NCBI RefSeq assembly: GCF_021462225.1
Contig: NC_061806.1
Location: 496,001 to 560,000, forward strand
Direction: 5' to 3'
Source of the DNA: Girardinichthys multiradiatus
Taxonomy: Eukaryota > Chordata > Actinopteri > Cyprinodontiformes > Goodeidae
DNA: 64,000 nucleotides
Below the pieces are notes generated by a model. That model was not told where the DNA came from, did no database searches, and saw nothing but the letters and a program-made list of their open reading frames with translations. Within the stretch, counting starts at the first letter, position 1. Every line of letters starts with the position of its first letter. A program made the position numbers and the translations under genes. Positions 1-64,000 of this stretch are shown here, piece by piece.

Positions 1-99
1 TGTTAGGTGTGAATGTGCAACATTTTTCTCCAAAAATAGCACAAACTTCTCCTTTTTCAGCTAACAACATGTCCAAAGCAATTCTATTCTGGAATGCCA

Positions 100-676
100 T
101 CAGGGAAGTTGAAGCCAATTAGTCATGGACAGTTCAAACCCGCTTTGTGTCCAATTTCTTAGTTTTTGAACATTGTAATGAATATAGTTGATCCTGTCTA
201 CGTTTCTGTTCAACGTACACCACCAACAGATACTTGATTCAAATCCTGCAGCTACTTGATCAATTAATTTATCTTCATCTATAGCATCAATGTATGTAGA
301 GTCTCCCTCAGTCTGCCAAGCTGCTTCTCTGCACTTCCTATCACACCAATCATGTGGATTTAACACTAAATAGTCCATCTGTTACTTCATCTACTAACAG
401 GATATAACCATAAAGTAATTAAGCACAGAGTCCTGTTACTTTTGAAGGTGATCAATCAAACAACCACCACCAAATGTCTCTTCTAGAGACTAGTTTAAAA
501 CACTTATTTACTTTTACAATTGTAATACACCATACTGCAGTGAGATTTCCCAATTTATTACCTCTCTCTGTCATATTTATACATGTATAGTGTCCAGTGG
601 TGACTCGCTTATGGAAAACTGATTTATCCTTATCTGCTCTAATTACAGGAAAAACAGAATCCTTGAGCTGACACAT
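100..676 (-). pseudogene. env-like remnant of ERV3
   Basis: Two short minus-strand open stretches (452-676, then 100-378) lie downstream of the integrase remnant, where env belongs. They are rich in Cys and Trp and contain N-x-S/T sites, consistent with a surface glycoprotein. They are separated by stops and have no complete signal or fusion peptide. The assignment is mainly positional; I recognise no diagnostic env motif. It cannot encode a working envelope. Confidence 0.4.
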
Positions 677-1799
677 TTCATTAAATTATTTTGATTCATT
701 ACTTCCATCACACAGAGTTGTGGTATCACAGCTGGAATTATTTGTAATAAAAGCCTGGGACCCATACACACAACACAATCTCTTTTAGTCATGTCAGCCC
801 TTGCTCTACCATCAATAACCAGTTATTATTTGTTCCTGATACTCCAGTAATAACCTGGAACTTAGTCATCTGTGGTTAAGTTTCCTAACATAATTTTTAC
901 TCTCTTCGCTCTGTTACCTGGATTACATTATCAGCTTTATGGAGCTTAAACAACTTCTTTTAATAACTAGCATAATCAGTGGTGCTCACTCTGGTGTCCA
1001 ATTATTTCCTTCATCAGCTACCATCATGGACCATGAGGTGTCTCTTCTATCATTAGTTAAGTACCATTTATAACTTCTATAATCCTGTCCTTTCCTTCCT
1101 CATTTTGTCAAGCTAATGAGTGGGATCAGCACCACAGCTATGGTTTTAGATTTCACGCACACTTGAATGCCATAAGTATAAGAAGTTTGTTTAGTACACA
1201 TAGTTAGGTTATCTTACCTACCTTGATTTAGCGCTACTTGTTTCATATAACTCATAACAGATGTTGTTACATTCTAATTCATCTTGACTGGTTCTCAGAA
1301 GTACCAGAAAAACAAAAAAATCAATATAAGGAAAAAAAACACACAGCATCGGAAAGCATTGTTCATCCATCTAGAAATCATTTTGGCTGAAATTTTCACT
1401 CTAAATGGTTCCAGTGTCTTAATTGTCTTCACTGACTTTCGGGTCTCTCCAGCCTCTAAATGTCTGGGTCCACCCTATTATCAGTCTATAAATCACTTCC
1501 CCTGACGGAGCTTTCAACCGAAATGATCTTTTTACAATGTATAAGGTGAATCCAGGTTGATCTCTCAGCTATTTTTACTGCCCTTGCAGTGGTTAATAAT
1601 AACTAATATGGATCCTCTCACTTAGGTGAAATACCAATGTTTCTTCTTTACACTCCTTATTAACACCCAGTCTCCTGGTTTCACTAGTTAGTTTTCCTGC
1701 TGGGAAATAGAACATTCCTCATAGCTTAAATATATTTCTGTTGCTTTTCTAACATACTCCTCATATAATCAGCTAGGTTAGCTTCTTCATCTAACTCCC

Positions 1800-2077
1800 A
1801 CTGATTTTTGAACTGTGGTAATCTGTATGGTCTTCCACATAACGTTTCATAGGGTGTTAGCCCTGAGGTGCTTGTAATGTTTAGTTGGAAATAGTTCTAT
1901 CCATTTATAAAATGCATCTATAATGACTAAACAAAACTTTTTTCCCTTCACTGTGATTTAACTCAATAAAATCCATATGAATTGTTTGAAAAGGGTATCT
2001 TAGTTTTGAAAATTGTTCCCTTCGTGGTCTTAAATTCCCTTGTGGATTATGTTTTACACATGCTAAACATGTTTTAC
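1800..2077 (-). pseudogene. ERV3 integrase remnant
   Basis: The minus-strand frame from about 2077 has the second half of an integrase zinc finger (two Cys two residues apart), then a basic stretch, then an HMDFIEL block in which the Asp is the first catalytic residue of a retroviral integrase core. The frame then decays, and the rest of the core is not readable. RT and RNase H coding, expected just upstream, is absent. Confidence 0.65.
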
Positions 2078-2439
2078 AAAAAAAAATTTTTTTAATAAGA
2101 ATTTTTTTAGAATTTAATCAATATGTTATATAATATTGATATATCTGTCCTACTATTCCCCCCTGTTGAGACATTATGAAAACACGATGGCTCAAATATT
2201 GCTTCCATTTATAGGTTCTTTAGTAGGACAGGTTTATTATCTGGTCAAATATAGTTTTCATCTTTTAATTCAGCTCCATGTTTTTTCCACATTTCTATCT
2301 CCTGTAGTGAGCTTTATTGTTGCATCTTTTCTAACACTATATCCATTGTCACCAATGTATATTCTGTTTGTGTCTTCTCCCTCTCATCTTTTAAGAGAAA
2401 TCATTCACATAAACTATTTTGTGATCCTGCAAATCACTT

Positions 2440-2780
2440 CTAATTTTTTTCTTTATCCTTGAATAAAGATGTGTGTGGAGGTGACCACATGTTGCAGAGC
2501 TTCCTAGTGTCTTCCTCTAACACTACTTCAGCAACTGACGTACTCTTCCTTTCTGTATAAACATAAGTTACCATGACTTTTATAGGGGTTACTTTATTTA
2601 ATGCTTCTTCATAAATTTTATCTTGTCCAGGAGTATTTTTATACCACATGGTAATATGTAGATCATCTGGTGTCATCTGATCTTGTAGTTGAGTAATGAC
2701 ATTTCTTCCTTCTGTTAGTAAAGCTGTCCCTACATCTAGGGGTGGCTTATTCAGAACATCCAGTTAATAGTGGTAATAAG
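2440..2780 (-). pseudogene. gag-pol junction remnant of ERV3
   Basis: A minus-strand frame reads from about 2760 through the stop near 2440. It ends in a PPHTSLFK-like block that resembles the segment before reverse transcriptase in fish gamma-like ERVs. The protease active site (DTG) is not visible. The assignment comes from order (between the gag and integrase remnants) and general resemblance, so it is moderate. Confidence 0.4.
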
Positions 2781-3141
2781 GTGGTCCTACTCCTTTTTTT
2801 AACATCAACACCCTGATGTGTATTGTCTGTAATCTCCTCTGCTCACTCCTCTCTGACCCCTGCGGTTTTTGTCCTCTGCCTCTAAATTTTTTCTCTTCCT
2901 CTGTTGTTTTAATAATAAATCTGCTCTTCTTCTTCTTCTTGCCGAAAAAAGGTGTTGCCTATTTAATTATTTATTTATTTATTTCCTTTGTTTTTTTTTT
3001 ATCCTTCATTACTCTTTCTGCATGGAGGGCATGATTAACATAGTCTTCTAGATTTGCTGTGGGGAACCCTATAAAATGTCTCCTTACCCAGGTATTAATT
3101 GCATCCCTGGAACCAGCATGTAGTGCATTTTTTAACTGCTG

Positions 3142-3408
3142 TTAATAAGCTCCTTGCTCGTCTTCATCTTCTTGTAGACCACTATGTATTTTAAACACTT
3201 TTGTCAGTCTAATCCTATATTCTTCAAAAGGTTCTTCCTCTTTTTGTTTCACTCTGGCTATTAAAAAGAGTAAAATATTTTCTAAGGTTACACAGAAAAA
3301 ACCCATGTCATGCCATGAACCTCCGTGACACGCTGTATCAACAGCCTTCAGCATCTCAAAACAATGATAATAAAAAATAAACACAAATAAAACATACATG
3401 AGGTACAA
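3142..3408 (-). pseudogene. gag capsid-like remnant of ERV3
   Basis: An 88-codon minus-strand frame ends in a charged segment (KQKEEEPFEEYRIRLTKVF) that resembles the C-terminal capsid region of gammaretroviral Gag, where a 'PxExxxRL' pattern is common. It lies between the leader and the pol remnant, as gag should. Both ends are broken and no zinc knuckle is readable in the basic segment around 2820-2950. Confidence 0.5.
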
Positions 3409-4162
3409 CCATGGTGGGGATGGATTTATTCACCAAAGGGACTCATTTTAGTCCATCCAATCCTGTCAAACCTCATCAGATCTTTGGTACAAAACAAAAC
3501 TTTCCACCTGCTCTTTACTCCCCTTCTTCTGTCCTGCTGTTCTACTTTGCAAGTCTATCAAAAATTACTTCTTAGCCCTCTGACCTTTTCTGCTTTCCAC
3601 AAAAACGTCCATTCTTATCTCCTGCATCACATTTCTCTCTTTTTAGTTATTTTTAAGCAATAATCTACATCCTCATCTACATTACTGCTTTGTCCATTTT
3701 TCTTAAATCACGTTTACTTTTAATGTACTTTTAATTATTGCATCCTATAGATCACCAAATTTTTTTTTTTTTTAGAGTTTAAACGACGATCATAATGATA
3801 TGTGGTTATCCATTTATTTAAATATTTTCATTTTAATATTTTAATTTGATCCTGTGCTTCCATAAATTTCCAATCTTTACATTATTATTCATTTTAGTGT
3901 ATTTAAATCACCCTTTTCCCAGTTCTTTTATTTAAATTTGGTCCAGCATATAAATACCTAGGGTATTCTAAGTGCTGGATTATTCTGCTCAGTAGGGTGA
4001 CAGAAAAATCTCCTTTTGTGGTAATTCTCACTTCAACTCTTTCGAGTGGAGAATTCTTGCCTTTGCTTCCACAAAAGTTAGTCACTAACAATCCTACTGT
4101 TTTTGGTATGAGGTAAAACCTAGTGGTTTAAATCCTCCATTTATTTCTCACATACACACATT

Positions 4163-4258
4163 TAAACGCGGATTTTACTTAGTATTTTTTGTTGTTTAAA
4201 ATACTTAAACGCAGATTTTACTTAGTATTTTTTTGTTGTTTAAAATACTTAAACACAG
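4163..4258. repeat. Direct duplication in the ERV3 leader
   Basis: An AT-rich unit of roughly 46-48 bp containing 'gattttacttagtatttttt' occurs twice in tandem, followed by a partial third copy that diverges at 'aaacacagactccgcc'. It lies upstream of the gag remnant, within the ERV3 leader. Confidence 0.7.
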
Positions 4259-4650
4259 ACTCCGCCATTCTGGAAACACGGAATTGTAGTATTACTTTCT
4301 TAATACTTAAGAGGACTCTGTCGTCCCCTATAACCTCGGAATTTTCAGTATTTTCACTAATATTTTAAGCAGAACTCCGGCGCACTGCTGTTACCTGTCA
4401 GTGCCTAGGTTCACAGGGTTTCACTTCACGCAATGACCCCCAGTCATTCGTCACACTTTTGTTTTAAATCCAGATTCAACTCACCACTTTGTCTTCTTCT
4501 CTCTCTCAGAGTTCCGTCGGCCGTCAGATCCCAGCGGGCGGGCCGAAATCCAGTCCCGGAAAGGGTCTGTGTGTCTTCCTGTTGAAAACAGCCGTGCGCA
4601 GGGTCTTTTCCTGGAGTCTACCAACCCGCTGGAATCATCAGGCGTAGTTG

Positions 4651-4672
4651 GAATCCGGCTCTCGAAGGACCA
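4651..4672 (-). promoter_or_regulatory. ERV3 primer binding site, tRNA-Tyr type
   Basis: The plus strand reads AATCCGGCTCTCGAAGGACCA, matching the 3' end of a vertebrate tRNA-Tyr plus CCA with a small insertion. On the minus strand it is the complementary primer site, six bases from the LTR edge. The same spacing and sequence type occur in ERV1 and ERV2. Confidence 0.75.
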
Positions 4673-4678
4673 AATTAA

Positions 4679-5292
4679 TGTCAGGTTTAACCAACCTAAC
4701 AATATTTATAACAACACAAAAAGAAAAGAGAGACAAAGTATTAGTTCCTTTTACTCGCTTTGCGAGGAGAAACGGTCAAGATTTGCTCAGTTACAGATCT
4801 CGCACCGCTCTGAAGCCTATCCGACCGCTTCCTCTTTTTATTGTCTTTCGGGGGTCCCTAGTTTACAAAAACATTGTTCTCTAAAGGATGGGGGGGAAAC
4901 AACAACTGCAACATAAACAGGTCATAAACAGCTTTATACATTAACAACACATTTCCCACAGTCTCCTCCAACTTGTAGGGTCAGTTGTGCCTTTTGTTGA
5001 GTGTAATCAGCCTTCATCTTTATGACCTCCTCAACTGGACTGCTTCCTTCTCTGCTAGTTCAGCTCCATTTATGATCTTTGCCTGCAGACAAACTCACAC
5101 ATCCTTTCTCACACATACATCATGAAAGGTTATATAATCAAATAGTTAAGTTAAAGAATAGGAGAAAATATAAGACAAATCTATATTCAATTATTCCAAC
5201 AGAGGACTTTTATCTTTGCTGCATGTCTTCCCTTCTCTCTCCACCCCATTTCCTGTCGGTCAACTTGCACAACAAAGGGAACTAGTCCCACA
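4679..5292 (-). repeat. Probable 5' LTR of ERV3
   Basis: The inner edge is fixed by the primer site and the TGTCAGG start, analogous to TGTTAGG in ERV1. The outer edge is proposed at CCCACA near 5292 because it completes a TG...CA pair. A minus-strand TATA-like sequence lies near 5130. With no second LTR in the window, the outer limit is tentative. Confidence 0.5.
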
Positions 5293-5597
5293 AAATTAAA
5301 AAAACAAAAACATAAAGTACATATACATATGATTGCTGAGGGCAGAACATTATAGATGAAGCCTACAACTTCAGTTAAATTTGCATCTTTACAATCTCTT
5401 AATAAAGAGTTTATATCTATCTGTGTATGAAAAACTCATGTATGAGAGTATGAAAATTAAAGATGTGATGAAATGTACTATATAACAACATGGAATGCAA
5501 CTAGCAAATGGTGAATCATAATCTAATAGCAAAGTGAAGGCAGTGATGATATGTCCTACATAACAGTAATTATAAACATAAAATAAGAAAAGAAGAA
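5293..5597. other. Unassigned AT-rich spacer
   Basis: About 300 bases between the proposed ERV3 LTR and the first base with clear Maverick homology. It does not match the corresponding part of copy A (about 32680-32985). I see no gene or known repeat. It may be extra ERV3 sequence or a further small insertion. Confidence 0.4.
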
Positions 5598-5890
5598 CTG
5601 TCTCCTCGACTTGCAAAACGGGCGAGAATGTTTCATATACCATCCGATGTTGAAATAGCTGAGAGAGAACCTCTCTTTAGCGCAGCGTGGGGGTCAAAAA
5701 CCACAGCAAATGGTCGCTGGTCTTTTCGGGCAAGCAGACGCAGGAACAAAAGGACGAACCCCTCAGATCTATTTGTGTTGGAGGCTTTCAATCAGGACTG
5801 CGGCATATTCAAGACAATGCTAGCTCTGCCATTTGAAGCTTGAGCAGAGAAGATGAGTAAAATTGGACTTTTTCCGACCTTTTCCACAAC
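5598..5890 (+). pseudogene. Left-arm gene 1 of copy B, C-terminal fragment with a nonsense codon
   Basis: The frame from about 5628 matches the C-terminal half of copy A left-arm gene 1 (33020-33282), including the shared PSDVEIA and WGSKTTANGRWSF blocks. A TGA at 5841-5843 replaces the TGG of copy A, and homology continues past it for roughly 40 bases. The N-terminal half is absent. Function unknown; no recognisable domain. Confidence 0.7.
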
Positions 5891-5972
5891 TCACGCAGTT
5901 GGATTGATGTCATGTCAGTGAAAAAAACGCTGACGTTTCCTGTTTTACGTCTAGAACAAACCCCTTCCTATG

Positions 5973-5982
5973 ATATATATAC
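5973..5982 (+). promoter_or_regulatory. TATA box of left-arm gene 2, copy B
   Basis: ATATATATAC lies about 55 bases before the start codon and is followed by a block shared with copy A (taactgc-agctcacaga). Copy A has CTATATATC at the same place (33426-33434). Conservation in both copies supports a real core promoter. Confidence 0.55.
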
Positions 5983-6032
5983 GGGGTGGGGATAACTGCA
6001 AGCTCACAGACACTGAGAACCGAATCCTGAGA

Positions 6033-6860
6033 ATGAGTGAGCCAACACCATACAGGGATCTCTACAATCACCGAGCAGAGATCCACTTCTCTCGTGAGCA
6101 CGATGAAAGCTTCAACATTGGACCATATCATCCGCCTTCCCCTGACCTCTTCTCACCATCCACCTCAACGTCCTCATTCTCAGAGACCCACTTCAGTCCT
6201 GCATCACCTACAGGATACAACATGAAAATGTATCAACCGCTTTCTCCAGACCTCTGCTCACCATCTCCGCTATTCATGGCTGAGTCTGTAGACGCAAATG
6301 TCCTGCCTGAAGACATGAAGGTGGTCGTGGAGGATGAGGTAGCTACCAGCTACTCACACTCTACCGAAGCCCCTACACAAACCCAGGAACCGATGGAGGA
6401 CCCTCAGCCTTCAGCGGAGGATGAGAGTAAACAGGGGGACGGTTGGTTCTCTACCACCCTCATCAATACGGTGAAAACAGCGATACTTCATTTATTCAAC
6501 ATAACCTCTTTGAACTATCTCAGAGAAACCTGCTATGGGTGTATAACGAACCACCCAAGCCAGCATCAGCACCAATGCCTGGAGGTATTGGGGGAGGATT
6601 ATTACCAAGTCAACTTTCAACGCATCGTACGACGACTCGTAACCCCCAAACTCGTTCCTGCTATTCAGAATCTTCTGGTACTTTGACGCATACAAGCAGA
6701 TGACTTCAGAGTGAAGACGATTGCAGAGACGGTTTTGTATGAACTGAAATCGGTACAAGGCATCCACAATGCAATAGCGCACGTTTATGATCACATGGTC
6801 GAAGAGAAACACATCAAACAACTTAACTCTGTTTCAGAGTGCTACGGACTGACAAACTGA
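6033..6860 (+). pseudogene. Proline-rich left-arm gene 2 of copy B
   Basis: This is the counterpart of copy A 33497-34336. The start was chosen at 6033 because the AGAATG context and the residues after it align with copy A; upstream codons do not. The N-terminal half is acidic and has repeated (Y)HPPSPDL(Y/F)SP-type motifs. The C-terminal half is mixed hydrophobic and Cys-rich (CYGCITNH). A TGA at 6684-6686 replaces a CGA that is intact in copy A, and the frame then stays open to 6860. Function unknown. The proline-rich, acidic composition would suit a regulatory or late-domain protein, but that is inference. Confidence 0.7.
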
Positions 6861-6879
6861 TCTCACGTTTAATGACTTG

Positions 6880-6892
6880 TTGTATCATTTTT
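6880..6892. repeat. Target-site duplication of the L1, left copy
   Basis: TTGTATCATTTTT here matches 48284-48296. The L1 poly(A) side (T-rich on this strand) follows directly. A 13-bp duplication is normal for L1 retrotransposition and fixes the insertion point inside copy B. Confidence 0.65.
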
Positions 6893-7272
6893 TTATTTCT
6901 TTAATTTTTTTACCGTGTCCTGTCCGGCAGGGTATCGCTCAGAATTGTTGTCTGAGTGACAAGAAATTGCCCAACAGATTTACTTTCACAAGCAGAGCTT
7001 CACAGCTAATGCTTTAAAGCTCTGCTTGATATTTATAGAAGAAACTTTATTATAAACTTCTTTGGGAATATTTCAAGATTACACACTGCTTGCTTATACA
7101 TCTACAGCTGTTTTTTTTTTTTTAACAAAATAGTACACGGTAATTCTGAATGTAAAATGTACTTAGTTAGAGGTGCAGCCCAAAATAGAACATCTGTGTA
7201 TCTGTCAACACCTGAAGCTTAACACCTGTGAGTATGGGTGTGGACACTCACTCACACTCCCCATGCATACTC
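6893..7272 (-). mobile_element. L1 3'-terminal segment beyond the Tc1
   Basis: A T-rich run marks the poly(A) end of the minus-strand L1. The next 350 bases hold no ORF. The segment runs up to the TA where Tc1-1 inserted, after which the C-rich L1 3' UTR continues. A second T run at about 7110-7123 is an alternative poly(A) position. Confidence 0.6.
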
Positions 7273-7274
7273 TA

Positions 7275-8886
7275 CAGGTCCTTCTCAAAATATTAGCATA
7301 TTGTGATAAAGTTCATTATCTTCCATAATGTCATGATGAAAATTTAACATTCATATATTTTAGATTCATTGCACACTAACTGAAATATTTCAGGTCTTTT
7401 ATTGTCTTAATACGGATGATTGTGGCATACAGCTCATGAAAACCCAAAATTCCTATCTCACAAAATTAGCATATTTCATCCGACCAATAAAAGAAAAGTG
7501 TTTTTAATACAAAAAACGTCAACCTTCAAATAATCATGTACAGTTAAAACACTCAATGCTTGGTCGGGAATCCTTTGGCAGAAATGACTGCTTCAATGCG
7601 GCGTGGCATGGAGGCAATCAGCCTGTGGCACTGCTGAGGTCTTATGGAGGCCCAGGATGCTTCGATAGCGGCCTTTAGCTCATCCAGAGTGTTGGGTCTT
7701 GAGTCTCTCAACGTTCTCTTCACAATATCCCACAGATTCTCTATGGGGTTCAGGTCAGGAGAGTTGGCAGGCCAATTGAGCACAGTGATACCATGGTCAG
7801 TAAACCATTTACCAGTGGTTTTGGCACTGTGAGCAGGTGCCAGGTCGTGCTGAAAAATGAAATCTTCATCTCCATAAAGCTTTTCAGCAGATGGAAGCAT
7901 GAAGTGCTCCAAAATCTCCTGATAGCTAGCTGCATTGACCCTGCCCTTGATAAAACACAGTGGACCAACACCAGCAGCTGACACGGCACCCCAGACCATC
8001 ACTGACTGTGGGTACTTGACACTGGACTTCTGGCATTTTGGCATTTCCTTCTCCCCAGTCTTCCTCCAGACTCTGGCACCTTGATTTCCGAATGACATGC
8101 AGAATTTGCTTTCATCCGAAAAAAAATACTTTGGACCACTGAGCAACAGTCCAGTGCTGCTTCTCTGTAGCCCAGGTCAGGCGCTTCTGCTGCTGTTTCT
8201 GGTTCAAAAGTGGCTTGACCTGGGGAATGCGGCACCTGTAGCCCATTTCCTGCACACGCCTGTGCACGGTGGCTCTGGATGTTTCTACTCCAGACTCAGT
8301 CCACTGCTTCCGCAGGTCCCCCAAGGTCTGGAATTGGCCTTTCTCCACAATCTTCCTCAGGGTCCGGTCACCTCTTCTCGTTGTGCAGCGTTTTCTGCCA
8401 CACTTTTTCCTTCCCACAGACTTCCCACTGAGGTGCCTTGATACAGCACTCTGGGAACAGCCTATTCGTTCAGAAATTTCTTTCTGTGTCTTACCCTCTT
8501 GCTTGAGGGTGTCAATAGTGGCCTTCTGGACAGCAGTCAGGTCGGCAGTCTTACCCATGATTGGGGTTTTGAGTGATGAACCAGGCTGGGAGTTTTAAAG
8601 GCCTCAGGAATCTTTTGCAGGTGTTTAGAGTTAACTCGTTGATTCAGATGATTAGGTTCATAGCTCGTTTAGAGACCCTTTTAATGATATGCTAATTTTG
8701 TGAGATAGGAATTTTGGGTTTTCATGAGCTGTATGCCACAATCATCCGTATTAAGACAATAAAAGACCTGAAATATTTCAGTTAGTGTGCAATGAATCTA
8801 AAATATATGAATGTAAAATTTTCATCATTACATTATGGAAAATAATGAACTTTATCACAATATGTTAATATTTTGAGAAGGACCTG
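7275..8886 (-). mobile_element. Tc1-1: Tc1/mariner transposon inserted in the L1 3' UTR
   Basis: The element is flanked by TA (7273-7274 and 8887-8888) and begins and ends with CAGGTCCTTCTCAAAATATT-type inverted repeats. The repeats are long, about 220 bp, with a shared internal block reading 'gcatacagctcatgaaaacc'. It carries one minus-strand transposase gene with a single frameshift. A related copy is at 58462-59942. Confidence 0.95.
7553..8558 (-). pseudogene. Tc1-1 transposase, one frameshift
   Basis: The DDE transposase of the Tc1 family acts by cut-and-paste at TA. The N-terminal part (8558-8112) starts MGKTADLTAVQK and has a helix-turn-helix region (QKEISERIGCSQSAVSRHL) and a second DNA-binding part. 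The catalytic part (8146-7553) has FSDESKF (first Asp), FQHDLAPAHSA (second Asp) and SPDLNPIENLWD (Glu). All three catalytic residues are present. The two parts are in different frames, and the break is at a run of eight A's near 8118-8125, so homopolymer slippage or a sequencing error is possible. Otherwise it has the usual family length of about 340 residues. Confidence 0.93.
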
Positions 8887-8888
8887 TA

Positions 8889-11712
8889 TACTCCCAGGTC
8901 CAGGCGCCTGTACCCCCTCAGGGCAACCAGCCCCCGGACCCAGGAGGTAGTCCCCTTCCGTCCTGGGGCAGAGGCAGGCAGACAGCGCCAGTACTGCCCA
9001 GACCTGGGTGACCCCGGACCAGGTCCCACCCCCCTGCCCCGAACCCAGTCCCCAACAACCCCCATGCACCTCCGGAGAGGGGGCTATGTACAAAAGAGGT
9101 GTCCACATGGCCCAAAGCAACCCGCCAACCGAAGCCGCCCCAGGACGGAGCAGTCCCGACCCCCCAACGAGCCCTGATCTCAACTCCATGAGTCTCCCAC
9201 CCCCAGTGAACCCCAACAAGAACAAGAACCTCCCCACAGGGCCACCCCCAACAAGGACACCGATATCGAACACATCCCTCCGAACCCAAACGGCACGAAT
9301 CCCCACCCCCACGAGGGCACACCCCCACAGGTGAACTCCATGGCCGAGAAGCCAATGAAGCCACACCCACACAGCGCAAGCTCCACACACAGCCCCGCTC
9401 TAAGAACCCCCGCCGCACCCCGCTCCCCCACCACACAGCGCGCCGCAACGGCAAGGCAAGGGCCCTGCGCAGCGCCACCCCCGCCCACCGGCGCAACAGG
9501 ACAGACCCCCCCCAGCACCGCACCCACAACCGGACCCCCGACCCCACACCATGATGGGACAAACTCATCCACCCAGAGGTCACCGGCAAGCGGCAGGCAC
9601 CCTGGGCCTGTGACCCCACCACGCCCCCCTCAGCAACAAAAAACACTACATCACTGCCACTGCAATGACCGCCCAGGGAGAAACACTATCCAGCTCAGCT
9701 CCACCATCGCCACCCAGCTGATCCAAACGCCAGTGACCCCACGCCCTAGAAGTGGACATAACCCCTCCACCCCACAGGCCGCAGCCACTCCACGCCATCC
9801 CCCAGTCCACCGCCCCGATCCTCCCTCGGACAAGACAGCCAGCAGAGCAGCACACCTCCAAGCTCGCCCAACCCCCCCAGACAGTGCCAGCAGCTCCAGC
9901 CCACCAGTCCATGAGAGGGATACATGCACCGGCCGGGGACCTGGGCCATGCAGGCCAACCGCTCCAGGCCAAGCACACCCCGCCAGCTGTCCCGGTGTAG
10001 TCACACAACATGCTCTGCCGCCCCACCCACCCGACCGCCAACCGCGACCCTACATGTGAATGTCATGAAAATGTTATAAGTGAGTGTGTCTAAGTTGTAC
10101 AATAAAATTGGGGCACAGACTGCCATGGGACCGCGGAGATGGAAAACCCTTGCGGCACTCCGATGGCGCACCCGCACCCCAAGGCCCTCCATGAGTGGTA
10201 TTGTGATGGAGCTGGCAGAGGGAGGTGTCAGGGGATGGGGAGGGAAAGACTGGGGGGCAAACCGCTCTCCCAGGGAGCCAGCTTCCCGGCTGACCCCAAT
10301 AGGCACCCCCGTTTGCCGAGTCCCAACAAAGGAGGGAGGCATAGGTGCATCTGCCGGGCAAAAAACTAGGGACAGGTAACTGAACTGAAAACCGGGGCCA
10401 ACATCCCCAGCCCCCCCCGGAACCACCCAGCCCCTCAGACCCCGAACCACAGCCCCGTTACCCAGTCCGCCGCCCGAAATAGCCACCGACCCCCAACAAA
10501 AAGGACCCAGCCACAAGCACCCAAGCGGCAAAGAATGTGGCCCCACTCCAAACAAAGGGGTAGACCAGCCAGCCCAGCACAACCAAAATACGCCACACAA
10601 AGGAGGGCACATGACCAGCACGCCCAGCCACCCCCGAACCCACGGGGCAGAGCCCAGCCCCCAAAGCCCGGCACCAGACAGCAGCCACAACCAGGCAAGC
10701 AGGGCAACAAAACACATCCCACTCCAACACCAAGGCCGCCACCAAACCGCACCCGACCCAAAACGGCAGGCCCACCCAAATGCAAGCTCCAGGCCATGAT
10801 AGGTACATGCACCCCCCTCCCCCATAGACAGGCAAACCGAGACCACCGGGCCAGCTGGGCAGTCAAGCAGACCCCACGATGCACCACCCCGCCCACTACC
10901 ATGCCCAAGGGAAAGACACCGGCCTAGCAAGCCGAAGGGCGCCACAGAAAGGCCCCAGCACACGGAGCAAAGAGGTCACACCCCCATCCAGAGATGCAGA
11001 CCCACCTACATCCAGGTCAGCCAAACAAAAACGATATAGCCAAGCCAGACCGCAGATCCCCTCGAGCCAGCACCACAGCAACACGACCCATGCCAACCAC
11101 CCCTGCCCACCCCAGAAGGAAACCTACACCCACCCCAACATTCGAACAACTCCCAGAGCACATAAGACACTGGACACCCAGGCTGACCCTGCCCCACCCC
11201 CTCCCGCAGACCCTCCCCGCCAGCAGAATGTGCTCCTTGAAGGAAGGAGCACCTGCAATGAGATGGGACCTACCTGCCATTTTCAGAGGCCCTTATGCCC
11301 ACCCCATACACCAAAGGTCCCCGAGCCAGGGCGGGCGCCCGGGCATGCACCAGCCCAAAACCCCGGCAACATACCCGTCAGGACCCAAGACCCCCAAGGC
11401 CCAGCCAGGACCCCAGCCTGGGGGGCGATACGCCCCAGGGACCCCGAGCCCCAAGCCCACCCCAGACCAACCCAGGAGCAGCACGGGCACCAGGCCAGTG
11501 GCCTATGTCCGTCGCCGCAGGCCCCCCAAAAGCATCGCATGCAGCTACCAGATGTCCCCCCCAAGAGCCACCAAAGCCCCACCCCGGCGGGACCACAGCC
11601 CCCAGCGCCAGACCCCCCAGCGATCCCAGCCCAGGGACACCCCAAATGCCCCAACCCAGACACCCCCCCGAATCCGCCACAACAGGATGAAGCCAAGGGC
11701 GCCCCACCCCCA
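8889..11712 (-). other. L1 3' untranslated region, strongly G-rich on the sense strand
   Basis: Directly after the ORF2 stop (11713-11715) come about 2.8 kb that are rich in C and A on the plus strand, so the L1 RNA strand is G- and T-rich with many runs of three or more G. Two G-rich blocks (11712-10130 and 10055-8889) flank a short AT-richer segment near 10060-10130. Long open frames here on both strands are due to base composition; they have no domain and low-complexity Pro/Thr/His or Gly/Trp content. Confidence 0.65.
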
Positions 11713-12371
11713 CTAGGTGATGTAGCCGATTAAAGGAGCCCAGAGAGACTGATCTGACGTGGAGGCAGAGGCTGTCTCAAGGCTTATATAATCCGACAGA
11801 AAATTTCTATACTGATTAATATTAAGAAGGTTTTTATTTTTCCAGTTCATGAGGATAGTTTTCTTAACGATGCATAAGGCAGTGAAAACCATGTGAACTG
11901 AATTTGTCTCTATGATGACATCTTCAAAGTTGCCCAACCAGCAAAGTGAAGGGGAAGGTGAAATATTACATCTCAGACACTGTGATAAGTCTTCACCTAT
12001 CAGGCACCAGAACCTCTGAACAGGTGTGCATAACCATAGTGCATGGATATAATTATCTGGTATATTGCTTGTGCAGTGTAAGCAAATGTTGGAAGGTGCC
12101 AAGCCCATCCTGAACATCCTTTGACCTGCATAGTATACTCTATGAAGGATTTTATATTGTATAAATTTCAAACTGGGGTTACTTGTCAGTTTAAAAGTTC
12201 TGGAACATATCTGAGACCAGAATGTTTCGTCAAAGTTAACTGATAAGTCCACCTCCCATTTCGTAATAGGAAGGGAAATTGATTCATCTATATTAGACAG
12301 GGTCCTGTATATTTTAGACATTAATTTGGGGGCGTTGAGTTTTAGGAACTCTAGTAAACTTGATGGCGTTT
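11713..12371 (-). pseudogene. L1 ORF2, C-terminal piece
   Basis: This is the last part of the LINE ORF2 polyprotein. It reads in from the ERV1 junction and ends at 11713. It contains the Cys/His pattern of L1 ORF2 C-termini (CLHCTSNIPDNYIHALWLC, a CCHC-like arrangement). The frame from 19322 continues into it once ERV1 and one GTAAC are removed. Confidence 0.85.
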
Positions 12372-12376
12372 GTAAC

Positions 12377-12669
12377 TGTTAGGTATTATTTAGTCAACTC
12401 AGAGGTAAGAACGATACAGTCAGAGTTACTTGTGACAAGGGTAGCCCACTTTGCAGTGAAACTACAAAGTTTTGACACCCTATCTCTTTATTTATATACA
12501 CAGTTCAACAGACAGTTCAGACAGGGTGTATGTGTGTGAGACGGAAAGGAGGCTGGTTCACACAGAGATAACAATGATCTCACACACACAGGGAGGAAGG
12601 CATAGTGCAGGTGCCTTCCAACCCAAGGTTTTTACATGAGTGATAACAAGTCCTCACACCCATCCAACA
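12377..12669 (-). repeat. ERV1 3' LTR
   Basis: On the plus strand it starts TGTTAGG and ends CCAACA. It has the same length as the 5' LTR, with no difference seen by eye. The end nearest L1 shares its sequence type (cctctgagttga-taaataatacct on the minus strand) with the ERV2 LTR end. Confidence 0.93.
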
Positions 12670-12685
12670 GTCCCTCCTTTTATCA
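12670..12685 (-). promoter_or_regulatory. ERV1 polypurine tract
   Basis: On the minus strand AAAAGGAGGGAC directly abuts the 3' LTR, the position and composition of the plus-strand primer of reverse transcription. Confidence 0.85.
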
Positions 12686-12830
12686 CAAGTAAAAACATTT
12701 AATATAAAAACGAGTAAGAAAAATACTTTGTATGAGCGAAAACCCACGGACGGTAAACAGATTATATTTTGTGGGAAATACTCATACGGCCCCGCCGCCC
12801 TCGGCGACCATTAAAAGTTAAATGTTGATT

Positions 12831-13030
12831 AATACTTGAAATCATAAAAATAAAATGATACTTGAAATCATAAAAATAAAAGAATGATACTTGAAATCAT
12901 AAAAATAAAAGAATAATACTTGAAATCATAAAAATAAAAGAATAATACTTGAAATCATAAAAATAAAAGAATAATACTTGAAATCATAAAAATAAAAGAA
13001 TAATACTTGAAATCATAAAAATAAAAGAAT
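12831..13030. repeat. 29-bp tandem array in ERV1
   Basis: Seven copies of a unit containing 'acttgaaatcataaaaata', the first spaced by 26 bp and most others by about 29 bp. It lies where the env gene would be, between the env-like start and the polypurine tract, so it probably replaces deleted env sequence. Confidence 0.9.
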
Positions 13031-13221
13031 TAAAAAATCTGCCCTGTTTATGTCATCATTGTACTTTTTCTCATTTCACTTAAGCAACAACTTCTTCCGA
13101 TTTTCTGCTGTAAGGTTATTTTATGAAATACAATGTATGAGTACACTCAGGCTTTTGATGTGATTTATTTACAACATGTCATCATAATCGTCCCCTTCAT
13201 TTTCGTGCATTTCTACCTGGT

Positions 13222-13440
13222 TCAGTGTTGCATATGCCACCATGAACAATACCAGAAATTCTGTAGGAATGGATGTGCGTCATGTTCTTCCGTCAGTGTT
13301 CTGAGATGGGTCCCATCTGATGTCCATCTCTTCTGGTTCGGTATCACCTCCTGTGGATCCTGCTTTAGATAGAGAAAGAGTCCTGCTACCAGAATTAAGC
13401 TCAGGCTTATCAGTCCTGTCCACATGTTACAGAGAGCCAT
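13222..13440 (-). pseudogene. Possible env N-terminal fragment of ERV1
   Basis: A 72-codon frame follows the integrase end. It opens with a hydrophobic stretch of about 18 residues (residues 7-25) that could be a signal peptide, then a polar segment. Position after pol suggests the first part of env; the rest of env is missing. No specific env motif is seen. Confidence 0.4.
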
Positions 13441-13518
13441 TTTATAATTGGGCGCAGATCAGCTGTTTTCTTCACCGGTTTGAGACGCTGGGCCATCTTT
13501 GAACCCGGACTTCCTCTG

Positions 13519-14204
13519 CTACCCCGTCGGTTGGTTTGGCTCCTGTAATGGCAAAACTGGCTTACAGTGGCTTTTATGGATCCAGGAAGGCCTCTCTGCT
13601 ATTTTCAGAGCTGTGGGCGTTGTCAGGAGTATTTGAAACGGCCCTTTCCACCAAGGAGTGCTCCAATCCTTCCGGTGGAGTGTCTTAATCAGGACCAGGT
13701 CTCCAGGCCTCATTCTGTGGGATAGGAGCAGAGATTATCGGCAGACCACTGGACATTTGTTCTTCTTTTGTCTGCAACATTTTATTCATCCACTCAGCTA
13801 ATGAAGGTTCCTGTTGTGCTTTCTCTATTTCATTCATGTCAGAGGGCAGAGAAAACGGTCTGCCATGTACCATTTCTTTGAGAATACAAATTTATATCAG
13901 CAACTTGGTGTCACGTGATCTCAGACTCAGAACACAGTGGGTGGAGTTATACAATGATGTACAGTAGGTGGCAAATGGAGTAAGACCAGTTTGATTTGGA
14001 GTTATTCTCATCCATAATTTAACCAGGGATAGGCATCCGGGCCATGGCCTCCCTGTTTCTTCCATTGTTTTCCTTAATCTTTAACTGAAACCCTAATGCT
14101 TTAGAACTTAGTTCTATTAATTTATTTACAAAATGAGTTCCATTATCTGACCTTATAATCTGTGGGATACCATATGTGGGGAAGAAATGTGTCACTAGGT
14201 TCAT
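13519..14204 (-). pseudogene. ERV1 integrase fragments
   Basis: On the minus strand, 14204-14019 holds part of the catalytic core with IIRSDNGTHFVNK (second catalytic Asp). The fragments at 13873-13685 and 13713-13519 hold the C-terminal SH3-like domain: [25 protein letters not shown], and the WIHKSHCKP end typical of gammaretroviral integrases. The frames are broken between the pieces and the first catalytic Asp is not readable. Confidence 0.8.
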
Positions 14205-14514
14205 CTATTACAACTAGGCAATATTTCTTCCCCCGTGTTTGCAACAAATTATGCATAATCTGCAAAAATGATTTGCATAGTCAGAAATATTTATAGTGTA
14301 GCATTAATGCTTTACCAGATGTGACATATTCCCCCCTTGACACATGGATCTTCCCAATGTGTCACTGTAGCCGCTGTGTTGTATAACTTTTATGGGAGGA
14401 TTGGTTTATCTTCTATCTGATAGATGTCATCTTTTTTCTGTGCTCCTCTCTTTAGCCAGGCCTTTATTTCTGTCTTGGGTGCTGACTGTTGGGCGTCTTT
14501 CAGCACGTCCGTGT

Positions 14515-15255
14515 CTATAAATAGCAGATCTGACATTTTCTCTTTAATAGGTTGAAATGAGTTAGTTCTGTCCCTGATGATGTTTTAAAACCTCTATTTT
14601 GCCAAATCTTAGCATGGTGATGTACTGATCCGAACACGTATTGGCTGTCTGTGTATATAGTAAGTATTTGTCCCTCATGTAATTCACATGCTCTTACTAC
14701 AGCATATAATTCTGCTGTTTGGGCTGAGCATGTATTGGGTAGAGATTTAGCTTCTATTATCCTATCGATGGTTGTTACTGCATAACCAACTCTATTCTTT
14801 CCATATTCATCTTTAGATGCTGAGCCATCTACAAACACAACACATGAATCTGGTATAAGGGTTTGAGAAATGTCTTGTCTGGGTTTGGTGTCTTCTTCAA
14901 CTTTTGCTTTATAAGAATGTGGTTTTCCATCTTCTGCAGTAGGTATTAGAGTACTTGGATTTAAAAGGCACATCTTTTTAGAGTTATGTTTGGCTGTGAT
15001 AATAATAGCGATGTCAGTGTGATATGCCTTGCATGTAGCGTCAGGTGCTTCTCTTAATATTCCTGACTTCAACATATCTTGTATTATTGGCTTAGTATCT
15101 TCTTCAGCTTCTGGCTTTAAGGGGTATTGACGGACTAATAGTCTTTTTTCAGATATTAGTTTAACCTTGTATGGTGGGAACCCCTTTATAAGCCCTACAT
15201 CAGTTGATGATTGGGACCACAGTTCAGGTGGGACAGCAGATAGGACAGGATGCAT
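14515..15255 (-). pseudogene. ERV1 pol fragment: RT start joined to RNase H
   Basis: This 246-codon frame begins with the RT entry region of gamma-like ERVs (PPELWSQSSTDVGLIKG, then LLVRQYPLKPEA). It then jumps over the palm domain, with no YxDD, into RNase H: VVFVDGSASKD (Asp), QTAELYAVVRACE (Glu) and TIYTDSQYVFGS (Asp). An internal deletion has therefore removed most of the polymerase domain while keeping the frame. It cannot make working reverse transcriptase. Confidence 0.85.
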
Positions 15256-18200
15256 GTTGCTCTCTTTGCTCTCAGCTAAGCCCTGTATTTGTCCCTCTGC
15301 CTCATCTAAATGTATCCTTGGATGAACTTTGACTGTCCACGCCAGAATGAGCTTCCAGATTCCTGTATTAGGATCTACCTTTGACAGTGTCAGTGCTGTT
15401 CCTGCAGAGGTTTAAAGCCTCTGTTTTTCCAAATTCTTATTATTCTTTTTTATCATATTTTATAAAGTAAGTCCTTATTACATTTAAAAATGAGATCAAT
15501 ATTTTTGGTAGTTGCTATTATTATAAATAATGCTTGGTTTAGTTCTTATTAAAAATAAAAAATAAAAACTCACTCACTGATGAACACAAAAAATGAAGGG
15601 CATATTATATCTTATAATCTTAGTTTATCTTACCCAGTTTTATAGATACAACATACAGTTTCAGTCAGCTTTGTATTTAATTCAAGTAACTAAAGTTTGT
15701 TTCAATTAACTAAAGTTTTATCTATTTCAGTCCAATCCAGTAATTCTGTTAAGGTTAATTTCATCTTATGTTAAGTTTGAGCGTAATTCGATCATTTTGA
15801 ACCTGACTGGAAAAAGTCTAAACATCTGTTAAAATCTTTTTGTTTTACCATAGAGAACTGACCTAATATTATTATGGTATGTTGAGGACTCTAATTTTTA
15901 CATAACATGAAACAGACATTTATTTCACAAAAACAGAAAGTCAAACACAGACATTTGGCCACATGAAAGTTTAAATAACCTGTTTGTACAAGAATTGTGA
16001 AAAATTGAAGACAGATCTATGAACTTTCTTATGGTTATCAGTATTTTCAATACAGGTAGAACCTTTGCCATCTTTATATGATTTTTCGGAAAAGATTCTG
16101 GAAACCTTATTAAGATATAAATTTGGCAAAGATCATCAGAACATCAGACCTTTATTAGCGCTTTTAAGGTCCCTCAAAGATGCATTACAATGAAATCAGT
16201 CATTCCCATTCACACACATTCACACACTACTTCCTTATTTTTCTGTCAGAGTAATTTTTATTTGCAAAAATTTGAACATAATTTGACTTCTATTATTCTT
16301 AAAATGCACATTGTTTCCTCATAACCCCTTTGTTTCCACTAGGTCTGTTTTGAACGCTTCAATTCTTTTTTTTTTTATTCACCAAGAATCAATAAGGTGG
16401 TCTTAGTGGGTCCACCTTAAAGGTGTTGTCTGTTGGGTGTCATGTTATCATTGTCAGGTCAGTGAGGTTCATAAGTCAGTCAGAACCTTGGTCATTTGTT
16501 CTGTGCTCATAATGTTTCATAGATCCAGCCTATGATTAGTCAGCAAAACTTCCACCTATAGGAGAACAATTGATTGTTAATGAATGAGCTGCATTTCCTA
16601 GGAACACTGTCTTCCTCCTGGATGAACATCACCTGTTGAAAAACTTTCATCATTGTTTGTTTCACATATTCAATCAGATCTTTATATTATACCAGTAGGT
16701 GAAGTTGTTAGTATCTCATGTAGACTGACATATACTGTTGCATTTGGAGAAGATCTCAGATTAAATAAACTTAGTTAGAGCTTCAATCCAGGTTCATTTT
16801 GTGTCTGCAGACTTTAGCCAATTTTTCTTTTCTTTCTTTTTTTTTTTATACATAAAGAGCAAGATTCAAAACATTTTCAAAAGGCAGATTCAAGCACACA
16901 ATCACCATATTAAAAGGCTCTACTTCTAGAGAATCACTAAACTTCTGGGGTCCGGTTTTGGCCCGCGGACCTTGAGTTTGACACATGCAGGGTAGAGTTA
17001 AAATTTTTTCAGACCTTTCAGCAGAGACAGGCTTCTGCTGTTTGCAGAAGTTTTATCTTTGTTTTCAGGCAGCTGCATCTCTTTGTCAAGGTCGTTTCAC
17101 AGAGCTGAAATTTAACTTCTCTCAAAGAGGAAAAATCAAGAATGCAAACAATCTGAGCCAAATATGGAATTATTTCCCTGTAAAATGAATCTTTTGCATT
17201 TTATCATGATATTGTTGGTAGTATAACACCATAGAATGATTTTTAAAGCACCTGTTTCTCACTAATGCTTGCCTACAAAATCTTTTACTTTCAGATTACT
17301 TCTTTAACAACATTGTGTTCTCTCTTCTCTAGTCATTGTTCACTGGGTTGTCCAGTTGGACAGTTTCCATGTTGTCCACATTGTCACCTCCTCTTTTAAC
17401 TTCTTTTACCACGTCCTCTAAAACCATCTCTTAGTCTTTATAATCTAACCTGGGATGGGTGGCGGTCCGCCCCCCCCCTTTATTTGTTTTCAGTTAAGCT
17501 GAAAGTTTTTCCCTGTGCTTTTCTTAAGGCCTCAGTATTATGGCTATGTCAGTTAAAAGCTGCTCTTATTGTTGTTTTTTTAATTCATCTTTTTGTTTTA
17601 ATCTGTTTATCAACTGTGTGAACTCAGGGACTGAAAAGTCCCCTTTGAAATTATAATCTGGCAAGGTTTTTTATTGTCTCTTGAATCTTTTGAATGCATA
17701 ATCTCCAGTTTAAGATCCCCGTGTAGTTTTAGGATTTCAGTGATAATTAAGTTACCTGAAAATCCGTATTTTTATGCCATCGTGTACATATTTCTGTTAA
17801 ATCAGAGCTTTTTCTCTGTTCTTTCCCCATTGTTCTTTGTTATTTTTCTCTTTTTAGTTTTCATTATTGCTAATTTTAGATCCCCTTGTAATTTTAAGAC
17901 ATCCTTTGTATCTAATTTGCCCAAAAACCCATGTTTTTTATTTTCTATTCCATCTATGACAGATCATACCTGCTCCTTTTACATAGTTCTCCATAAACTT
18001 TACCTCCCCTTCTAAGTCAATTAGTTTACTTTGTTTCTTCCCCATTATGTTTTATGTTAGTTTAATTGTAGTATAAATGTCCCAGATAAAAGGTCACTGG
18101 CATGAGACTTTAAGGAGAGGACATTAACACGCCCTTCTACTGCGACTAATTCGCAGCGGTGTTAATTTTCTGGAATGAAATCCGACCTGAATCTCCAAAG

Positions 18201-18397
18201 TCACCAGTACGTAGTTTTAATCTGGGCAAAAGAAAACACAGGACTAGCAGAATCCTGCTATGATTCTATTAAAATGCTTAGTCCTCCAAACACACACAAC
18301 ACAGTCACACAGTTAGTTTCAGGTACCTTGTAATTTTTCTAAGTTAACTTGGTGTTATTTTATGAGCTCAATTTACTCCGTTCTTTTTACTTGTATA
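15256..18397 (-). other. ERV1 internal region without readable genes
   Basis: About 3.1 kb where gag and pro should be. It is AT-rich with only short random frames on both strands. I see no capsid, zinc knuckle or protease motif. It may be decayed gag or unrelated sequence acquired by recombination. Confidence 0.5.
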
Positions 18398-18766
18398 GCG
18401 CTTATTCTATTCCCTCGCAGGGGAATAACCCTTAGTCGTTTTATTTGGCCCCCTTCTTGGCGGGGCCCTACCTTAATTTGTCACTATTCCTTTCACGGTG
18501 GAATAAAACCATCCCAATGCAGCGTCCTTACCGGCGACGCACTACCAACGACTTTTAAGTACTTTTCTTCTTTTATTTATATAGCGCTTACTCTATTCCC
18601 TCCCAGGAGAATAATCCTCAGTCGTTTTCTTTAATCCCCTTCACGGCGGAATTGTACCAAATTTGTCACTATCCCTTTCACGGTGGAATAAAACCATTCG
18701 AATGCAGCGTCCTTACCGGCGACGCACTACCAACGACTGTTAAGTACTTTTCCTATGAACTGTATT
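18398..18766 (-). repeat. Duplicated 185-bp hairpin-rich leader block of ERV1
   Basis: Two tandem copies start at 18398 and 18583 (both 'agcgctta-tctattccct'). Each contains several short inverted repeats. On the minus strand these include GCGTC/GACGC around GCCGGTAAG, GGCCCC/GGGGCC around GCCAAGAAG, TATTCC/GGAATA around ACCGTGAAA, and AATTCC/GGGATT around GCCGTGAAG. The block lies between the primer site and the coding region, where retroviral packaging and dimerisation signals sit. A single related block is in ERV2 at about 20756-20962. Confidence 0.8.
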
Positions 18767-19000
18767 TTAAAACTGTCTCACCTCGGAGTTGACTTCTTGG
18801 TGACTCTTTGGACCCTGTGAGAGTCACCCCGCGCAGAGGAAGGCAATAACCCACTGGCCAGGTGTGAATTCACACACACCGGGACTTTCAGCCACTCCGG
18901 CTAAAGGAGGCTGTGCAGCGGTGCTTCGCTCGACGTCAGGCTTCCCCCACGGATCCCAGAGTCACTGTTAAAGCAAAGAGAAATAAGGTTATTGAATTAA

Positions 19001-19018
19001 TCCGGCTTCGAAGGACCA
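19001..19018 (-). promoter_or_regulatory. ERV1 primer binding site, tRNA-Tyr type
   Basis: The plus strand TCCGGCTTCGAAGGACCA is the 3' end of tRNA-Tyr plus CCA with one extra T. It lies five bases inside the 5' LTR. Confidence 0.8.
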
Positions 19019-19023
19019 ATAAA

Positions 19024-19316
19024 TGTTAGGTATTATTTAGTCAACTCAGAGGTAAGAACGATACAGTCAGAGTTACTTGTGACAAGGGTAGCCCACTTTG
19101 CAGTGAAACTACAAAGTTTTGACACCCTATCTCTTTATTTATATACACAGTTCAACAGACAGTTCAGACAGGGTGTATGTGTGTGAGACGGAAAGGAGGC
19201 TGGTTCACACAGAGATAACAATGATCTCACACACACAGGGAGGAAGGCATAGTGCAGGTGCCTTCCAACCCAAGGTTTTTACATGAGTGATAACAAGTCC
19301 TCACACCCATCCAACA
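19024..19316 (-). repeat. ERV1 5' LTR
   Basis: 293 bp with no difference seen from the LTR at 12377-12669. It is followed by GTAAC and then by resumed L1 ORF2 coding. Confidence 0.93.
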
Positions 19317-19321
19317 GTAAC

Positions 19322-20094
19322 CCAACGTTAAGTCTAAATTTATTTTTTATTATCGATGTAATTTGCTGATATTCTAAAAATGTATTCTTGTCCATCCCGT
19401 ATTGTATAATTAATCTGTTAAATGGGATGAACTGAATTCCTTCAAATATATGTTCCAGGTATTCAATTCCTTTACTCCTCCAATATGGAAAATTTATCAT
19501 ATTATTTTTTTGTAGGATGTCAGGGTTGTTCCAGATGGGTGTACGTCTGCATGGGATTAGTGAAGACCCTGTCATTTTTAGATATTCCCACCATGCTGTC
19601 ACAGAGGTGTTGACGTTGAGGCTTTTGAAGCATACATGCCGTTTTATATTTGAGCTAATAAATGGTAGATCTGAAATCTTAATATTATTGCATAGTGTCT
19701 GTTCTACGTCTAGCCAGGGTTCATCTAGAGGACTGTGTTTAAACCATTTTGAGATGTAATGTAGACTGTTAGCTAAGAAGTAAAGATGAAAGTTAGGCAG
19801 ATATAGTCCTCCTTTATCTTTGGTCTTTTGTAGTGTTTTTAGGCTAATACGTGGGGGCTTATCTTTCCAGAGAAATTTAGTGATGGAGGAGTCTAGAGAT
19901 CTAAACCAGTCAGATGACGGTTTATTCGGAATCATTGAGAATAAGTAATTGATTTTTGGCAAGACCATCATTTTTATTGAAGCAACCCTGCCCATGAGTG
20001 ATATGGGTAGAGATTTCCATCTAGCGAGATCATCTTGCACTTTTTTTAAGAGCGGGATGTGGTTTAGTTTTGTTAAATGTGCCAATCTAGGAGA
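19322..20094 (-). pseudogene. L1 ORF2, segment after the reverse transcriptase
   Basis: A continuous minus-strand frame typical of the L1 ORF2 region downstream of RT (residue blocks KLNHIPLLKKVQDDLARWK and KINYLFSMIPNKP). It is in frame with 29778 onward across ERV2 and with 12371 downward across ERV1. It carries no stop of its own. Confidence 0.88.
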
Positions 20095-20099
20095 CACAT

Positions 20100-20473
20100 T
20101 GTTAGGGTTTTACGACTTTTTATATTGTTTATCACTTGTGTCTGCTCTAAGTGCTTTCTTCCCCCACATGTCATAGACAAAGAGATAAGAGAGAAGGATG
20201 AGTTATGCTATTATCAGCAACATCTAGGGACTGGCACCAATCCTCACTCCTTTCTCTAAAATCAAGACACATGAAGCCTAACCTTTCTGACCCCACACAC
20301 ACACACACACAAACCCCCACTCTGAATGATGTTTGAACTGTGTGTGACCAAGCATGTATAAATAAAGAGAGAGGGGGCTAATACTTCGTAGTCTGTAGTG
20401 CACAGCTACCCTTGCAAGTAAAACTGACTCTATGTCTGTCCTTACCTCTGAGTTGATTAAATAATACCTATCA
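20100..20473 (+). repeat. ERV2 5' LTR
   Basis: Starts TGTTAGGG and ends CCTATCA. It contains a CA repeat near 20287-20312 and a TATAAATAAAG block near 20357, which may supply both promoter and poly(A) functions. The last 40 bases resemble the ERV1 LTR end. Confidence 0.92.
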
Positions 20474-20479
20474 TTAATT

Positions 20480-20496
20480 TGGTCCTTCGAGCCGGA
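20480..20496 (+). promoter_or_regulatory. ERV2 primer binding site, tRNA-Tyr
   Basis: TGGTCCTTCGAGCCGGA is an exact complement of a vertebrate tRNA-Tyr 3' end, six bases after the LTR. Confidence 0.88.
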
Positions 20497-20804
20497 GATT
20501 ATAAGAACTAAACTGATTTTATCTTTCTTTGCAGTGACTGGCAGATCTCCGGGAACAGCCTGACGTCAAGTTAAGCGCTGCCGCACAACCGCATCTAGGC
20601 CTGGTGGCTGAAAGTCCCGGTGTGTGACGTTCGCATCTGGCCGGTGGATTATTGTCTTGCTCGATGCCGGGCGGGTCCGGGAGATCTGACAGAGTCACCT
20701 GAAAGTCAACTCAGAGGTGAGACAGTTTTAAAATACAGTACGTGAGATAAGATTAAGCGCTATATAAATGAAAGAAGAAAAGTACTTAAAAGTCGTTTGG
20801 TAGT

Positions 20805-20962
20805 GTGTCGCCGTAAGGACACTGCATTGGAAAGGTGTTATTTCGCCGCAAGGAAATAGTGATAAATTTAGGTAGGATCTCGCCGCAAGGAGATCAGAGA
20901 CGACTAGGCGCCGTAAAGTGAACTGGATAATTTGGTTGGTAACATTCCGCCGGAAGGGAATG
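20805..20962 (+). ncRNA. Array of GCCGNAAG-loop hairpins in the ERV2 leader
   Basis: Four perfect stem-loops share an eight-base loop but have different stems. They are GTGTC/GACAC with loop GCCGTAAG (20805-20822), TATTTC/GAAATA with GCCGCAAG (20839-20858), GATCTC/GAGATC with GCCGCAAG (20876-20895) and CATTCC/GGAATG with GCCGGAAG (20943-20962). A degenerate fifth (GCCGTAAA) is near 20909-20916. Constant loops on changing, still-complementary stems are the signature of conserved RNA structure. The position between primer site and coding region fits a packaging or dimerisation element; that role is inferred. Confidence 0.75.
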
Positions 20963-20973
20963 AAATTAAGTGT

Positions 20974-23900
20974 TAAATAATAAAGAGATCTCATAAACTG
21001 AGCTAGGTCGACCATACATATTGCTGAAGGGACATAAATATGTTAAAATATTAACCGTGTGAGTGCTATATTATTGTTCTTCCTATTTTTATTACACATT
21101 AACCATCATCTCCTAAACATCAAAGTGGGGATGATTGTGTTAAATGTGCTTTAATTTGGAAGATAAGTTTGGTTTTTTACATTGTGGAAGTTTGAGTATA
21201 AATGAGTAAAAAAAAAAGTTAAAACTTTCCTGAAGGAAGTTTCGTTTGTCTTAAATATTGTGATCAGTCGGAAAAGAAGGTAAAAAAGTGAAAAGGGACA
21301 TTAGAGATGCGAAAAGAAAGTTGATTTAGAAAGGAGTATAGTTCATGTTGTGGAAGGAAGTGACAGACAGGGGGACAACTGACTGACTGACTGATAATAT
21401 TTATTTGTGCAAAATCTGAACCTATACTAAACTTTTCTTCTGCCTCTCTCACACACAAATACACACATATATGGGATTTGAGTTCAACATCTGCGTTTTT
21501 GAGTCTGGATTTTAGAAACCTGCCCTTCTCCATGGCTACTCCGCCAGAGACGCTTCTCCAGCACGGCCTGAAAGAGAGAGATCTGCCTTCCTGTCTGCCT
21601 GCATGTTGAAAATCACAGTGTGAATTTCCACAAAAAACGAAACTCAGAAGAAGTCTGGACCCACTGAGATGGACAACGATCCATGCTGTTTGCAAGAGCC
21701 AGAAGAGCGATACACTGGATTTATATTGAAATCATCTTATGCGGGCAGAAGAGAAACCGGAGCAAAGTTTCTTCTTTCTCCCTCCTGGAGAAGTTAAAGT
21801 GGACAAAGAATGATTGAATGTCTCACCAACAGACCTGGGAAGGGCCTGGTTGTTTTTTGGACTGATAGAGGACTGTGTGCCTGACAGTCTGACTCTGGAG
21901 CGATTTAGAAACTGATGGAGGTAACGTACAAACACACACACATTTGCATAAATCTTTTCCTATTTTCTGCAATGAAGAACGCTTATTAACCACTGCTCAT
22001 GTGACACGCTTGCTTGACGTTGACAGATATAGCGGGTTAAAATATTATTTTAGGGTTAGAAAAGTATCTTTAAAAGGGTGATAACTTAACTCATTTGATA
22101 CTTTCCAGTTAATTCTTTTAGAGAAACAAGTTCTCTTTCGTCGTGGAATATTCAGGGTCAATTATTATAGTTATTAAAAGTTATTAAAAAGCAGAGGAAG
22201 TTACAACATCTCCAAAACTCAGCAGTAACTAAGTGTTTCTATGTTATTCTCAGGACAGATCTTATGAAGGAGTATTTTTAAAACCCAGCGAATGCGTAAA
22301 ACCTGATGGGTTTCTCCTTCAGATATTATTTTCTGTTGTCAGAGTTTGTATTCCATAAATCTAATGGGTAGAGACCTCATTAAAACAGGCTTAGTTCTAC
22401 TGCAGATGGTCTTCATACAGTTTCTGACACAGTATTTACAGTTTGGTGCAGTTTTTTGTCCGCAAGTGTTAACTGACGCTTATGGAAAGTACAAATTCAT
22501 TGTTTTTCACAGCAGCTGCTGGGAAGAGGTTATATTAGGTTTTTTCTTCCCTCTTCTGATTCATGCAGCGTGTTGATTTACACTGTACCTTATATCAGGT
22601 CCTGACAAAAAACTATGAAAGGTTTGGTTCTGCAGGTTCTTTTTTCTCCCTTTGGGGAAGGAAAGGACACCTAATCAGTTCTGTGTTGCATAGAAATATT
22701 AAAACACTAGTTGTTTTCTAAGATATCACCAGCTAAAACTTTTAAAACTTTGAGAGTAATTGGTTTTGTTAAACACATTTTCCTTGGTGAAACAAACCTT
22801 TAAAATGAGAATGAAAAATTGGGTTATTTAGAAAGAATCTGATTGGACAGTGGTACCACACAAAAATTAAACTAATCTCATGTTTCCTAAAAGACTCTGC
22901 ATGAAAAGGCCTTCAGAACCGTGGAGTTATTTTCCACCACAGTAACAAGTTTTTTAAGCATGCTTTTTCTTTATTTTAAAACAGATCTGGTTTTTGTTTT
23001 GTTTTTGGCTTTTTAGCAAAATGTTTGTCTGAAGCTTCTTATGAACTGTGTTAGAAGCAAATATGATCTGAGGTAAATTAGGAGCTGTGAACTAATAATT
23101 TTAAATCTGATTATGGTCCAAGCAGAAACAATATATTTAGCCTTCAATCTTTGCAGAAAGTTAACACCATTGTTCAATGCAGTAGTACTCAACTTGTGGT
23201 TCCTGGACTCCTGAAGCCCGTAAGCCATAGATTTTGGGTCCATGAAATTATAATATTTAATTAAAGGTAGACTGATTACTTATTAAAACAGATCTAAGCC
23301 AATGATGAGTTCCAGTCATTTGGTGGCTTTGAAATGCAATAATACTCAAAATTTCTACTCTGGGGAACACAGATTGGGGTTGAAGAGTTTAGTTTTGGAA
23401 CCAAGGTTAGGATTTTTATAACAGAATCAAGACAAGTAAAATCCTTTATTTTAGGAAAAGAAAAGAAATAAAGGCTCTCTTAACAGTAAGAGGATGGTCG
23501 GCTCAAACTCCAGTCTCCTTGTTTGATTTCTTAGGGTTTAAAGATTAAAAGAATACATAGGAGTACAAAGGTACACAAGGTAATTTCAGATTACTAAGAG
23601 ATAAAATATTGGAACATTTATCAGCATGTGGATTATTAAAGAGGGGTTCTAGTAATAAGTTTTCCCCAACTCTCAAAATTTAAATAGCCAAATTAAAGAA
23701 AATGCTGTTTGTTCTTTTTGAAACATTATGTGGGAAAAAGTCCAGTTTGGAGACAAGCTTCTTATCTTAATTTCTGATTAAGTCAAACACTGCAGTTTTG
23801 TTTAGTTTGGGTATAACATAAAAATGTCAATGCTGACTTTTCTAATTTCCCCTCGGGGATCAATAAAGTATCTTTGAATTTGAATTGAATTGAATTAAAA

Positions 23901-25379
23901 TACTTCTTTGCATTTAACTTGAAATTCTGCAATACAGCTGTGATCAAATTGAGTCAAACAAAAAGAGAATTATAACAATAACTCTCAGGATTGTAGTTAT
24001 TATTATAGAGTTACAGTACAAAGAATTAGAAAAAGGTTTCAGCATCAATAAATTTGGATTAATTTAAGAGAAAACTGTTGCTGTGTTTCTAAATACTTTG
24101 AGATTTTTTGGACTATGTGCACTCATTTTTTAAAAAAGGATCCTGAAGATTGTCATAACAAAATTGATCAATTATAGCATTAAAAGATATGGCTGAGAAA
24201 ACATATTCTGAAAAGAGATTGTTAAAAATTTCTTTGAATTCTTGAAGCTTCAAATTTGGCCATTTGTTTGTCTTTGATGTTTTGTCTTTGTTTTGTTGGA
24301 ATGAATGTTTGTTTATATGTTGCATGAAACAATAATCCATGTTTAGAATAATGTTTCTAAATCTCAGATTGATTAAAACTTTGAGTTTTCAGGAGAGTTA
24401 AGAAGCAGCTTGTTTCTGAGGTAGGTGCATGTTAACAGTTTTGCAGTTTAAGTTACACTAATGTGGGATGGGATGAATAAACTGTGGGTCCGCCCATAGG
24501 CTGTCAATCAGAGGTTAGTTCTGCCTGACTCCGCCCACCTACCAGGTTGGTTCATGCCTTTGCTGTCATGGTAACGCTCAGCACCTCCCTTCCTGAGTTT
24601 TAACATTGTTTAAGAGACAATAGAATCAAAATGCTTGTAGTGATTGTTGCCTTAATAACATGTTTTTTTGGATGTAGCATGACTTTTAGATTTATGTGTT
24701 TTACTATAAAAAGGTTAATTAAATAGTTTAAACTAGTTTGAAGAATATGTTTTGCATACATAATCATTGATGATTTATTAGATTGAAAGTTTCCCTGGTA
24801 CCATTAAGCCAACTGACAGTTCAAGATATGCCAAAGGTAAGGAATATATTTCTGATAAAGAATCAGAGTCATGACTTTATACTTGGTTGGAATTATTTAT
24901 TAGATTTGAATTTGTAGGGTTTATTCATCCAAATTACATTAGATGTCCATTAATCTAAAACTTTTCTTCATACAAGACAAATCAGGATGATATGTGACTA
25001 CTTTCTAAGTGAAATATTGATGAACTATACAACGACTGAAGTTTGTGTTTAGTTGTTAATGGAACTGAGTTACAGTTAAAACCATCTGGATTTTCTTTAT
25101 GCTGCCTTTGTTAAATTCATAGTGACACATAGTTATGTCAGAATTCATTTCTTTGGTTCTATGTAATGTGATCTTGGTTACAAGAACATTCTTGTTTAAA
25201 CCTTTTGCTGGATTGTCGCATGGGTTGGACCCTGCGCCAACAGGGGGGAATGTCAGAATAAAGTAACATGGAGATATTTCCAAGATCAATTTTTTTCCAC
25301 ATCTTTGTGTGAAGATAGGATGTTGTTTTACTGTCAAAACCTGTCCACTGTGTTTTCTCAAGTTTCACAGATGGTGAAG
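20974..25379 (+). other. ERV2 interior, 5' half without readable genes
   Basis: About 4.4 kb where gag, pro and most of pol should lie. I found only short random frames and no capsid, protease, RT or RNase H motif. A LINE-like 3' tail at 23838-23896 shows that other repeats have landed here. Confidence 0.5.
23838..23896 (+). repeat. Fish LINE/SINE-type 3' tail
   Basis: The phrase 'tcccctcggggatcaataaa' followed by a degenerate gaatt repeat is a common 3' end of fish non-LTR retroposons, in my recollection. The body of the element is not delimited. Confidence 0.4.
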
Positions 25380-25640
25380 GCTGCATTACCAGAAACAGCC
25401 ACTTCCACCCTCCAGTCCTTTATTCCTGGCGACTGGATTCTGGTCAGAGAATTTAGGAGAAAACACAAGAAGTCCAGGGCTGGAATGGCCCATATCAGAT
25501 CCTACTAGACACCCAGGAAAGCTGCAGGAAAGCTCCAGCTCCTCCAGCTTCATCTGGCTTCCAGGACACGAGTCATCTTCCAACTGGATCATCCACGGCC
25601 TGAAAGGTGTGAGGACAGCGGACCACCACAAGATAAAGAA
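25380..25640 (+). pseudogene. ERV2 integrase C-terminal remnant
   Basis: The plus-strand frame contains LPETATSTLQSFIPGDWILV and then REFRRKHKKSRAG, matching the start of the SH3-like C-terminal domain of gamma-like integrases (compare GDLVLIK in ERV1). It then breaks by frameshift and stop at about 25506. Downstream sequence to 25640 keeps fragments in other frames. Confidence 0.65.
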
Positions 25641-25740
25641 CTGTAAGCTGATCACTGGCGAGTGATTGAAGAGGTGGTTGAAAAACACTGTTCTTACAAG
25701 GTCACAATAATCCCTTGGGCAGTGCAACGTTATTTCAGAA

Positions 25741-28280
25741 TCTACTTAAGGCCATCGCATTGCTTGAAAGTTAGAAATCATAAGGTCATTTGCCTCACTG
25801 CACACACACCACAGTGAGACACACATAGAAGACCTCTACACATTTGCACATAACCTTTCTCTGGATGATGGACTGGTGACGTCTGCAACAGAAAGACAGT
25901 CAAACATGCGCCATGATGCTTATTCTCCTTAATTTCTTAATATTTGGTGGCTACTAGGCGCTCCTTTGCCTCGACAGCAAGGGTCAGCCAAATTCTTTTC
26001 TCCCACTTTGACAGTGAAACTGACTCTGAGGAGGAAATCTTGGATGCTTTTATCTAACTTTCATGTTTATTGCTTGATATCTATCATTATGGCACAAATT
26101 TGAAATGTGTTCATTTCCGCCGTTGTAATAATTTGTTTTCTTTGAGGAAAAAACTGTTTGCTTTCAGTATCAGAAGGAAGGAGTTGTAATGAAAATTATT
26201 TTATTAAGTGTTCCAAAGTGTATGACCTTTGGGTTACCTCACTCCCCTGAACATCGTTTAGTGGAGGAAGCTGTAAAAGCCATTATCAGAAGTTTAATGG
26301 TTAAGGCCATTTGTTAGGGTGATGCCTTTGGAAGAGCAGATGTTGTTCCTAGGTAACCTTCTCACCTCTGAACCCGAGAACGGTCTAGGGTCATAAAGCA
26401 CAAACTCTTTTAAGTGGTGATAACACCCATATACTCTTTAAATACTGTGTGTAAATGTTGACACCACATTAAACCCAAAAGCAGATGATTATGATGACAT
26501 GTTCTAAATGAATATATCTTCCATGCTTGAGTGTATTCATAATTGTACTTCATAAAATGACCTTATAGCAGAAAATTGAAAAAAGTTGCTGTTTAAGTGA
26601 AGTGAGAAAAAGTGCAATGATGATATGAACAAGGCTTGTTTTAATTCTTTTACTTTTTATTCTTACATTTTGTTTCTTTGCATTATTGGGGCCTGCCATA
26701 GCAATGCATATTACTATTCACCTCTAAACTGGTCTCTTTATATCTTTATTTTTCTTCCGTCAAAATTAATGCGGCCCGAACCGCTGCGTGCACCCCCACA
26801 ATATATACATCAAAACGACCGGCTCGGTCCCGTGAGGTGTCCTATTACTTTTATTGGCGTTTCGAGTTACTATGGCGACGTAATTAACGAAAAACCGAGC
26901 CCCAAAATCCCATAGGAATGAATGGAGTCAGGGGCGGAAGGAATCCTCAAAATTCACTGTTTTTGAGGCTCTGCTGTATCGCCATACTTTCACCTAGAAA
27001 CACAGTTTGACTTTCAGTTTGTAGAAAAATCCGCCGGTTCTTCAGAAGTGAAAACGGTTTGTTGATAACTGCTGCGGTTTCTCTAAAATTAGACACCTAG
27101 CGACACAAAGTTTGCGAGAAAATCACACTCTTTACAGTGGAGATGGCAGTTACTAGAGTGTAAAAAGAGGGGATTTTTTTCAGGAAAAATGAGTTTCAAC
27201 TGGCCCTCACGGCCACAAATTTCGCTCTACAGCCACAATTTTCGGTCAGATTGTAGGGCCGGGCCTCTGCTTTCACACAATACTTTCAAAATTGTTCTAA
27301 GTCTCATAGATTTCTGTCAAAACACCCTCGATCACCAAGACTCACAGGAATTCTGTAGGCCTTCTCCCATGTATTTTCAATGAGAGCTTGACCTGTAATC
27401 CATGAGTGACACCATTTATTTCCATAATCATATTTTATACTGTGAATGACATAGAGCTATGAAAATCTCCACGATTGGGGACGAAGGATAGCTGTCGCCC
27501 ACAGTTTAAAAAAATTTCAAATACCATGTACGGATTCCGAGATATTAGACTTTGTTCGGGAGCATGTTCAGGAATTTTTGCCTTTTTCTCCATTTTCCCT
27601 CTCTTTTCACCCAGTGTTATGTCTTTATTATTATATTTTCAACAAAAGTGTGTTAATATTCTCGATCCCCTGTCCGTTCTGATAAAAACGGTCCAAGAAT
27701 GACATCGATCGCCCCTACGGTTTCCGAGTTATGGCCAGTTGTTCAGGAGCATGCGCCTCCATGTTATAAAGCCTAGACCAGGGGAGACAGAGAGAGAGGT
27801 GCTGCGTGAGTGAGAAACAGCAGGTGTCAAGTTACACTGACGCTCTTTGCTGATTGGCTGATTCATTCCTCACTGTTCTATTTATAGCTCTGTGTATCTC
27901 CTACTGTATATGTCTGGATGTGATTCTGTCTTTCTTTCTGCCACTCTGTGTCTCACACTGGGACACACACCCACACACACACACCCACACACACTCACAC
28001 ACGCATGCATGGATTACTATCTTTCTGAGGACTTTGCATTGACTTTCATTGATTTTCAGTCATTTCTATGGCTTAAACCTGACCCGACCCCTAACCCTTT
28101 GACCATCTTCATAGGAGGCAACTACATGGCGGCCATGTTGTGTGGGGATCTTAAACAGCATGTTCTGCTGTTTCAACACCCAGACAACAGTGATTGACCC
28201 TAAAGGTCAATTTCTTTCATCAACCCTCCATGCTTACTAATGATTATTTAAAGCTTATAATAACATACACAATGGTTTTA
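25741..28280 (+). other. ERV2 interior, 3' half without readable genes
   Basis: This region would hold env. No signal peptide plus glycoprotein frame is seen. The stretch 26765-27770 differs in base use and contains several short Cys- or His-bearing frames without a recognised domain; it may be a separate unclassified repeat. A CA-rich microsatellite is at 27962-28004. Confidence 0.45.
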
Positions 28281-28284
28281 CAAT

Positions 28285-29150
28285 AGCAAGCAGGTTCTAT
28301 ATAACTAATAGAAATAACCCAGACCTGAAAGGACAACCATACTTGATTTTCAAAATAAGACAAAACATGCTCTAAAAAATAAAAGCCTTTAAACAATAGA
28401 TGATTGCAGGAGTGGGCTTCACACTACTGTTGGAGCTCCCCCAGTGATGGGAATGGGACTATGCTGGCCTTTTAAAATAAAGCCTACTGAAACTTTCAAA
28501 ATAAAAGCTTCAACCCCCCCATACTTACTATGGATTTTGAGAGCTGAAAAGAGCATAGAAAATGATTTTTAAATAGCAAACAGGTTCTATTTAACTAATG
28601 GAACGAACCCAGACCTGAAATGACAACCATGCTCGACTTTCAAAATAAGACAAAACAGGCTCTACAAAATAAAAGCCTTTAAACAATAGATGATTGCAGG
28701 AGTGGGCTTCACACTACTGTTGGAGCTCACCCAGTATTGGAAATAGGACCATGTTGGCCTTTTAAAATAAGACTTACTGAAACTTTCAAAATAAAAGCCT
28801 CAGTCTTCCAGAGTTACTATGGATTTTGTGAGCTGACAAGAGCATAGAAAATGATTTTTAAATAGCAAGCGGGTTCTATTTAACTAATGGAACTAACCCA
28901 GACCTGAAAGTACAACCATGCTGGACTTTCAAAATAAGACAAAACATGCTCTACAAAATAAAAGCCTTTGCATTTTGAACAATAGATCATTTCAGAACTG
29001 GGCTTCACACTAATATCGGAGCTCACCCAGTGTTGGCCTTTTAAAATAAGGCTTACTGAAAAATTCAAAATAAAAGCCTCAGTCTTCCAGAGTTACTAGT
29101 AATATTTTAAGCTGATAATAGCATAGACAATGAAATAAAAAAAAAAATAG
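28285..29150 (+). repeat. 290-bp tandem repeat, three copies
   Basis: The marker 'ggttctat' preceded by 'tagcaa' recurs at 28293, 28583 and 28873, giving an exact 290-bp period. A fourth copy is cut off near 29147. Each unit contains 'caaaataagacaaaacatgc'-like and 'ggcttcacactactgttgga'-like segments. It lies just upstream of the polypurine tract, in the position of the env 3' region. Confidence 0.88.
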
Positions 29151-29359
29151 CAAGCTCTGGTCGGAGCGAAACGCACCAAGAGGCAGGCCCCGTCTAAATT
29201 TCTTCCGAAATTTTCTAGTTATTGTTTTACTCTGCCATGATTGGTGGTCGCCTGGCGGTGTAAGTGTTTCCCACAAAATAATCTGTTTTCCGTCCTGTGG
29301 GTTTGTGCTTACACAGAGTGTTTCATTTTACATGTATTTACTCATGACTTATTCGTGAT

Positions 29360-29374
29360 AAAACAGGGGGGAAC
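29360..29374 (+). promoter_or_regulatory. ERV2 polypurine tract
   Basis: AAAACAGGGGGGAAC directly precedes the second LTR. Confidence 0.88.
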
Positions 29375-29772
29375 TGTTAGGGTTTTACGACTTTTTATAT
29401 TGTTTATCACTTGTGTCTGCTCTAAGTGCTTTCTTCCCCCACATGTCATAGACAAAGAGATAAGAGAGAAGGATGAGTTATGCTATTATCAGCAACATCT
29501 AGGGACTGGCACCAATCCTCACTCCTTTCTCTAAAATCAAGACACATGAACCCTAACCTTTCTGACCCCACACACACACCCACACACACACACACACACA
29601 CACATACACACACACACCCACTCTGAATGATGTTTGAACTGTGTGACCAAGCATGTATAAATAAAGAGAGATGGGGCTAATACTTCGTAGTCTGTAGTGC
29701 ACAGCTACCCTTGCAAGTAAAACTGACTCTATGTCTTTCCTTACCTCTGAATTGATTAAATAATACCTATCA
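29375..29772 (+). repeat. ERV2 3' LTR
   Basis: Counterpart of 20100-20473, longer because of an expanded CA repeat (about 29570-29618). Confidence 0.92.
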
Positions 29773-29777
29773 CACAT

Positions 29778-31941
29778 TAATGCCCAAGTATGTAATATTC
29801 CCCGACTGTAGTTGTATATTAGGAAAATTGTTGAAAGAACAATTAATTGGAAGAACTGTCGATTTTAACCAATTTATAGAATAGTCTGAAATTCTTGAGA
29901 AATAATTAATCAATCCAATCACCTGAGCGACAGAGGTTTGCGGATGCTGGAGAAAGAGTAATACGTCATCTGCATAAAGACATATTTTATGTTCAATATT
30001 CCTGCATTTTATGCCTTTAATATCTGTAGTTTGTCTGATTGCTGCTGCTAGTGGTTCAATGCAAATAGCACATAATGAGGGCGAAAGTGGGCATCCCTGC
30101 CTGGTGCCCCTCTGAAGACAGAAGCGGGAAGATGTTTGGTTATTTGTTCTAATACATGCCGATGGGGAACTGTATAATATTTTTATCCAGTTTATGAAAG
30201 AGCTTCCAAAACCAAATTCAGTCATGGTTGCAAACAAGAATTTCCAGTTAACTTCATCAAATACTTTTTCTGCATCTAGAGATAATATATTGGTCTCAAT
30301 ATTTTTACTGTAGGAATAATATATTAAATTAAGTAATCTGCGTGAATTAGTGGATGAATGCCTACCTTTAATAAATCCAGTTTGGTCAGGATGTATTATG
30401 AGAGGAGTAACCTTTTCTAGTCTTTTTGCGAGGGCTTTACAGATTATTTTGAGATCGACGTTAATAAGGGATATGGGTCGGTAGCTGGTAGGGAGTACTG
30501 GGTCTTTTCCTGGTTTTAACAAGAGAGGGATGTTGGCCAAATTTATATTTGGCGGAAGTCTGCCCTTTGTTTCAGTTTCCTGGACCATTCTTTGGAATAT
30601 TGGGGCCAAAATATTCCAGAATTCTTTGTAAAACTCTGTTGGGAATCCATCTGGGCCTGGAGCCTTTTTATTGGGCATGCTTTTTAGAGCTTCTTGGATT
30701 TCGGCTGAAGTCAATGGTACATCCAGGGCCATCGCTTGATTATCTGATAGTTTAGGAATTGTTACTTTATCCAGAAATTGATCAATGTCATTATCTGACG
30801 GGTCTATCTGTGGTGAGTATAAAGCTTGGTAGAAATCTCTGAAAGTGCTGTTTATTCTTTCAGGATCATAAACTGTATTCCCTGTCGAGTCTTTTACAGC
30901 AAATATTGTTGTTCTTTCTTTCTTTATTTTTAGTTGGTTAGCTAAAAAGCTACCTGATTTATTGCCATGTTCAAAGTTTTGTATACGAAGTCTTGTACTA
31001 AGAATTTGGTTTTTTTTGTTGATGATTTCATTTAATTCTAGTTTGGCTTTACGTAGTTTGCCCAACTTTTCCTCTTCCTGGGAAGCATCTAGCAGTTTAA
31101 TGATTTCTTCTAATTCCTGTATACGTTTGTTTTCTTTTTTCTTCTTATGTGATGAGAATGAGATTATTTTACCTCTCATCACTGCTTTCCCAGCCTCCCA
31201 GAGAACAGATGTTGATGTCCCCGGGATATCATTGAATTCCAAATATGAAATCCACTCTTTTTTTAAATATTTAATAAATTCTTCGTCCTTAAGCAATGAT
31301 GTATTAAACCTCCAGTTTTTGCTTTGTGGGCTTTCTTTTTTATTTACTAGAGTTAAGGAGACAGGTGCATGATCGCTGACAGCTATAGGGTGTATCTCAG
31401 TGTCTGAAATGTCAGTCAACAATGAGCTGCTGACTAAGAAATAATCCAGACGAGAGTAAGATTGATGGACATGTGAAAAGAATGCATATTCTCTGTGATT
31501 AGGATGAAGAGATCGCCATGCATCGCAAAGTCCATAATCACTCATGTACTGTCTAACTATATTTATTGATTGCCAACTGCGCTGAGTCCCTGTTGTACTC
31601 CGCCTGTCTATTTCTTCGTTTAGACCAAAGTTGAGATCGCCCCCAAGAAGAAGTGAGCAATCCAAGTGTTTAGACAGTGCAGAAAAAAAAAAGAATGGAA
31701 AAATGGGGGGTCATCAACATTTGGGGCATATATACTGACAATATATATCTTTTGGTTATGTATAGATATTTTTATTATTATAAATCTACCCTCTGGATCT
31801 GTAACTGTCTAATACTGTAAAGTTAAAATTTTTGTGAATTAAGATCGCTACTCCCCTTTGCCTAGAATTATAGCAGGCAGAAAACAGATTAGGAAACTCA
31901 GGTGATTTAAGATTATTTGCAGCTGTTGCAGATTTATAAAT
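29778..31941 (-). pseudogene. L1 ORF2: endonuclease (most) and reverse transcriptase
   Basis: The main L1 ORF2 body reads from the Maverick A junction. The APE-type endonuclease part has SACYNSRQRGVAILI, GGDLNFGLNEEIDRR and the SDHAP motif. After a coiled basic linker come the RT blocks: NKKAPGPDGFPTEFYKEFW, RPISLINVDLKIICKALA, QTGFIKGRHSSTNSRRL, and the catalytic YADDVLLF. It is open from 31665 to the ERV2 junction. Upstream, the 31971-31786 frame is offset by a frameshift near 31685 in an A-run. Both nicking and polymerase motifs survive, but the gene is split by insertions. Confidence 0.92.
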
Positions 31942-31947
31942 CTCTTG
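31942..31947. repeat. Target-site duplication of Maverick A, left copy
   Basis: CTCTTG here and at 46642-46647. A six-base duplication is the Maverick/Polinton hallmark. Confidence 0.9.
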
Positions 31948-32335
31948 AGAGACATTAAGGACATTCTTCAATCAAACGAGGTGTGAAAATTTTGACAGGT
32001 GGGCGGGACTTCCGGTGGCTGGGACATCCTAGGGCGGGACTTCCGGTGGCTGGGACATCCTAGGGCGGGACTTCTGGTGGCTGAAAAACTGAAAAAAATA
32101 AAGTCCTCAGACATGTCACTGTTTATTGAATTAAAGCAGACATCTTGTGTATTGTCTCAGACAGTCTTCACACCAACTGTAGTCAAAAAGTAATTAAGAG
32201 GAAAATAGCACTTTCCTGGCTATAAGTCTGGAGCATTGTCTGACAATACACATCCACTGTTTAATGAATTAACGCGTCTGCGCTGTTGCTGAGGTGACTC
32301 GGGGGGTATGGCCAAGGGGCGTAACTAAGCGCGCT
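31948..32335 (+). repeat. Left terminal inverted repeat of copy A
   Basis: Begins AGAGACATTAAGGACAT. It pairs with the right repeat up to GTAACTAAGCGCGCT at 32335. It contains about three tandem copies of a 31-bp GGGCGGGACTTCCGG unit at 32001-32083. It lacks a segment of about 300 bp that is present in the right repeat. Confidence 0.93.
32001..32083 (+). repeat. 31-bp GC-rich tandem repeat in the left TIR
   Basis: The unit starts 'gggcgggacttccggtggct' and occurs nearly three times. The right TIR has about two copies in inverse orientation (46530-46590). GC-box-like GGGCGGGAC repeats could act as promoter or replication-terminus elements; this is inference. Confidence 0.85.
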
Positions 32336-32478
32336 AATAGGATTTTGTCATTAGGGGGCGAATCTAGAATCAACAAATTAAAAAACAGAGGGGCGTTCTT
32401 CATTGTTTGTTTTAAATACTAGCGGAAAACACAACAATTTACCTGCAGCATTCGCTGGAAAAGAACGCTTGTTGAACA

Positions 32479-33282
32479 ATGGTTAGAGTTAAGAGAGTTT
32501 TTCATCAAACCGGGGAGAAAAGCAAGATGTGCCAAGATGACCATCTACATCATCTATTTCCTCGTCTGAGATACCTATCGGAATTCCTATCGTAACATAC
32601 TCTGCAGATGATGATTCAACTTCACCAACAACAATGGATGAAAAACAGGCCTCAGGTCAGCTAAGACGTACATCTCTTCTGTGTGAAACCCCAGTAACCG
32701 TCTACAGGCATACGCGCCGTGAAATGGATGCCCCGAAGAAATCAACATATTACCTATGCAAGGTACAAAGGCCTCCGTTCGACACTCTGAAGGAAGAGTG
32801 GTCTTTGGAACCATATGGCCTGAGTGGTAGCTGGGGGTATATTTTCATGTACAAAATAGGAGAGCTCTGCCTGTATCAATTGGATCAAGACGAGGTATTT
32901 AATGGATCATTGGCTCTGTGTACTCTCACCCACAACGACTGGGCTGTGTTACCCTGAATCAGTCGCAGTGTACGAAAGGGAGGATGAAGATGAAAGCTCT
33001 CCTCGACCAGCAAAAAGGATGAGAATGTGTCCTTCCGATGTTGAAATAGCTGCGAGAGAACCTCTCTTTAGTGCAGTGTGGGGGTCAAAAACCACAGCAA
33101 ATGGCCGCTGGTCTTTTCAGGCAAGCAAACGCAAGAATAACCAGACGACCCCCTCAGATCTGTTTGTGTTGGAGGCATTCAATCAGAACTGCGGTGTATT
33201 CAAGACTGTGCTGGCTCTACCGTATGATGCTTGGGTTGAGAAGATGAATGAAATTGGACAGCGTCTTTCCAACCTTTTCTAA
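32479..33282 (+). pseudogene. Left-arm gene 1 of copy A, unknown function, frameshifted
   Basis: Three partly overlapping open stretches run in order: from ATG 32479, a middle frame open from about 32540 with Met 32634 and stop 32957, and a last frame 32902-33282. The frame changes suggest two small indels in one gene of about 265 codons. The middle segment is Ser/Thr- and acid-rich at its start, then has WSLEPYGLSGSWGYIFMYKIG. The last segment has a basic patch (RPAKRMRM) and WGSKTTANGRWSF, shared with copy B. No domain recognised. Separate small genes are an alternative. Confidence 0.5.
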
Positions 33283-33425
33283 AATTCACGCTGCTGGATT
33301 GATGTTATGTCAGTGAAAAGAATCCTGACGTTCCCTGTTGTGGATCTAAAGCCCACCCTCTTTTGAGGACCCACCCTCTTTTGAGGACCCACTCCCCTTC
33401 TTGAGGACCCTCCCACCTTCCTGCA

Positions 33426-33434
33426 CTATATATC
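33426..33434 (+). promoter_or_regulatory. TATA box of left-arm gene 2, copy A
   Basis: CTATATATC about 65 bases before the start codon, followed by 'taactgcgagctcacagac', which is shared with copy B. Confidence 0.55.
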
Positions 33435-33496
33435 AGGGTCTAACTGCGAGCTCACAGACTCTTCTTCTTCATAACGGTGGGCGGCAGACCTTGAGA

Positions 33497-34336
33497 ATGT
33501 ATCAAGCGTACGGGAAAACACCATACTGGGACCTCTACAGCCAGCAAGAAGAGACCGTCTTCTCTCCTGATCATGATGATAAAAGCTTCAACACCGGGCC
33601 GTATCATCCACCTTCTCCAGACCTCTACTCACCAGCCACCTCATCATTGCAGCTCTTTGAGTCCCTATTCAGTTCAGGGACACCGACAGGATACAACCTC
33701 AGATCATATCATCCGCCTTCACCCGGCCTCTATTCACCGCTATGCGTGGCTGAGTCTGTACACACAGATATCCAACCTGAAGACAAGAGGGTGATCGTGG
33801 AGGACGAGGCAACCATCAGCTACTCACCCTCCCCACAAACTCCAGACCCGATACCTGCCCCTCAGCCTTCACCAGAGGAGGAGGAGAGTAATCAGGGTGA
33901 TGAAATTGACGGCTGGATCTCAAGCGCTCTCATCAATACAGTGAAAACAGCGATACTTCCTTTATTCAGCATAACCTGTTTGAACTATGTCAAAGAAACC
34001 TGTTACGGGTGCATAACGAACCACCTGAGCCAACAGCAGCATCAGTGCCTGGAGATATTGGAGGAGGAGTATTACCAAGTCAACATTCAACGCATCGTGT
34101 GACGACTCGTAAACCCCAAGCTCCTTCCTGCTATTCGGAAACTTCTGACACTTCGACGCATACAAGCAGATGACTTCAGAGTGAAAACGATTGCTGAGAC
34201 GGTTTTATATGAACTGAAATCGGTACAAGGCTTCCATAGTGCAATCACTGATATGTACGATAAGATGAGCGGTAATGATTGTCTCAAGCAGCTTAACTCT
34301 GTCTCAGAGTGCTACGATCCGATCTCAGATGATTGA
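33497..34336 (+). pseudogene. Proline-rich left-arm gene 2 of copy A, one nonsense codon
   Basis: About 280 codons starting at ATG 33497; an upstream in-frame ATG at 33401 precedes the TATA box and is not shared with copy B. The N-terminal half has GPYHPPSPDLYSP and SYHPPSPGLYSP repeats and an acidic centre (PSPEEEESNQGDEID). The C-terminal half has a hydrophobic segment (ALINTVKTAILPLFSITCL) and CYGCITNH. A TGA at 34100-34102 stands where copy B has CGA, a CpG-type C-to-T change, and the frame is open afterwards to 34336. Function unknown. Confidence 0.7.
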
Positions 34337-34561
34337 TGACTTGTTTTGTCTTTTCTGTATTTTCTCTCAGCTTTCTACTGGTATACATATATAACAGTTT
34401 TGGTTGCAATGTTTGAATTGATCTTTATTATCTGAATGTGTTTTTTTTTTCTGTTTCTCTATTAAATACGGGTACAAAATAAAAAAAGTATAAATGTACC
34501 CTCAGGTGTTTGTTTTTTTCATTATTTAACAAGTAGTCGTCAGAGTGAGCATAAAACTGGG

Positions 34562-35650
34562 ATGTCTGAAAGAAGGATCATGAAAAATGTATATTACAAC
34601 CCATCAAATCCGGGAAGTTTAGGGGGTTTAGAAAGGTTGAGGAGGGTTATACAAGATGAAACGGGGAAGAAGATAACGGTTGAAAAAGTTAAAGATTTTT
34701 TATCGGGAGAAGATACCTATACTCTACATAAACCTGCAAGAATAAAGTTCCCGAGAAACAGAGTTTTTGTCACCAGACCATTGAGACAGTTCCAAGCCGA
34801 TCTCTGTGACATGCAAGCTCTGGCCATGGAAAATGACGGTTACAATTATTTATTAACAGTCATTGACATCTTTTCAAAGAGGGCGTATGTATGTGTTTTG
34901 AAGAGGAAAACTGCTGCAGAGGTGCTAAAGGCTTTTGAATCAGTTTTTAAAGAAAGTCAGGTCCCAAAAAAACTTCAGACTGATGCAGGGAAATAATTTT
35001 TTAACAAGAAATTTAAGCTTCTAATGGAGAAACACGGTATTGAACATTTTGCCACAGCAAGTGAAGCAAAAGCCTCTGTGGTTGAGAGGTTTAACCGTAC
35101 GTTAAAAACAGGGATGTGGAGATATTTTACTGCTAACAACACCCGGCGGTACATTGACGTCCTGCAAAATTTAACTAGAAGCTACAACCATTCCTACCAC
35201 ACCAGCATTAAGATGAGCCCAATGGAAGTGACCTCAGAAAATGCCTTTCAAGTGTTTCAGAATCTGTATGATGTCAAGTCCAACAGATATTGCAGGGACT
35301 CAGTGACAATGTTTAAACAGGGGGATCTTGTCAGAATATCCAAGGTCCATGGAGTGTTTGACAAAAAATACAAACAGAGTTTTACAGATGAAGTGTTTAC
35401 AGTGTATGAGCGGATACCCCAATCTCCTCCTGTATACAAACTCAAAGATTTGGATGGAGAACCTATTGAAGGTTCTTTTTACGCTGAGGAACTTCAAAAA
35501 GTTAAAATATTTAAGGACAAGATGTGTCAAGTGGAGAAAATATTAAATCAACGCACCGTCAAGGGTGTCAAACAGGTTTTTGTACGCTGGAAAAATTGGC
35601 CTGAGAAATTCAACAGTTGGATCAAGTTTGATGAACTACGAAACGTATAA
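34562..35650 (+). pseudogene. Maverick integrase with chromodomain, copy A, one nonsense codon
   Basis: A retroviral-type DDE integrase that would join element ends to target DNA. The core has FQADLCDM (first Asp), LQTDAGK (second Asp) and ASVVERFNRTLK (Glu). A C-terminal chromodomain (VRWKNWPEKFNSWIKFDEL) ends the protein at 35650. A TAA at 34994-34996, just after the second Asp block, replaces the GAA read in copy B, splitting the gene into 34562-34996 and the downstream open part. A TATA-like sequence (GTATAAAT) lies about 70 bases upstream of the start. This copy keeps the chromodomain that copy B has lost. Confidence 0.92.
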
Positions 35651-35653
35651 AAT
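35643..35653 (+). promoter_or_regulatory. TATA-like box overlapping the integrase stop
   Basis: GTATAAAATAG overlaps the integrase stop codon, about 40 bases before the minor capsid ATG. Copy B has GTATTAAAAAG at the same place. A compact viral-style promoter is plausible. Confidence 0.45.
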
Positions 35654-35689
35654 AGGTGCGTGCTAAAACCTTACGATTCATACAGCATC

Positions 35690-36445
35690 ATGGACAGTAA
35701 GGCAGAGGATGACGGTTTTTACATTACCCTTCCCTCTAATGCTAGCATGGAAGTGTTTAAAAATAATACCAGTTCGAGTTTCCGTGTAAATTTAGCTCAA
35801 CATATTGATTTAGAAGGCCAATGGATGGTTGCATTAGCAGAGATTTCATATCCTCATACACGGCATAATTTACCGGATCATGATGCCTACTTTGAATGGA
35901 AGAAGGTTGTGGATGTGGAGATCAATACGCAAAGGATCAGAAGTGGCTAGTATAACAGCGCTATTCAACACGAGACAGAGATGGAACTGTTTTTCAAAAA
36001 AATGAACTCGGGTATCCGCATTAAATTCAGCAAAGTTCAAAAGAGATTTGCATTTCAAGCAAGCGGTCCGTATGAAATACGCTTCTTCAGCACTCTAGCT
36101 TATATGATGGGCGTGAAACCAGGGGAATGGATTCATGTTTCTGAACCAAAACTGGCTCCTTTTCCGGCAGATATAAAGGCTGGTTTCTATCACCTATACT
36201 GTTACAGTGACGTGGTCAGCCCACAAATAGTAGGCGACACTTTTGCGCCTTTACTGCGGACCGTCAAAGTACAAGGCGACTTCAGTGATATGGTTACTCT
36301 GACGTTTAACCCCGCCCACTACCTTCCAGTCTCCAGAAGACATATTGAAAATATCCATATAGAAATTAAATCGGACCAAAATGTTCCTGTAAATTTCGTC
36401 TATGGTAAGACCATCGTAAGACTACACTTCAAACCGGTGATATAA
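35690..36445 (+). pseudogene. Penton-like minor capsid protein, copy A, split by an in-frame TAG
   Basis: A single-jelly-roll minor capsid (penton-like) protein of Polintons, expected at the capsid vertices. The first part (ATG 35690) has DGFYITLPSNAS, then FRVNLAQHIDLEGQWMVALA, the usual opening of this family. A TAG at 35948-35950 interrupts the gene. The second part continues in the same frame to 36445 (SGPYEIRFFSTLAYMMGV, PVSRRHIENIHIEI). Copy B has the same TAG at the same codon. Total length without the stop would be about 250 codons. It may be an inherited mutation, readthrough, or a natural split. Confidence 0.85.
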
Positions 36446-36483
36446 CAACGTAGCCTGAGATAAATTTTATTTGTATAAACAGA

Positions 36484-36494
36484 GATATATATAA
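36484..36494 (+). promoter_or_regulatory. TATA box of the core-protein gene, copy A
   Basis: GATATATATAA, about 75-85 bases before ATG 36568. It is identical in copy B (50490-50500). Confidence 0.55.
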
Positions 36495-36567
36495 CTTCTA
36501 AGACTGATTGGTTATCATTCATATTACGCTGGTCCTTCAACACTGCATCAAGCAGGCAAGAGAGAAC

Positions 36568-37011
36568 ATGGCACAGCTAAGTCTGAGACGTGATCCAAAT
36601 CGCTTTATAAATTACTATGTAAGTCAATCAGGCGGTTATCTGCCAGGGTTTTATGGGGCCCCGGTCATGTGCGGACATGGAATTGGATCATTATTTTCAA
36701 AATTATTCCGCTTCGTATCCCCTCTGGTTAAAAAAGGATTTGCTATTGCAAAACCCCATCTTAAAATGGCTGCATCAAATATCGCTTCGGATGTCATCGG
36801 TAGAGCCGTGAGTAAAATGAGTGGTTCTACACACACCGACGGTCAAGAAGGTTCAGGAATTATGGTTTTATCCAAAAGACCCAGAACAAGACCCCCTGGT
36901 GATCGTTTAAGGACGGTTAAAAAACAACGACAAACACGAAAAAGGAGATCAGTTAGAGCTGACAAACGAAGAGGAAGGAAGTCATCCGCATGTTTTGATA
37001 TATTTAAATAA
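36568..37011 (+). CDS. Small basic virion core or membrane-active protein (pX/pVI-like), copy A
   Basis: 147 codons, intact. The start at 36568 was chosen over an upstream in-frame ATG (36508) because it follows the TATA box at normal distance and has a better context. The N-terminal third has GYLPGFYGAPVMCGHGIG, then an amphipathic helix with LFSKLFRFVSPLVKKGFAIA. The last 50 residues are very basic (KKQRQTRKRRSVRADKRRG). Glycine-rich entry, amphipathic helix and basic tail are typical of the small Polinton/adintovirus protein likened to adenovirus core proteins. It probably binds DNA or membrane in the particle. Its stop overlaps the major capsid start (TAATG). Confidence 0.75.
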   Translation: MAQLSLRRDPNRFINYYVSQSGGYLPGFYGAPVMCGHGIGSLFSKLFRFVSPLVKKGFAIAKPHLKMAASNIASDVIGRAVSKMSGSTHTDGQEGSGIMVLSKRPRTRPPGDRLRTVKKQRQTRKRRSVRADKRRGRKSSACFDIFK

Positions 37012-38310
37012 TGGCTCTTTTACATAACAAATCATCAGAGTGCACGCTGGCAGAGTTGGACTTATTTTCTGCCCCAATGACATAGCTATCTATTGAAGAT
37101 AAAATTTACACCGAGATCCAGCCTTTATCAGCAATCACTGATGGAGGGCCGATCGAGTTTTTCATTCCGGGAGATGGAGAAAAGTATCTAGATCTCAACG
37201 ATACGCTGTTGCATCTCAGAGTGAAAATTACTAACGAGAATGGAACAAACCTGCCGGATGATGCACCTGTAGGGCTCATCAACTACCCGTTAAACACCAT
37301 CTTCAGTCAGTGTGATGTCACTCTCGGAGATTGATTGATTTCACAATCCAGCGCTACACATCCATATAGAGCCATGATTGAGACATTGTTAAACTTTTCT
37401 GAGGATTCTTTAAAAGCCAGTTTAGCTCTGGTCTTTTTTTCAAAGACACTGCAGGTGCTCTGAACTCTATTGTTACAACTAACGGCCCTAACCAAGGTCT
37501 TAACAGCAGAGCAGGCTTTACGGAAAGTTCCAGGGAGGTACATCTCCTAGGCCCCCTGCATGCAGACATATTTTTCTGTGAAAGACTTCTTTTAAACTCT
37601 GTTGACCTCAAAATTAAACTTACAAGAGCCAACAATGCCTTTTGTCTCATGGCAGCAAGAGACTCCACTTACAAACTCAGGATATTAGGAGCATCTCTTT
37701 TTATCAAAAAAGTTACTGTCTCTCCAGCTGTACGACTGGGTCACGCTTCAGCTTTAATGAAAGCAAATGCTCTGTATCCACTTTCACGTGTGAATGTAAA
37801 AACATATTCCATCCCTGAAAATTCAAGGGTATGCAACCAAGAGAATCTTTTCTTAGGCGTCTTTCCCAAGTATGTGGTGATTGCATTACTGGATCATGAT
37901 GCTTTTACAGGAACACGCGATCTCAATCCGTTTGACTTTAATCATTTTGATGTGGAATATTTAGCTTTGTGTAAGGATGGCAGACAAATTCCTGCTAAAG
38001 CCTTCCAGCCAAATTTTAACCAAGGTCATTCAGTGAGAGAGTATTACAACTTGTTTACGGCTACAGGACGACATCTAAAAGATCTTCCACTGAGTATAAC
38101 ACGTCAGGAATTTAATCAAGGATACTCTCTATTCACATTTAATCTTAACCCGGGTGAGGACACAGATGCTCTATTTCCAGTTTCCAGTGGGAATTTAAGA
38201 TTGGAAATGCGCTTCAGAAACCCGTTGCCTCATACCATATCATCTACGCTTGTTATGACTCTATTTTAGAGATTGATTCAAAGAGGCGTGTGCTGGTGGA
38301 TTATTATTAA
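37011..38310 (+). pseudogene. Major capsid protein (hexon-like), copy A, broken
   Basis: A double-jelly-roll major capsid protein, which builds the Polinton/adintovirus shell. It begins at 37011, overlapping the core gene stop. The N-terminal part has EIQPLSAITDGGPIEFFIPG, a hallmark of the family. Breaks: TAG at 37083-37085, TGA at 37332-37334, a frameshift in a T run near 37435, and a small deletion near 38237 that spoils the last about 25 codons. The long open middle (37649-38269) is well preserved (RILGASLFIKKVTVSPAVRL, FNQGYSLFTFNL). Confidence 0.9.
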
Positions 38311-38321
38311 TCTAATCAGAC

Positions 38322-38864
38322 ATGAATAATCATGAAATTGAGAACCTGCTGCATCATCTGCTGGGAGATTTGTTTTGCGGTGTGTGGCCGTGCGACCAGC
38401 TCCCGCTGCTCGCTGACAAATTCCCAGGGCCGGCCTACTTTATTGTGAACACACATCCTTCACACATGCCGGGGGAACACTGGTTAGCTCTGACTTTGGA
38501 TGAGAATGGTCAATCCAGCTTTTTTGACTCTTATGGATTCTCTCCGGATTTCGAGTTCTACCCGTCAAGCATCGTAACATTTTTAGAAGACAGATCCTCA
38601 AAAATATTGTATCATAATAATCAGCTTCAAAACACTCTGTCCACTGTGTGCGGTCACCATTGCATTTTTTATCTATGTCATAGAGCGTGCGGATTATCAA
38701 TGCAGCAAGTGTTGTCGAAATACACCGGAGATGTGATTAAGAATGATTTAATGGTATCTAACTTTGTGAAAAAATATCAGAAATGTGTCATTAATCAAAG
38801 TTGTACATTTCATACTCACGGAACATGCTCTTTGGAGATGTTTATGGATTGTTATGGAATTTAA
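38322..38864 (+). CDS. Adenain-like cysteine protease, copy A
   Basis: 180 codons, intact. It would mature capsid and core proteins. The catalytic residues align in order with adenovirus protease: His53 (GEHWLAL), Asp69 (FFDSYG), Gln103 and Cys110 (STVCGHHC), with the same seven-residue Gln-to-Cys distance. It follows the major capsid stop by 11 bases. Only a few substitutions separate it from copy B (51705-52247), for example at residues 42, 59 and 175. Confidence 0.95.
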   Translation: MNNHEIENLLHHLLGDLFCGVWPCDQLPLLADKFPGPAYFIVNTHPSHMPGEHWLALTLDENGQSSFFDSYGFSPDFEFYPSSIVTFLEDRSSKILYHNNQLQNTLSTVCGHHCIFYLCHRACGLSMQQVLSKYTGDVIKNDLMVSNFVKKYQKCVINQSCTFHTHGTCSLEMFMDCYGI

Positions 38865-38973
38865 ATTGTCTTTTTTTTCATTGTTTGTTTTTTCTTATGA
38901 TATAATATTTGTGTAATGATATCATATGTTAGTGTGTCAAGTAGAGAACGAAGTTAGACTTGAAAATATAATC

Positions 38974-38988
38974 AATAAATATTTTATT
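38974..38988. terminator. Overlapping poly(A) signals for converging transcripts, copy A
   Basis: AATAAA on the plus strand (38974-38979) and AATAAA on the minus strand (38988-38983) lie within 15 bases, between the protease gene and the converging 276-aa gene. Copy B has the same pair at 52371-52385. Confidence 0.75.
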
Positions 38989-39031
38989 GAATAAAAGAAA
39001 TAGGCTACATGTTTCATTTTCTTATAACGGT

Positions 39032-39862
39032 TTATGGTGAAAATGTAATCCATCGGGGTGGTAGTGTCGTCTTACGAAGAGACCTTTTTGATCTCCCATC
39101 AGCATTTTTTGGATCTTCCAGCTCAGATCTCGACCAGTAGGGAGAATGAGTTATCTGCCTTCTTCTTCTTGTTCTTCTCTGCTTAACGCTGGGTGGTGTA
39201 CCCCCATTTTCAATCGATGTACCCTCTGTTTTGAAACGTCTATATTCTTCACGAGCATAAGGGTTAATGACTGAAGATATAGGTATGTTTACCTCTGACA
39301 AGGTGTGTAGAAAGTCTGACCACCCTTGGGGTAGCCATGCTCCAGATTTTTTAAACGGAAGCATGAGATTTTTCAACAAATCAATCATGTGGGACCCCTT
39401 TACAACATTCCCTTTATATACAAATTCACCTCGCGAAGTCCAACTCTCACTTCTTTCGGATAATTTCATCAAAATGTACTCAGCATTTTTACGGTTATGC
39501 TTCAGTAGGCTTTTCAGTACATCCGTAACAACCTGATCCTTAGGGGCCTCGTCCTGCCCTGGGCCTTGTTTTTCTTGGGACCGCTCATGTTCAGGAACCT
39601 CTGTGTCACGCTGCAGCGTTAAACTGACCCGCTGTTTTTCTTCTTTGACACCTTGCTTAAGTAAAGTCAGATACCTCTGGAGAAGAGCATCGTATTTCTT
39701 GATTTTTTCATAAGAAGTCATACCCGGCTCATTTATTATCGCTCTCATTTCAGCATCAAAATTCTCCTCCGCCATCTGTCTGATGGACGTGTCTGACTGG
39801 GTCAGACGCTTGAATTGATGAGGGGAAATGAGAAACATCTTCTGCGATGTTCTGAGAGACAT
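39032..39862 (-). CDS. Conserved Maverick protein of 276 aa, copy A
   Basis: Intact in both copies at the same length (copy B 52429-53259). The N-terminal half is charged and helical (MSLRTSQKMFLISPHQFKRL, YDALLQRYLTLLKQGVKEEK), then a Gln/Glu-rich linker, then a compact domain with NRKNAEYILMKLSE, PFKKSGAWLPQGWSDFLHTL and ISSVINPYAREEYRRFKTEG, and a basic tail (KQRRTRRRRQ). This arrangement recurs next to the ATPase in fish Polintons as I recall, but no function is established. Position suggests a structural or morphogenesis role. The start codon overlaps the stop of the 113-aa gene. Confidence 0.8.
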   Translation of the reverse strand: MSLRTSQKMFLISPHQFKRLTQSDTSIRQMAEENFDAEMRAIINEPGMTSYEKIKKYDALLQRYLTLLKQGVKEEKQRVSLTLQRDTEVPEHERSQEKQGPGQDEAPKDQVVTDVLKSLLKHNRKNAEYILMKLSERSESWTSRGEFVYKGNVVKGSHMIDLLKNLMLPFKKSGAWLPQGWSDFLHTLSEVNIPISSVINPYAREEYRRFKTEGTSIENGGTPPSVKQRRTRRRRQITHSPYWSRSELEDPKNADGRSKRSLRKTTLPPRWITFSP

Positions 39863-40203
39863 TATTTCCTGATGATTCCACCCACTAGATCACCGATCAA
39901 GGGAGCAAGAGCCGTTAAGATGGGGAGAATAAAACCACCTCGTTGCTTTTTGAGAGCCAACTGTTTAGTTTTTATTCCGGTTTTTTTATCACCCAACAAT
40001 CTGATGATATTTCTTTGTTTCTTCAATTGTCGGTGTTGAGAGGGTGATAGTTTAATGTTACCTTTTAGGATATTCAGAGCAATCTCGCACAGAGCCTGAA
40101 TAAAGTCGGGAGAGCAGTGTGCGAGAATATCTTTACGTTTCTGTGGACAGGCCTGGTACAAAGCTCTGAATAATGGTAAATTCCTTTTTATAAGTGCAGA
40201 CAT
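39862..40203 (-). CDS. Conserved 113-aa Maverick protein with hydrophobic C-terminus, copy A
   Basis: Intact in both copies (copy B 53259-53600). The N-terminal part is helical (NLPLFRALYQACPQKRKDIL, ALCEIALNILKGNI). The C-terminal part has a basic linker and a Gly-rich hydrophobic end (QRGGFILPILTALAPLIGDL). This resembles adenovirus-type core or membrane-active peptides that begin GGF.P; a role in the particle is inferred. The stop overlaps the start of the next gene (TAATG), and the start lies six bases after the ATPase stop. Confidence 0.75.
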   Translation of the reverse strand: MSALIKRNLPLFRALYQACPQKRKDILAHCSPDFIQALCEIALNILKGNIKLSPSQHRQLKKQRNIIRLLGDKKTGIKTKQLALKKQRGGFILPILTALAPLIGDLVGGIIRK

Positions 40204-40209
40204 GATGAC

Positions 40210-40893
40210 TTACTTTGTTCTGGGTACGTACACAGCAGGCCACTGCTGAGGAAGTATCCCCGTTCTCAGTCTGAAATGTTCTGGGCAGGTAGGCGTAAAA
40301 TCGATGATTAAATATCCATGAGCTTCTCTCGTCGCATCTTCAAAACTCTCCAAGAAGAGACCCTTTTGAGATGGAAACATTTGGCGGGCCAGTATATTCA
40401 GCTGGAGTTTATCTCTCGGGTTCTTAAACAACACCATATAATTACAGTTCAAACTAATAGTGCGACTGAACTTTCCCTGATGAAAAACATTCTGAGTCAA
40501 CATCATAACACTCATATTACGATGGTGACGAAACTGGGTAAAGACCTTCATCACGTTTTCATCATCTGAGGCTTGAGCAATAACATCGTCTAGAATAATC
40601 AGATGATTCTGATCAGGAGGAAACAGGTTTTCATCTTCAAAAGAATGAGGCAATCCTTCCACAAATTTTATATTTTTATTCATCTTCTGCAATTCAGCAT
40701 ACATCGGTTGAAAAGATGTGTAAATCCATACAATATTTTCTGGAACAATATCCATGACATGGTTACAGTTCTGCAAAACACTTTTTACAAAAAAGGTTTT
40801 TCCACAACCACTGGGTCCTATAATCATACATGAGAAAGGCGCTCTAAATCTAGGATCAAAATCAACCTCCTGTAAATTGGCAGATTGCAACAT
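40210..40893 (-). CDS. FtsK/HerA-type packaging ATPase, copy A
   Basis: 227 codons, intact; drives genome packaging in related viruses. The Walker A motif is GPSGCGKT (residues 26-33), Walker B is LIILDD (98-103), and a sensor-like stretch MLTQNVFHQGKFSRTISLNCNY follows. The opening (DFDPRFRAPFSCMIIGPSG) is typical of Polinton ATPases. It begins two bases after the polymerase stop because a deletion of about 90 bp has shortened the intergene relative to copy B. Confidence 0.95.
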   Translation of the reverse strand: MLQSANLQEVDFDPRFRAPFSCMIIGPSGCGKTFFVKSVLQNCNHVMDIVPENIVWIYTSFQPMYAELQKMNKNIKFVEGLPHSFEDENLFPPDQNHLIILDDVIAQASDDENVMKVFTQFRHHRNMSVMMLTQNVFHQGKFSRTISLNCNYMVLFKNPRDKLQLNILARQMFPSQKGLFLESFEDATREAHGYLIIDFTPTCPEHFRLRTGILPQQWPAVYVPRTK

Positions 40894-40895
40894 TT

Positions 40896-43800
40896 TTATT
40901 TTATCTTTCTTCTTCTTCTTCTTAAGAGGAATCTCTTTTTATCCCTCCTGATTGTGTGCTGAGGGATTTCAATGACACCCTCACTTGACCTCTGTAAGTA
41001 GCCCTCGACCAGCCCTTTGATGCTGTCCAAATTGACCCTCTCGCTGCATTCATGCATCTGAGTGATACCCCTAGCACGTATCACTAGCTTTTTCTGGTTT
41101 TTGGTTTGATATGCATAACTCTTGGGTCTTGTCGATGCAAACTCTGAAATGCTGTCTCCTGCGAGCTCGTCAGTAAGATCACCCAGATAATTCCCCAACT
41201 CCAGAGGAGTTTCACCACTTTTTGTCACATAAATCAAACTGTCTGTGTCAATATAAATCAATCTGTCCTGCAATTGCTCCATGCTGCTGAGACGTTTTGA
41301 ACGCGCATAAGCGGTGGTGAATGCTGCAATAAACACATTGTTTACCTTGCTTGGAGGAGAGATGACACGTTTGCTGTAGTTCCACTGCACTACACACATT
41401 TCAGGGTTGAAGAAATGGAAGTAGTTAACCCTGTATTTACTCGAGAACATGAAGCTGAAAAACTCATCAGGGTTAGTGATGACTGTGGTCTGAGACAGAT
41501 CACTTCGCTGCGCAAACTTTCCCCAAAAGCTGTTTAAGCACAGTTTCGCTACCTGTCTTTTGGCAGGGTTCACCTCGATTTTGCCTGCGTCTAATTGGAT
41601 ACCCTGGTGAAGTTTGTAGTCTGCTACATACTTTGACCTGCTCTCCTCATCCACCGCTTCAGATGGGTAGCCTGAAGCCTCCTGCTTACCCTTTAAAAAG
41701 CAGTGAATGTAACCTTTAAAGATTGTGTCGCTGGTCTTCTCAAAATGCCAAACTTCAGTGATTTTAGCTAGGCGATAACCACACTGCAGCGCTTTACAAA
41801 ACTCTACACTCACCCACACACCTGTCAGAGCTCTGTCCTCATCATTATGCCTGCAGGGACCTGACTGGTTATTTATTTCAGCACATGTGCGGCAGAGAGT
41901 AAACACCAGTTTACCTTGGGATGTTCTGTAAGGCAAAACAGGGAAAAAGAGACTTCGTAGGGGGTAGACCACAGCTCTGATGAGGCCAAAGTAGCTGCTG
42001 GGGTCATCAAAATCTTTGTAAATGATGGTGGGGTGTCCGAGGGGAAAAACGTAGTTGGCGTTTACATAAGGGTACAGAGATGTGTAATCCACATAGTGTA
42101 CAGTTTCACCTGCCCCCGCTGTGTACCTCAACTTCATAGGACAGGTGCGTCCACCATACAGAGCATCTCGGGGTGATAGCAGTTCAGGTGCATTAACTTT
42201 CTCAAGAAAGCTGATCACCCCAGGGTCTGATTTTTTCATTTCAATCCACTCATGCTCCCAGATGACCTCGAGACGAAGACCGTACACAGTTTGGAGCACC
42301 TTGCTTCTCTCAACAGTGGCTGCGTAAAACTGTTCAAATGCGACCCCTCTCAACGGACATTTGTCATGAGGCATGTAACACTTTTTACAGCCGTGGAAAA
42401 AACAGCCGTAAAATTCAAACGCAACTTTGACACCGTTAATCTCTGCATACCCATCCACAGAATATGGACCAATTTTCTTTCCCCCATGTTTAATGCATGT
42501 TCGATGTCAATTTTTCTGCTGTCTGAAATCCAGCCAAGCCATTGAATGGACGTGCTGTAAAACGTCTTACTACTACGCCTGTAATCCAGAGGTGAGGGGA
42601 TGGCCAAGGTTTTAGGAGGAAGGAAATTGGTTACAAAAACCCTTCATGCAGGCTGAGGCTATCGTGACGCATTTAAGCGGATCCACACTTGTCTCCTTAA
42701 AGAACTCATCCCTGAATTTAACACAACCTTGATAAAGAATGTCCACATAATTTTTACAATAACGAAGAGCTTCCTTCTCAAAGTCAAAGACCCCTTTGCT
42801 CGCTTCTCTGTACCAGCTGCTAAACACCTGTTGTTCTTGAAGGCTCATGCGTTCTACAGCGTAGGAGGATGGAGGAGGAAAAGACCCCACATACTGGAGA
42901 TGTTGCTCAGACGAGAATAGGTGGGGGAAAAAACCTTTGGTCTTATCACTAAAACCTAATGCTTTCGGCATCGCACTAAGCTTCATACACATGAAGGACA
43001 GACTATCAATGTATTTTAACCTGTAATCAGGGTCGGTTAAACAGAGAACTTTACTTCCCTGCATGATGAGATGAGGTTTTATTCCTAACTGCAGCATAGC
43101 TGTGAGAATCAGGTAGCTGTCATATCCACGTGCGTTATGAGCTATTAAGGTAAAGCCTCTGTACATCAGTCTCCTGAAATGGAGAAGTAATTTTTGGGTG
43201 CAATTGAATCCATAAGCATGCCATTCCTCACCTTTCAGCGTTTTAACACAGACCAGATAGGGGATATGCACACCTTTCACGTCAATGAAGCATTCAAAAT
43301 CATAAAAAAACAGTTTATCATCTAACTGATTACAGGCTTGGGCGGTTTGAATGTAACACAGATGACCATCGCACGTCACATCTAAATCAGGAGGTATATT
43401 CTCACCACAAATACGGTATTTTACACACGTGTGGTTTATCCTGCTTGCTGATTGGAATAACGTATATCCTTTTGCACACCTTGCACAGTTTTACCAACTC
43501 ACAGTCACTCATTAGCCTGTCAGCACTAGGTCTTTTGCGAGGTTCCCTGTGTCTACTGAAACAAGAAGAGTTACGACAGATTCTGTGACAACCTGCACAG
43601 GCGACAGGTTCGTTAATTTCACGCATACACTGGTAACGGTTCTGTGAAACACTACAATTTTTCTCTTTAGAATGTTTTCAAATTTACCAATGTCGCTGAA
43701 AGTTACTGCTGTCTGATCATCTGAACCAGCCCTGCGTTGCTGCTCCCTCCCCAGCTCTAAAGTCTGATTATCAGTAAGGTTAGAGTCAGAGACGTGTGCA

Positions 43801-44615
43801 AGACTTATGGCAAAGCATAACTGATTACCGGTATTATCTACAATATACAGGTGACGCTTTTTCTTATTAATCAGTTCACAGTCTAACGTTCCTTTAACCT
43901 TACGTTTCGACCCTCCTGCAGGGTCATTAACTACCTGTAGAACAAATTCCAGGTTATTATCTGCAGGCATTTCAGCGTTGCACTGTACTAACTCATCCAG
44001 AAAATTCTCAAAAGCAGGCAGAATCATATTCCCATCATCGTTAATGGTAAACGTGACGTTACGGTTCAGATTTTCCCCGACTAATTCTAGCTGCACAACA
44101 TTGTTACGTCTGGCTAACGATCTTGCAGTATCGGCTAATTCAGTGAGAATATGCATGATGTTTATATAGATTGTAGCAAGATCAGGAACATGACCAGGGC
44201 AGGGAGGCGGGATGGTAAAAGGTCTCCTTATTTCGATGTTATTAAAACGTTCACGTTCAACAGTCGCAGGAGGATCTCCCTCAATCTGATCAGGGTTGAG
44301 TGCAACCTCTGGATTGAAATTACCGCCATGCTGCCCAGTATGATCAGCGGCGTGTGACGTTAAAGGAATTTGTAATTCAGCTGATTCATTTTGCTGAATG
44401 CTGGTTGGAGATGGTGCTCTATTTAAATCTTCAACAGCCTGTTCTCATGAGCTAAAAAAGTCACCGTACAGATTTTGATTTATTACATTTTCACTGTTAG
44501 CAGGAGATGCATTTAACCCGATGTTATCTGCTACATCAGCATTAACAGGAATTTCACTAAGTTGAGCAACAACATTCCTTATCTCATTTAGCGTATGTGT
44601 GATCTGGCTTTCCAT
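40896..44615 (-). pseudogene. Protein-primed family B DNA polymerase, copy A, multiply broken
   Basis: The element's replicative polymerase reads leftward from about 44615. Pieces: N-terminal 44615-44450 (ends in TGA), then 44156-43640 and neighbours, a Cys-rich zinc segment (43626-43402), the exonuclease (43379-42612) with FYDFECF and AHNARGYDSYL, then 42607-42480 and the polymerase domain (42458-40896). The latter has YVDYTSLYPYV (motif A), LCLNSFWGKFAQ (motif B) and LIYIDTDSLIYV (motif C). Breaks include the TGA near 44449, a deletion of about 190 bp near 43640, and frameshifts near 43400, 42645 and 42480. The extreme C-terminus is altered by a deletion. Confidence 0.93.
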
Positions 44616-44655
44616 ATTAACATCAGAAGAAGAAGAAGAAGACCCAGGGATCAGT

Positions 44656-45799
44656 TTAAATTACCTTGATATCAGCACTATGTTTCAGTAACAATGTCTG
44701 ACATGCAGCCAGAAGCGTTAAACTTGATGCTTTATTACAACGGTCACGTAAGGATAGGGGAACTCTCTGTCTGCGCTGTTGCTGTCCAGGTCTCGATGAA
44801 ATCTGCTCCACCATCAACGTTGCCTCTGGAAAGATAAAGAAAAAAAATTAATTAATGAAATATGCAAATTAATTCAGTAGGTAAATGAGTATAAGAAGAA
44901 TTAAACTTACCATTCAATAAACCTTTAACAAGCCTTGCCCTGGTATAAAGAGCACAGAGTCGCCGTCTTTTCCTCAATTTAAGATATTCTGTGAAACAAA
45001 ATAAAGTTACCTTACAATGCAGGTCTTTTGAAAAAAAAATCTGGTTTCTGTGAAGATTTGAATATAACTATAACTTACTCCGTACACGGGGTATTTGAAC
45101 GGTTCCAGGCGGTTCCAACTCTTCCTGTACTGAACTGCTACAGTTCTGCTGAATGTTATCCAAGCTTGGATTCTGGTTTAAATCATTCGATATATCTGTA
45201 AAATATTTTATCAGGGGTTAAAACAAGTCTGCAATATCGCATAGACCTGTGAAAACATATGCATAGAAATATATATATATTTTTTTTACTTACTCTCCTC
45301 TCCCGGAGCTGTTAATTTTTCCGGCGCACGGTCAGGTGACTGTGGTGCATGAATGGCTTCGCCCTCTATTTCATGTTTAGCTGGGATCGGATTGTCTTTT
45401 TTAAAGACAAGTTTCCGTCTCAACTTTGATTTTTTCGGAGGCAGACGGTTACAAACGCTGACCTCTCCAACGTTCAGGAATATGTCTCTTGTTAAATCTG
45501 TAAGTAGAATTTATTTCATTTATTTTTTAAATCACAAAATAGCATTCACCAGTTGACTAAACTAGATGTTGTTGTTGCAGTTAATAATTACCATAGTCAG
45601 ACTGTGTAAAAACGATACCATCCAGCTCATCACTCGTGGGTTCTAAAGAATATAAGTTAAACAATATTATTATCCAACGAGCATTCACAAGCACTTAAAG
45701 AATTCTTAAAGATGAATACTTACTACTGAAGATTGCGTTGTATCTTTCGATAGAAGCAGAATGTTCACCTTCTTCGTTTCCTGAAATATTTTCCGACAT
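44656..45799 (-). CDS. Spliced six-exon gene next to the polymerase, copy A, unknown function
   Basis: Exons on the minus strand: 45799-45724, 45642-45592, 45497-45294, 45195-45079, 44988-44911 and 44825-44656 (76, 51, 204, 117, 78 and 170 nt). Every junction has GT-AG ends, four of the five donors read GTAAGT and the other GTAATT, and every intron falls in phase 1. The joined length is 696 nt (231 residues plus stop TAA) with no internal stop. Exon 1 is acidic, exon 3 has a basic nuclear-signal-like patch (PPKKSKLRRKLVFKK), exon 5 is strongly basic (LRKRRRLCAL). Copy B has the same exons 1, 3, 5 and 6 with matching phases. A nuclear regulatory protein is a reasonable guess. A further donor-like GTAATT at the end of exon 6 could lead on toward polymerase. 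Confidence 0.7.
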
Positions 45800-45955
45800 T
45801 TTTTTTTTTCTGCTTCTCCTTACAAGTGTTCTAAAAATATTTCAGTGTAATTGGTTAAAAATAAACTTTTAGCTACCAGATTTGAAGCCGATCTCCCAGT
45901 AAAGATTGCGCTGTATCTCTCGATAGAACCAGGGATGACTGACTGCACCACCTTC

Positions 45956-46641
45956 AGCGCGCTTAGTTACGCCCCTTGGCCATACCCCCCGAGACACCTC
46001 AGCAACAGCGCAGACGCGTTAATTCATGAAACAGTGGATGTGTATTGTCAGACAATGCTCCAGACTTATAGCCAGGAAAGTGCTATTTTCCTCTTAATTA
46101 CTTTTTGACTACAGTTGGTGTGAAGACTGTCTGAGACAATACACAAGATGTCTGCTTTAATTCAATAAACAGTGACATGTCTGAGGACTTTATTTTTTTC
46201 AGTTCATCTCTACAACAGAAGCCAATTCATCCTTCTTTTCTAAATAGCATCTAAATAACCCGTGTGTTAAAACAAAATGAATTTACACTCTGTCAGGTTC
46301 TCTCTTTTTATCAGAATTTCATGTGATGTGCCCGCATTAAATTGAGTGACCTTTTAAAGTGGAGAAACTACATGTTTTGTTTTTAGATGTAAAAAACATC
46401 TAAAAACATACAATTAGAAAGATTTGCTTCCTTGTAATGACAACTTCCGGTTAATGACAACATCCGATTAATGATGATATCCGGCTAATGACAACATCCG
46501 ATTAATGATGATATCCGGTTACGTCACAGGAAGCCCCAGCCACTGGAAGTCCCGCCCTAGGATGTCCCAGCCAACGGACGTCCCGCCCACCTGTCAAAAT
46601 TTTCACACCTTGTTTGATTGAAGGATGTCCTTAATGTCTCT
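45956..46641 (-). repeat. Right terminal inverted repeat of copy A
   Basis: Inverse of the left repeat, ending ...TTAATGTCTCT at 46641. It is longer (686 bp) because it retains a segment at about 46210-46530. Part of that segment is also found near the right end of copy B (61610-61760), so the long form is ancestral and the left repeat of copy A has lost it. Near 46440-46520 it has short repeats of 'ttaatgacaacatccg' type. Confidence 0.9.
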
Positions 46642-46647
46642 CTCTTG
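46642..46647. repeat. Target-site duplication of Maverick A, right copy
   Basis: CTCTTG, identical to 31942-31947. The L1 endonuclease coding continues directly outside it. Confidence 0.9.
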
Positions 46648-46758
46648 TAATAAGACAACGTCTGCCTGTAGTCGTTTAAGCTGATTAAAATTTTTTATCT
46701 TTTTCTCTCTGGTGCATGCTCCATGCACATTCCATGTGAGAAACCTTAGTGTGTCCAT
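46648..46758 (-). pseudogene. L1 ORF2 N-terminal start
   Basis: From ATG 46758 the frame reads LRFLTWNVHGACTREKK and ends LQADVVLLQE at the Maverick A junction. These are the first motifs of the APE-type endonuclease (Asn in WNVHG, Glu in LLQE). The rest continues at 31941. Confidence 0.88.
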
Positions 46759-47203
46759 AGTTGTGCGTGTATCGCTAACATTGTACAGCGCATGTCACCA
46801 CAGAAACAGATAGACCCAAGTGAAATCATAGTCAGTGCTTGGGGTTGCCTGATATGAAGTCCCGAAGCAGAGATATGGCAGGGAAAAAGACAGAAAATTA
46901 AGAGGCTGCTGGGGAGAAGAAGGGATGAGAGATATAAGGTTATGTTAATAGACATTTGTGTGTGTGTGAGTGTGCTTTTTGTGTGTGGCAGAGAGAAAAG
47001 AGAGTGACAGAGAGGGGTGGTAACAAGTGTAAATAAGATGAAGATGAGAGACAAAAACCGAGCAGATACCCAAAAGCCCATCCTTGGGCCCACCCACATC
47101 AAACAATGCAAACAACATGAGCTGTGCTTTACATTACATTTGCCAGATATCTGACCTCTTATCTAACTAGTGTTACATGTTATAGATTAACCTGCTGTTG
47201 CTC
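46759..47203 (-). other. L1 spacer between ORF1 and ORF2
   Basis: About 440 bases without a gene. It contains purine-rich and GT-rich tracts on the plus strand (46960-47030). An internal ribosome entry or reinitiation role is possible in LINEs, but nothing specific is seen. Confidence 0.5.
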
Positions 47204-48035
47204 CTAATAAAGCCAGGGAGTGATCTCCCGATCTCTAAGCAACTGACCATTGATATAAAGTTTGTCTACAGCCACTGTAGCTCTGATGCCTTCACTGATA
47301 TATTTCTTCCTAATTGGGAATAAAACTCGTCTCCGATCGAGGATCTCCTTTGGGAACTGATCATTAACGTTGAAGTTCGTTCCCCGCAGCTCTCTGCCCC
47401 GACCTCTGACCTGCTCTTTTTGTTTATAGTGCTCGAATTTTGCTACAATTGGCCGAGGTCGGCTGTGTTCGGGTTTCTTACCTCCGAGCCGGTGAACACG
47501 ATGGAAAGTGATGTTTTTTACCTCGTCACTTGGGAGTATTAGCTGACGTTGGAGAAATTTGCGGACCTTGGATTCGGCGTCCTCCTCTGCCCGTTCCGGG
47601 ATACCGGAGAAAACAAGGTTGTCCCGCATGCCCCGGGCCTGTATATCCAGGATGGTCTCCTTCATTTTGTTTATTTTCTCCGGACAGCTGCGTCATTCCA
47701 TCGGTGAGTGTTTCCACGCTATCCCTCAGTGTTTGGTTCTCAGCTGTGAGTGAAGCGAGTTGTTCTTGGCTAAACTCCAGAGACTCCCTCAGAGCTTGAA
47801 ATTCCCTATGGAGAACCTCCACCAGGGCGAGACGGGCATCCAGGCTGGTTAGCTTCTTATCAATAGAGTCCAGGACATCAGCGTAGCTTTTCTCTGGAGA
47901 GATAGTGGAGGTGCTGGTCAAGCACTCTGAATGGGTGCGTTTTGATGTTGGTGTGGCCATGGGTGGAGATTTTTGTGGCTTGCCCATTACAATGTTATCA
48001 AAACATACGTCCACGTAGCTCTCCAGGCTGTCCAA
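47204..48035 (-). pseudogene. L1 ORF1 (RNA-binding coiled-coil protein), one frameshift
   Basis: ORF1p forms trimers and coats LINE RNA. The N-terminal part (48035 to about 47690) has a heptad coiled coil (DSIDKKLTSLDARLALVEVL and SLTAENQTLRDSVETLTDGM). The C-terminal part (47665-47204) has the RRM-like block RDNLVFSGIPERAEED, then the C-terminal domain with HRVHRLGGKK and RPRPIVAKFEHYKQK. A one-base shift near 47680 separates the two. Typical L1/Tx1-group layout. Confidence 0.9.
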
Positions 48036-48283
48036 GGTTTCCTCGTCCAGTTTGTTTTATTGGAAAAATATGAAACAGTGGTTAGTATTTTACACGTTTC
48101 TATGTTCGGCTTGAATTTATTGGCTTGTTTTACCTGAGTTGTGTTGTGTTTGTTTACCAATATACCGCCATATTACATACGCACAACTCTCGCGAGATCT
48201 CAGCCGCTCATCACCACCTGGATTGAGTCACCTGTTCCCAGTCTCTCTATCTTTAGGATCAGTGCGTCTTCCCTTGTTGTATC
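48036..48283 (-). promoter_or_regulatory. L1 5' UTR with a TCTCGCGAGA palindrome
   Basis: About 250 bases between the L1 5' end and ORF1. At 48188-48197 lies TCTCGCGAGA, a palindromic element known from vertebrate CpG-rich, TATA-less promoters. It could supply the internal promoter that a LINE needs. The promoter role here is inferred. Confidence 0.5.
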
Positions 48284-48296
48284 TTGTATCATTTTT
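48284..48296. repeat. Target-site duplication of the L1, right copy
   Basis: TTGTATCATTTTT, matching 6880-6892. A further partial copy (CTTGTTGTATC) directly precedes it, so the exact L1 5' end is uncertain by about ten bases. Confidence 0.6.
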
Positions 48297-48569
48297 AGTA
48301 TTCCAGTTCTTTAATTAATTTGCATTATATGATTTTTCTTGTTTTTTTTCTTTTTACTATTAAATACAATTAAAGTAGGAACATATTAACCTCTCCCAAA
48401 AGTGTTGTTTAAAAGCTAGTAGTGTTTGAATTCATCTGCATTAATCTGCATTTTATCAGATTTCTTTTTTTCTTTTTTCTATTAAATAAAAAAAGGGATA
48501 AATCTACCCTCCGGTGTGTTTTTTTCTCATTATTTAACAAGTAATCGTCAGAGTGAGCATAAGGCAGAG

Positions 48570-49670
48570 ATGGCAGGAAGACGGTTGATGATGAAAGTAT
48601 ATTATAGCCCTTCAAATCCGGGACGTTTTGGGGGTGTAGATATGCTGAGGAGGGTTATGCAAGATGAAACGGGAAAGAAGGTTGCGGTTGAAAAAGTTAA
48701 AGATTTTTTATCAGGAGAAGATACCTATACTCTACATAAACCTGCAAGAATGAAGTTCCCGAGAAACAGAGTTTTTGTCACCAGACCATTGAGGCAGTTC
48801 CAGGCTGATCTCTGTGACATGCAAGCTCTGGCCATGGAAAATGATGGTTATAATTATTTATTAACAGTCATTGACATCTTTTCAAAAAGGGCGTATGTAC
48901 GAGTTTTGAAGAGGAAAACAGCCGCTGAGGTTGTAAAGGCATTTGAATCAGTTTTTACAGAAAGTCAGATCCCCAAAAAACTTCAGACTGATGCCGGTAA
49001 AGAATTTGTTAACAAGAAATTTAAGGTTTTAATGGAGAAACACGGCATTCAACATTTTGCCACTGCGAGTGAAGCAAAAGCTTCAGTGGTCGAGAGATTT
49101 AACCGCACATTAAAAACAGGGATGTGGAGATATTTTACAGCTAACAACACCCGACGGTACGTCGATGTACTGCAAAACCTAGCTAGAAGCTACAACCATT
49201 CCTACCACTCCAGCATTAAAATGAGCCCTATGGAAGTGACCCCAGAAAATGCCTTTCAAGTGTTTCAGAATCTGTATGATGTCAAGTCCAACAGATATTG
49301 CAGGGACTCAGTGACAACGTTTAAACAAGGGGATCTTGTCAGAATATCCAAGGTCCATGGAGTGTTTGACAAAAAATACGAACAGAGTTTTACGGATGAA
49401 GTGTTTACAGTGTATGAGCGGATACCCCAATCTCCTCCTGTATACAAACTCAAAGATTTGGATGGAGAACCTATCAAGGGATCCTTTTACGCAGAGGAGC
49501 TTCAAAAAGTAAAATATTTAAGGACAAGATGTATCAAGTGGAAAAAATATTAAATTGACGTACGGTCAAGGGAGTCAAACAGGTTTTTGTACGCTGGAAA
49601 AACTGGCCTGAGAAATTCAACAGTGGGATCAGGTTTGATGAACTTCGAAACGTATTAAAAAGGTTTGCAC
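48570..49670 (+). pseudogene. Maverick integrase, copy B, frameshift removes the chromodomain
   Basis: Open from ATG 48570 to 49553. The catalytic core is complete: Asp80 (FQADLCDM), Asp141 (LQTDAGKEF) and Glu175 (ASVVERFNRT). A one-base deletion near 49509, seen against copy A, shifts the frame, and translation ends 14 codons later. The chromodomain coding is still recognisable downstream (to about 49655) but also has an in-frame TGA near 49555. This copy would lack the chromatin-targeting module. Confidence 0.92.
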
Positions 49671-49695
49671 TAAACCTCACAGTTGACACAGCATC

Positions 49696-50469
49696 ATGAA
49701 CCGTCAGGTAGAGGATGATGGCTTTTACGTTACTCTTCCATCTAATGCTAGCAAGGAAGTGTTTAAAAATAATACCAGTTCAAGTTTCCGTGTAAATTTA
49801 GCTCAACATATTGATTTAGAAGGCCAATGGATGGTTGCATTAGCAGAGATTTCATACCCTCATACATGGCATAATTTACCGGATTATGATGCCTACTTTG
49901 AACGGAGGAAGGTTGTGGATGTGGAGATCAATACGCAAAGGATCAGAAGTGGCTAGTATAACAGCGCTATTACACTTGAGACAGAGATGGAACTGTTTTT
50001 CAAAAAAATGAACTCGGATATCCGCATTAAATTCAGCAAAGTTCAAAAGAGATTTGCATTTCAAGCAAGCGGTCCGTATGAAATACGCTTCTTCAGCACT
50101 CTAGCTTATATGATGGGCGTGAAACCAGGGGAATGGATTCATGTTTCTGAACCAAAACTGGCTCCTTTTCCGGCGGATATAAAGGCTGGTTTCTATCACC
50201 TATACTGTTACAGTGACGTGGTCAGCCCACAAATAGTAGGCGACACTTTTGCACCTTTACTGCGGACCGTCAAAGTACAAGGCAAATTCAGTGATATGAT
50301 TACTCAGACGTTTAACCCCGCCCACTACCTTCCAGTCTCCAGAAGACATATTGAAAATATCAATATAGAAATTAAATCGGACCAAAACGTTCCTATAAAT
50401 TTTGTTTACGGAATGACCGTCATAAGACTACACTTCAAACCGGTGATATCACAACGTAGCCTGAGATAA
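49696..50469 (+). pseudogene. Penton-like minor capsid protein, copy B, same in-frame TAG
   Basis: The same gene as 35690-36445. The first part, 49696-49956, ends in TAG (49954-49956) after QRIRSG. The second part continues in the same frame from about 49957 to 50469 with a C-terminus extended by six residues relative to copy A. Apart from the shared TAG both halves are open. Confidence 0.85.
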
Positions 50470-50489
50470 ATTTTATTTGTATAAACAGA

Positions 50490-50500
50490 GATATATATAA
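50490..50500 (+). promoter_or_regulatory. TATA box of the core-protein gene, copy B
   Basis: GATATATATAA about 75-84 bases before ATG 50574; identical to copy A. Confidence 0.55.
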
Positions 50501-50573
50501 CCTCTAAGACTGATTGATTATCATTCATATTACCCTGGTCCTTCAACACTGCATCAAGCAGGCAAGAGAGAAC

Positions 50574-50914
50574 ATGGCACAGCTAAGTCTGAGACGAGAT
50601 CCAAATCGCTTTATAAATTACTATGTAAGTCAATCAGGCGGTAATCTGCCAGGGTTTTATGGGGCCCCGGTCATGTACGGACGCGGAATTGGATCATTAT
50701 TTTCAAAATTATTCCGCTTCGTATCCCCTCTGGTTAAAAAAGGATTTGCTATTGCAAAACCCCATCTTAAAACGGCTGCATCAAATGGATGTCATCGGTA
50801 GAGCCGTGAGTAAAATGAGTGGTTCTACACGCACCGACGGTCAAGAAGGTTCAGGAATTATGGTTTTATCCAAAAGACCCAGAACAAGACCCCCTGGTGA
50901 TCATTTAAGGACGG
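50574..50914 (+). pseudogene. Core-protein gene of copy B, frameshifted and truncated
   Basis: Matches copy A for the first 70 codons. An eight-base deletion near 50789 then shifts the frame, ending at 50801. The basic C-terminal tail is missing because a larger deletion joins this gene to the major capsid gene at about 50914. Confidence 0.85.
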
Positions 50915-51693
50915 TACATCTTCTAGGCCCCATGCATGCAGACATATTTTTCTGTGAAAGACTTCTTTTAAACTCTGTTGACCTCAAAATTAAACTTACA
51001 AGAGACAACGATGCCTTTTGTCTCATGGCAGCAAGAGACTCCACTTACAAACTCAGGATATTAGGAGCATCTCTTTTTATCAAAAAAGTTACTGTCTCTC
51101 CAGCTGTACGACTGGGGCACACTTCAGCTTTAATGAAAGCAAATGCTCTCTATCCACTTTCACGCGTGAATGTAAAAACATATTCCATCCCTGAAAATTC
51201 AAGGGTATGCAACCAAGAGAATCTTTTCTTAGGCGTCTTTCCCAAGTATGTGGTGATTGCATTACTGGATCATGATGCTTTTACAGGAACACGTAATCTC
51301 AATCCGTTTGACTTTAATCATTTTGATATGGAATATTTAGCTTTGTGTAAGGATGGCAGACAAATTCCTGCTAAAGCCTTCCAGCCCAATTTTAACCAAG
51401 GTCATTCAGTGAGAGAGTATTACAACTTGTTTACAGCTACAGGACGACATCTAAAAGATCTTCCACTGAGTATAACACGTCAGGAATTTAATCAAGGATA
51501 CTCTCTATTCACATTTAATCTTAACCCGGGTGAGGACACAGATGCTCTATCTCCAGTTTCCAGTGGGAATTTAAGACTGGAAATGCGTTTCAGAAACCCG
51601 TTGCCTCATACCACCACGCTGATCATCTACGCTTGTTATGACTCTATTTTAGAGATTGATTCAAAGAGGCGTGTGCTGGTGGATTATTATTAA
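50914..51693 (+). pseudogene. Major capsid protein of copy B, N-terminus deleted
   Basis: The deletion corresponding to about 36918-37539 of copy A (roughly 622 bp) removes the first jelly-roll part. The rest is open to the natural end at 51693 (CYDSILEIDSKRRVLVDYY), so the C-terminus lost in copy A is intact here. The open frame extends upstream to 50659 through out-of-frame core gene sequence, making an accidental fusion frame of 344 codons. It is not a functional capsid gene. Confidence 0.9.
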
Positions 51694-51704
51694 TCTAATC
51701 AGAC

Positions 51705-52247
51705 ATGAATAATCATGAAATTGAGAACCTGCTGCATCATCTGCTGGGAGATTTGTTTTGCGGTGTGTGGCCGTGCGACCAGCTGCCGCTGCTCGCTGAC
51801 AAATTCCCAGGGCCGGCCTACTTTATTCTGAACACACATCCTTCACACATGCCTGGAGAACACTGGCTAGCTCTGACATCGGATGAGAATGGTCAATCCA
51901 GCTTTTTTGACTCTTATGGATTCTCTCCGGATTTCGAGTTCTACCCGTCAAGCATCGTAACATTTTTAGAAGACAGATCCTCAAAAATATTGTATCATAA
52001 TAATCAGCTTCAAAACACTCTGTCCACTGTGTGCGGTCACCATTGCATTTTTTATTTATGTCATAGAGCGTGCGGATTATCAATGCAGCAAGTGTTGTCG
52101 AAATACACCGGAGATGTGATTAAGAATGATTTAATGGTATCTAACTTTGTGAAAAAATATCAGAAATGTGTCGTTAATCAAAGTTGTACATTTTATACTC
52201 ACGGAACATGCTCTTTGGAGATGTTTCTGGATTGTTATGGAATTTAA
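51705..52247 (+). CDS. Adenain-like cysteine protease, copy B
   Basis: 180 codons, intact, with His53, Asp69, Gln103 and Cys110 all conserved. It differs from copy A by a few substitutions. It lies 11 bases after the major capsid stop. Confidence 0.95.
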   Translation: MNNHEIENLLHHLLGDLFCGVWPCDQLPLLADKFPGPAYFILNTHPSHMPGEHWLALTSDENGQSSFFDSYGFSPDFEFYPSSIVTFLEDRSSKILYHNNQLQNTLSTVCGHHCIFYLCHRACGLSMQQVLSKYTGDVIKNDLMVSNFVKKYQKCVVNQSCTFYTHGTCSLEMFLDCYGI

Positions 52248-52370
52248 ATTGTCTTATTTTTTTTTCATTGTTTGTTTGTTTTTTTTTCTTCTTATGATTT
52301 AATATTTGTGTAATGATATCATATGTTAGTGTGTGAAGTAGAGAACGAAGTTAGACTTGAAAATATAATC

Positions 52371-52385
52371 AATAAATATTTTATT
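52371..52385. terminator. Overlapping poly(A) signals for converging transcripts, copy B
   Basis: AATAAA on plus (52371-52376) and on minus (52385-52380), the same arrangement as in copy A. Confidence 0.75.
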
Positions 52386-52428
52386 GAATAAAAGAAATAG
52401 GCTACATGTTTCATTTTCTTATAACGGT

Positions 52429-53259
52429 TTATGGTGAAAATGTAATCCATCGGGGTGGTAGTGTCGTCTTACGAAGAGACCTTTTTGATCTCCCATCAGC
52501 ATTTTTTGGATCTTCCAGCTCAGATCTCGACCAGTAGGGAGAATGAGTTATCTGCCTTCTTCTTCTTGTTCTTCTCTGCTTAACGCTGGGGGGTGTACCC
52601 CCATTTTCAATCGATGTACCCTCTGTTTTGAAACGTCTATATTCTTCACGAGCATAAGGGTTAATGACTGAAGATATAGGTATGTTTACCTCTGACAAGG
52701 TGTGTAGAAAGTCTGACCATCCTCGGGGTTGCAGTGCTCCAGCTTTTTTAAACGGTAGCATGAGATTTTTCAACAAGTCAATCATGTGGGACCCGTTTAC
52801 GACATTTCCTTCAAATACAAATTCACCTTGCGAAGTCCAACTGTCACTTCTTTCGGATAATTTCTTCAAAATGTACTCAGCATTTTTACGGTTGTGTTTA
52901 GGAAGGCTTTTCAGTACTTCCGTAAGAACCTGATCCTTAGGGGCCTCGTCCTGCCCTGGGCCTTGTTTTTCTTGGGACTGCTCATGTTCAGGAACCTCTG
53001 TGTCATGCTGCAGCGTTAAACTGACCCGCTGTTTTTCTTCTTTGACACCTTGCTTAAGTAAAGTCAGATACCTCTGGAGAAGAGCATCGTATCTCTTGAT
53101 TTTTTCATAAGAAGTCAAACCCGGCTCGTTTAATATCGCTCTCATTTCAGCATCCAAATTCTCCTCCGCCGTCTGTCTGATGGACGTGTCTGACTGGGTC
53201 AGACGCTTGAATTGATGAGGTGAAATGAGAAACATCTTCTGCGATGTTCTGAGAGACAT
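52429..53259 (-). CDS. Conserved Maverick protein of 276 aa, copy B
   Basis: Intact and identical in length to the copy A gene, with scattered substitutions (for example residues 30, 34, 43 and several in 119-180). The basic tail and the NPYAREEYRRFKTEG block are unchanged. The start overlaps the stop of the 113-aa gene. Function unknown. Confidence 0.8.
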   Translation of the reverse strand: MSLRTSQKMFLISPHQFKRLTQSDTSIRQTAEENLDAEMRAILNEPGLTSYEKIKRYDALLQRYLTLLKQGVKEEKQRVSLTLQHDTEVPEHEQSQEKQGPGQDEAPKDQVLTEVLKSLPKHNRKNAEYILKKLSERSDSWTSQGEFVFEGNVVNGSHMIDLLKNLMLPFKKAGALQPRGWSDFLHTLSEVNIPISSVINPYAREEYRRFKTEGTSIENGGTPPSVKQRRTRRRRQITHSPYWSRSELEDPKNADGRSKRSLRKTTLPPRWITFSP

Positions 53260-53600
53260 TATCTCCTGATGATTCCACCCACTAGATCACCGATCAAGGG
53301 AGCAAGAGCCGTTAAGATGGGGAGAATAAAACCACCTCGTTGCTTTTTGAGAGCCAGCTGTTTAGTTTTTATTCCGGTTCTTTTATCACCCAACAATCTG
53401 ATGATTTTTCTTTGCTTCTTCAATTGTCGGTGTTGAGAGGGTGATAGTTTAATGTTACCTTTTAAAATATTCAGAGCAATCTCGCACAGAGCCTGAATAA
53501 AGTCGGGAGAGCAGTGTGCGAGAATATCTTTACGTTTCTGTGGACAGGCCTGGTACAAAGCTCTGAATAATGGTAAATTCCTTTTTATACGCGCTGACAT
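53259..53600 (-). CDS. Conserved 113-aa Maverick protein, copy B
   Basis: Intact, with about four substitutions from copy A, and the same QRGGFILPILTALAPLIGDL C-terminal region. It follows the ATPase stop by six bases. Confidence 0.75.
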   Translation of the reverse strand: MSARIKRNLPLFRALYQACPQKRKDILAHCSPDFIQALCEIALNILKGNIKLSPSQHRQLKKQRKIIRLLGDKRTGIKTKQLALKKQRGGFILPILTALAPLIGDLVGGIIRR

Positions 53601-53606
53601 GATGAC

Positions 53607-54278
53607 TTACTTTGTTCTGGGCACGTACACAGCAGGCCACTGCTGAGGAAGTATCCCCGTTCTCAGTCTGAAATGTTCTGGGCAGGTAGGCGTAAAATCG
53701 ATGATTAAATATCCATGAGCTTCTCTCGTTGCGTCTTCAAAACTCTCCAAGAAGAGACCCTTTTGAGATGGAAACATTTGGCGGGCCAGTATATTCAGCT
53801 GGAGTTTATCTCTCGGGTTCTTAAACAACACCATATAATTACAGTTCAAACTAATAGTGCGACTGAACTTTCCCTGATGAAAAACATTCTGAGTCAACAT
53901 CATAACACTCATATTACGATGGTGACGAAACTGGGTAAAGACCTTCATCACGTTTTCATCATCTGAGGCTTGAGCAATAACATCGTCTAGAATAATCAGA
54001 TGATTCTGATCAGGAGGAAACAGGTTTTCATCTTCAAAAGAATGAGGCAATCCTTCCACAAAGGTAATATTTTTATTCATCTTCTGCAATTCAGCATACA
54101 TGGGTTGAAAAGATGTGTAAATCCATACAATATTTTCTGGAACAACATCCATGACATGATTACAATTTTGCAAAATACTTTTTACAAAGAAAGTTTTCCC
54201 GCAGCCGCTGGGTCCAACTATCATACATGAGAAAGGGACTCTAAATCTAGGATCAAAATCAATCTCCTGTAAATCCAT
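53607..54278 (-). CDS. FtsK/HerA-type packaging ATPase, copy B
   Basis: 223 codons, intact, starting MDLQEIDFDPRF. Walker A (GPSGCGKT) and Walker B (LIILDD) are conserved. The N-terminus is four residues shorter than in copy A. An intergene of about 90 bases separates it from the polymerase stop. Confidence 0.95.
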   Translation of the reverse strand: MDLQEIDFDPRFRVPFSCMIVGPSGCGKTFFVKSILQNCNHVMDVVPENIVWIYTSFQPMYAELQKMNKNITFVEGLPHSFEDENLFPPDQNHLIILDDVIAQASDDENVMKVFTQFRHHRNMSVMMLTQNVFHQGKFSRTISLNCNYMVLFKNPRDKLQLNILARQMFPSQKGLFLESFEDATREAHGYLIIDFTPTCPEHFRLRTGILPQQWPAVYVPRTK

Positions 54279-54365
54279 GTGACTTTTTATTTTATTTCTT
54301 CTTCTTCTTAAGCTCTAATAACCAAAAGGCAGAGTTGTCCCATCAGAAAAAAGACGTCTCTTATC

Positions 54366-57300
54366 TTACACCAATCGAAACTTTTTAAGAAATGTTGCGT
54401 TTGTCAAACAGAATCTCTTTTTATCCCTCCTGATCGTGTGTTGAGGGATTTCAATGACACCCTCACTTGACCTCTGTAAGTAGCCCTCGACCAGCCCTTT
54501 GATGCTGTCAAAATTGACCCTCTGGCTGCATTCATGCGTCTGAGTGATGCCTTTAGCACGTATCACTACTTTTTTACGGTTTTTAGTTTGGTATGCATAA
54601 CTCTTGGGTCCTGTCGATGCAAACTCCGAAATGCTGTCACCATCTAACTCGTCAGTAAGATCACCCAGATAATTCCCCAATTCCAGAGGAGTTTCACCAC
54701 TTTTTGTCACATAAATCAAACTATCCGTGTCAATATAAATCAATCTGTCCTGTAACTTCTCCATGCTGCTGAGAAGTTTTAAATGTCCGCATGTGCTGCA
54801 GAGAGTAAACACAAGTTTACCTTGGGATGTTCTGTAAGGTAAAACAGGGAACAACAGGTTACGTGGTGGGTAGACCACACCTTTGATTATTCCGAAGTAG
54901 CTGCTGGGGTCATCAAAATCTTTGTAAATGATGGTGGGGTGACCGAGGGGAAAAACGCAGTTGGCGTTTACATACGGGTACAGAGATGTGTAATCCACAT
55001 AGTGTACAGTTTAATCCGGTTCCGCTGTGTACCTCAACTTCATAGGACAGGTGCGTCCACCATATAGAGCATCTCGGGGGGATAGCAGTTCAGGTGCATT
55101 AACTTTCTCAAGAAAGCTGATCACCCCCGGGTGGTTTTTTTTCATTTCAGTCCACTCATGCTCCCATATGACCTCGAGACGAAGGCCGTACACAGTTTGT
55201 AACACCTTGCTTCTCTCAACAGTGGCTGCGTAAAACTGTTCAAATGCGACCCCTCTCAACGGACACTTGTCATGAGGCATGTAACACTTTTTACAGCCAT
55301 GGAAAAAACAGCCGTAAAATTCAAACGCAACTTTGACACCGTTAATCTCTGCATACCCATCCACAGAATATGGACCGATTTTCTTTTCACCCCTATTTAA
55401 TGCATGCTCGATAAATATGGTTCTGCTGTCTGCAATCCAGCCGAGCCATTGAATGGACGCGCTGGAGAACGTTTTACTGCTACGTCTGTAGTCCAGAGGT
55501 GATGGAATGGCCAAGGTTTTAGGAGGAAGGAAATTGGTTACAAAAACCTTCATGCAGGCAGATGCTATCGTGATGCATTTAAACGGATCCACACTTGTCT
55601 CCTTAAAGAACTCGTCTCTGAATTTTAAGCAGCCTTGAGAAAGAATTTCAACGTCATTTTTACAATAACGAATAGCTTATTTCTTAAAGTCAAAGACCTC
55701 TTTGCTCGATTCTCTGTACCAGCTTGTACCACTTGTTGTTCTTGAAGACTCATGCGTTCTACAGCGTAGCAGGATGGAGCAGGATATGACCCCACGTACC
55801 AGAGGCGCTGTTCGGATGAGAATAGGTGGGGGAAAAAACCCTTGCTTTGATCGGTAAAGCCTAATGCTTTCGGCATGGCGCTAAGCTTTATGCACATAAA
55901 TGACAGGCTATCAATGTATTTTAACCTGTAATCAGGGTCGGTTAAACAGAGAAGTTTACTTCCTACCATGACGAGATGAGGTTTAATCCCTAACTGCAGC
56001 ATTGCTGTGAGGATCAGGTAACCATCGTACCCCCACGCATTGTGCGCTATTAAGGTGAAGCCTCTGTACTTCGGCCTCCTGAAATGCAGGAGAAATTTTT
56101 GGGTGCAATTCAATCCATAAGCGTACCATTCATCACCTTTCAACGTTTTAGCACAGACCAGAAAGGGGGTATGCACGCCGCTCTCATTGACGAGGCATTC
56201 GAAATCATAAAAAATCAGTTTATCATCAAGCTGATTAATTGCACTGCAAGGCAGAATGTAACACTTATGATCATCGCATGTAATGTCTAGGCTGGGAGGT
56301 ACATTTTCACCGCAAATACTGCATTTTACATTACACACGTGTGGTTTATTCGGTTTACTGATTGGAATAACGTATATCCGTTTGCATACTTTACACAGTT
56401 TTACCAACTCACAGTCACTCATAGGTCTGTCAGCACTATTTCTGATGCGCGGTTCCCTGTGTCTGCTGAAACATGAGGAATTACGACAGATTTTTTGACA
56501 GCCTGCACAGCTTACAGGATTGCTAATTTCTTGCATACATTTATATGTTCGACACACTGGACAATAACCTTCACAATGGTGTGTATTTGCATTATCATAG
56601 CTGGTGTAACAGTAATTACAAATATATCTGCACCCCATAAAACCTTTGAGATTTTTTATCCCATAGTAATGACCTTGAAATAACAGCAAAAACAGAGGGT
56701 TTGAACGATCAGGGAAACTGGTCTCAAATTTACACAGAGCAGTAGAGCCCGTGGTTCTGTGAAACACTACAATTTTTCTCTTCAGAATGGTTTCAAATTT
56801 ACCAATATCACTAAAAGTAACTGCTGTTTGCTCGTCGAGGCCTGCCTGATGCTGCCATCTCCTCCCCAGTTCTACAGCACGGTGATCCGTGAGCTCAGGA
56901 TCAGAGACGTGTGCGAGGCTGATTGCAAAACATAACTGATTACCGGTATTGTTTATAATATACAAATGACGCATTTTCTTATTAAACAGTTCACAGTCTA
57001 ACGTTCCTGCAGCTTTACGCTTAGAACCTCCTGCTGGGTCATTAACAACCTGAAGAACAAATTCCATGTTATTATCTACAGGTATATTTGCATTCGATTG
57101 TACTAAATCATCTAGAAAGTTCTCAAAAGCAGGCAGGATCATATTTCCATCATCTGTAATGTGACGTGACGATTTTCACCCACTAATTCCAGCTGCACAA
57201 CGTCGTTACGTCTGGATAAAGATCTCGCAGCGTCGGCTAATTCAATGAGAATATGCATGATGTTTGTATAGAATGCAGCTAAATCTGGAACGTTACTTGG

Positions 57301-57690
57301 ACAGGGTGGCGGGATGGTAAAAGGTCTCCTTATTTCATGGTTATTAAAACGTTCATGTTCAACCACCGCTGGAGGATCTCGCCCTATTTGATCAGAACTG
57401 ACCGCTACCTCCTGATTGAAATGACCCCCATGATGATCAGCATTGTGTGATGTTGTAGGATTTTGTAAGTCAGCTGATTCATTTTGCTGAATGCTGAGTG
57501 GAGACGGTGCTCTATTTAAATCTTCAAGAGCCTGATTGATTCAGTTTAAAAAGTCATCGTGCTGATCTTCATTGTGGTTGTTAACAAGAGGTGCTTCATC
57601 CTCTAAAACATGTGCAGCTATAGGGATTTCGTTAAGCTCAGTTACTAAATTTTTTATTTCATCCAGGGCAAGTCTGATTCGGTTATCCAT
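54366..57690 (-). pseudogene. Protein-primed DNA polymerase B, copy B, multiply broken
   Basis: It reads leftward from ATG 57690. The N-terminal piece ends in TGA near 57541. The frame resumes through 57366-57139 and, after a frameshift, 57142-55625. That part has a Cys-rich zinc region absent from copy A (CNYCYTSYDNANTHHC) and the exonuclease motifs FYDFECL and AHNAWGYDGYL. More frameshifts occur near 55730 and 55625, and a TAA at 55011-55013 stands just before motif A. An internal deletion near 54780 joins the region after motif A to motif C, removing motif B. The natural C-terminus survives (54366). Confidence 0.92.
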
Positions 57691-58461
57691 TTATATGAGC
57701 ATAAGAAAAATCAAATAAACCTACAGAAAAACAAAACAAAACAGTGATCAGTTCAGTTTAAAATCACCTTGATGTCACCAAACTGCTTCTGTAACAGAAT
57801 TTGACAGCCAGAAGCGTTAAAGATGAAGCCTTATTTCGACGGATCCGTACGGCTGTAGAACCTTTCTTGCTGCGACGTTGATGTGCAGGTAATGAACCAA
57901 TCTGTCCTATCATCAACGTTACCTCTGTAAGAAGAATGAACAACAACAACAAAAAATATATATATATATATATATTGAAATAAAGACATTAAAGCTGAAA
58001 AAAAAGGGGAATTCTAATTAATTCAGTAGATATGAATTAAAACGTACCGCTCATTAAACCTCTCACGAGGGCCGCCCTGGTATGCAGAGCAGAGAGTCGT
58101 TGTCTTTTGGCCGGGGTTAAATATTCTGTAAAAACAGAATAAAATAAAGTTACCTTACGCTGCGCAGCACAGCGTTCATAAATAAACGATAATAGTTTTA
58201 AAATAAACAAGTTTTTCAAGGGGGAAGTGAACCCCTATAACTTTAGTACTTGTAGGTTTATAAACGAATTTTTATCTGTGTGATAAAACATCCAGATTTT
58301 GCTTTTTGCTGTACAGGACCGGTGCGTTTCTGTTGAACGCTGTCTTGATCTTTGAAAAGTGACCTTCTGGTAGGAATTTTCAGGGTCGCATCTTTGGGTG
58401 TATCTGTAAACAGATTTATATGATATTTTATTGAACTATGCTTAAAATACATATATATATA

Positions 58462-59942
58462 CAGGTCCTTCTCAAAATATTAGCATATTGTGATAAAGTT
58501 CATTATTTTCCATAATGTCATTATGAAAATTTAACATTCTTATATTTTAGATTCATTGCACACTAACTGAAATATTTCAGGTCTTTTATTGTCTTAATAC
58601 GGATAATTTTGGCATACAGCTCATGAAAACCCAAAATTCATATCTCACAAAATTAGCATATCATTAAAAGGGTCTCTAAACGAGCTATGAACCTAATCAT
58701 CTGAATCAACGAGTTAACTCTAAACACCTGCAAAAGATTCCTGAGGCCTTTAAAACTCCCAGCCTGGTTCATCACTCAAAACCCCAATCATGGGTAAGAC
58801 TGCCGACCTGACTGCTGTCCAGAAGGCCACTATTGACACCCTCAAGCAAGAGGTGACCGGACCCTGAGGAAGATTGTGGAGAAGGGCCGATTCCAGACCT
58901 TGGGGGACCTGCGGAAACAGTGGACTGAGTCTGGAGTATAAACATCCAGAGCCACCGTGCACAGGCGTGTGCAGGAAATGGGCTACAGGTGCCGCATTCC
59001 CCAGGTCAAGCCACTTTTGAACCAGAAACAGCGGCAGAAGCGCCTGACCTGGGCAACAGAGAAGCAGCACTGGACTGTTGTGGTCCAAAGTACTTTTTTC
59101 GGATGAAAGCAAATTCTGCATGTCATTCAGAAATCAAGGTGCCAGAGTCTGGAGGAAGACTGGGGAGAAGGAAATGCCAAAATGCCAGAAGTCCAGTGTC
59201 AAGTACCCACAGTCAGTGATGGTCTGGGGTGCCGTGTCAGCTGTTGGTGTTGGTCCACTGTGTTTTATCAAGGGCAGGGTCAATGCAGCTAGCTATCAGG
59301 AGATTGTGGAGCACTTCATGCTTCCATCTGCTGAAAAGCTTTATGGAGATGAAGATTTCCTTTTTCAGCACAACCTGGCACCTGCTCACAGTGCCAAAAC
59401 CACTGCTAAATGGTTTACTGACCATGGTATCACTGTGCTCAATTGGCCTGCCAACTCTCCTGACCTGAACTCCATAGAGAATCTGTGGGATATTGTGAAG
59501 AGAACGTTGAGAGACTCAAGACCCAACACTCTGGATGAGCTAAAGGCCGCTATCGAAGCATCCTGGGCCTCCATAAGACCTCAGCAGTGCCACAGGCTGA
59601 TTGCCTCCATGCCACGCCGCATTGAAGCAGTCATTTCTGCAAAAGGATTCCCGACCAAGTATTGAGTGCATAACTGTACATGATTATTTGAAGGTTGACG
59701 TTTTTTGTATTAAAAACACTTTTCTTTTATTGGTCGGATGAAATATGCTAATTTTGTGAGATAGGAATTTTGGGTTTTCATGAGCTGTATGCCAAAATCA
59801 TCCGTATTAAGACAATAAAAGATCTGAAATATTTCAGTTAGTGTGCAATGAATCTAAAATATATGAATGTTACATTTTCATCATGACATTATGGAAAATA
59901 ATGAACTTTATCACAATATGCTAATATTTTGAGAAGGACCTG
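58462..59942 (+). mobile_element. Tc1-2: Tc1/mariner transposon inserted in copy B
   Basis: Flanked by TA (58460-58461 and 59943-59944), with the same CAGGTCCTTCTCAAAATATT inverted repeats as Tc1-1 but in the opposite orientation. It is about 130 bp shorter, because part of the transposase 5' region is deleted. Confidence 0.95.
58791..59665 (+). pseudogene. Tc1-2 transposase, truncated and catalytically dead
   Basis: Starts MGKTADLTAVQK-like at 58791. A deletion after LKQE removes the helix-turn-helix region and shifts the frame, and further stops follow (for example TAA near 58938). The catalytic part (59078-59665) is open but has FQHNLAPAHSA, so the second catalytic Asp is Asn, and DLNSIEN in place of DLNPIEN. 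It could only be moved in trans. Confidence 0.93.
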
Positions 59943-60519
59943 TATATATTGTTGTTTTTATTTATTTTTACCCGCCTTGCTGCTCGACAGCTGATGGCAG
60001 TATTCCAAGTTCGGCTTTAGTTTGCTTGATCAGATCAGCTGGTGCTGTGTCTTCCAGAGCGTTCTCTGTCGAATCTGTAAACAGTTTTATCTGAGGTTTT
60101 AAAACAAGTCTCTAATAATGAACATTCACTCTCAAAGAAAACAAATAGTTTTTAGGGCTTACTTTCTGGCCCGGGAGCAGCTGGTAACTTATCTGGTGTG
60201 TTTTCAGGGGAAATGATGATAATTGGCGGAGGGGCATTTAAAGATTCAGCTATAACTTCTTTGTTAGAAGAACGTTCAGATGTTGTTGTTGGTATTTCTT
60301 TTTTGGAAATAATTCGCCTTCTCAACTTTGACTGTCGATTCCAGCAGCTGAATTCTCCAACTTGATCATTCGGGTTTACCTCTCTCATCAAATCTATAAA
60401 TTGAAACATTGTCAAGGTTTAACTATAAAATATTTTTGCATTTAACATTTACTTACCATATTCTGATTGTGTCAAGATGAAATCCTCAAGGTCATCAGTG
60501 GTGGGTTTTATGACAAAGA

Positions 60520-60557
<38 letters not shown>

Positions 60558-60702
60558 CAATATTAGAGAACATTCACATGCATTTAATGATTTCTTAAAG
60601 ATGAATACTTACTTACTTACTTTTAAAGATGTCATTGTACTTCTGTGAATCATTAGAAGCAGATGGAGCAATTTCTTCGTTTTCTGAAATATTTACCGAC
60701 AT

Positions 60703-61600
60703 ATTTTTCTTGTCAGTACTGGTATTTTCAGTGTAACAAGTTTAAACTTTTCTTAGCTGTACCAGACTTGACGCTTGACGATGTACACAGCTCTGATGTC
60801 TCTGCTCTGGGACTACTGTGAAACTAAACCTGTTTTTTATTGCCAGCACACTGAAATGCAAAAAAAAAAGATGTTCAATTACCATATTGGCTATTCATTA
60901 CACTGTTTCTTGTGGACATAAGTCAGTGATGTCTGACATGGGGACGCTGTGACTGTAGACTTTACCAAAATCAAAAACTGGAATTTCCTTTTAGAAGCAC
61001 GTATTAGCAATGAGAAACCAGCAAACTTTGATATTCATCAGGCCCTGGGGGTCTTACCTGTTCATGAACCTATGTATGTCCTCTTTTTGGAGGGGGACTG
61101 AGAGAGTTCTAATTACTTTATTACCCTGTGTCACACACTTGGTCAGGAAATTGAATCAGAAGGCCGAGGGGTGATGTTTACTGGGAGTTCACTTACTGTT
61201 TCACTTACTGTTTCACTAACTGTTTCAGTAAGTCCCTGAATAACCATTGCTCTAAGATGAAAAGACAACAAAAAAAAATAAAATGTTTTAGAAAAGCTAC
61301 AGGTAACTAAAATTATCATTCCTTTTCCTAAAATGGAGTCTCTCATGATTCAAAACAAACACATCATTGCTAGAGTCAATTTATAACTTGGAAACAGTAT
61401 ACTGAGGGTTCGTAAAGTTTTTCTGTTAATTTCATATTTGTCTTACCTCTTTCTCCTGCTTTCCAGTATGTTGACGCAGAAGTGGAAGGTTTGCTCGTTC
61501 CATCGATGTAGGGAAGCACAATCTTTATTTACCTTTAGGTCTTTTCTATTTTGAACTGATTTAGACTGGCTCATATATTCAGCAAATAGGTCCTGCTGTA
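60703..61600. other. Copy B sequence between the spliced gene and the terminal repeat
   Basis: About 900 bases without a supported gene. A short triplicated 'gtttcacttact' motif is at 61189-61225. Copy A has much less sequence here (45800-45955), so this may be an insertion in B or a deletion in A. Confidence 0.5.
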
Positions 61601-61968
61601 AAGCAAAATGAACTTACAGTTCTGTCAGGTTACATAGTTCATTTATTAGGATTTCATGTGATAGGTCAACATTAAGTTGATTATACCTTTAAAATATAAA
61701 ATGATGCATGTCTTTTGTTTTTTAGATGTATTAACGCCTGAAAAACATACAGATTATTAATAACACCATTAAACACACCCCTGTGTTTTAATTGGCTCAT
61801 TTAAGGTATCGCCCCTAATGACGACAACCAATCAGCATCCACGGTTACGTCCCTCGGACACCCTCCCTGTTGACCCCATGACCTCCCCGCCCCCATGGCG
61901 CCATGCCCCCCCTTAAGGTCAAAGGTCACCTGTCAAAATGTTTGATTGAATGGTGTACTTTAGTCTCT
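61600..61968 (-). repeat. Right terminal repeat region of copy B
   Basis: The outer 45 bases match the copy A terminus. Further in, 'gtcaggtt...aggatttcatgtgat' and 'ttttgttttttagatgta' align with 46290-46400 of copy A. The inner limit cannot be set because the left repeat of copy B is outside the window. Confidence 0.75.
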
Positions 61969-61974
61969 GAGGTG

Positions 61975-63267
61975 GCCGCTTTACTCATCATGATTTGAGA
62001 CACTGGGTCAGATTATTTTTCTACCGAAGCTCAGAAATGAAAGGTTTAACCCAGCTTATCTTGATTACCCGCTGATATAAACTGGATGCACATACAGCAG
62101 ATCATAACTTAACTTTTGGCCGATTTACGACAGGTACCAAACATTATATCGTACTTAACTGTAAATCCAAGTTTTAAAGTAATTGTCCAGCTTGGCCAGG
62201 TCAGAATCTTCACACACGTTGTACAAAAGTAGGTGAGTGTTGTGCAGTCTGGGATTCAGAGTTTTACTAGTCTCTTGTTCTCTGTGTACAGTTCAGTCAA
62301 TGTTTTATCAGACAATGTTCTATTAAAATTTATAACACAATTATTTATTTTATAAATTGAAAGGGGTCTGGGGTATGTGTCTATTTTCAGTGGTTTGAGC
62401 AAGGATATGTTAAATATATTTAAAAAAAAACCTTTTCATTTATTGCTTTTGACACTCATGTTCTTCCCATTATATCCACCAGAATTTCCATGTTATGTCT
62501 AAAAACGTTTTTTTTCATGTGATGTCTCGTATTCTTTCACCCTGTCCATCTGCCATGGCGGATGCGCATCCCCAATTTCAGAGTTATAACGTTTCCTAAC
62601 ATTTGGTTGCTTTGTTTCAGTAAATTACGAATGAGGATAATAGAAAACTAAACAAAACTATAAACCTCATGCAGCTAGCGCTTTGGTTGACCCTAGTGAC
62701 CTAGAAACTTAATTGCCTTTACGAGCAGTGGTTAGGGAAAAAGGGGCAATGACAGGAATCCACTTTCTCAAAAAACGGTGAATTAGGAAAACAACATCCT
62801 CTAACATATTGTCCAACTCTAAACTTGAGAGCTGAGCTGCCACAGAGGCACTAGTTGTAGGGAGAGGCTGTGGGATTGGTGGGTTTATGATGGCTTCTGG
62901 ACAGGCTATGAGGCACAGATGGACTGTGGGAGAAAGCTGTGTCCAACAAGCGGTGGAATTGACGGTGGAATCAGTCATAGAGATGGAGCAGATTCGCTCC
63001 ACAGAGCATAATAAATCCAAACAGGCTCTCAAATCCGAATACTCAAATAATAAATGTTAGAGTCAGCACAAAATCTTATTTGAGAGGAAAATAAAAAAAA
63101 CATTTTTTAGCATTTACCCAATGTTTAAAACAGCTAGCAAGGATTTTCTACTTTATTCATCACCGCTGTCCTCTACTCCATCACACTATTGTGTATCTGG
63201 TTAGCCTTTCAATGCCATTCCATATGGATTTTTTGGTTAAAAAAAAATAAAATATATATATATGTAG
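61975..63267. other. Unassigned flanking sequence
   Basis: About 1.3 kb outside the right end of copy B. It is AT-rich with no supported gene on either strand and no repeat that I recognise, apart from A and T runs. It may be original host sequence. Confidence 0.5.
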
Positions 63268-63269
63268 TA

Positions 63270-64000
63270 CAGACCAAAGGTTTGGACACAACTTCTCATT
63301 CAAAGAGTTGTCTTTATTTTCATGACTATGAATATTGTAGCTTCACACTGAAGGCATCAAAACTATGAATGAACACATGTGGAATTATATACTGAACAAA
63401 AAAGTGTGAAACAACTGAAAATATGTCTTATATTCTAGGTTCTTCAAAGTAGCCACCTTTTTCTTTGATTACTGTTCCACACACTCTTGGCATTCTGTTG
63501 ATGAGCTTCAAGAGGTAGTCACCTGAAATGGTTTTCACTTCACAGGTGTGCCCTGTCAGGTTTAATAAGTGGGATTTCAAGCCTTATAAATGGGGTTGGG
63601 ACCATCAGTTGTGTTGTGCAGGAGGTGGATAGAGTACACAGCTGATAGTCCTACTGAATAGACTGTTAGAATTTGTATTATGGCAAGAAAAAAGCAGCTA
63701 AGTAAAGAAAAACGAGTGGCCATCATTACTTTAAGAAATGAAGGTCAGTCAGTCCGAACAATTGGGAAAACTTTGAAAGTGACCCCAAGTGCAGTTGCAA
63801 AAACCATCAAGCGCTACAAAGAAACTGGCTCACATGAGGACCGCCCCAGGAAAGGAAGACCAAGAGTCACCTCTGCTGCGGACGATAAGTTAATCCGAGT
63901 CACCAGCCTCAGAAATCGCAGGTTAACAGCAGCTCAGATTAGAGAACAGGTCAATGCCACACAGAGTTCTAGCAGCAGACACATCTCTAGAACAACTGTT
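63270..64000 (+). mobile_element. Tc1-3: second Tc1 family, cut by the window edge
   Basis: After TA (63268-63269) the sequence CAGACCAAAGGTTTGGACAC begins a terminal repeat of a different Tc1 family, and a plus-strand transposase follows. The right half is outside the window. Confidence 0.92.
63680..64000 (+). CDS. Tc1-3 transposase, N-terminal part, open to the window edge
   Basis: Open for 107 codons from ATG 63680 with no stop. It begins MARKKQLSKEKRVAIITLRN, followed by a paired helix-turn-helix: EGQSVRTIGKTLKVTPSAVA and a second domain from the GRPRVTS hinge (AT-hook-like) onward (LTAAQIREQVNA). The catalytic domain is beyond the edge. This could be an intact gene. Confidence 0.9.
   Translation, partial: MARKKQLSKEKRVAIITLRNEGQSVRTIGKTLKVTPSAVAKTIKRYKETGSHEDRPRKGRPRVTSAADDKLIRVTSLRNRRLTAAQIREQVNATQSSSSRHISRTTV

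Follow-up and report, generated by a model that had tools for sequence, protein, structure and literature searches.

A predicted six-exon, spliced gene beside the terminal repeat of a Maverick element in the goodeid fish Girardinichthys multiradiatus

Analysis of a 64,000-nucleotide stretch of the Girardinichthys multiradiatus genome (referred to here as the window) reveals a gene of six coding blocks and five gaps on the minus strand of a Maverick/Polinton element, occupying positions 45799–44656 (1,144 bp) and read inward from the right terminal repeat. On balance we favor the interpretation that this is a spliced Maverick gene, and that its 231-residue product would serve as an early regulator in the nucleus, acting as adenovirus E1A does without being homologous to it. 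Splicing, if true, would mean that the element is transcribed in the nucleus, and a five-intron gene whose joined frame is constrained across 40 genomic copies makes it directly testable whether vertebrate Mavericks run a nuclear viral cycle.

The six exons are all in the minus orientation and have the following composition. Exon 1 (45724..45799; 76 nt) opens with an ATG at 45799 and is acidic, exon 2 (45592..45642; 51 nt) carries the acidic segment PTSDELDGIVFTQSDY, exon 3 (45294..45497; 204 nt) codes for a basic stretch with RRKLVF (a motif of the RxLxF type), exon 4 (45079..45195; 117 nt) is an acidic linker, exon 5 (44911..44988; 78 nt) contributes a predicted basic helix, and exon 6 (44656..44825; 170 nt) contributes a second, C-terminal predicted helix and the stop codon. 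Joined, they give 76+51+204+117+78+170 = 696 nt, corresponding to 231 codons and a stop. Introns 1 (45643..45723), 2 (45498..45591), 3 (45196..45293), 4 (44989..45078) and 5 (44826..44910) are likewise on the minus strand and are 81, 94, 98, 90 and 85 nt long, respectively; all five have GT-AG ends and all five are in phase 1 (after the first base of a codon), so that the layout is that of a spliceosomal gene, with GT-AG introns in phase and an open joined frame. The donor is GTAAGT in four introns and GTAATT in the fifth. Scored with general consensus frequencies, the donors fall within the top 0.5–7% of GT sites in the window; among AG sites the best acceptor is in the top 0.1% and the poorest in the top 45%, that of intron 2 being weak. 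An initial annotation had proposed this same arrangement of six minus-strand exons, GT-AG phase-1 introns, mostly GTAAGT donors and 231 codons, and the spliced-frame search described below recovers the identical chain. It had also argued that the exons are too short to stand out as an ORF, and indeed stop-free runs reach at most 74 codons in any of the gene's three forward frames (1,144 bp), which is why the gene is invisible in the ORF list and why ORF-based surveys would miss a gene of this kind. An Rfam scan of the window returned no match at gathering score, and thus no group I or group II intron, and a tRNA scan of the window gave no match.

The element that carries the gene, copy A, extends over 31948..46641 (14,694 bp), has the ends AGAGAC/GTCTCT, and is flanked by a 6 bp target site duplication, CTCTTG (31942–31947 and 46642–46647). 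The terminal inverted repeats have an inner arm of 249 nt at 99% identity (45956–46204 pairing with 32087–32335) and an outer arm of 115 nt at 94% identity (46528–46642 pairing with 31947–32061). Pfam identifies rve, DNA_pol_B_2, Peptidase_C5 and Pox_A32 domains arranged in two converging modules, and the rve domain of the integrase (34562–34996) is followed by a Chromo domain (35024–35650), the C-terminal chromodomain that marks adintoviruses; the frames at the places expected for the major and minor capsid proteins have no Pfam match, and PolB is split over several frames. The inner arms differ at just 2 of 249 positions, which suggests that copy A is a young insertion, and a flanking frame (29770–31665) that encodes reverse transcriptase and endonuclease domains leads us to read it as having inserted within a LINE. 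The gene adjoins the right terminal inverted repeat region (45956..46641), with its ATG some 157 nt inward of the repeat's inner edge at 45956 and its stop 40 nt before the ATG at 44615 of a same-strand frame on the PolB side. The right repeat also has about 320 nt (46205–46527) that are missing from the left one; it contains a 17-nt tandem repeat (46418–46521), and part of the region resembles 61599–61756 beside a second copy of the element in the window (copy B).

The predicted product is a protein of 26 kDa with a pI of 9.2. AlphaFold models of two relatives, both of low confidence (mean pLDDT 50.9 and 56.9; pTM 0.22 and 0.25), show a mostly disordered N-terminal part and helices at the C-terminus, and the model of a B-type relative (see below) has a short helix on the acidic exon. 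Motifs of the RxLF type dock cyclins, and RxLF or RxLxF is present in 24 of 47 proteins (46 relatives plus the window protein) compared with a mean of 3.1 and a maximum of 9 in 500 shuffles, a contrast that is overstated because the 47 proteins are related and the motif is short. LxCxE is present in none of the 47. The window protein has no Pfam match, its relatives give weak and inconsistent rows (best E 0.0098), and no E1A family appears in the scan. Likewise, NCBIfam gives a single row far under its cut-off (17.4 of 104 bits), there is no match among PDB sequences, and Foldseek comparison with viral models gives 71 matches, none with an E of 0.001 or lower, the best of them (herpesvirus K8, E 0.34) being no evidence of relationship.

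In adenoviruses, E1A is the first gene beside the terminal repeat; it is read inward and spliced, and its product is mostly disordered and motif-rich with an acidic segment. The Maverick gene resembles it in its inward-reading position beside the terminal repeat, in its predicted splicing and modeled disorder, and in having an acidic segment and an abundance of motifs, but differs in that no sequence relation was found, LxCxE is lacking and there are five introns. It is the repeat-side position, together with the predicted splicing, the disorder, the acidic segment, the docking-type motif and the basic helical end, that leads us to an E1A-like regulator; the role, including its timing, nuclear location and partners, is one that we infer from position and make-up. 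The initial annotation had likewise suggested a small nuclear regulatory protein, possibly early, translated from spliced RNA and implying a nuclear transcription phase, a proposal that is plausible. Transcription would start in or near the terminal repeat and run inward towards PolB, and the host nuclear spliceosome would remove the five GT-AG introns. With phase-1 introns throughout, internal exons could be skipped or gained in frame to yield several isoforms, and two gene models lack exon 3. Acidic exon 2 may then bind a transcription cofactor, the RxLF-type motif may serve as a docking site for a cyclin-CDK or a comparable partner, and nuclear retention of the protein may depend on the basic helical C-terminus, with the regulator readying the host nucleus for PolB-driven replication.

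A somewhat unlikely alternative is that the gene is spliced but encodes a basic DNA-binding core protein, or a packaging or replication helper, rather than a regulator. The basic character of exons 3, 5 and 6 (pI 8.9, 11.7 and 10.3), the predicted helical C-terminus and the location immediately 5′ of PolB, with both on one strand, are what such a protein would have, but exons 1, 2 and 4 are acidic, and between copies A and B the gene has a dN of 0.25–0.44, compared with 0.012–0.032 for the ATPase, the protease and the 39032–39862 frame. In copy B, exons 1 (60621..60702; 82 nt), 2 (60457..60507; 51 nt) and 3 (60163..60393; 231 nt), the counterpart of exon 5 (58048..58125; 78 nt) and the last exon (57755..57924) are all on the minus strand. 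Exons 2 and 5 have the same lengths in the two copies, as first proposed, with exon 1 differing by 6 nt and exon 3 by 27 nt, and for the four introns compared the differences are 32, 31, 10 and 38 nt. Copy B is decayed – there is no AG in front of exon 2, the last exon is frameshifted, and a Tc1/mariner-type element has inserted – and by sequence it falls in a subfamily whose genes have an extra exon. The A–B dN/dS values are 0.47 for exon 1, 0.32 for exon 2, 0.15 for exon 3, 0.41 for exon 5, and 1.03 for exon 6 (its first 42 codons), in a comparison that omitted exon 4; changes at the three codon positions number 45, 46 and 81 (chi-square p 6.5e-4). The Tc1/mariner-type insertion (58455–59949), situated between exons of the gene in copy B, is 97–98% identical to another copy at 7273–8890, with a DDE_3 domain. 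Copies A and B, compared over 34400–45000 and 48400–58200, form a mosaic, with 97–98% identity on the capsid/protease side, 86–93% over most of PolB and about 63–82% near the spliced gene, a pattern that suggests recombination. No viral-contig relatives were confirmed through the 344-aa frame of copy B at 50659–51693.

Three protein searches (11, 7 and 45 rows) identify 46 distinct predicted proteins in eight goodeid species. Matches that cover junctions 1–5 span them without a gap in 12/14, 10/15, 9/13, 8/20 and 17/17 cases, respectively, the matching gene models being predictions of which several are partial. The initial annotation had described a split Maverick gene conserved in the second copy; the split gene stands, and with 40 genomic places, 46 goodeid predicted proteins and all five junctions spanned, its conservation reaches well beyond that copy. 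There are two subfamilies, the A type to which the gene here belongs and a B type distinguished by an extra exon that encodes RRSLFKDQ. One B-type model, P0014 (LOC124871093 isoform X2 of G. multiradiatus), is from the same gene family but differs from the gene here in lacking exon 3 and carrying the additional RRSLF exon; P0009 is likewise without exon 3, a loss that is tolerable in both because the exons are in phase 1. An isoform label such as X2 often signals transcript support. Three models, P0003, P0004 and P0006, have another 5′ exon, joined from about 45877 to position 45780 within exon 1, for which reason we treat the ATG at 45799 as a provisional start. A 31-nt stretch of exon 1 (45729–45759) recurs at 90% identity upstream of this ATG, at 45902–45932. 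It is possible, and we put this forward tentatively, that goodeid Mavericks have evolved a master regulator that resembles E1A, undergoes alternative splicing and is assembled from phase-1 exon cassettes that can replace one another. Docking motifs would then be exchanged, skipped or added one exon at a time (exon 3 of one subfamily has RRKLVF, and the additional exon of the other has RRSLF), and these elements, with an early phase in the host nucleus, would be agents of the small-DNA-tumor-virus kind.

Several short introns in a single phase are typical of animal genes, and the five introns here might therefore be leftovers of a host gene that was captured with its introns and is now turned against the host, in cell death or immunity. 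We regard this origin as unlikely. Diverse genes are carried in vertebrate Maverick accessory regions, according to the available portion of PMC8097293, as a captured gene would lead one to expect; but all hits up to E 10 in the three protein searches come from goodeids (repeat masking of other fish annotations could hide some), and no Pfam, NCBIfam or PDB family is recognizable in the protein.

Comparison with known systems underlines how unusual the proposed splicing would be. It was noted initially that most Polinton genes are uninterrupted and that some introns have been reported; in the portion of PMC8097293 available, the genes of intact vertebrate Mavericks are described with no introns observed, so the six-exon gene is more unusual than that remark allowed. 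Vertebrate Maverick accessory genes as presented in that portion resemble the gene here in their place between PolB and the terminal repeat and in the two-module layout, and differ in being reported as intronless where the gene here has five predicted introns. In the literature searched, which included parts of PMC8097293, PMC11071296, PMC10812802 and PMC12220804, no report was found that vertebrate Mavericks contain spliceosomal introns, and an earlier notice in print is possible. In the available text of PMC11071296, adintoviruses have candidate oncogenes and an 'Oncoid' class, and the lone mention of splicing concerns an iridovirus; their accessory proteins are similarly small, belong to Polinton-type animal viruses and are known by short motifs, but no spliced accessory genes are described in that text, whereas the gene here is predicted to be spliced. 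Cryptophyte polinton-like viruses, in the part of PMC12220804 available, also have introns within a small gene of a Polinton-type element, but these are self-splicing group I introns of 309–376 bp, in contrast to the short GT-AG introns here, which match no Rfam family at threshold.

Could such a chain of exons arise by chance? The longest spliced frame was sought in 1,701 nt, using donors of the form GT[AG]A[GT]T and pyrimidine-backed YAG acceptors (an acceptor rule loosened after a stricter one gave only 113 codons and three introns), and the 8 donors and 36 acceptors yielded exactly the six-exon, 231-codon chain. None of 2000 dinucleotide shuffles reached 231 codons, the best being 226 codons with one intron, and none of the 2000 had three or more introns. 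When half-overlapping tiles of the window were searched on both strands, four or more introns were found in just 1 of 148, the gene's own place. The six-block layout is thus confirmed as real, and its origin by chance is improbable.

The gene matches at least 40 places (41 rows) in the 1.15-Gb assembly at 92–100% identity, and the window copy, itself one of the 40, served as reference for an alignment of all of them. In 36 of the 40, the adjoining 282 nt towards PolB are retained to more than 95%, showing that these are copies of the element and not of a lone host gene. Over 90% of every exon is present in 28 copies, of which nine have an uninterrupted reading frame between the ATG and the stop without any correction (one splice dinucleotide is damaged in two of these), and among 198 scored introns the GT is kept in 189 and the AG in 191. 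Related elements with coding introns, which the initial annotation held would speak against splicing, are not what the 40 copies present: retention of introns 1, 2, 3, 4 or 5 introduces an in-frame stop in 39/40, 40/40, 39/40, 37/40 and 33/39 copies, respectively. A search with one exon 5/exon 6 junction pattern found no retroposed copy. Among the copies are two facing pairs, at two genomic places, with the members of each pair about 9.75 kb apart (L019/L020 at G000:C24:2486570-2496320 and L022/L023 at G000:C25:2629554-2639312); all four match from query base 21, and each pair is perhaps an inverted-duplication derivative of the element.

Several comparisons among the copies bear on constraint. 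First, divergence from the window copy at codon positions 1, 2 and 3 is 0.039, 0.036 and 0.056, and the pooled pN/pS is 0.41, with pN lower than pS in all 39 copies compared (the copies not being independent). Second, variants common to two or more copies (47 silent, 80 replacement) have a pN/pS of 0.50 (p 2.6e-4), compared with 0.77 (p 0.05) for private variants (81 silent, 215 replacement), and the two classes differ (p 0.05). Third, counting distinct indels of up to 30 nt, shared ones number 5 in 696 bp of exon (4 of them multiples of three) and 24 in 448 bp of intron (8 multiples), and the corresponding counts for all distinct indels are 35 (12 multiples) and 58 (14 multiples). Finally, splice dinucleotides are kept at 0.951 versus 0.913 for intron interiors, which is not significantly better, since 6577 of 20000 random interior draws do as well. 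Intron divergence (0.035) is no faster than at codon positions 1 and 2 and lies below that at position 3, and was dropped as a neutral yardstick for the latter reason. Overall, these comparisons provide good evidence of coding, and direct evidence of splice-site selection that is weak at the short distance among copies. The lack of a significant difference in conservation between splice dinucleotides and intron interiors, and the fact that 19 of the 28 full copies are not open, could be expected if there were no splicing and the gene were a fortuitous series of open blocks, or degenerate ORFs that gene predictors have joined. This is very unlikely, given that no shuffle matches the 231-codon frame, that nearly every retained intron brings an in-frame stop, that shared variants are constrained and that there are 46 relatives.

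It is more improbable still that the exons of this putative regulator gene are instead a spliced leader of PolB, with a donor before the exon 6 stop joined to the PolB-leading frame: the donor-like site is kept in 36 and the acceptor-like site in 32 of 39 scored copies, and a stop precedes the start-less PolB-leading frame in both window copies, but that intervening stop (44445–44447) is found in only two of the 39, one of them the window copy, and 32 are stop-free throughout the piece. Splicing of PolB onto exon 6 was therefore rejected, and with the stop so rare the PolB-side frame simply begins at the ATG at 44615.

The donor-like sequence itself, AAG/GTAAT at 44660–44667 just before the gene stop, may owe its retention in 36 of 39 copies only to coding; one of the predicted proteins, P0019, ends differently after the same residues as those at this site. 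Elsewhere in the window, the segment 5590–6898 is 77–83% identical to copy A at 32987–34362, includes a 238-aa frame (5970–6686), and is perhaps a remnant of another element.
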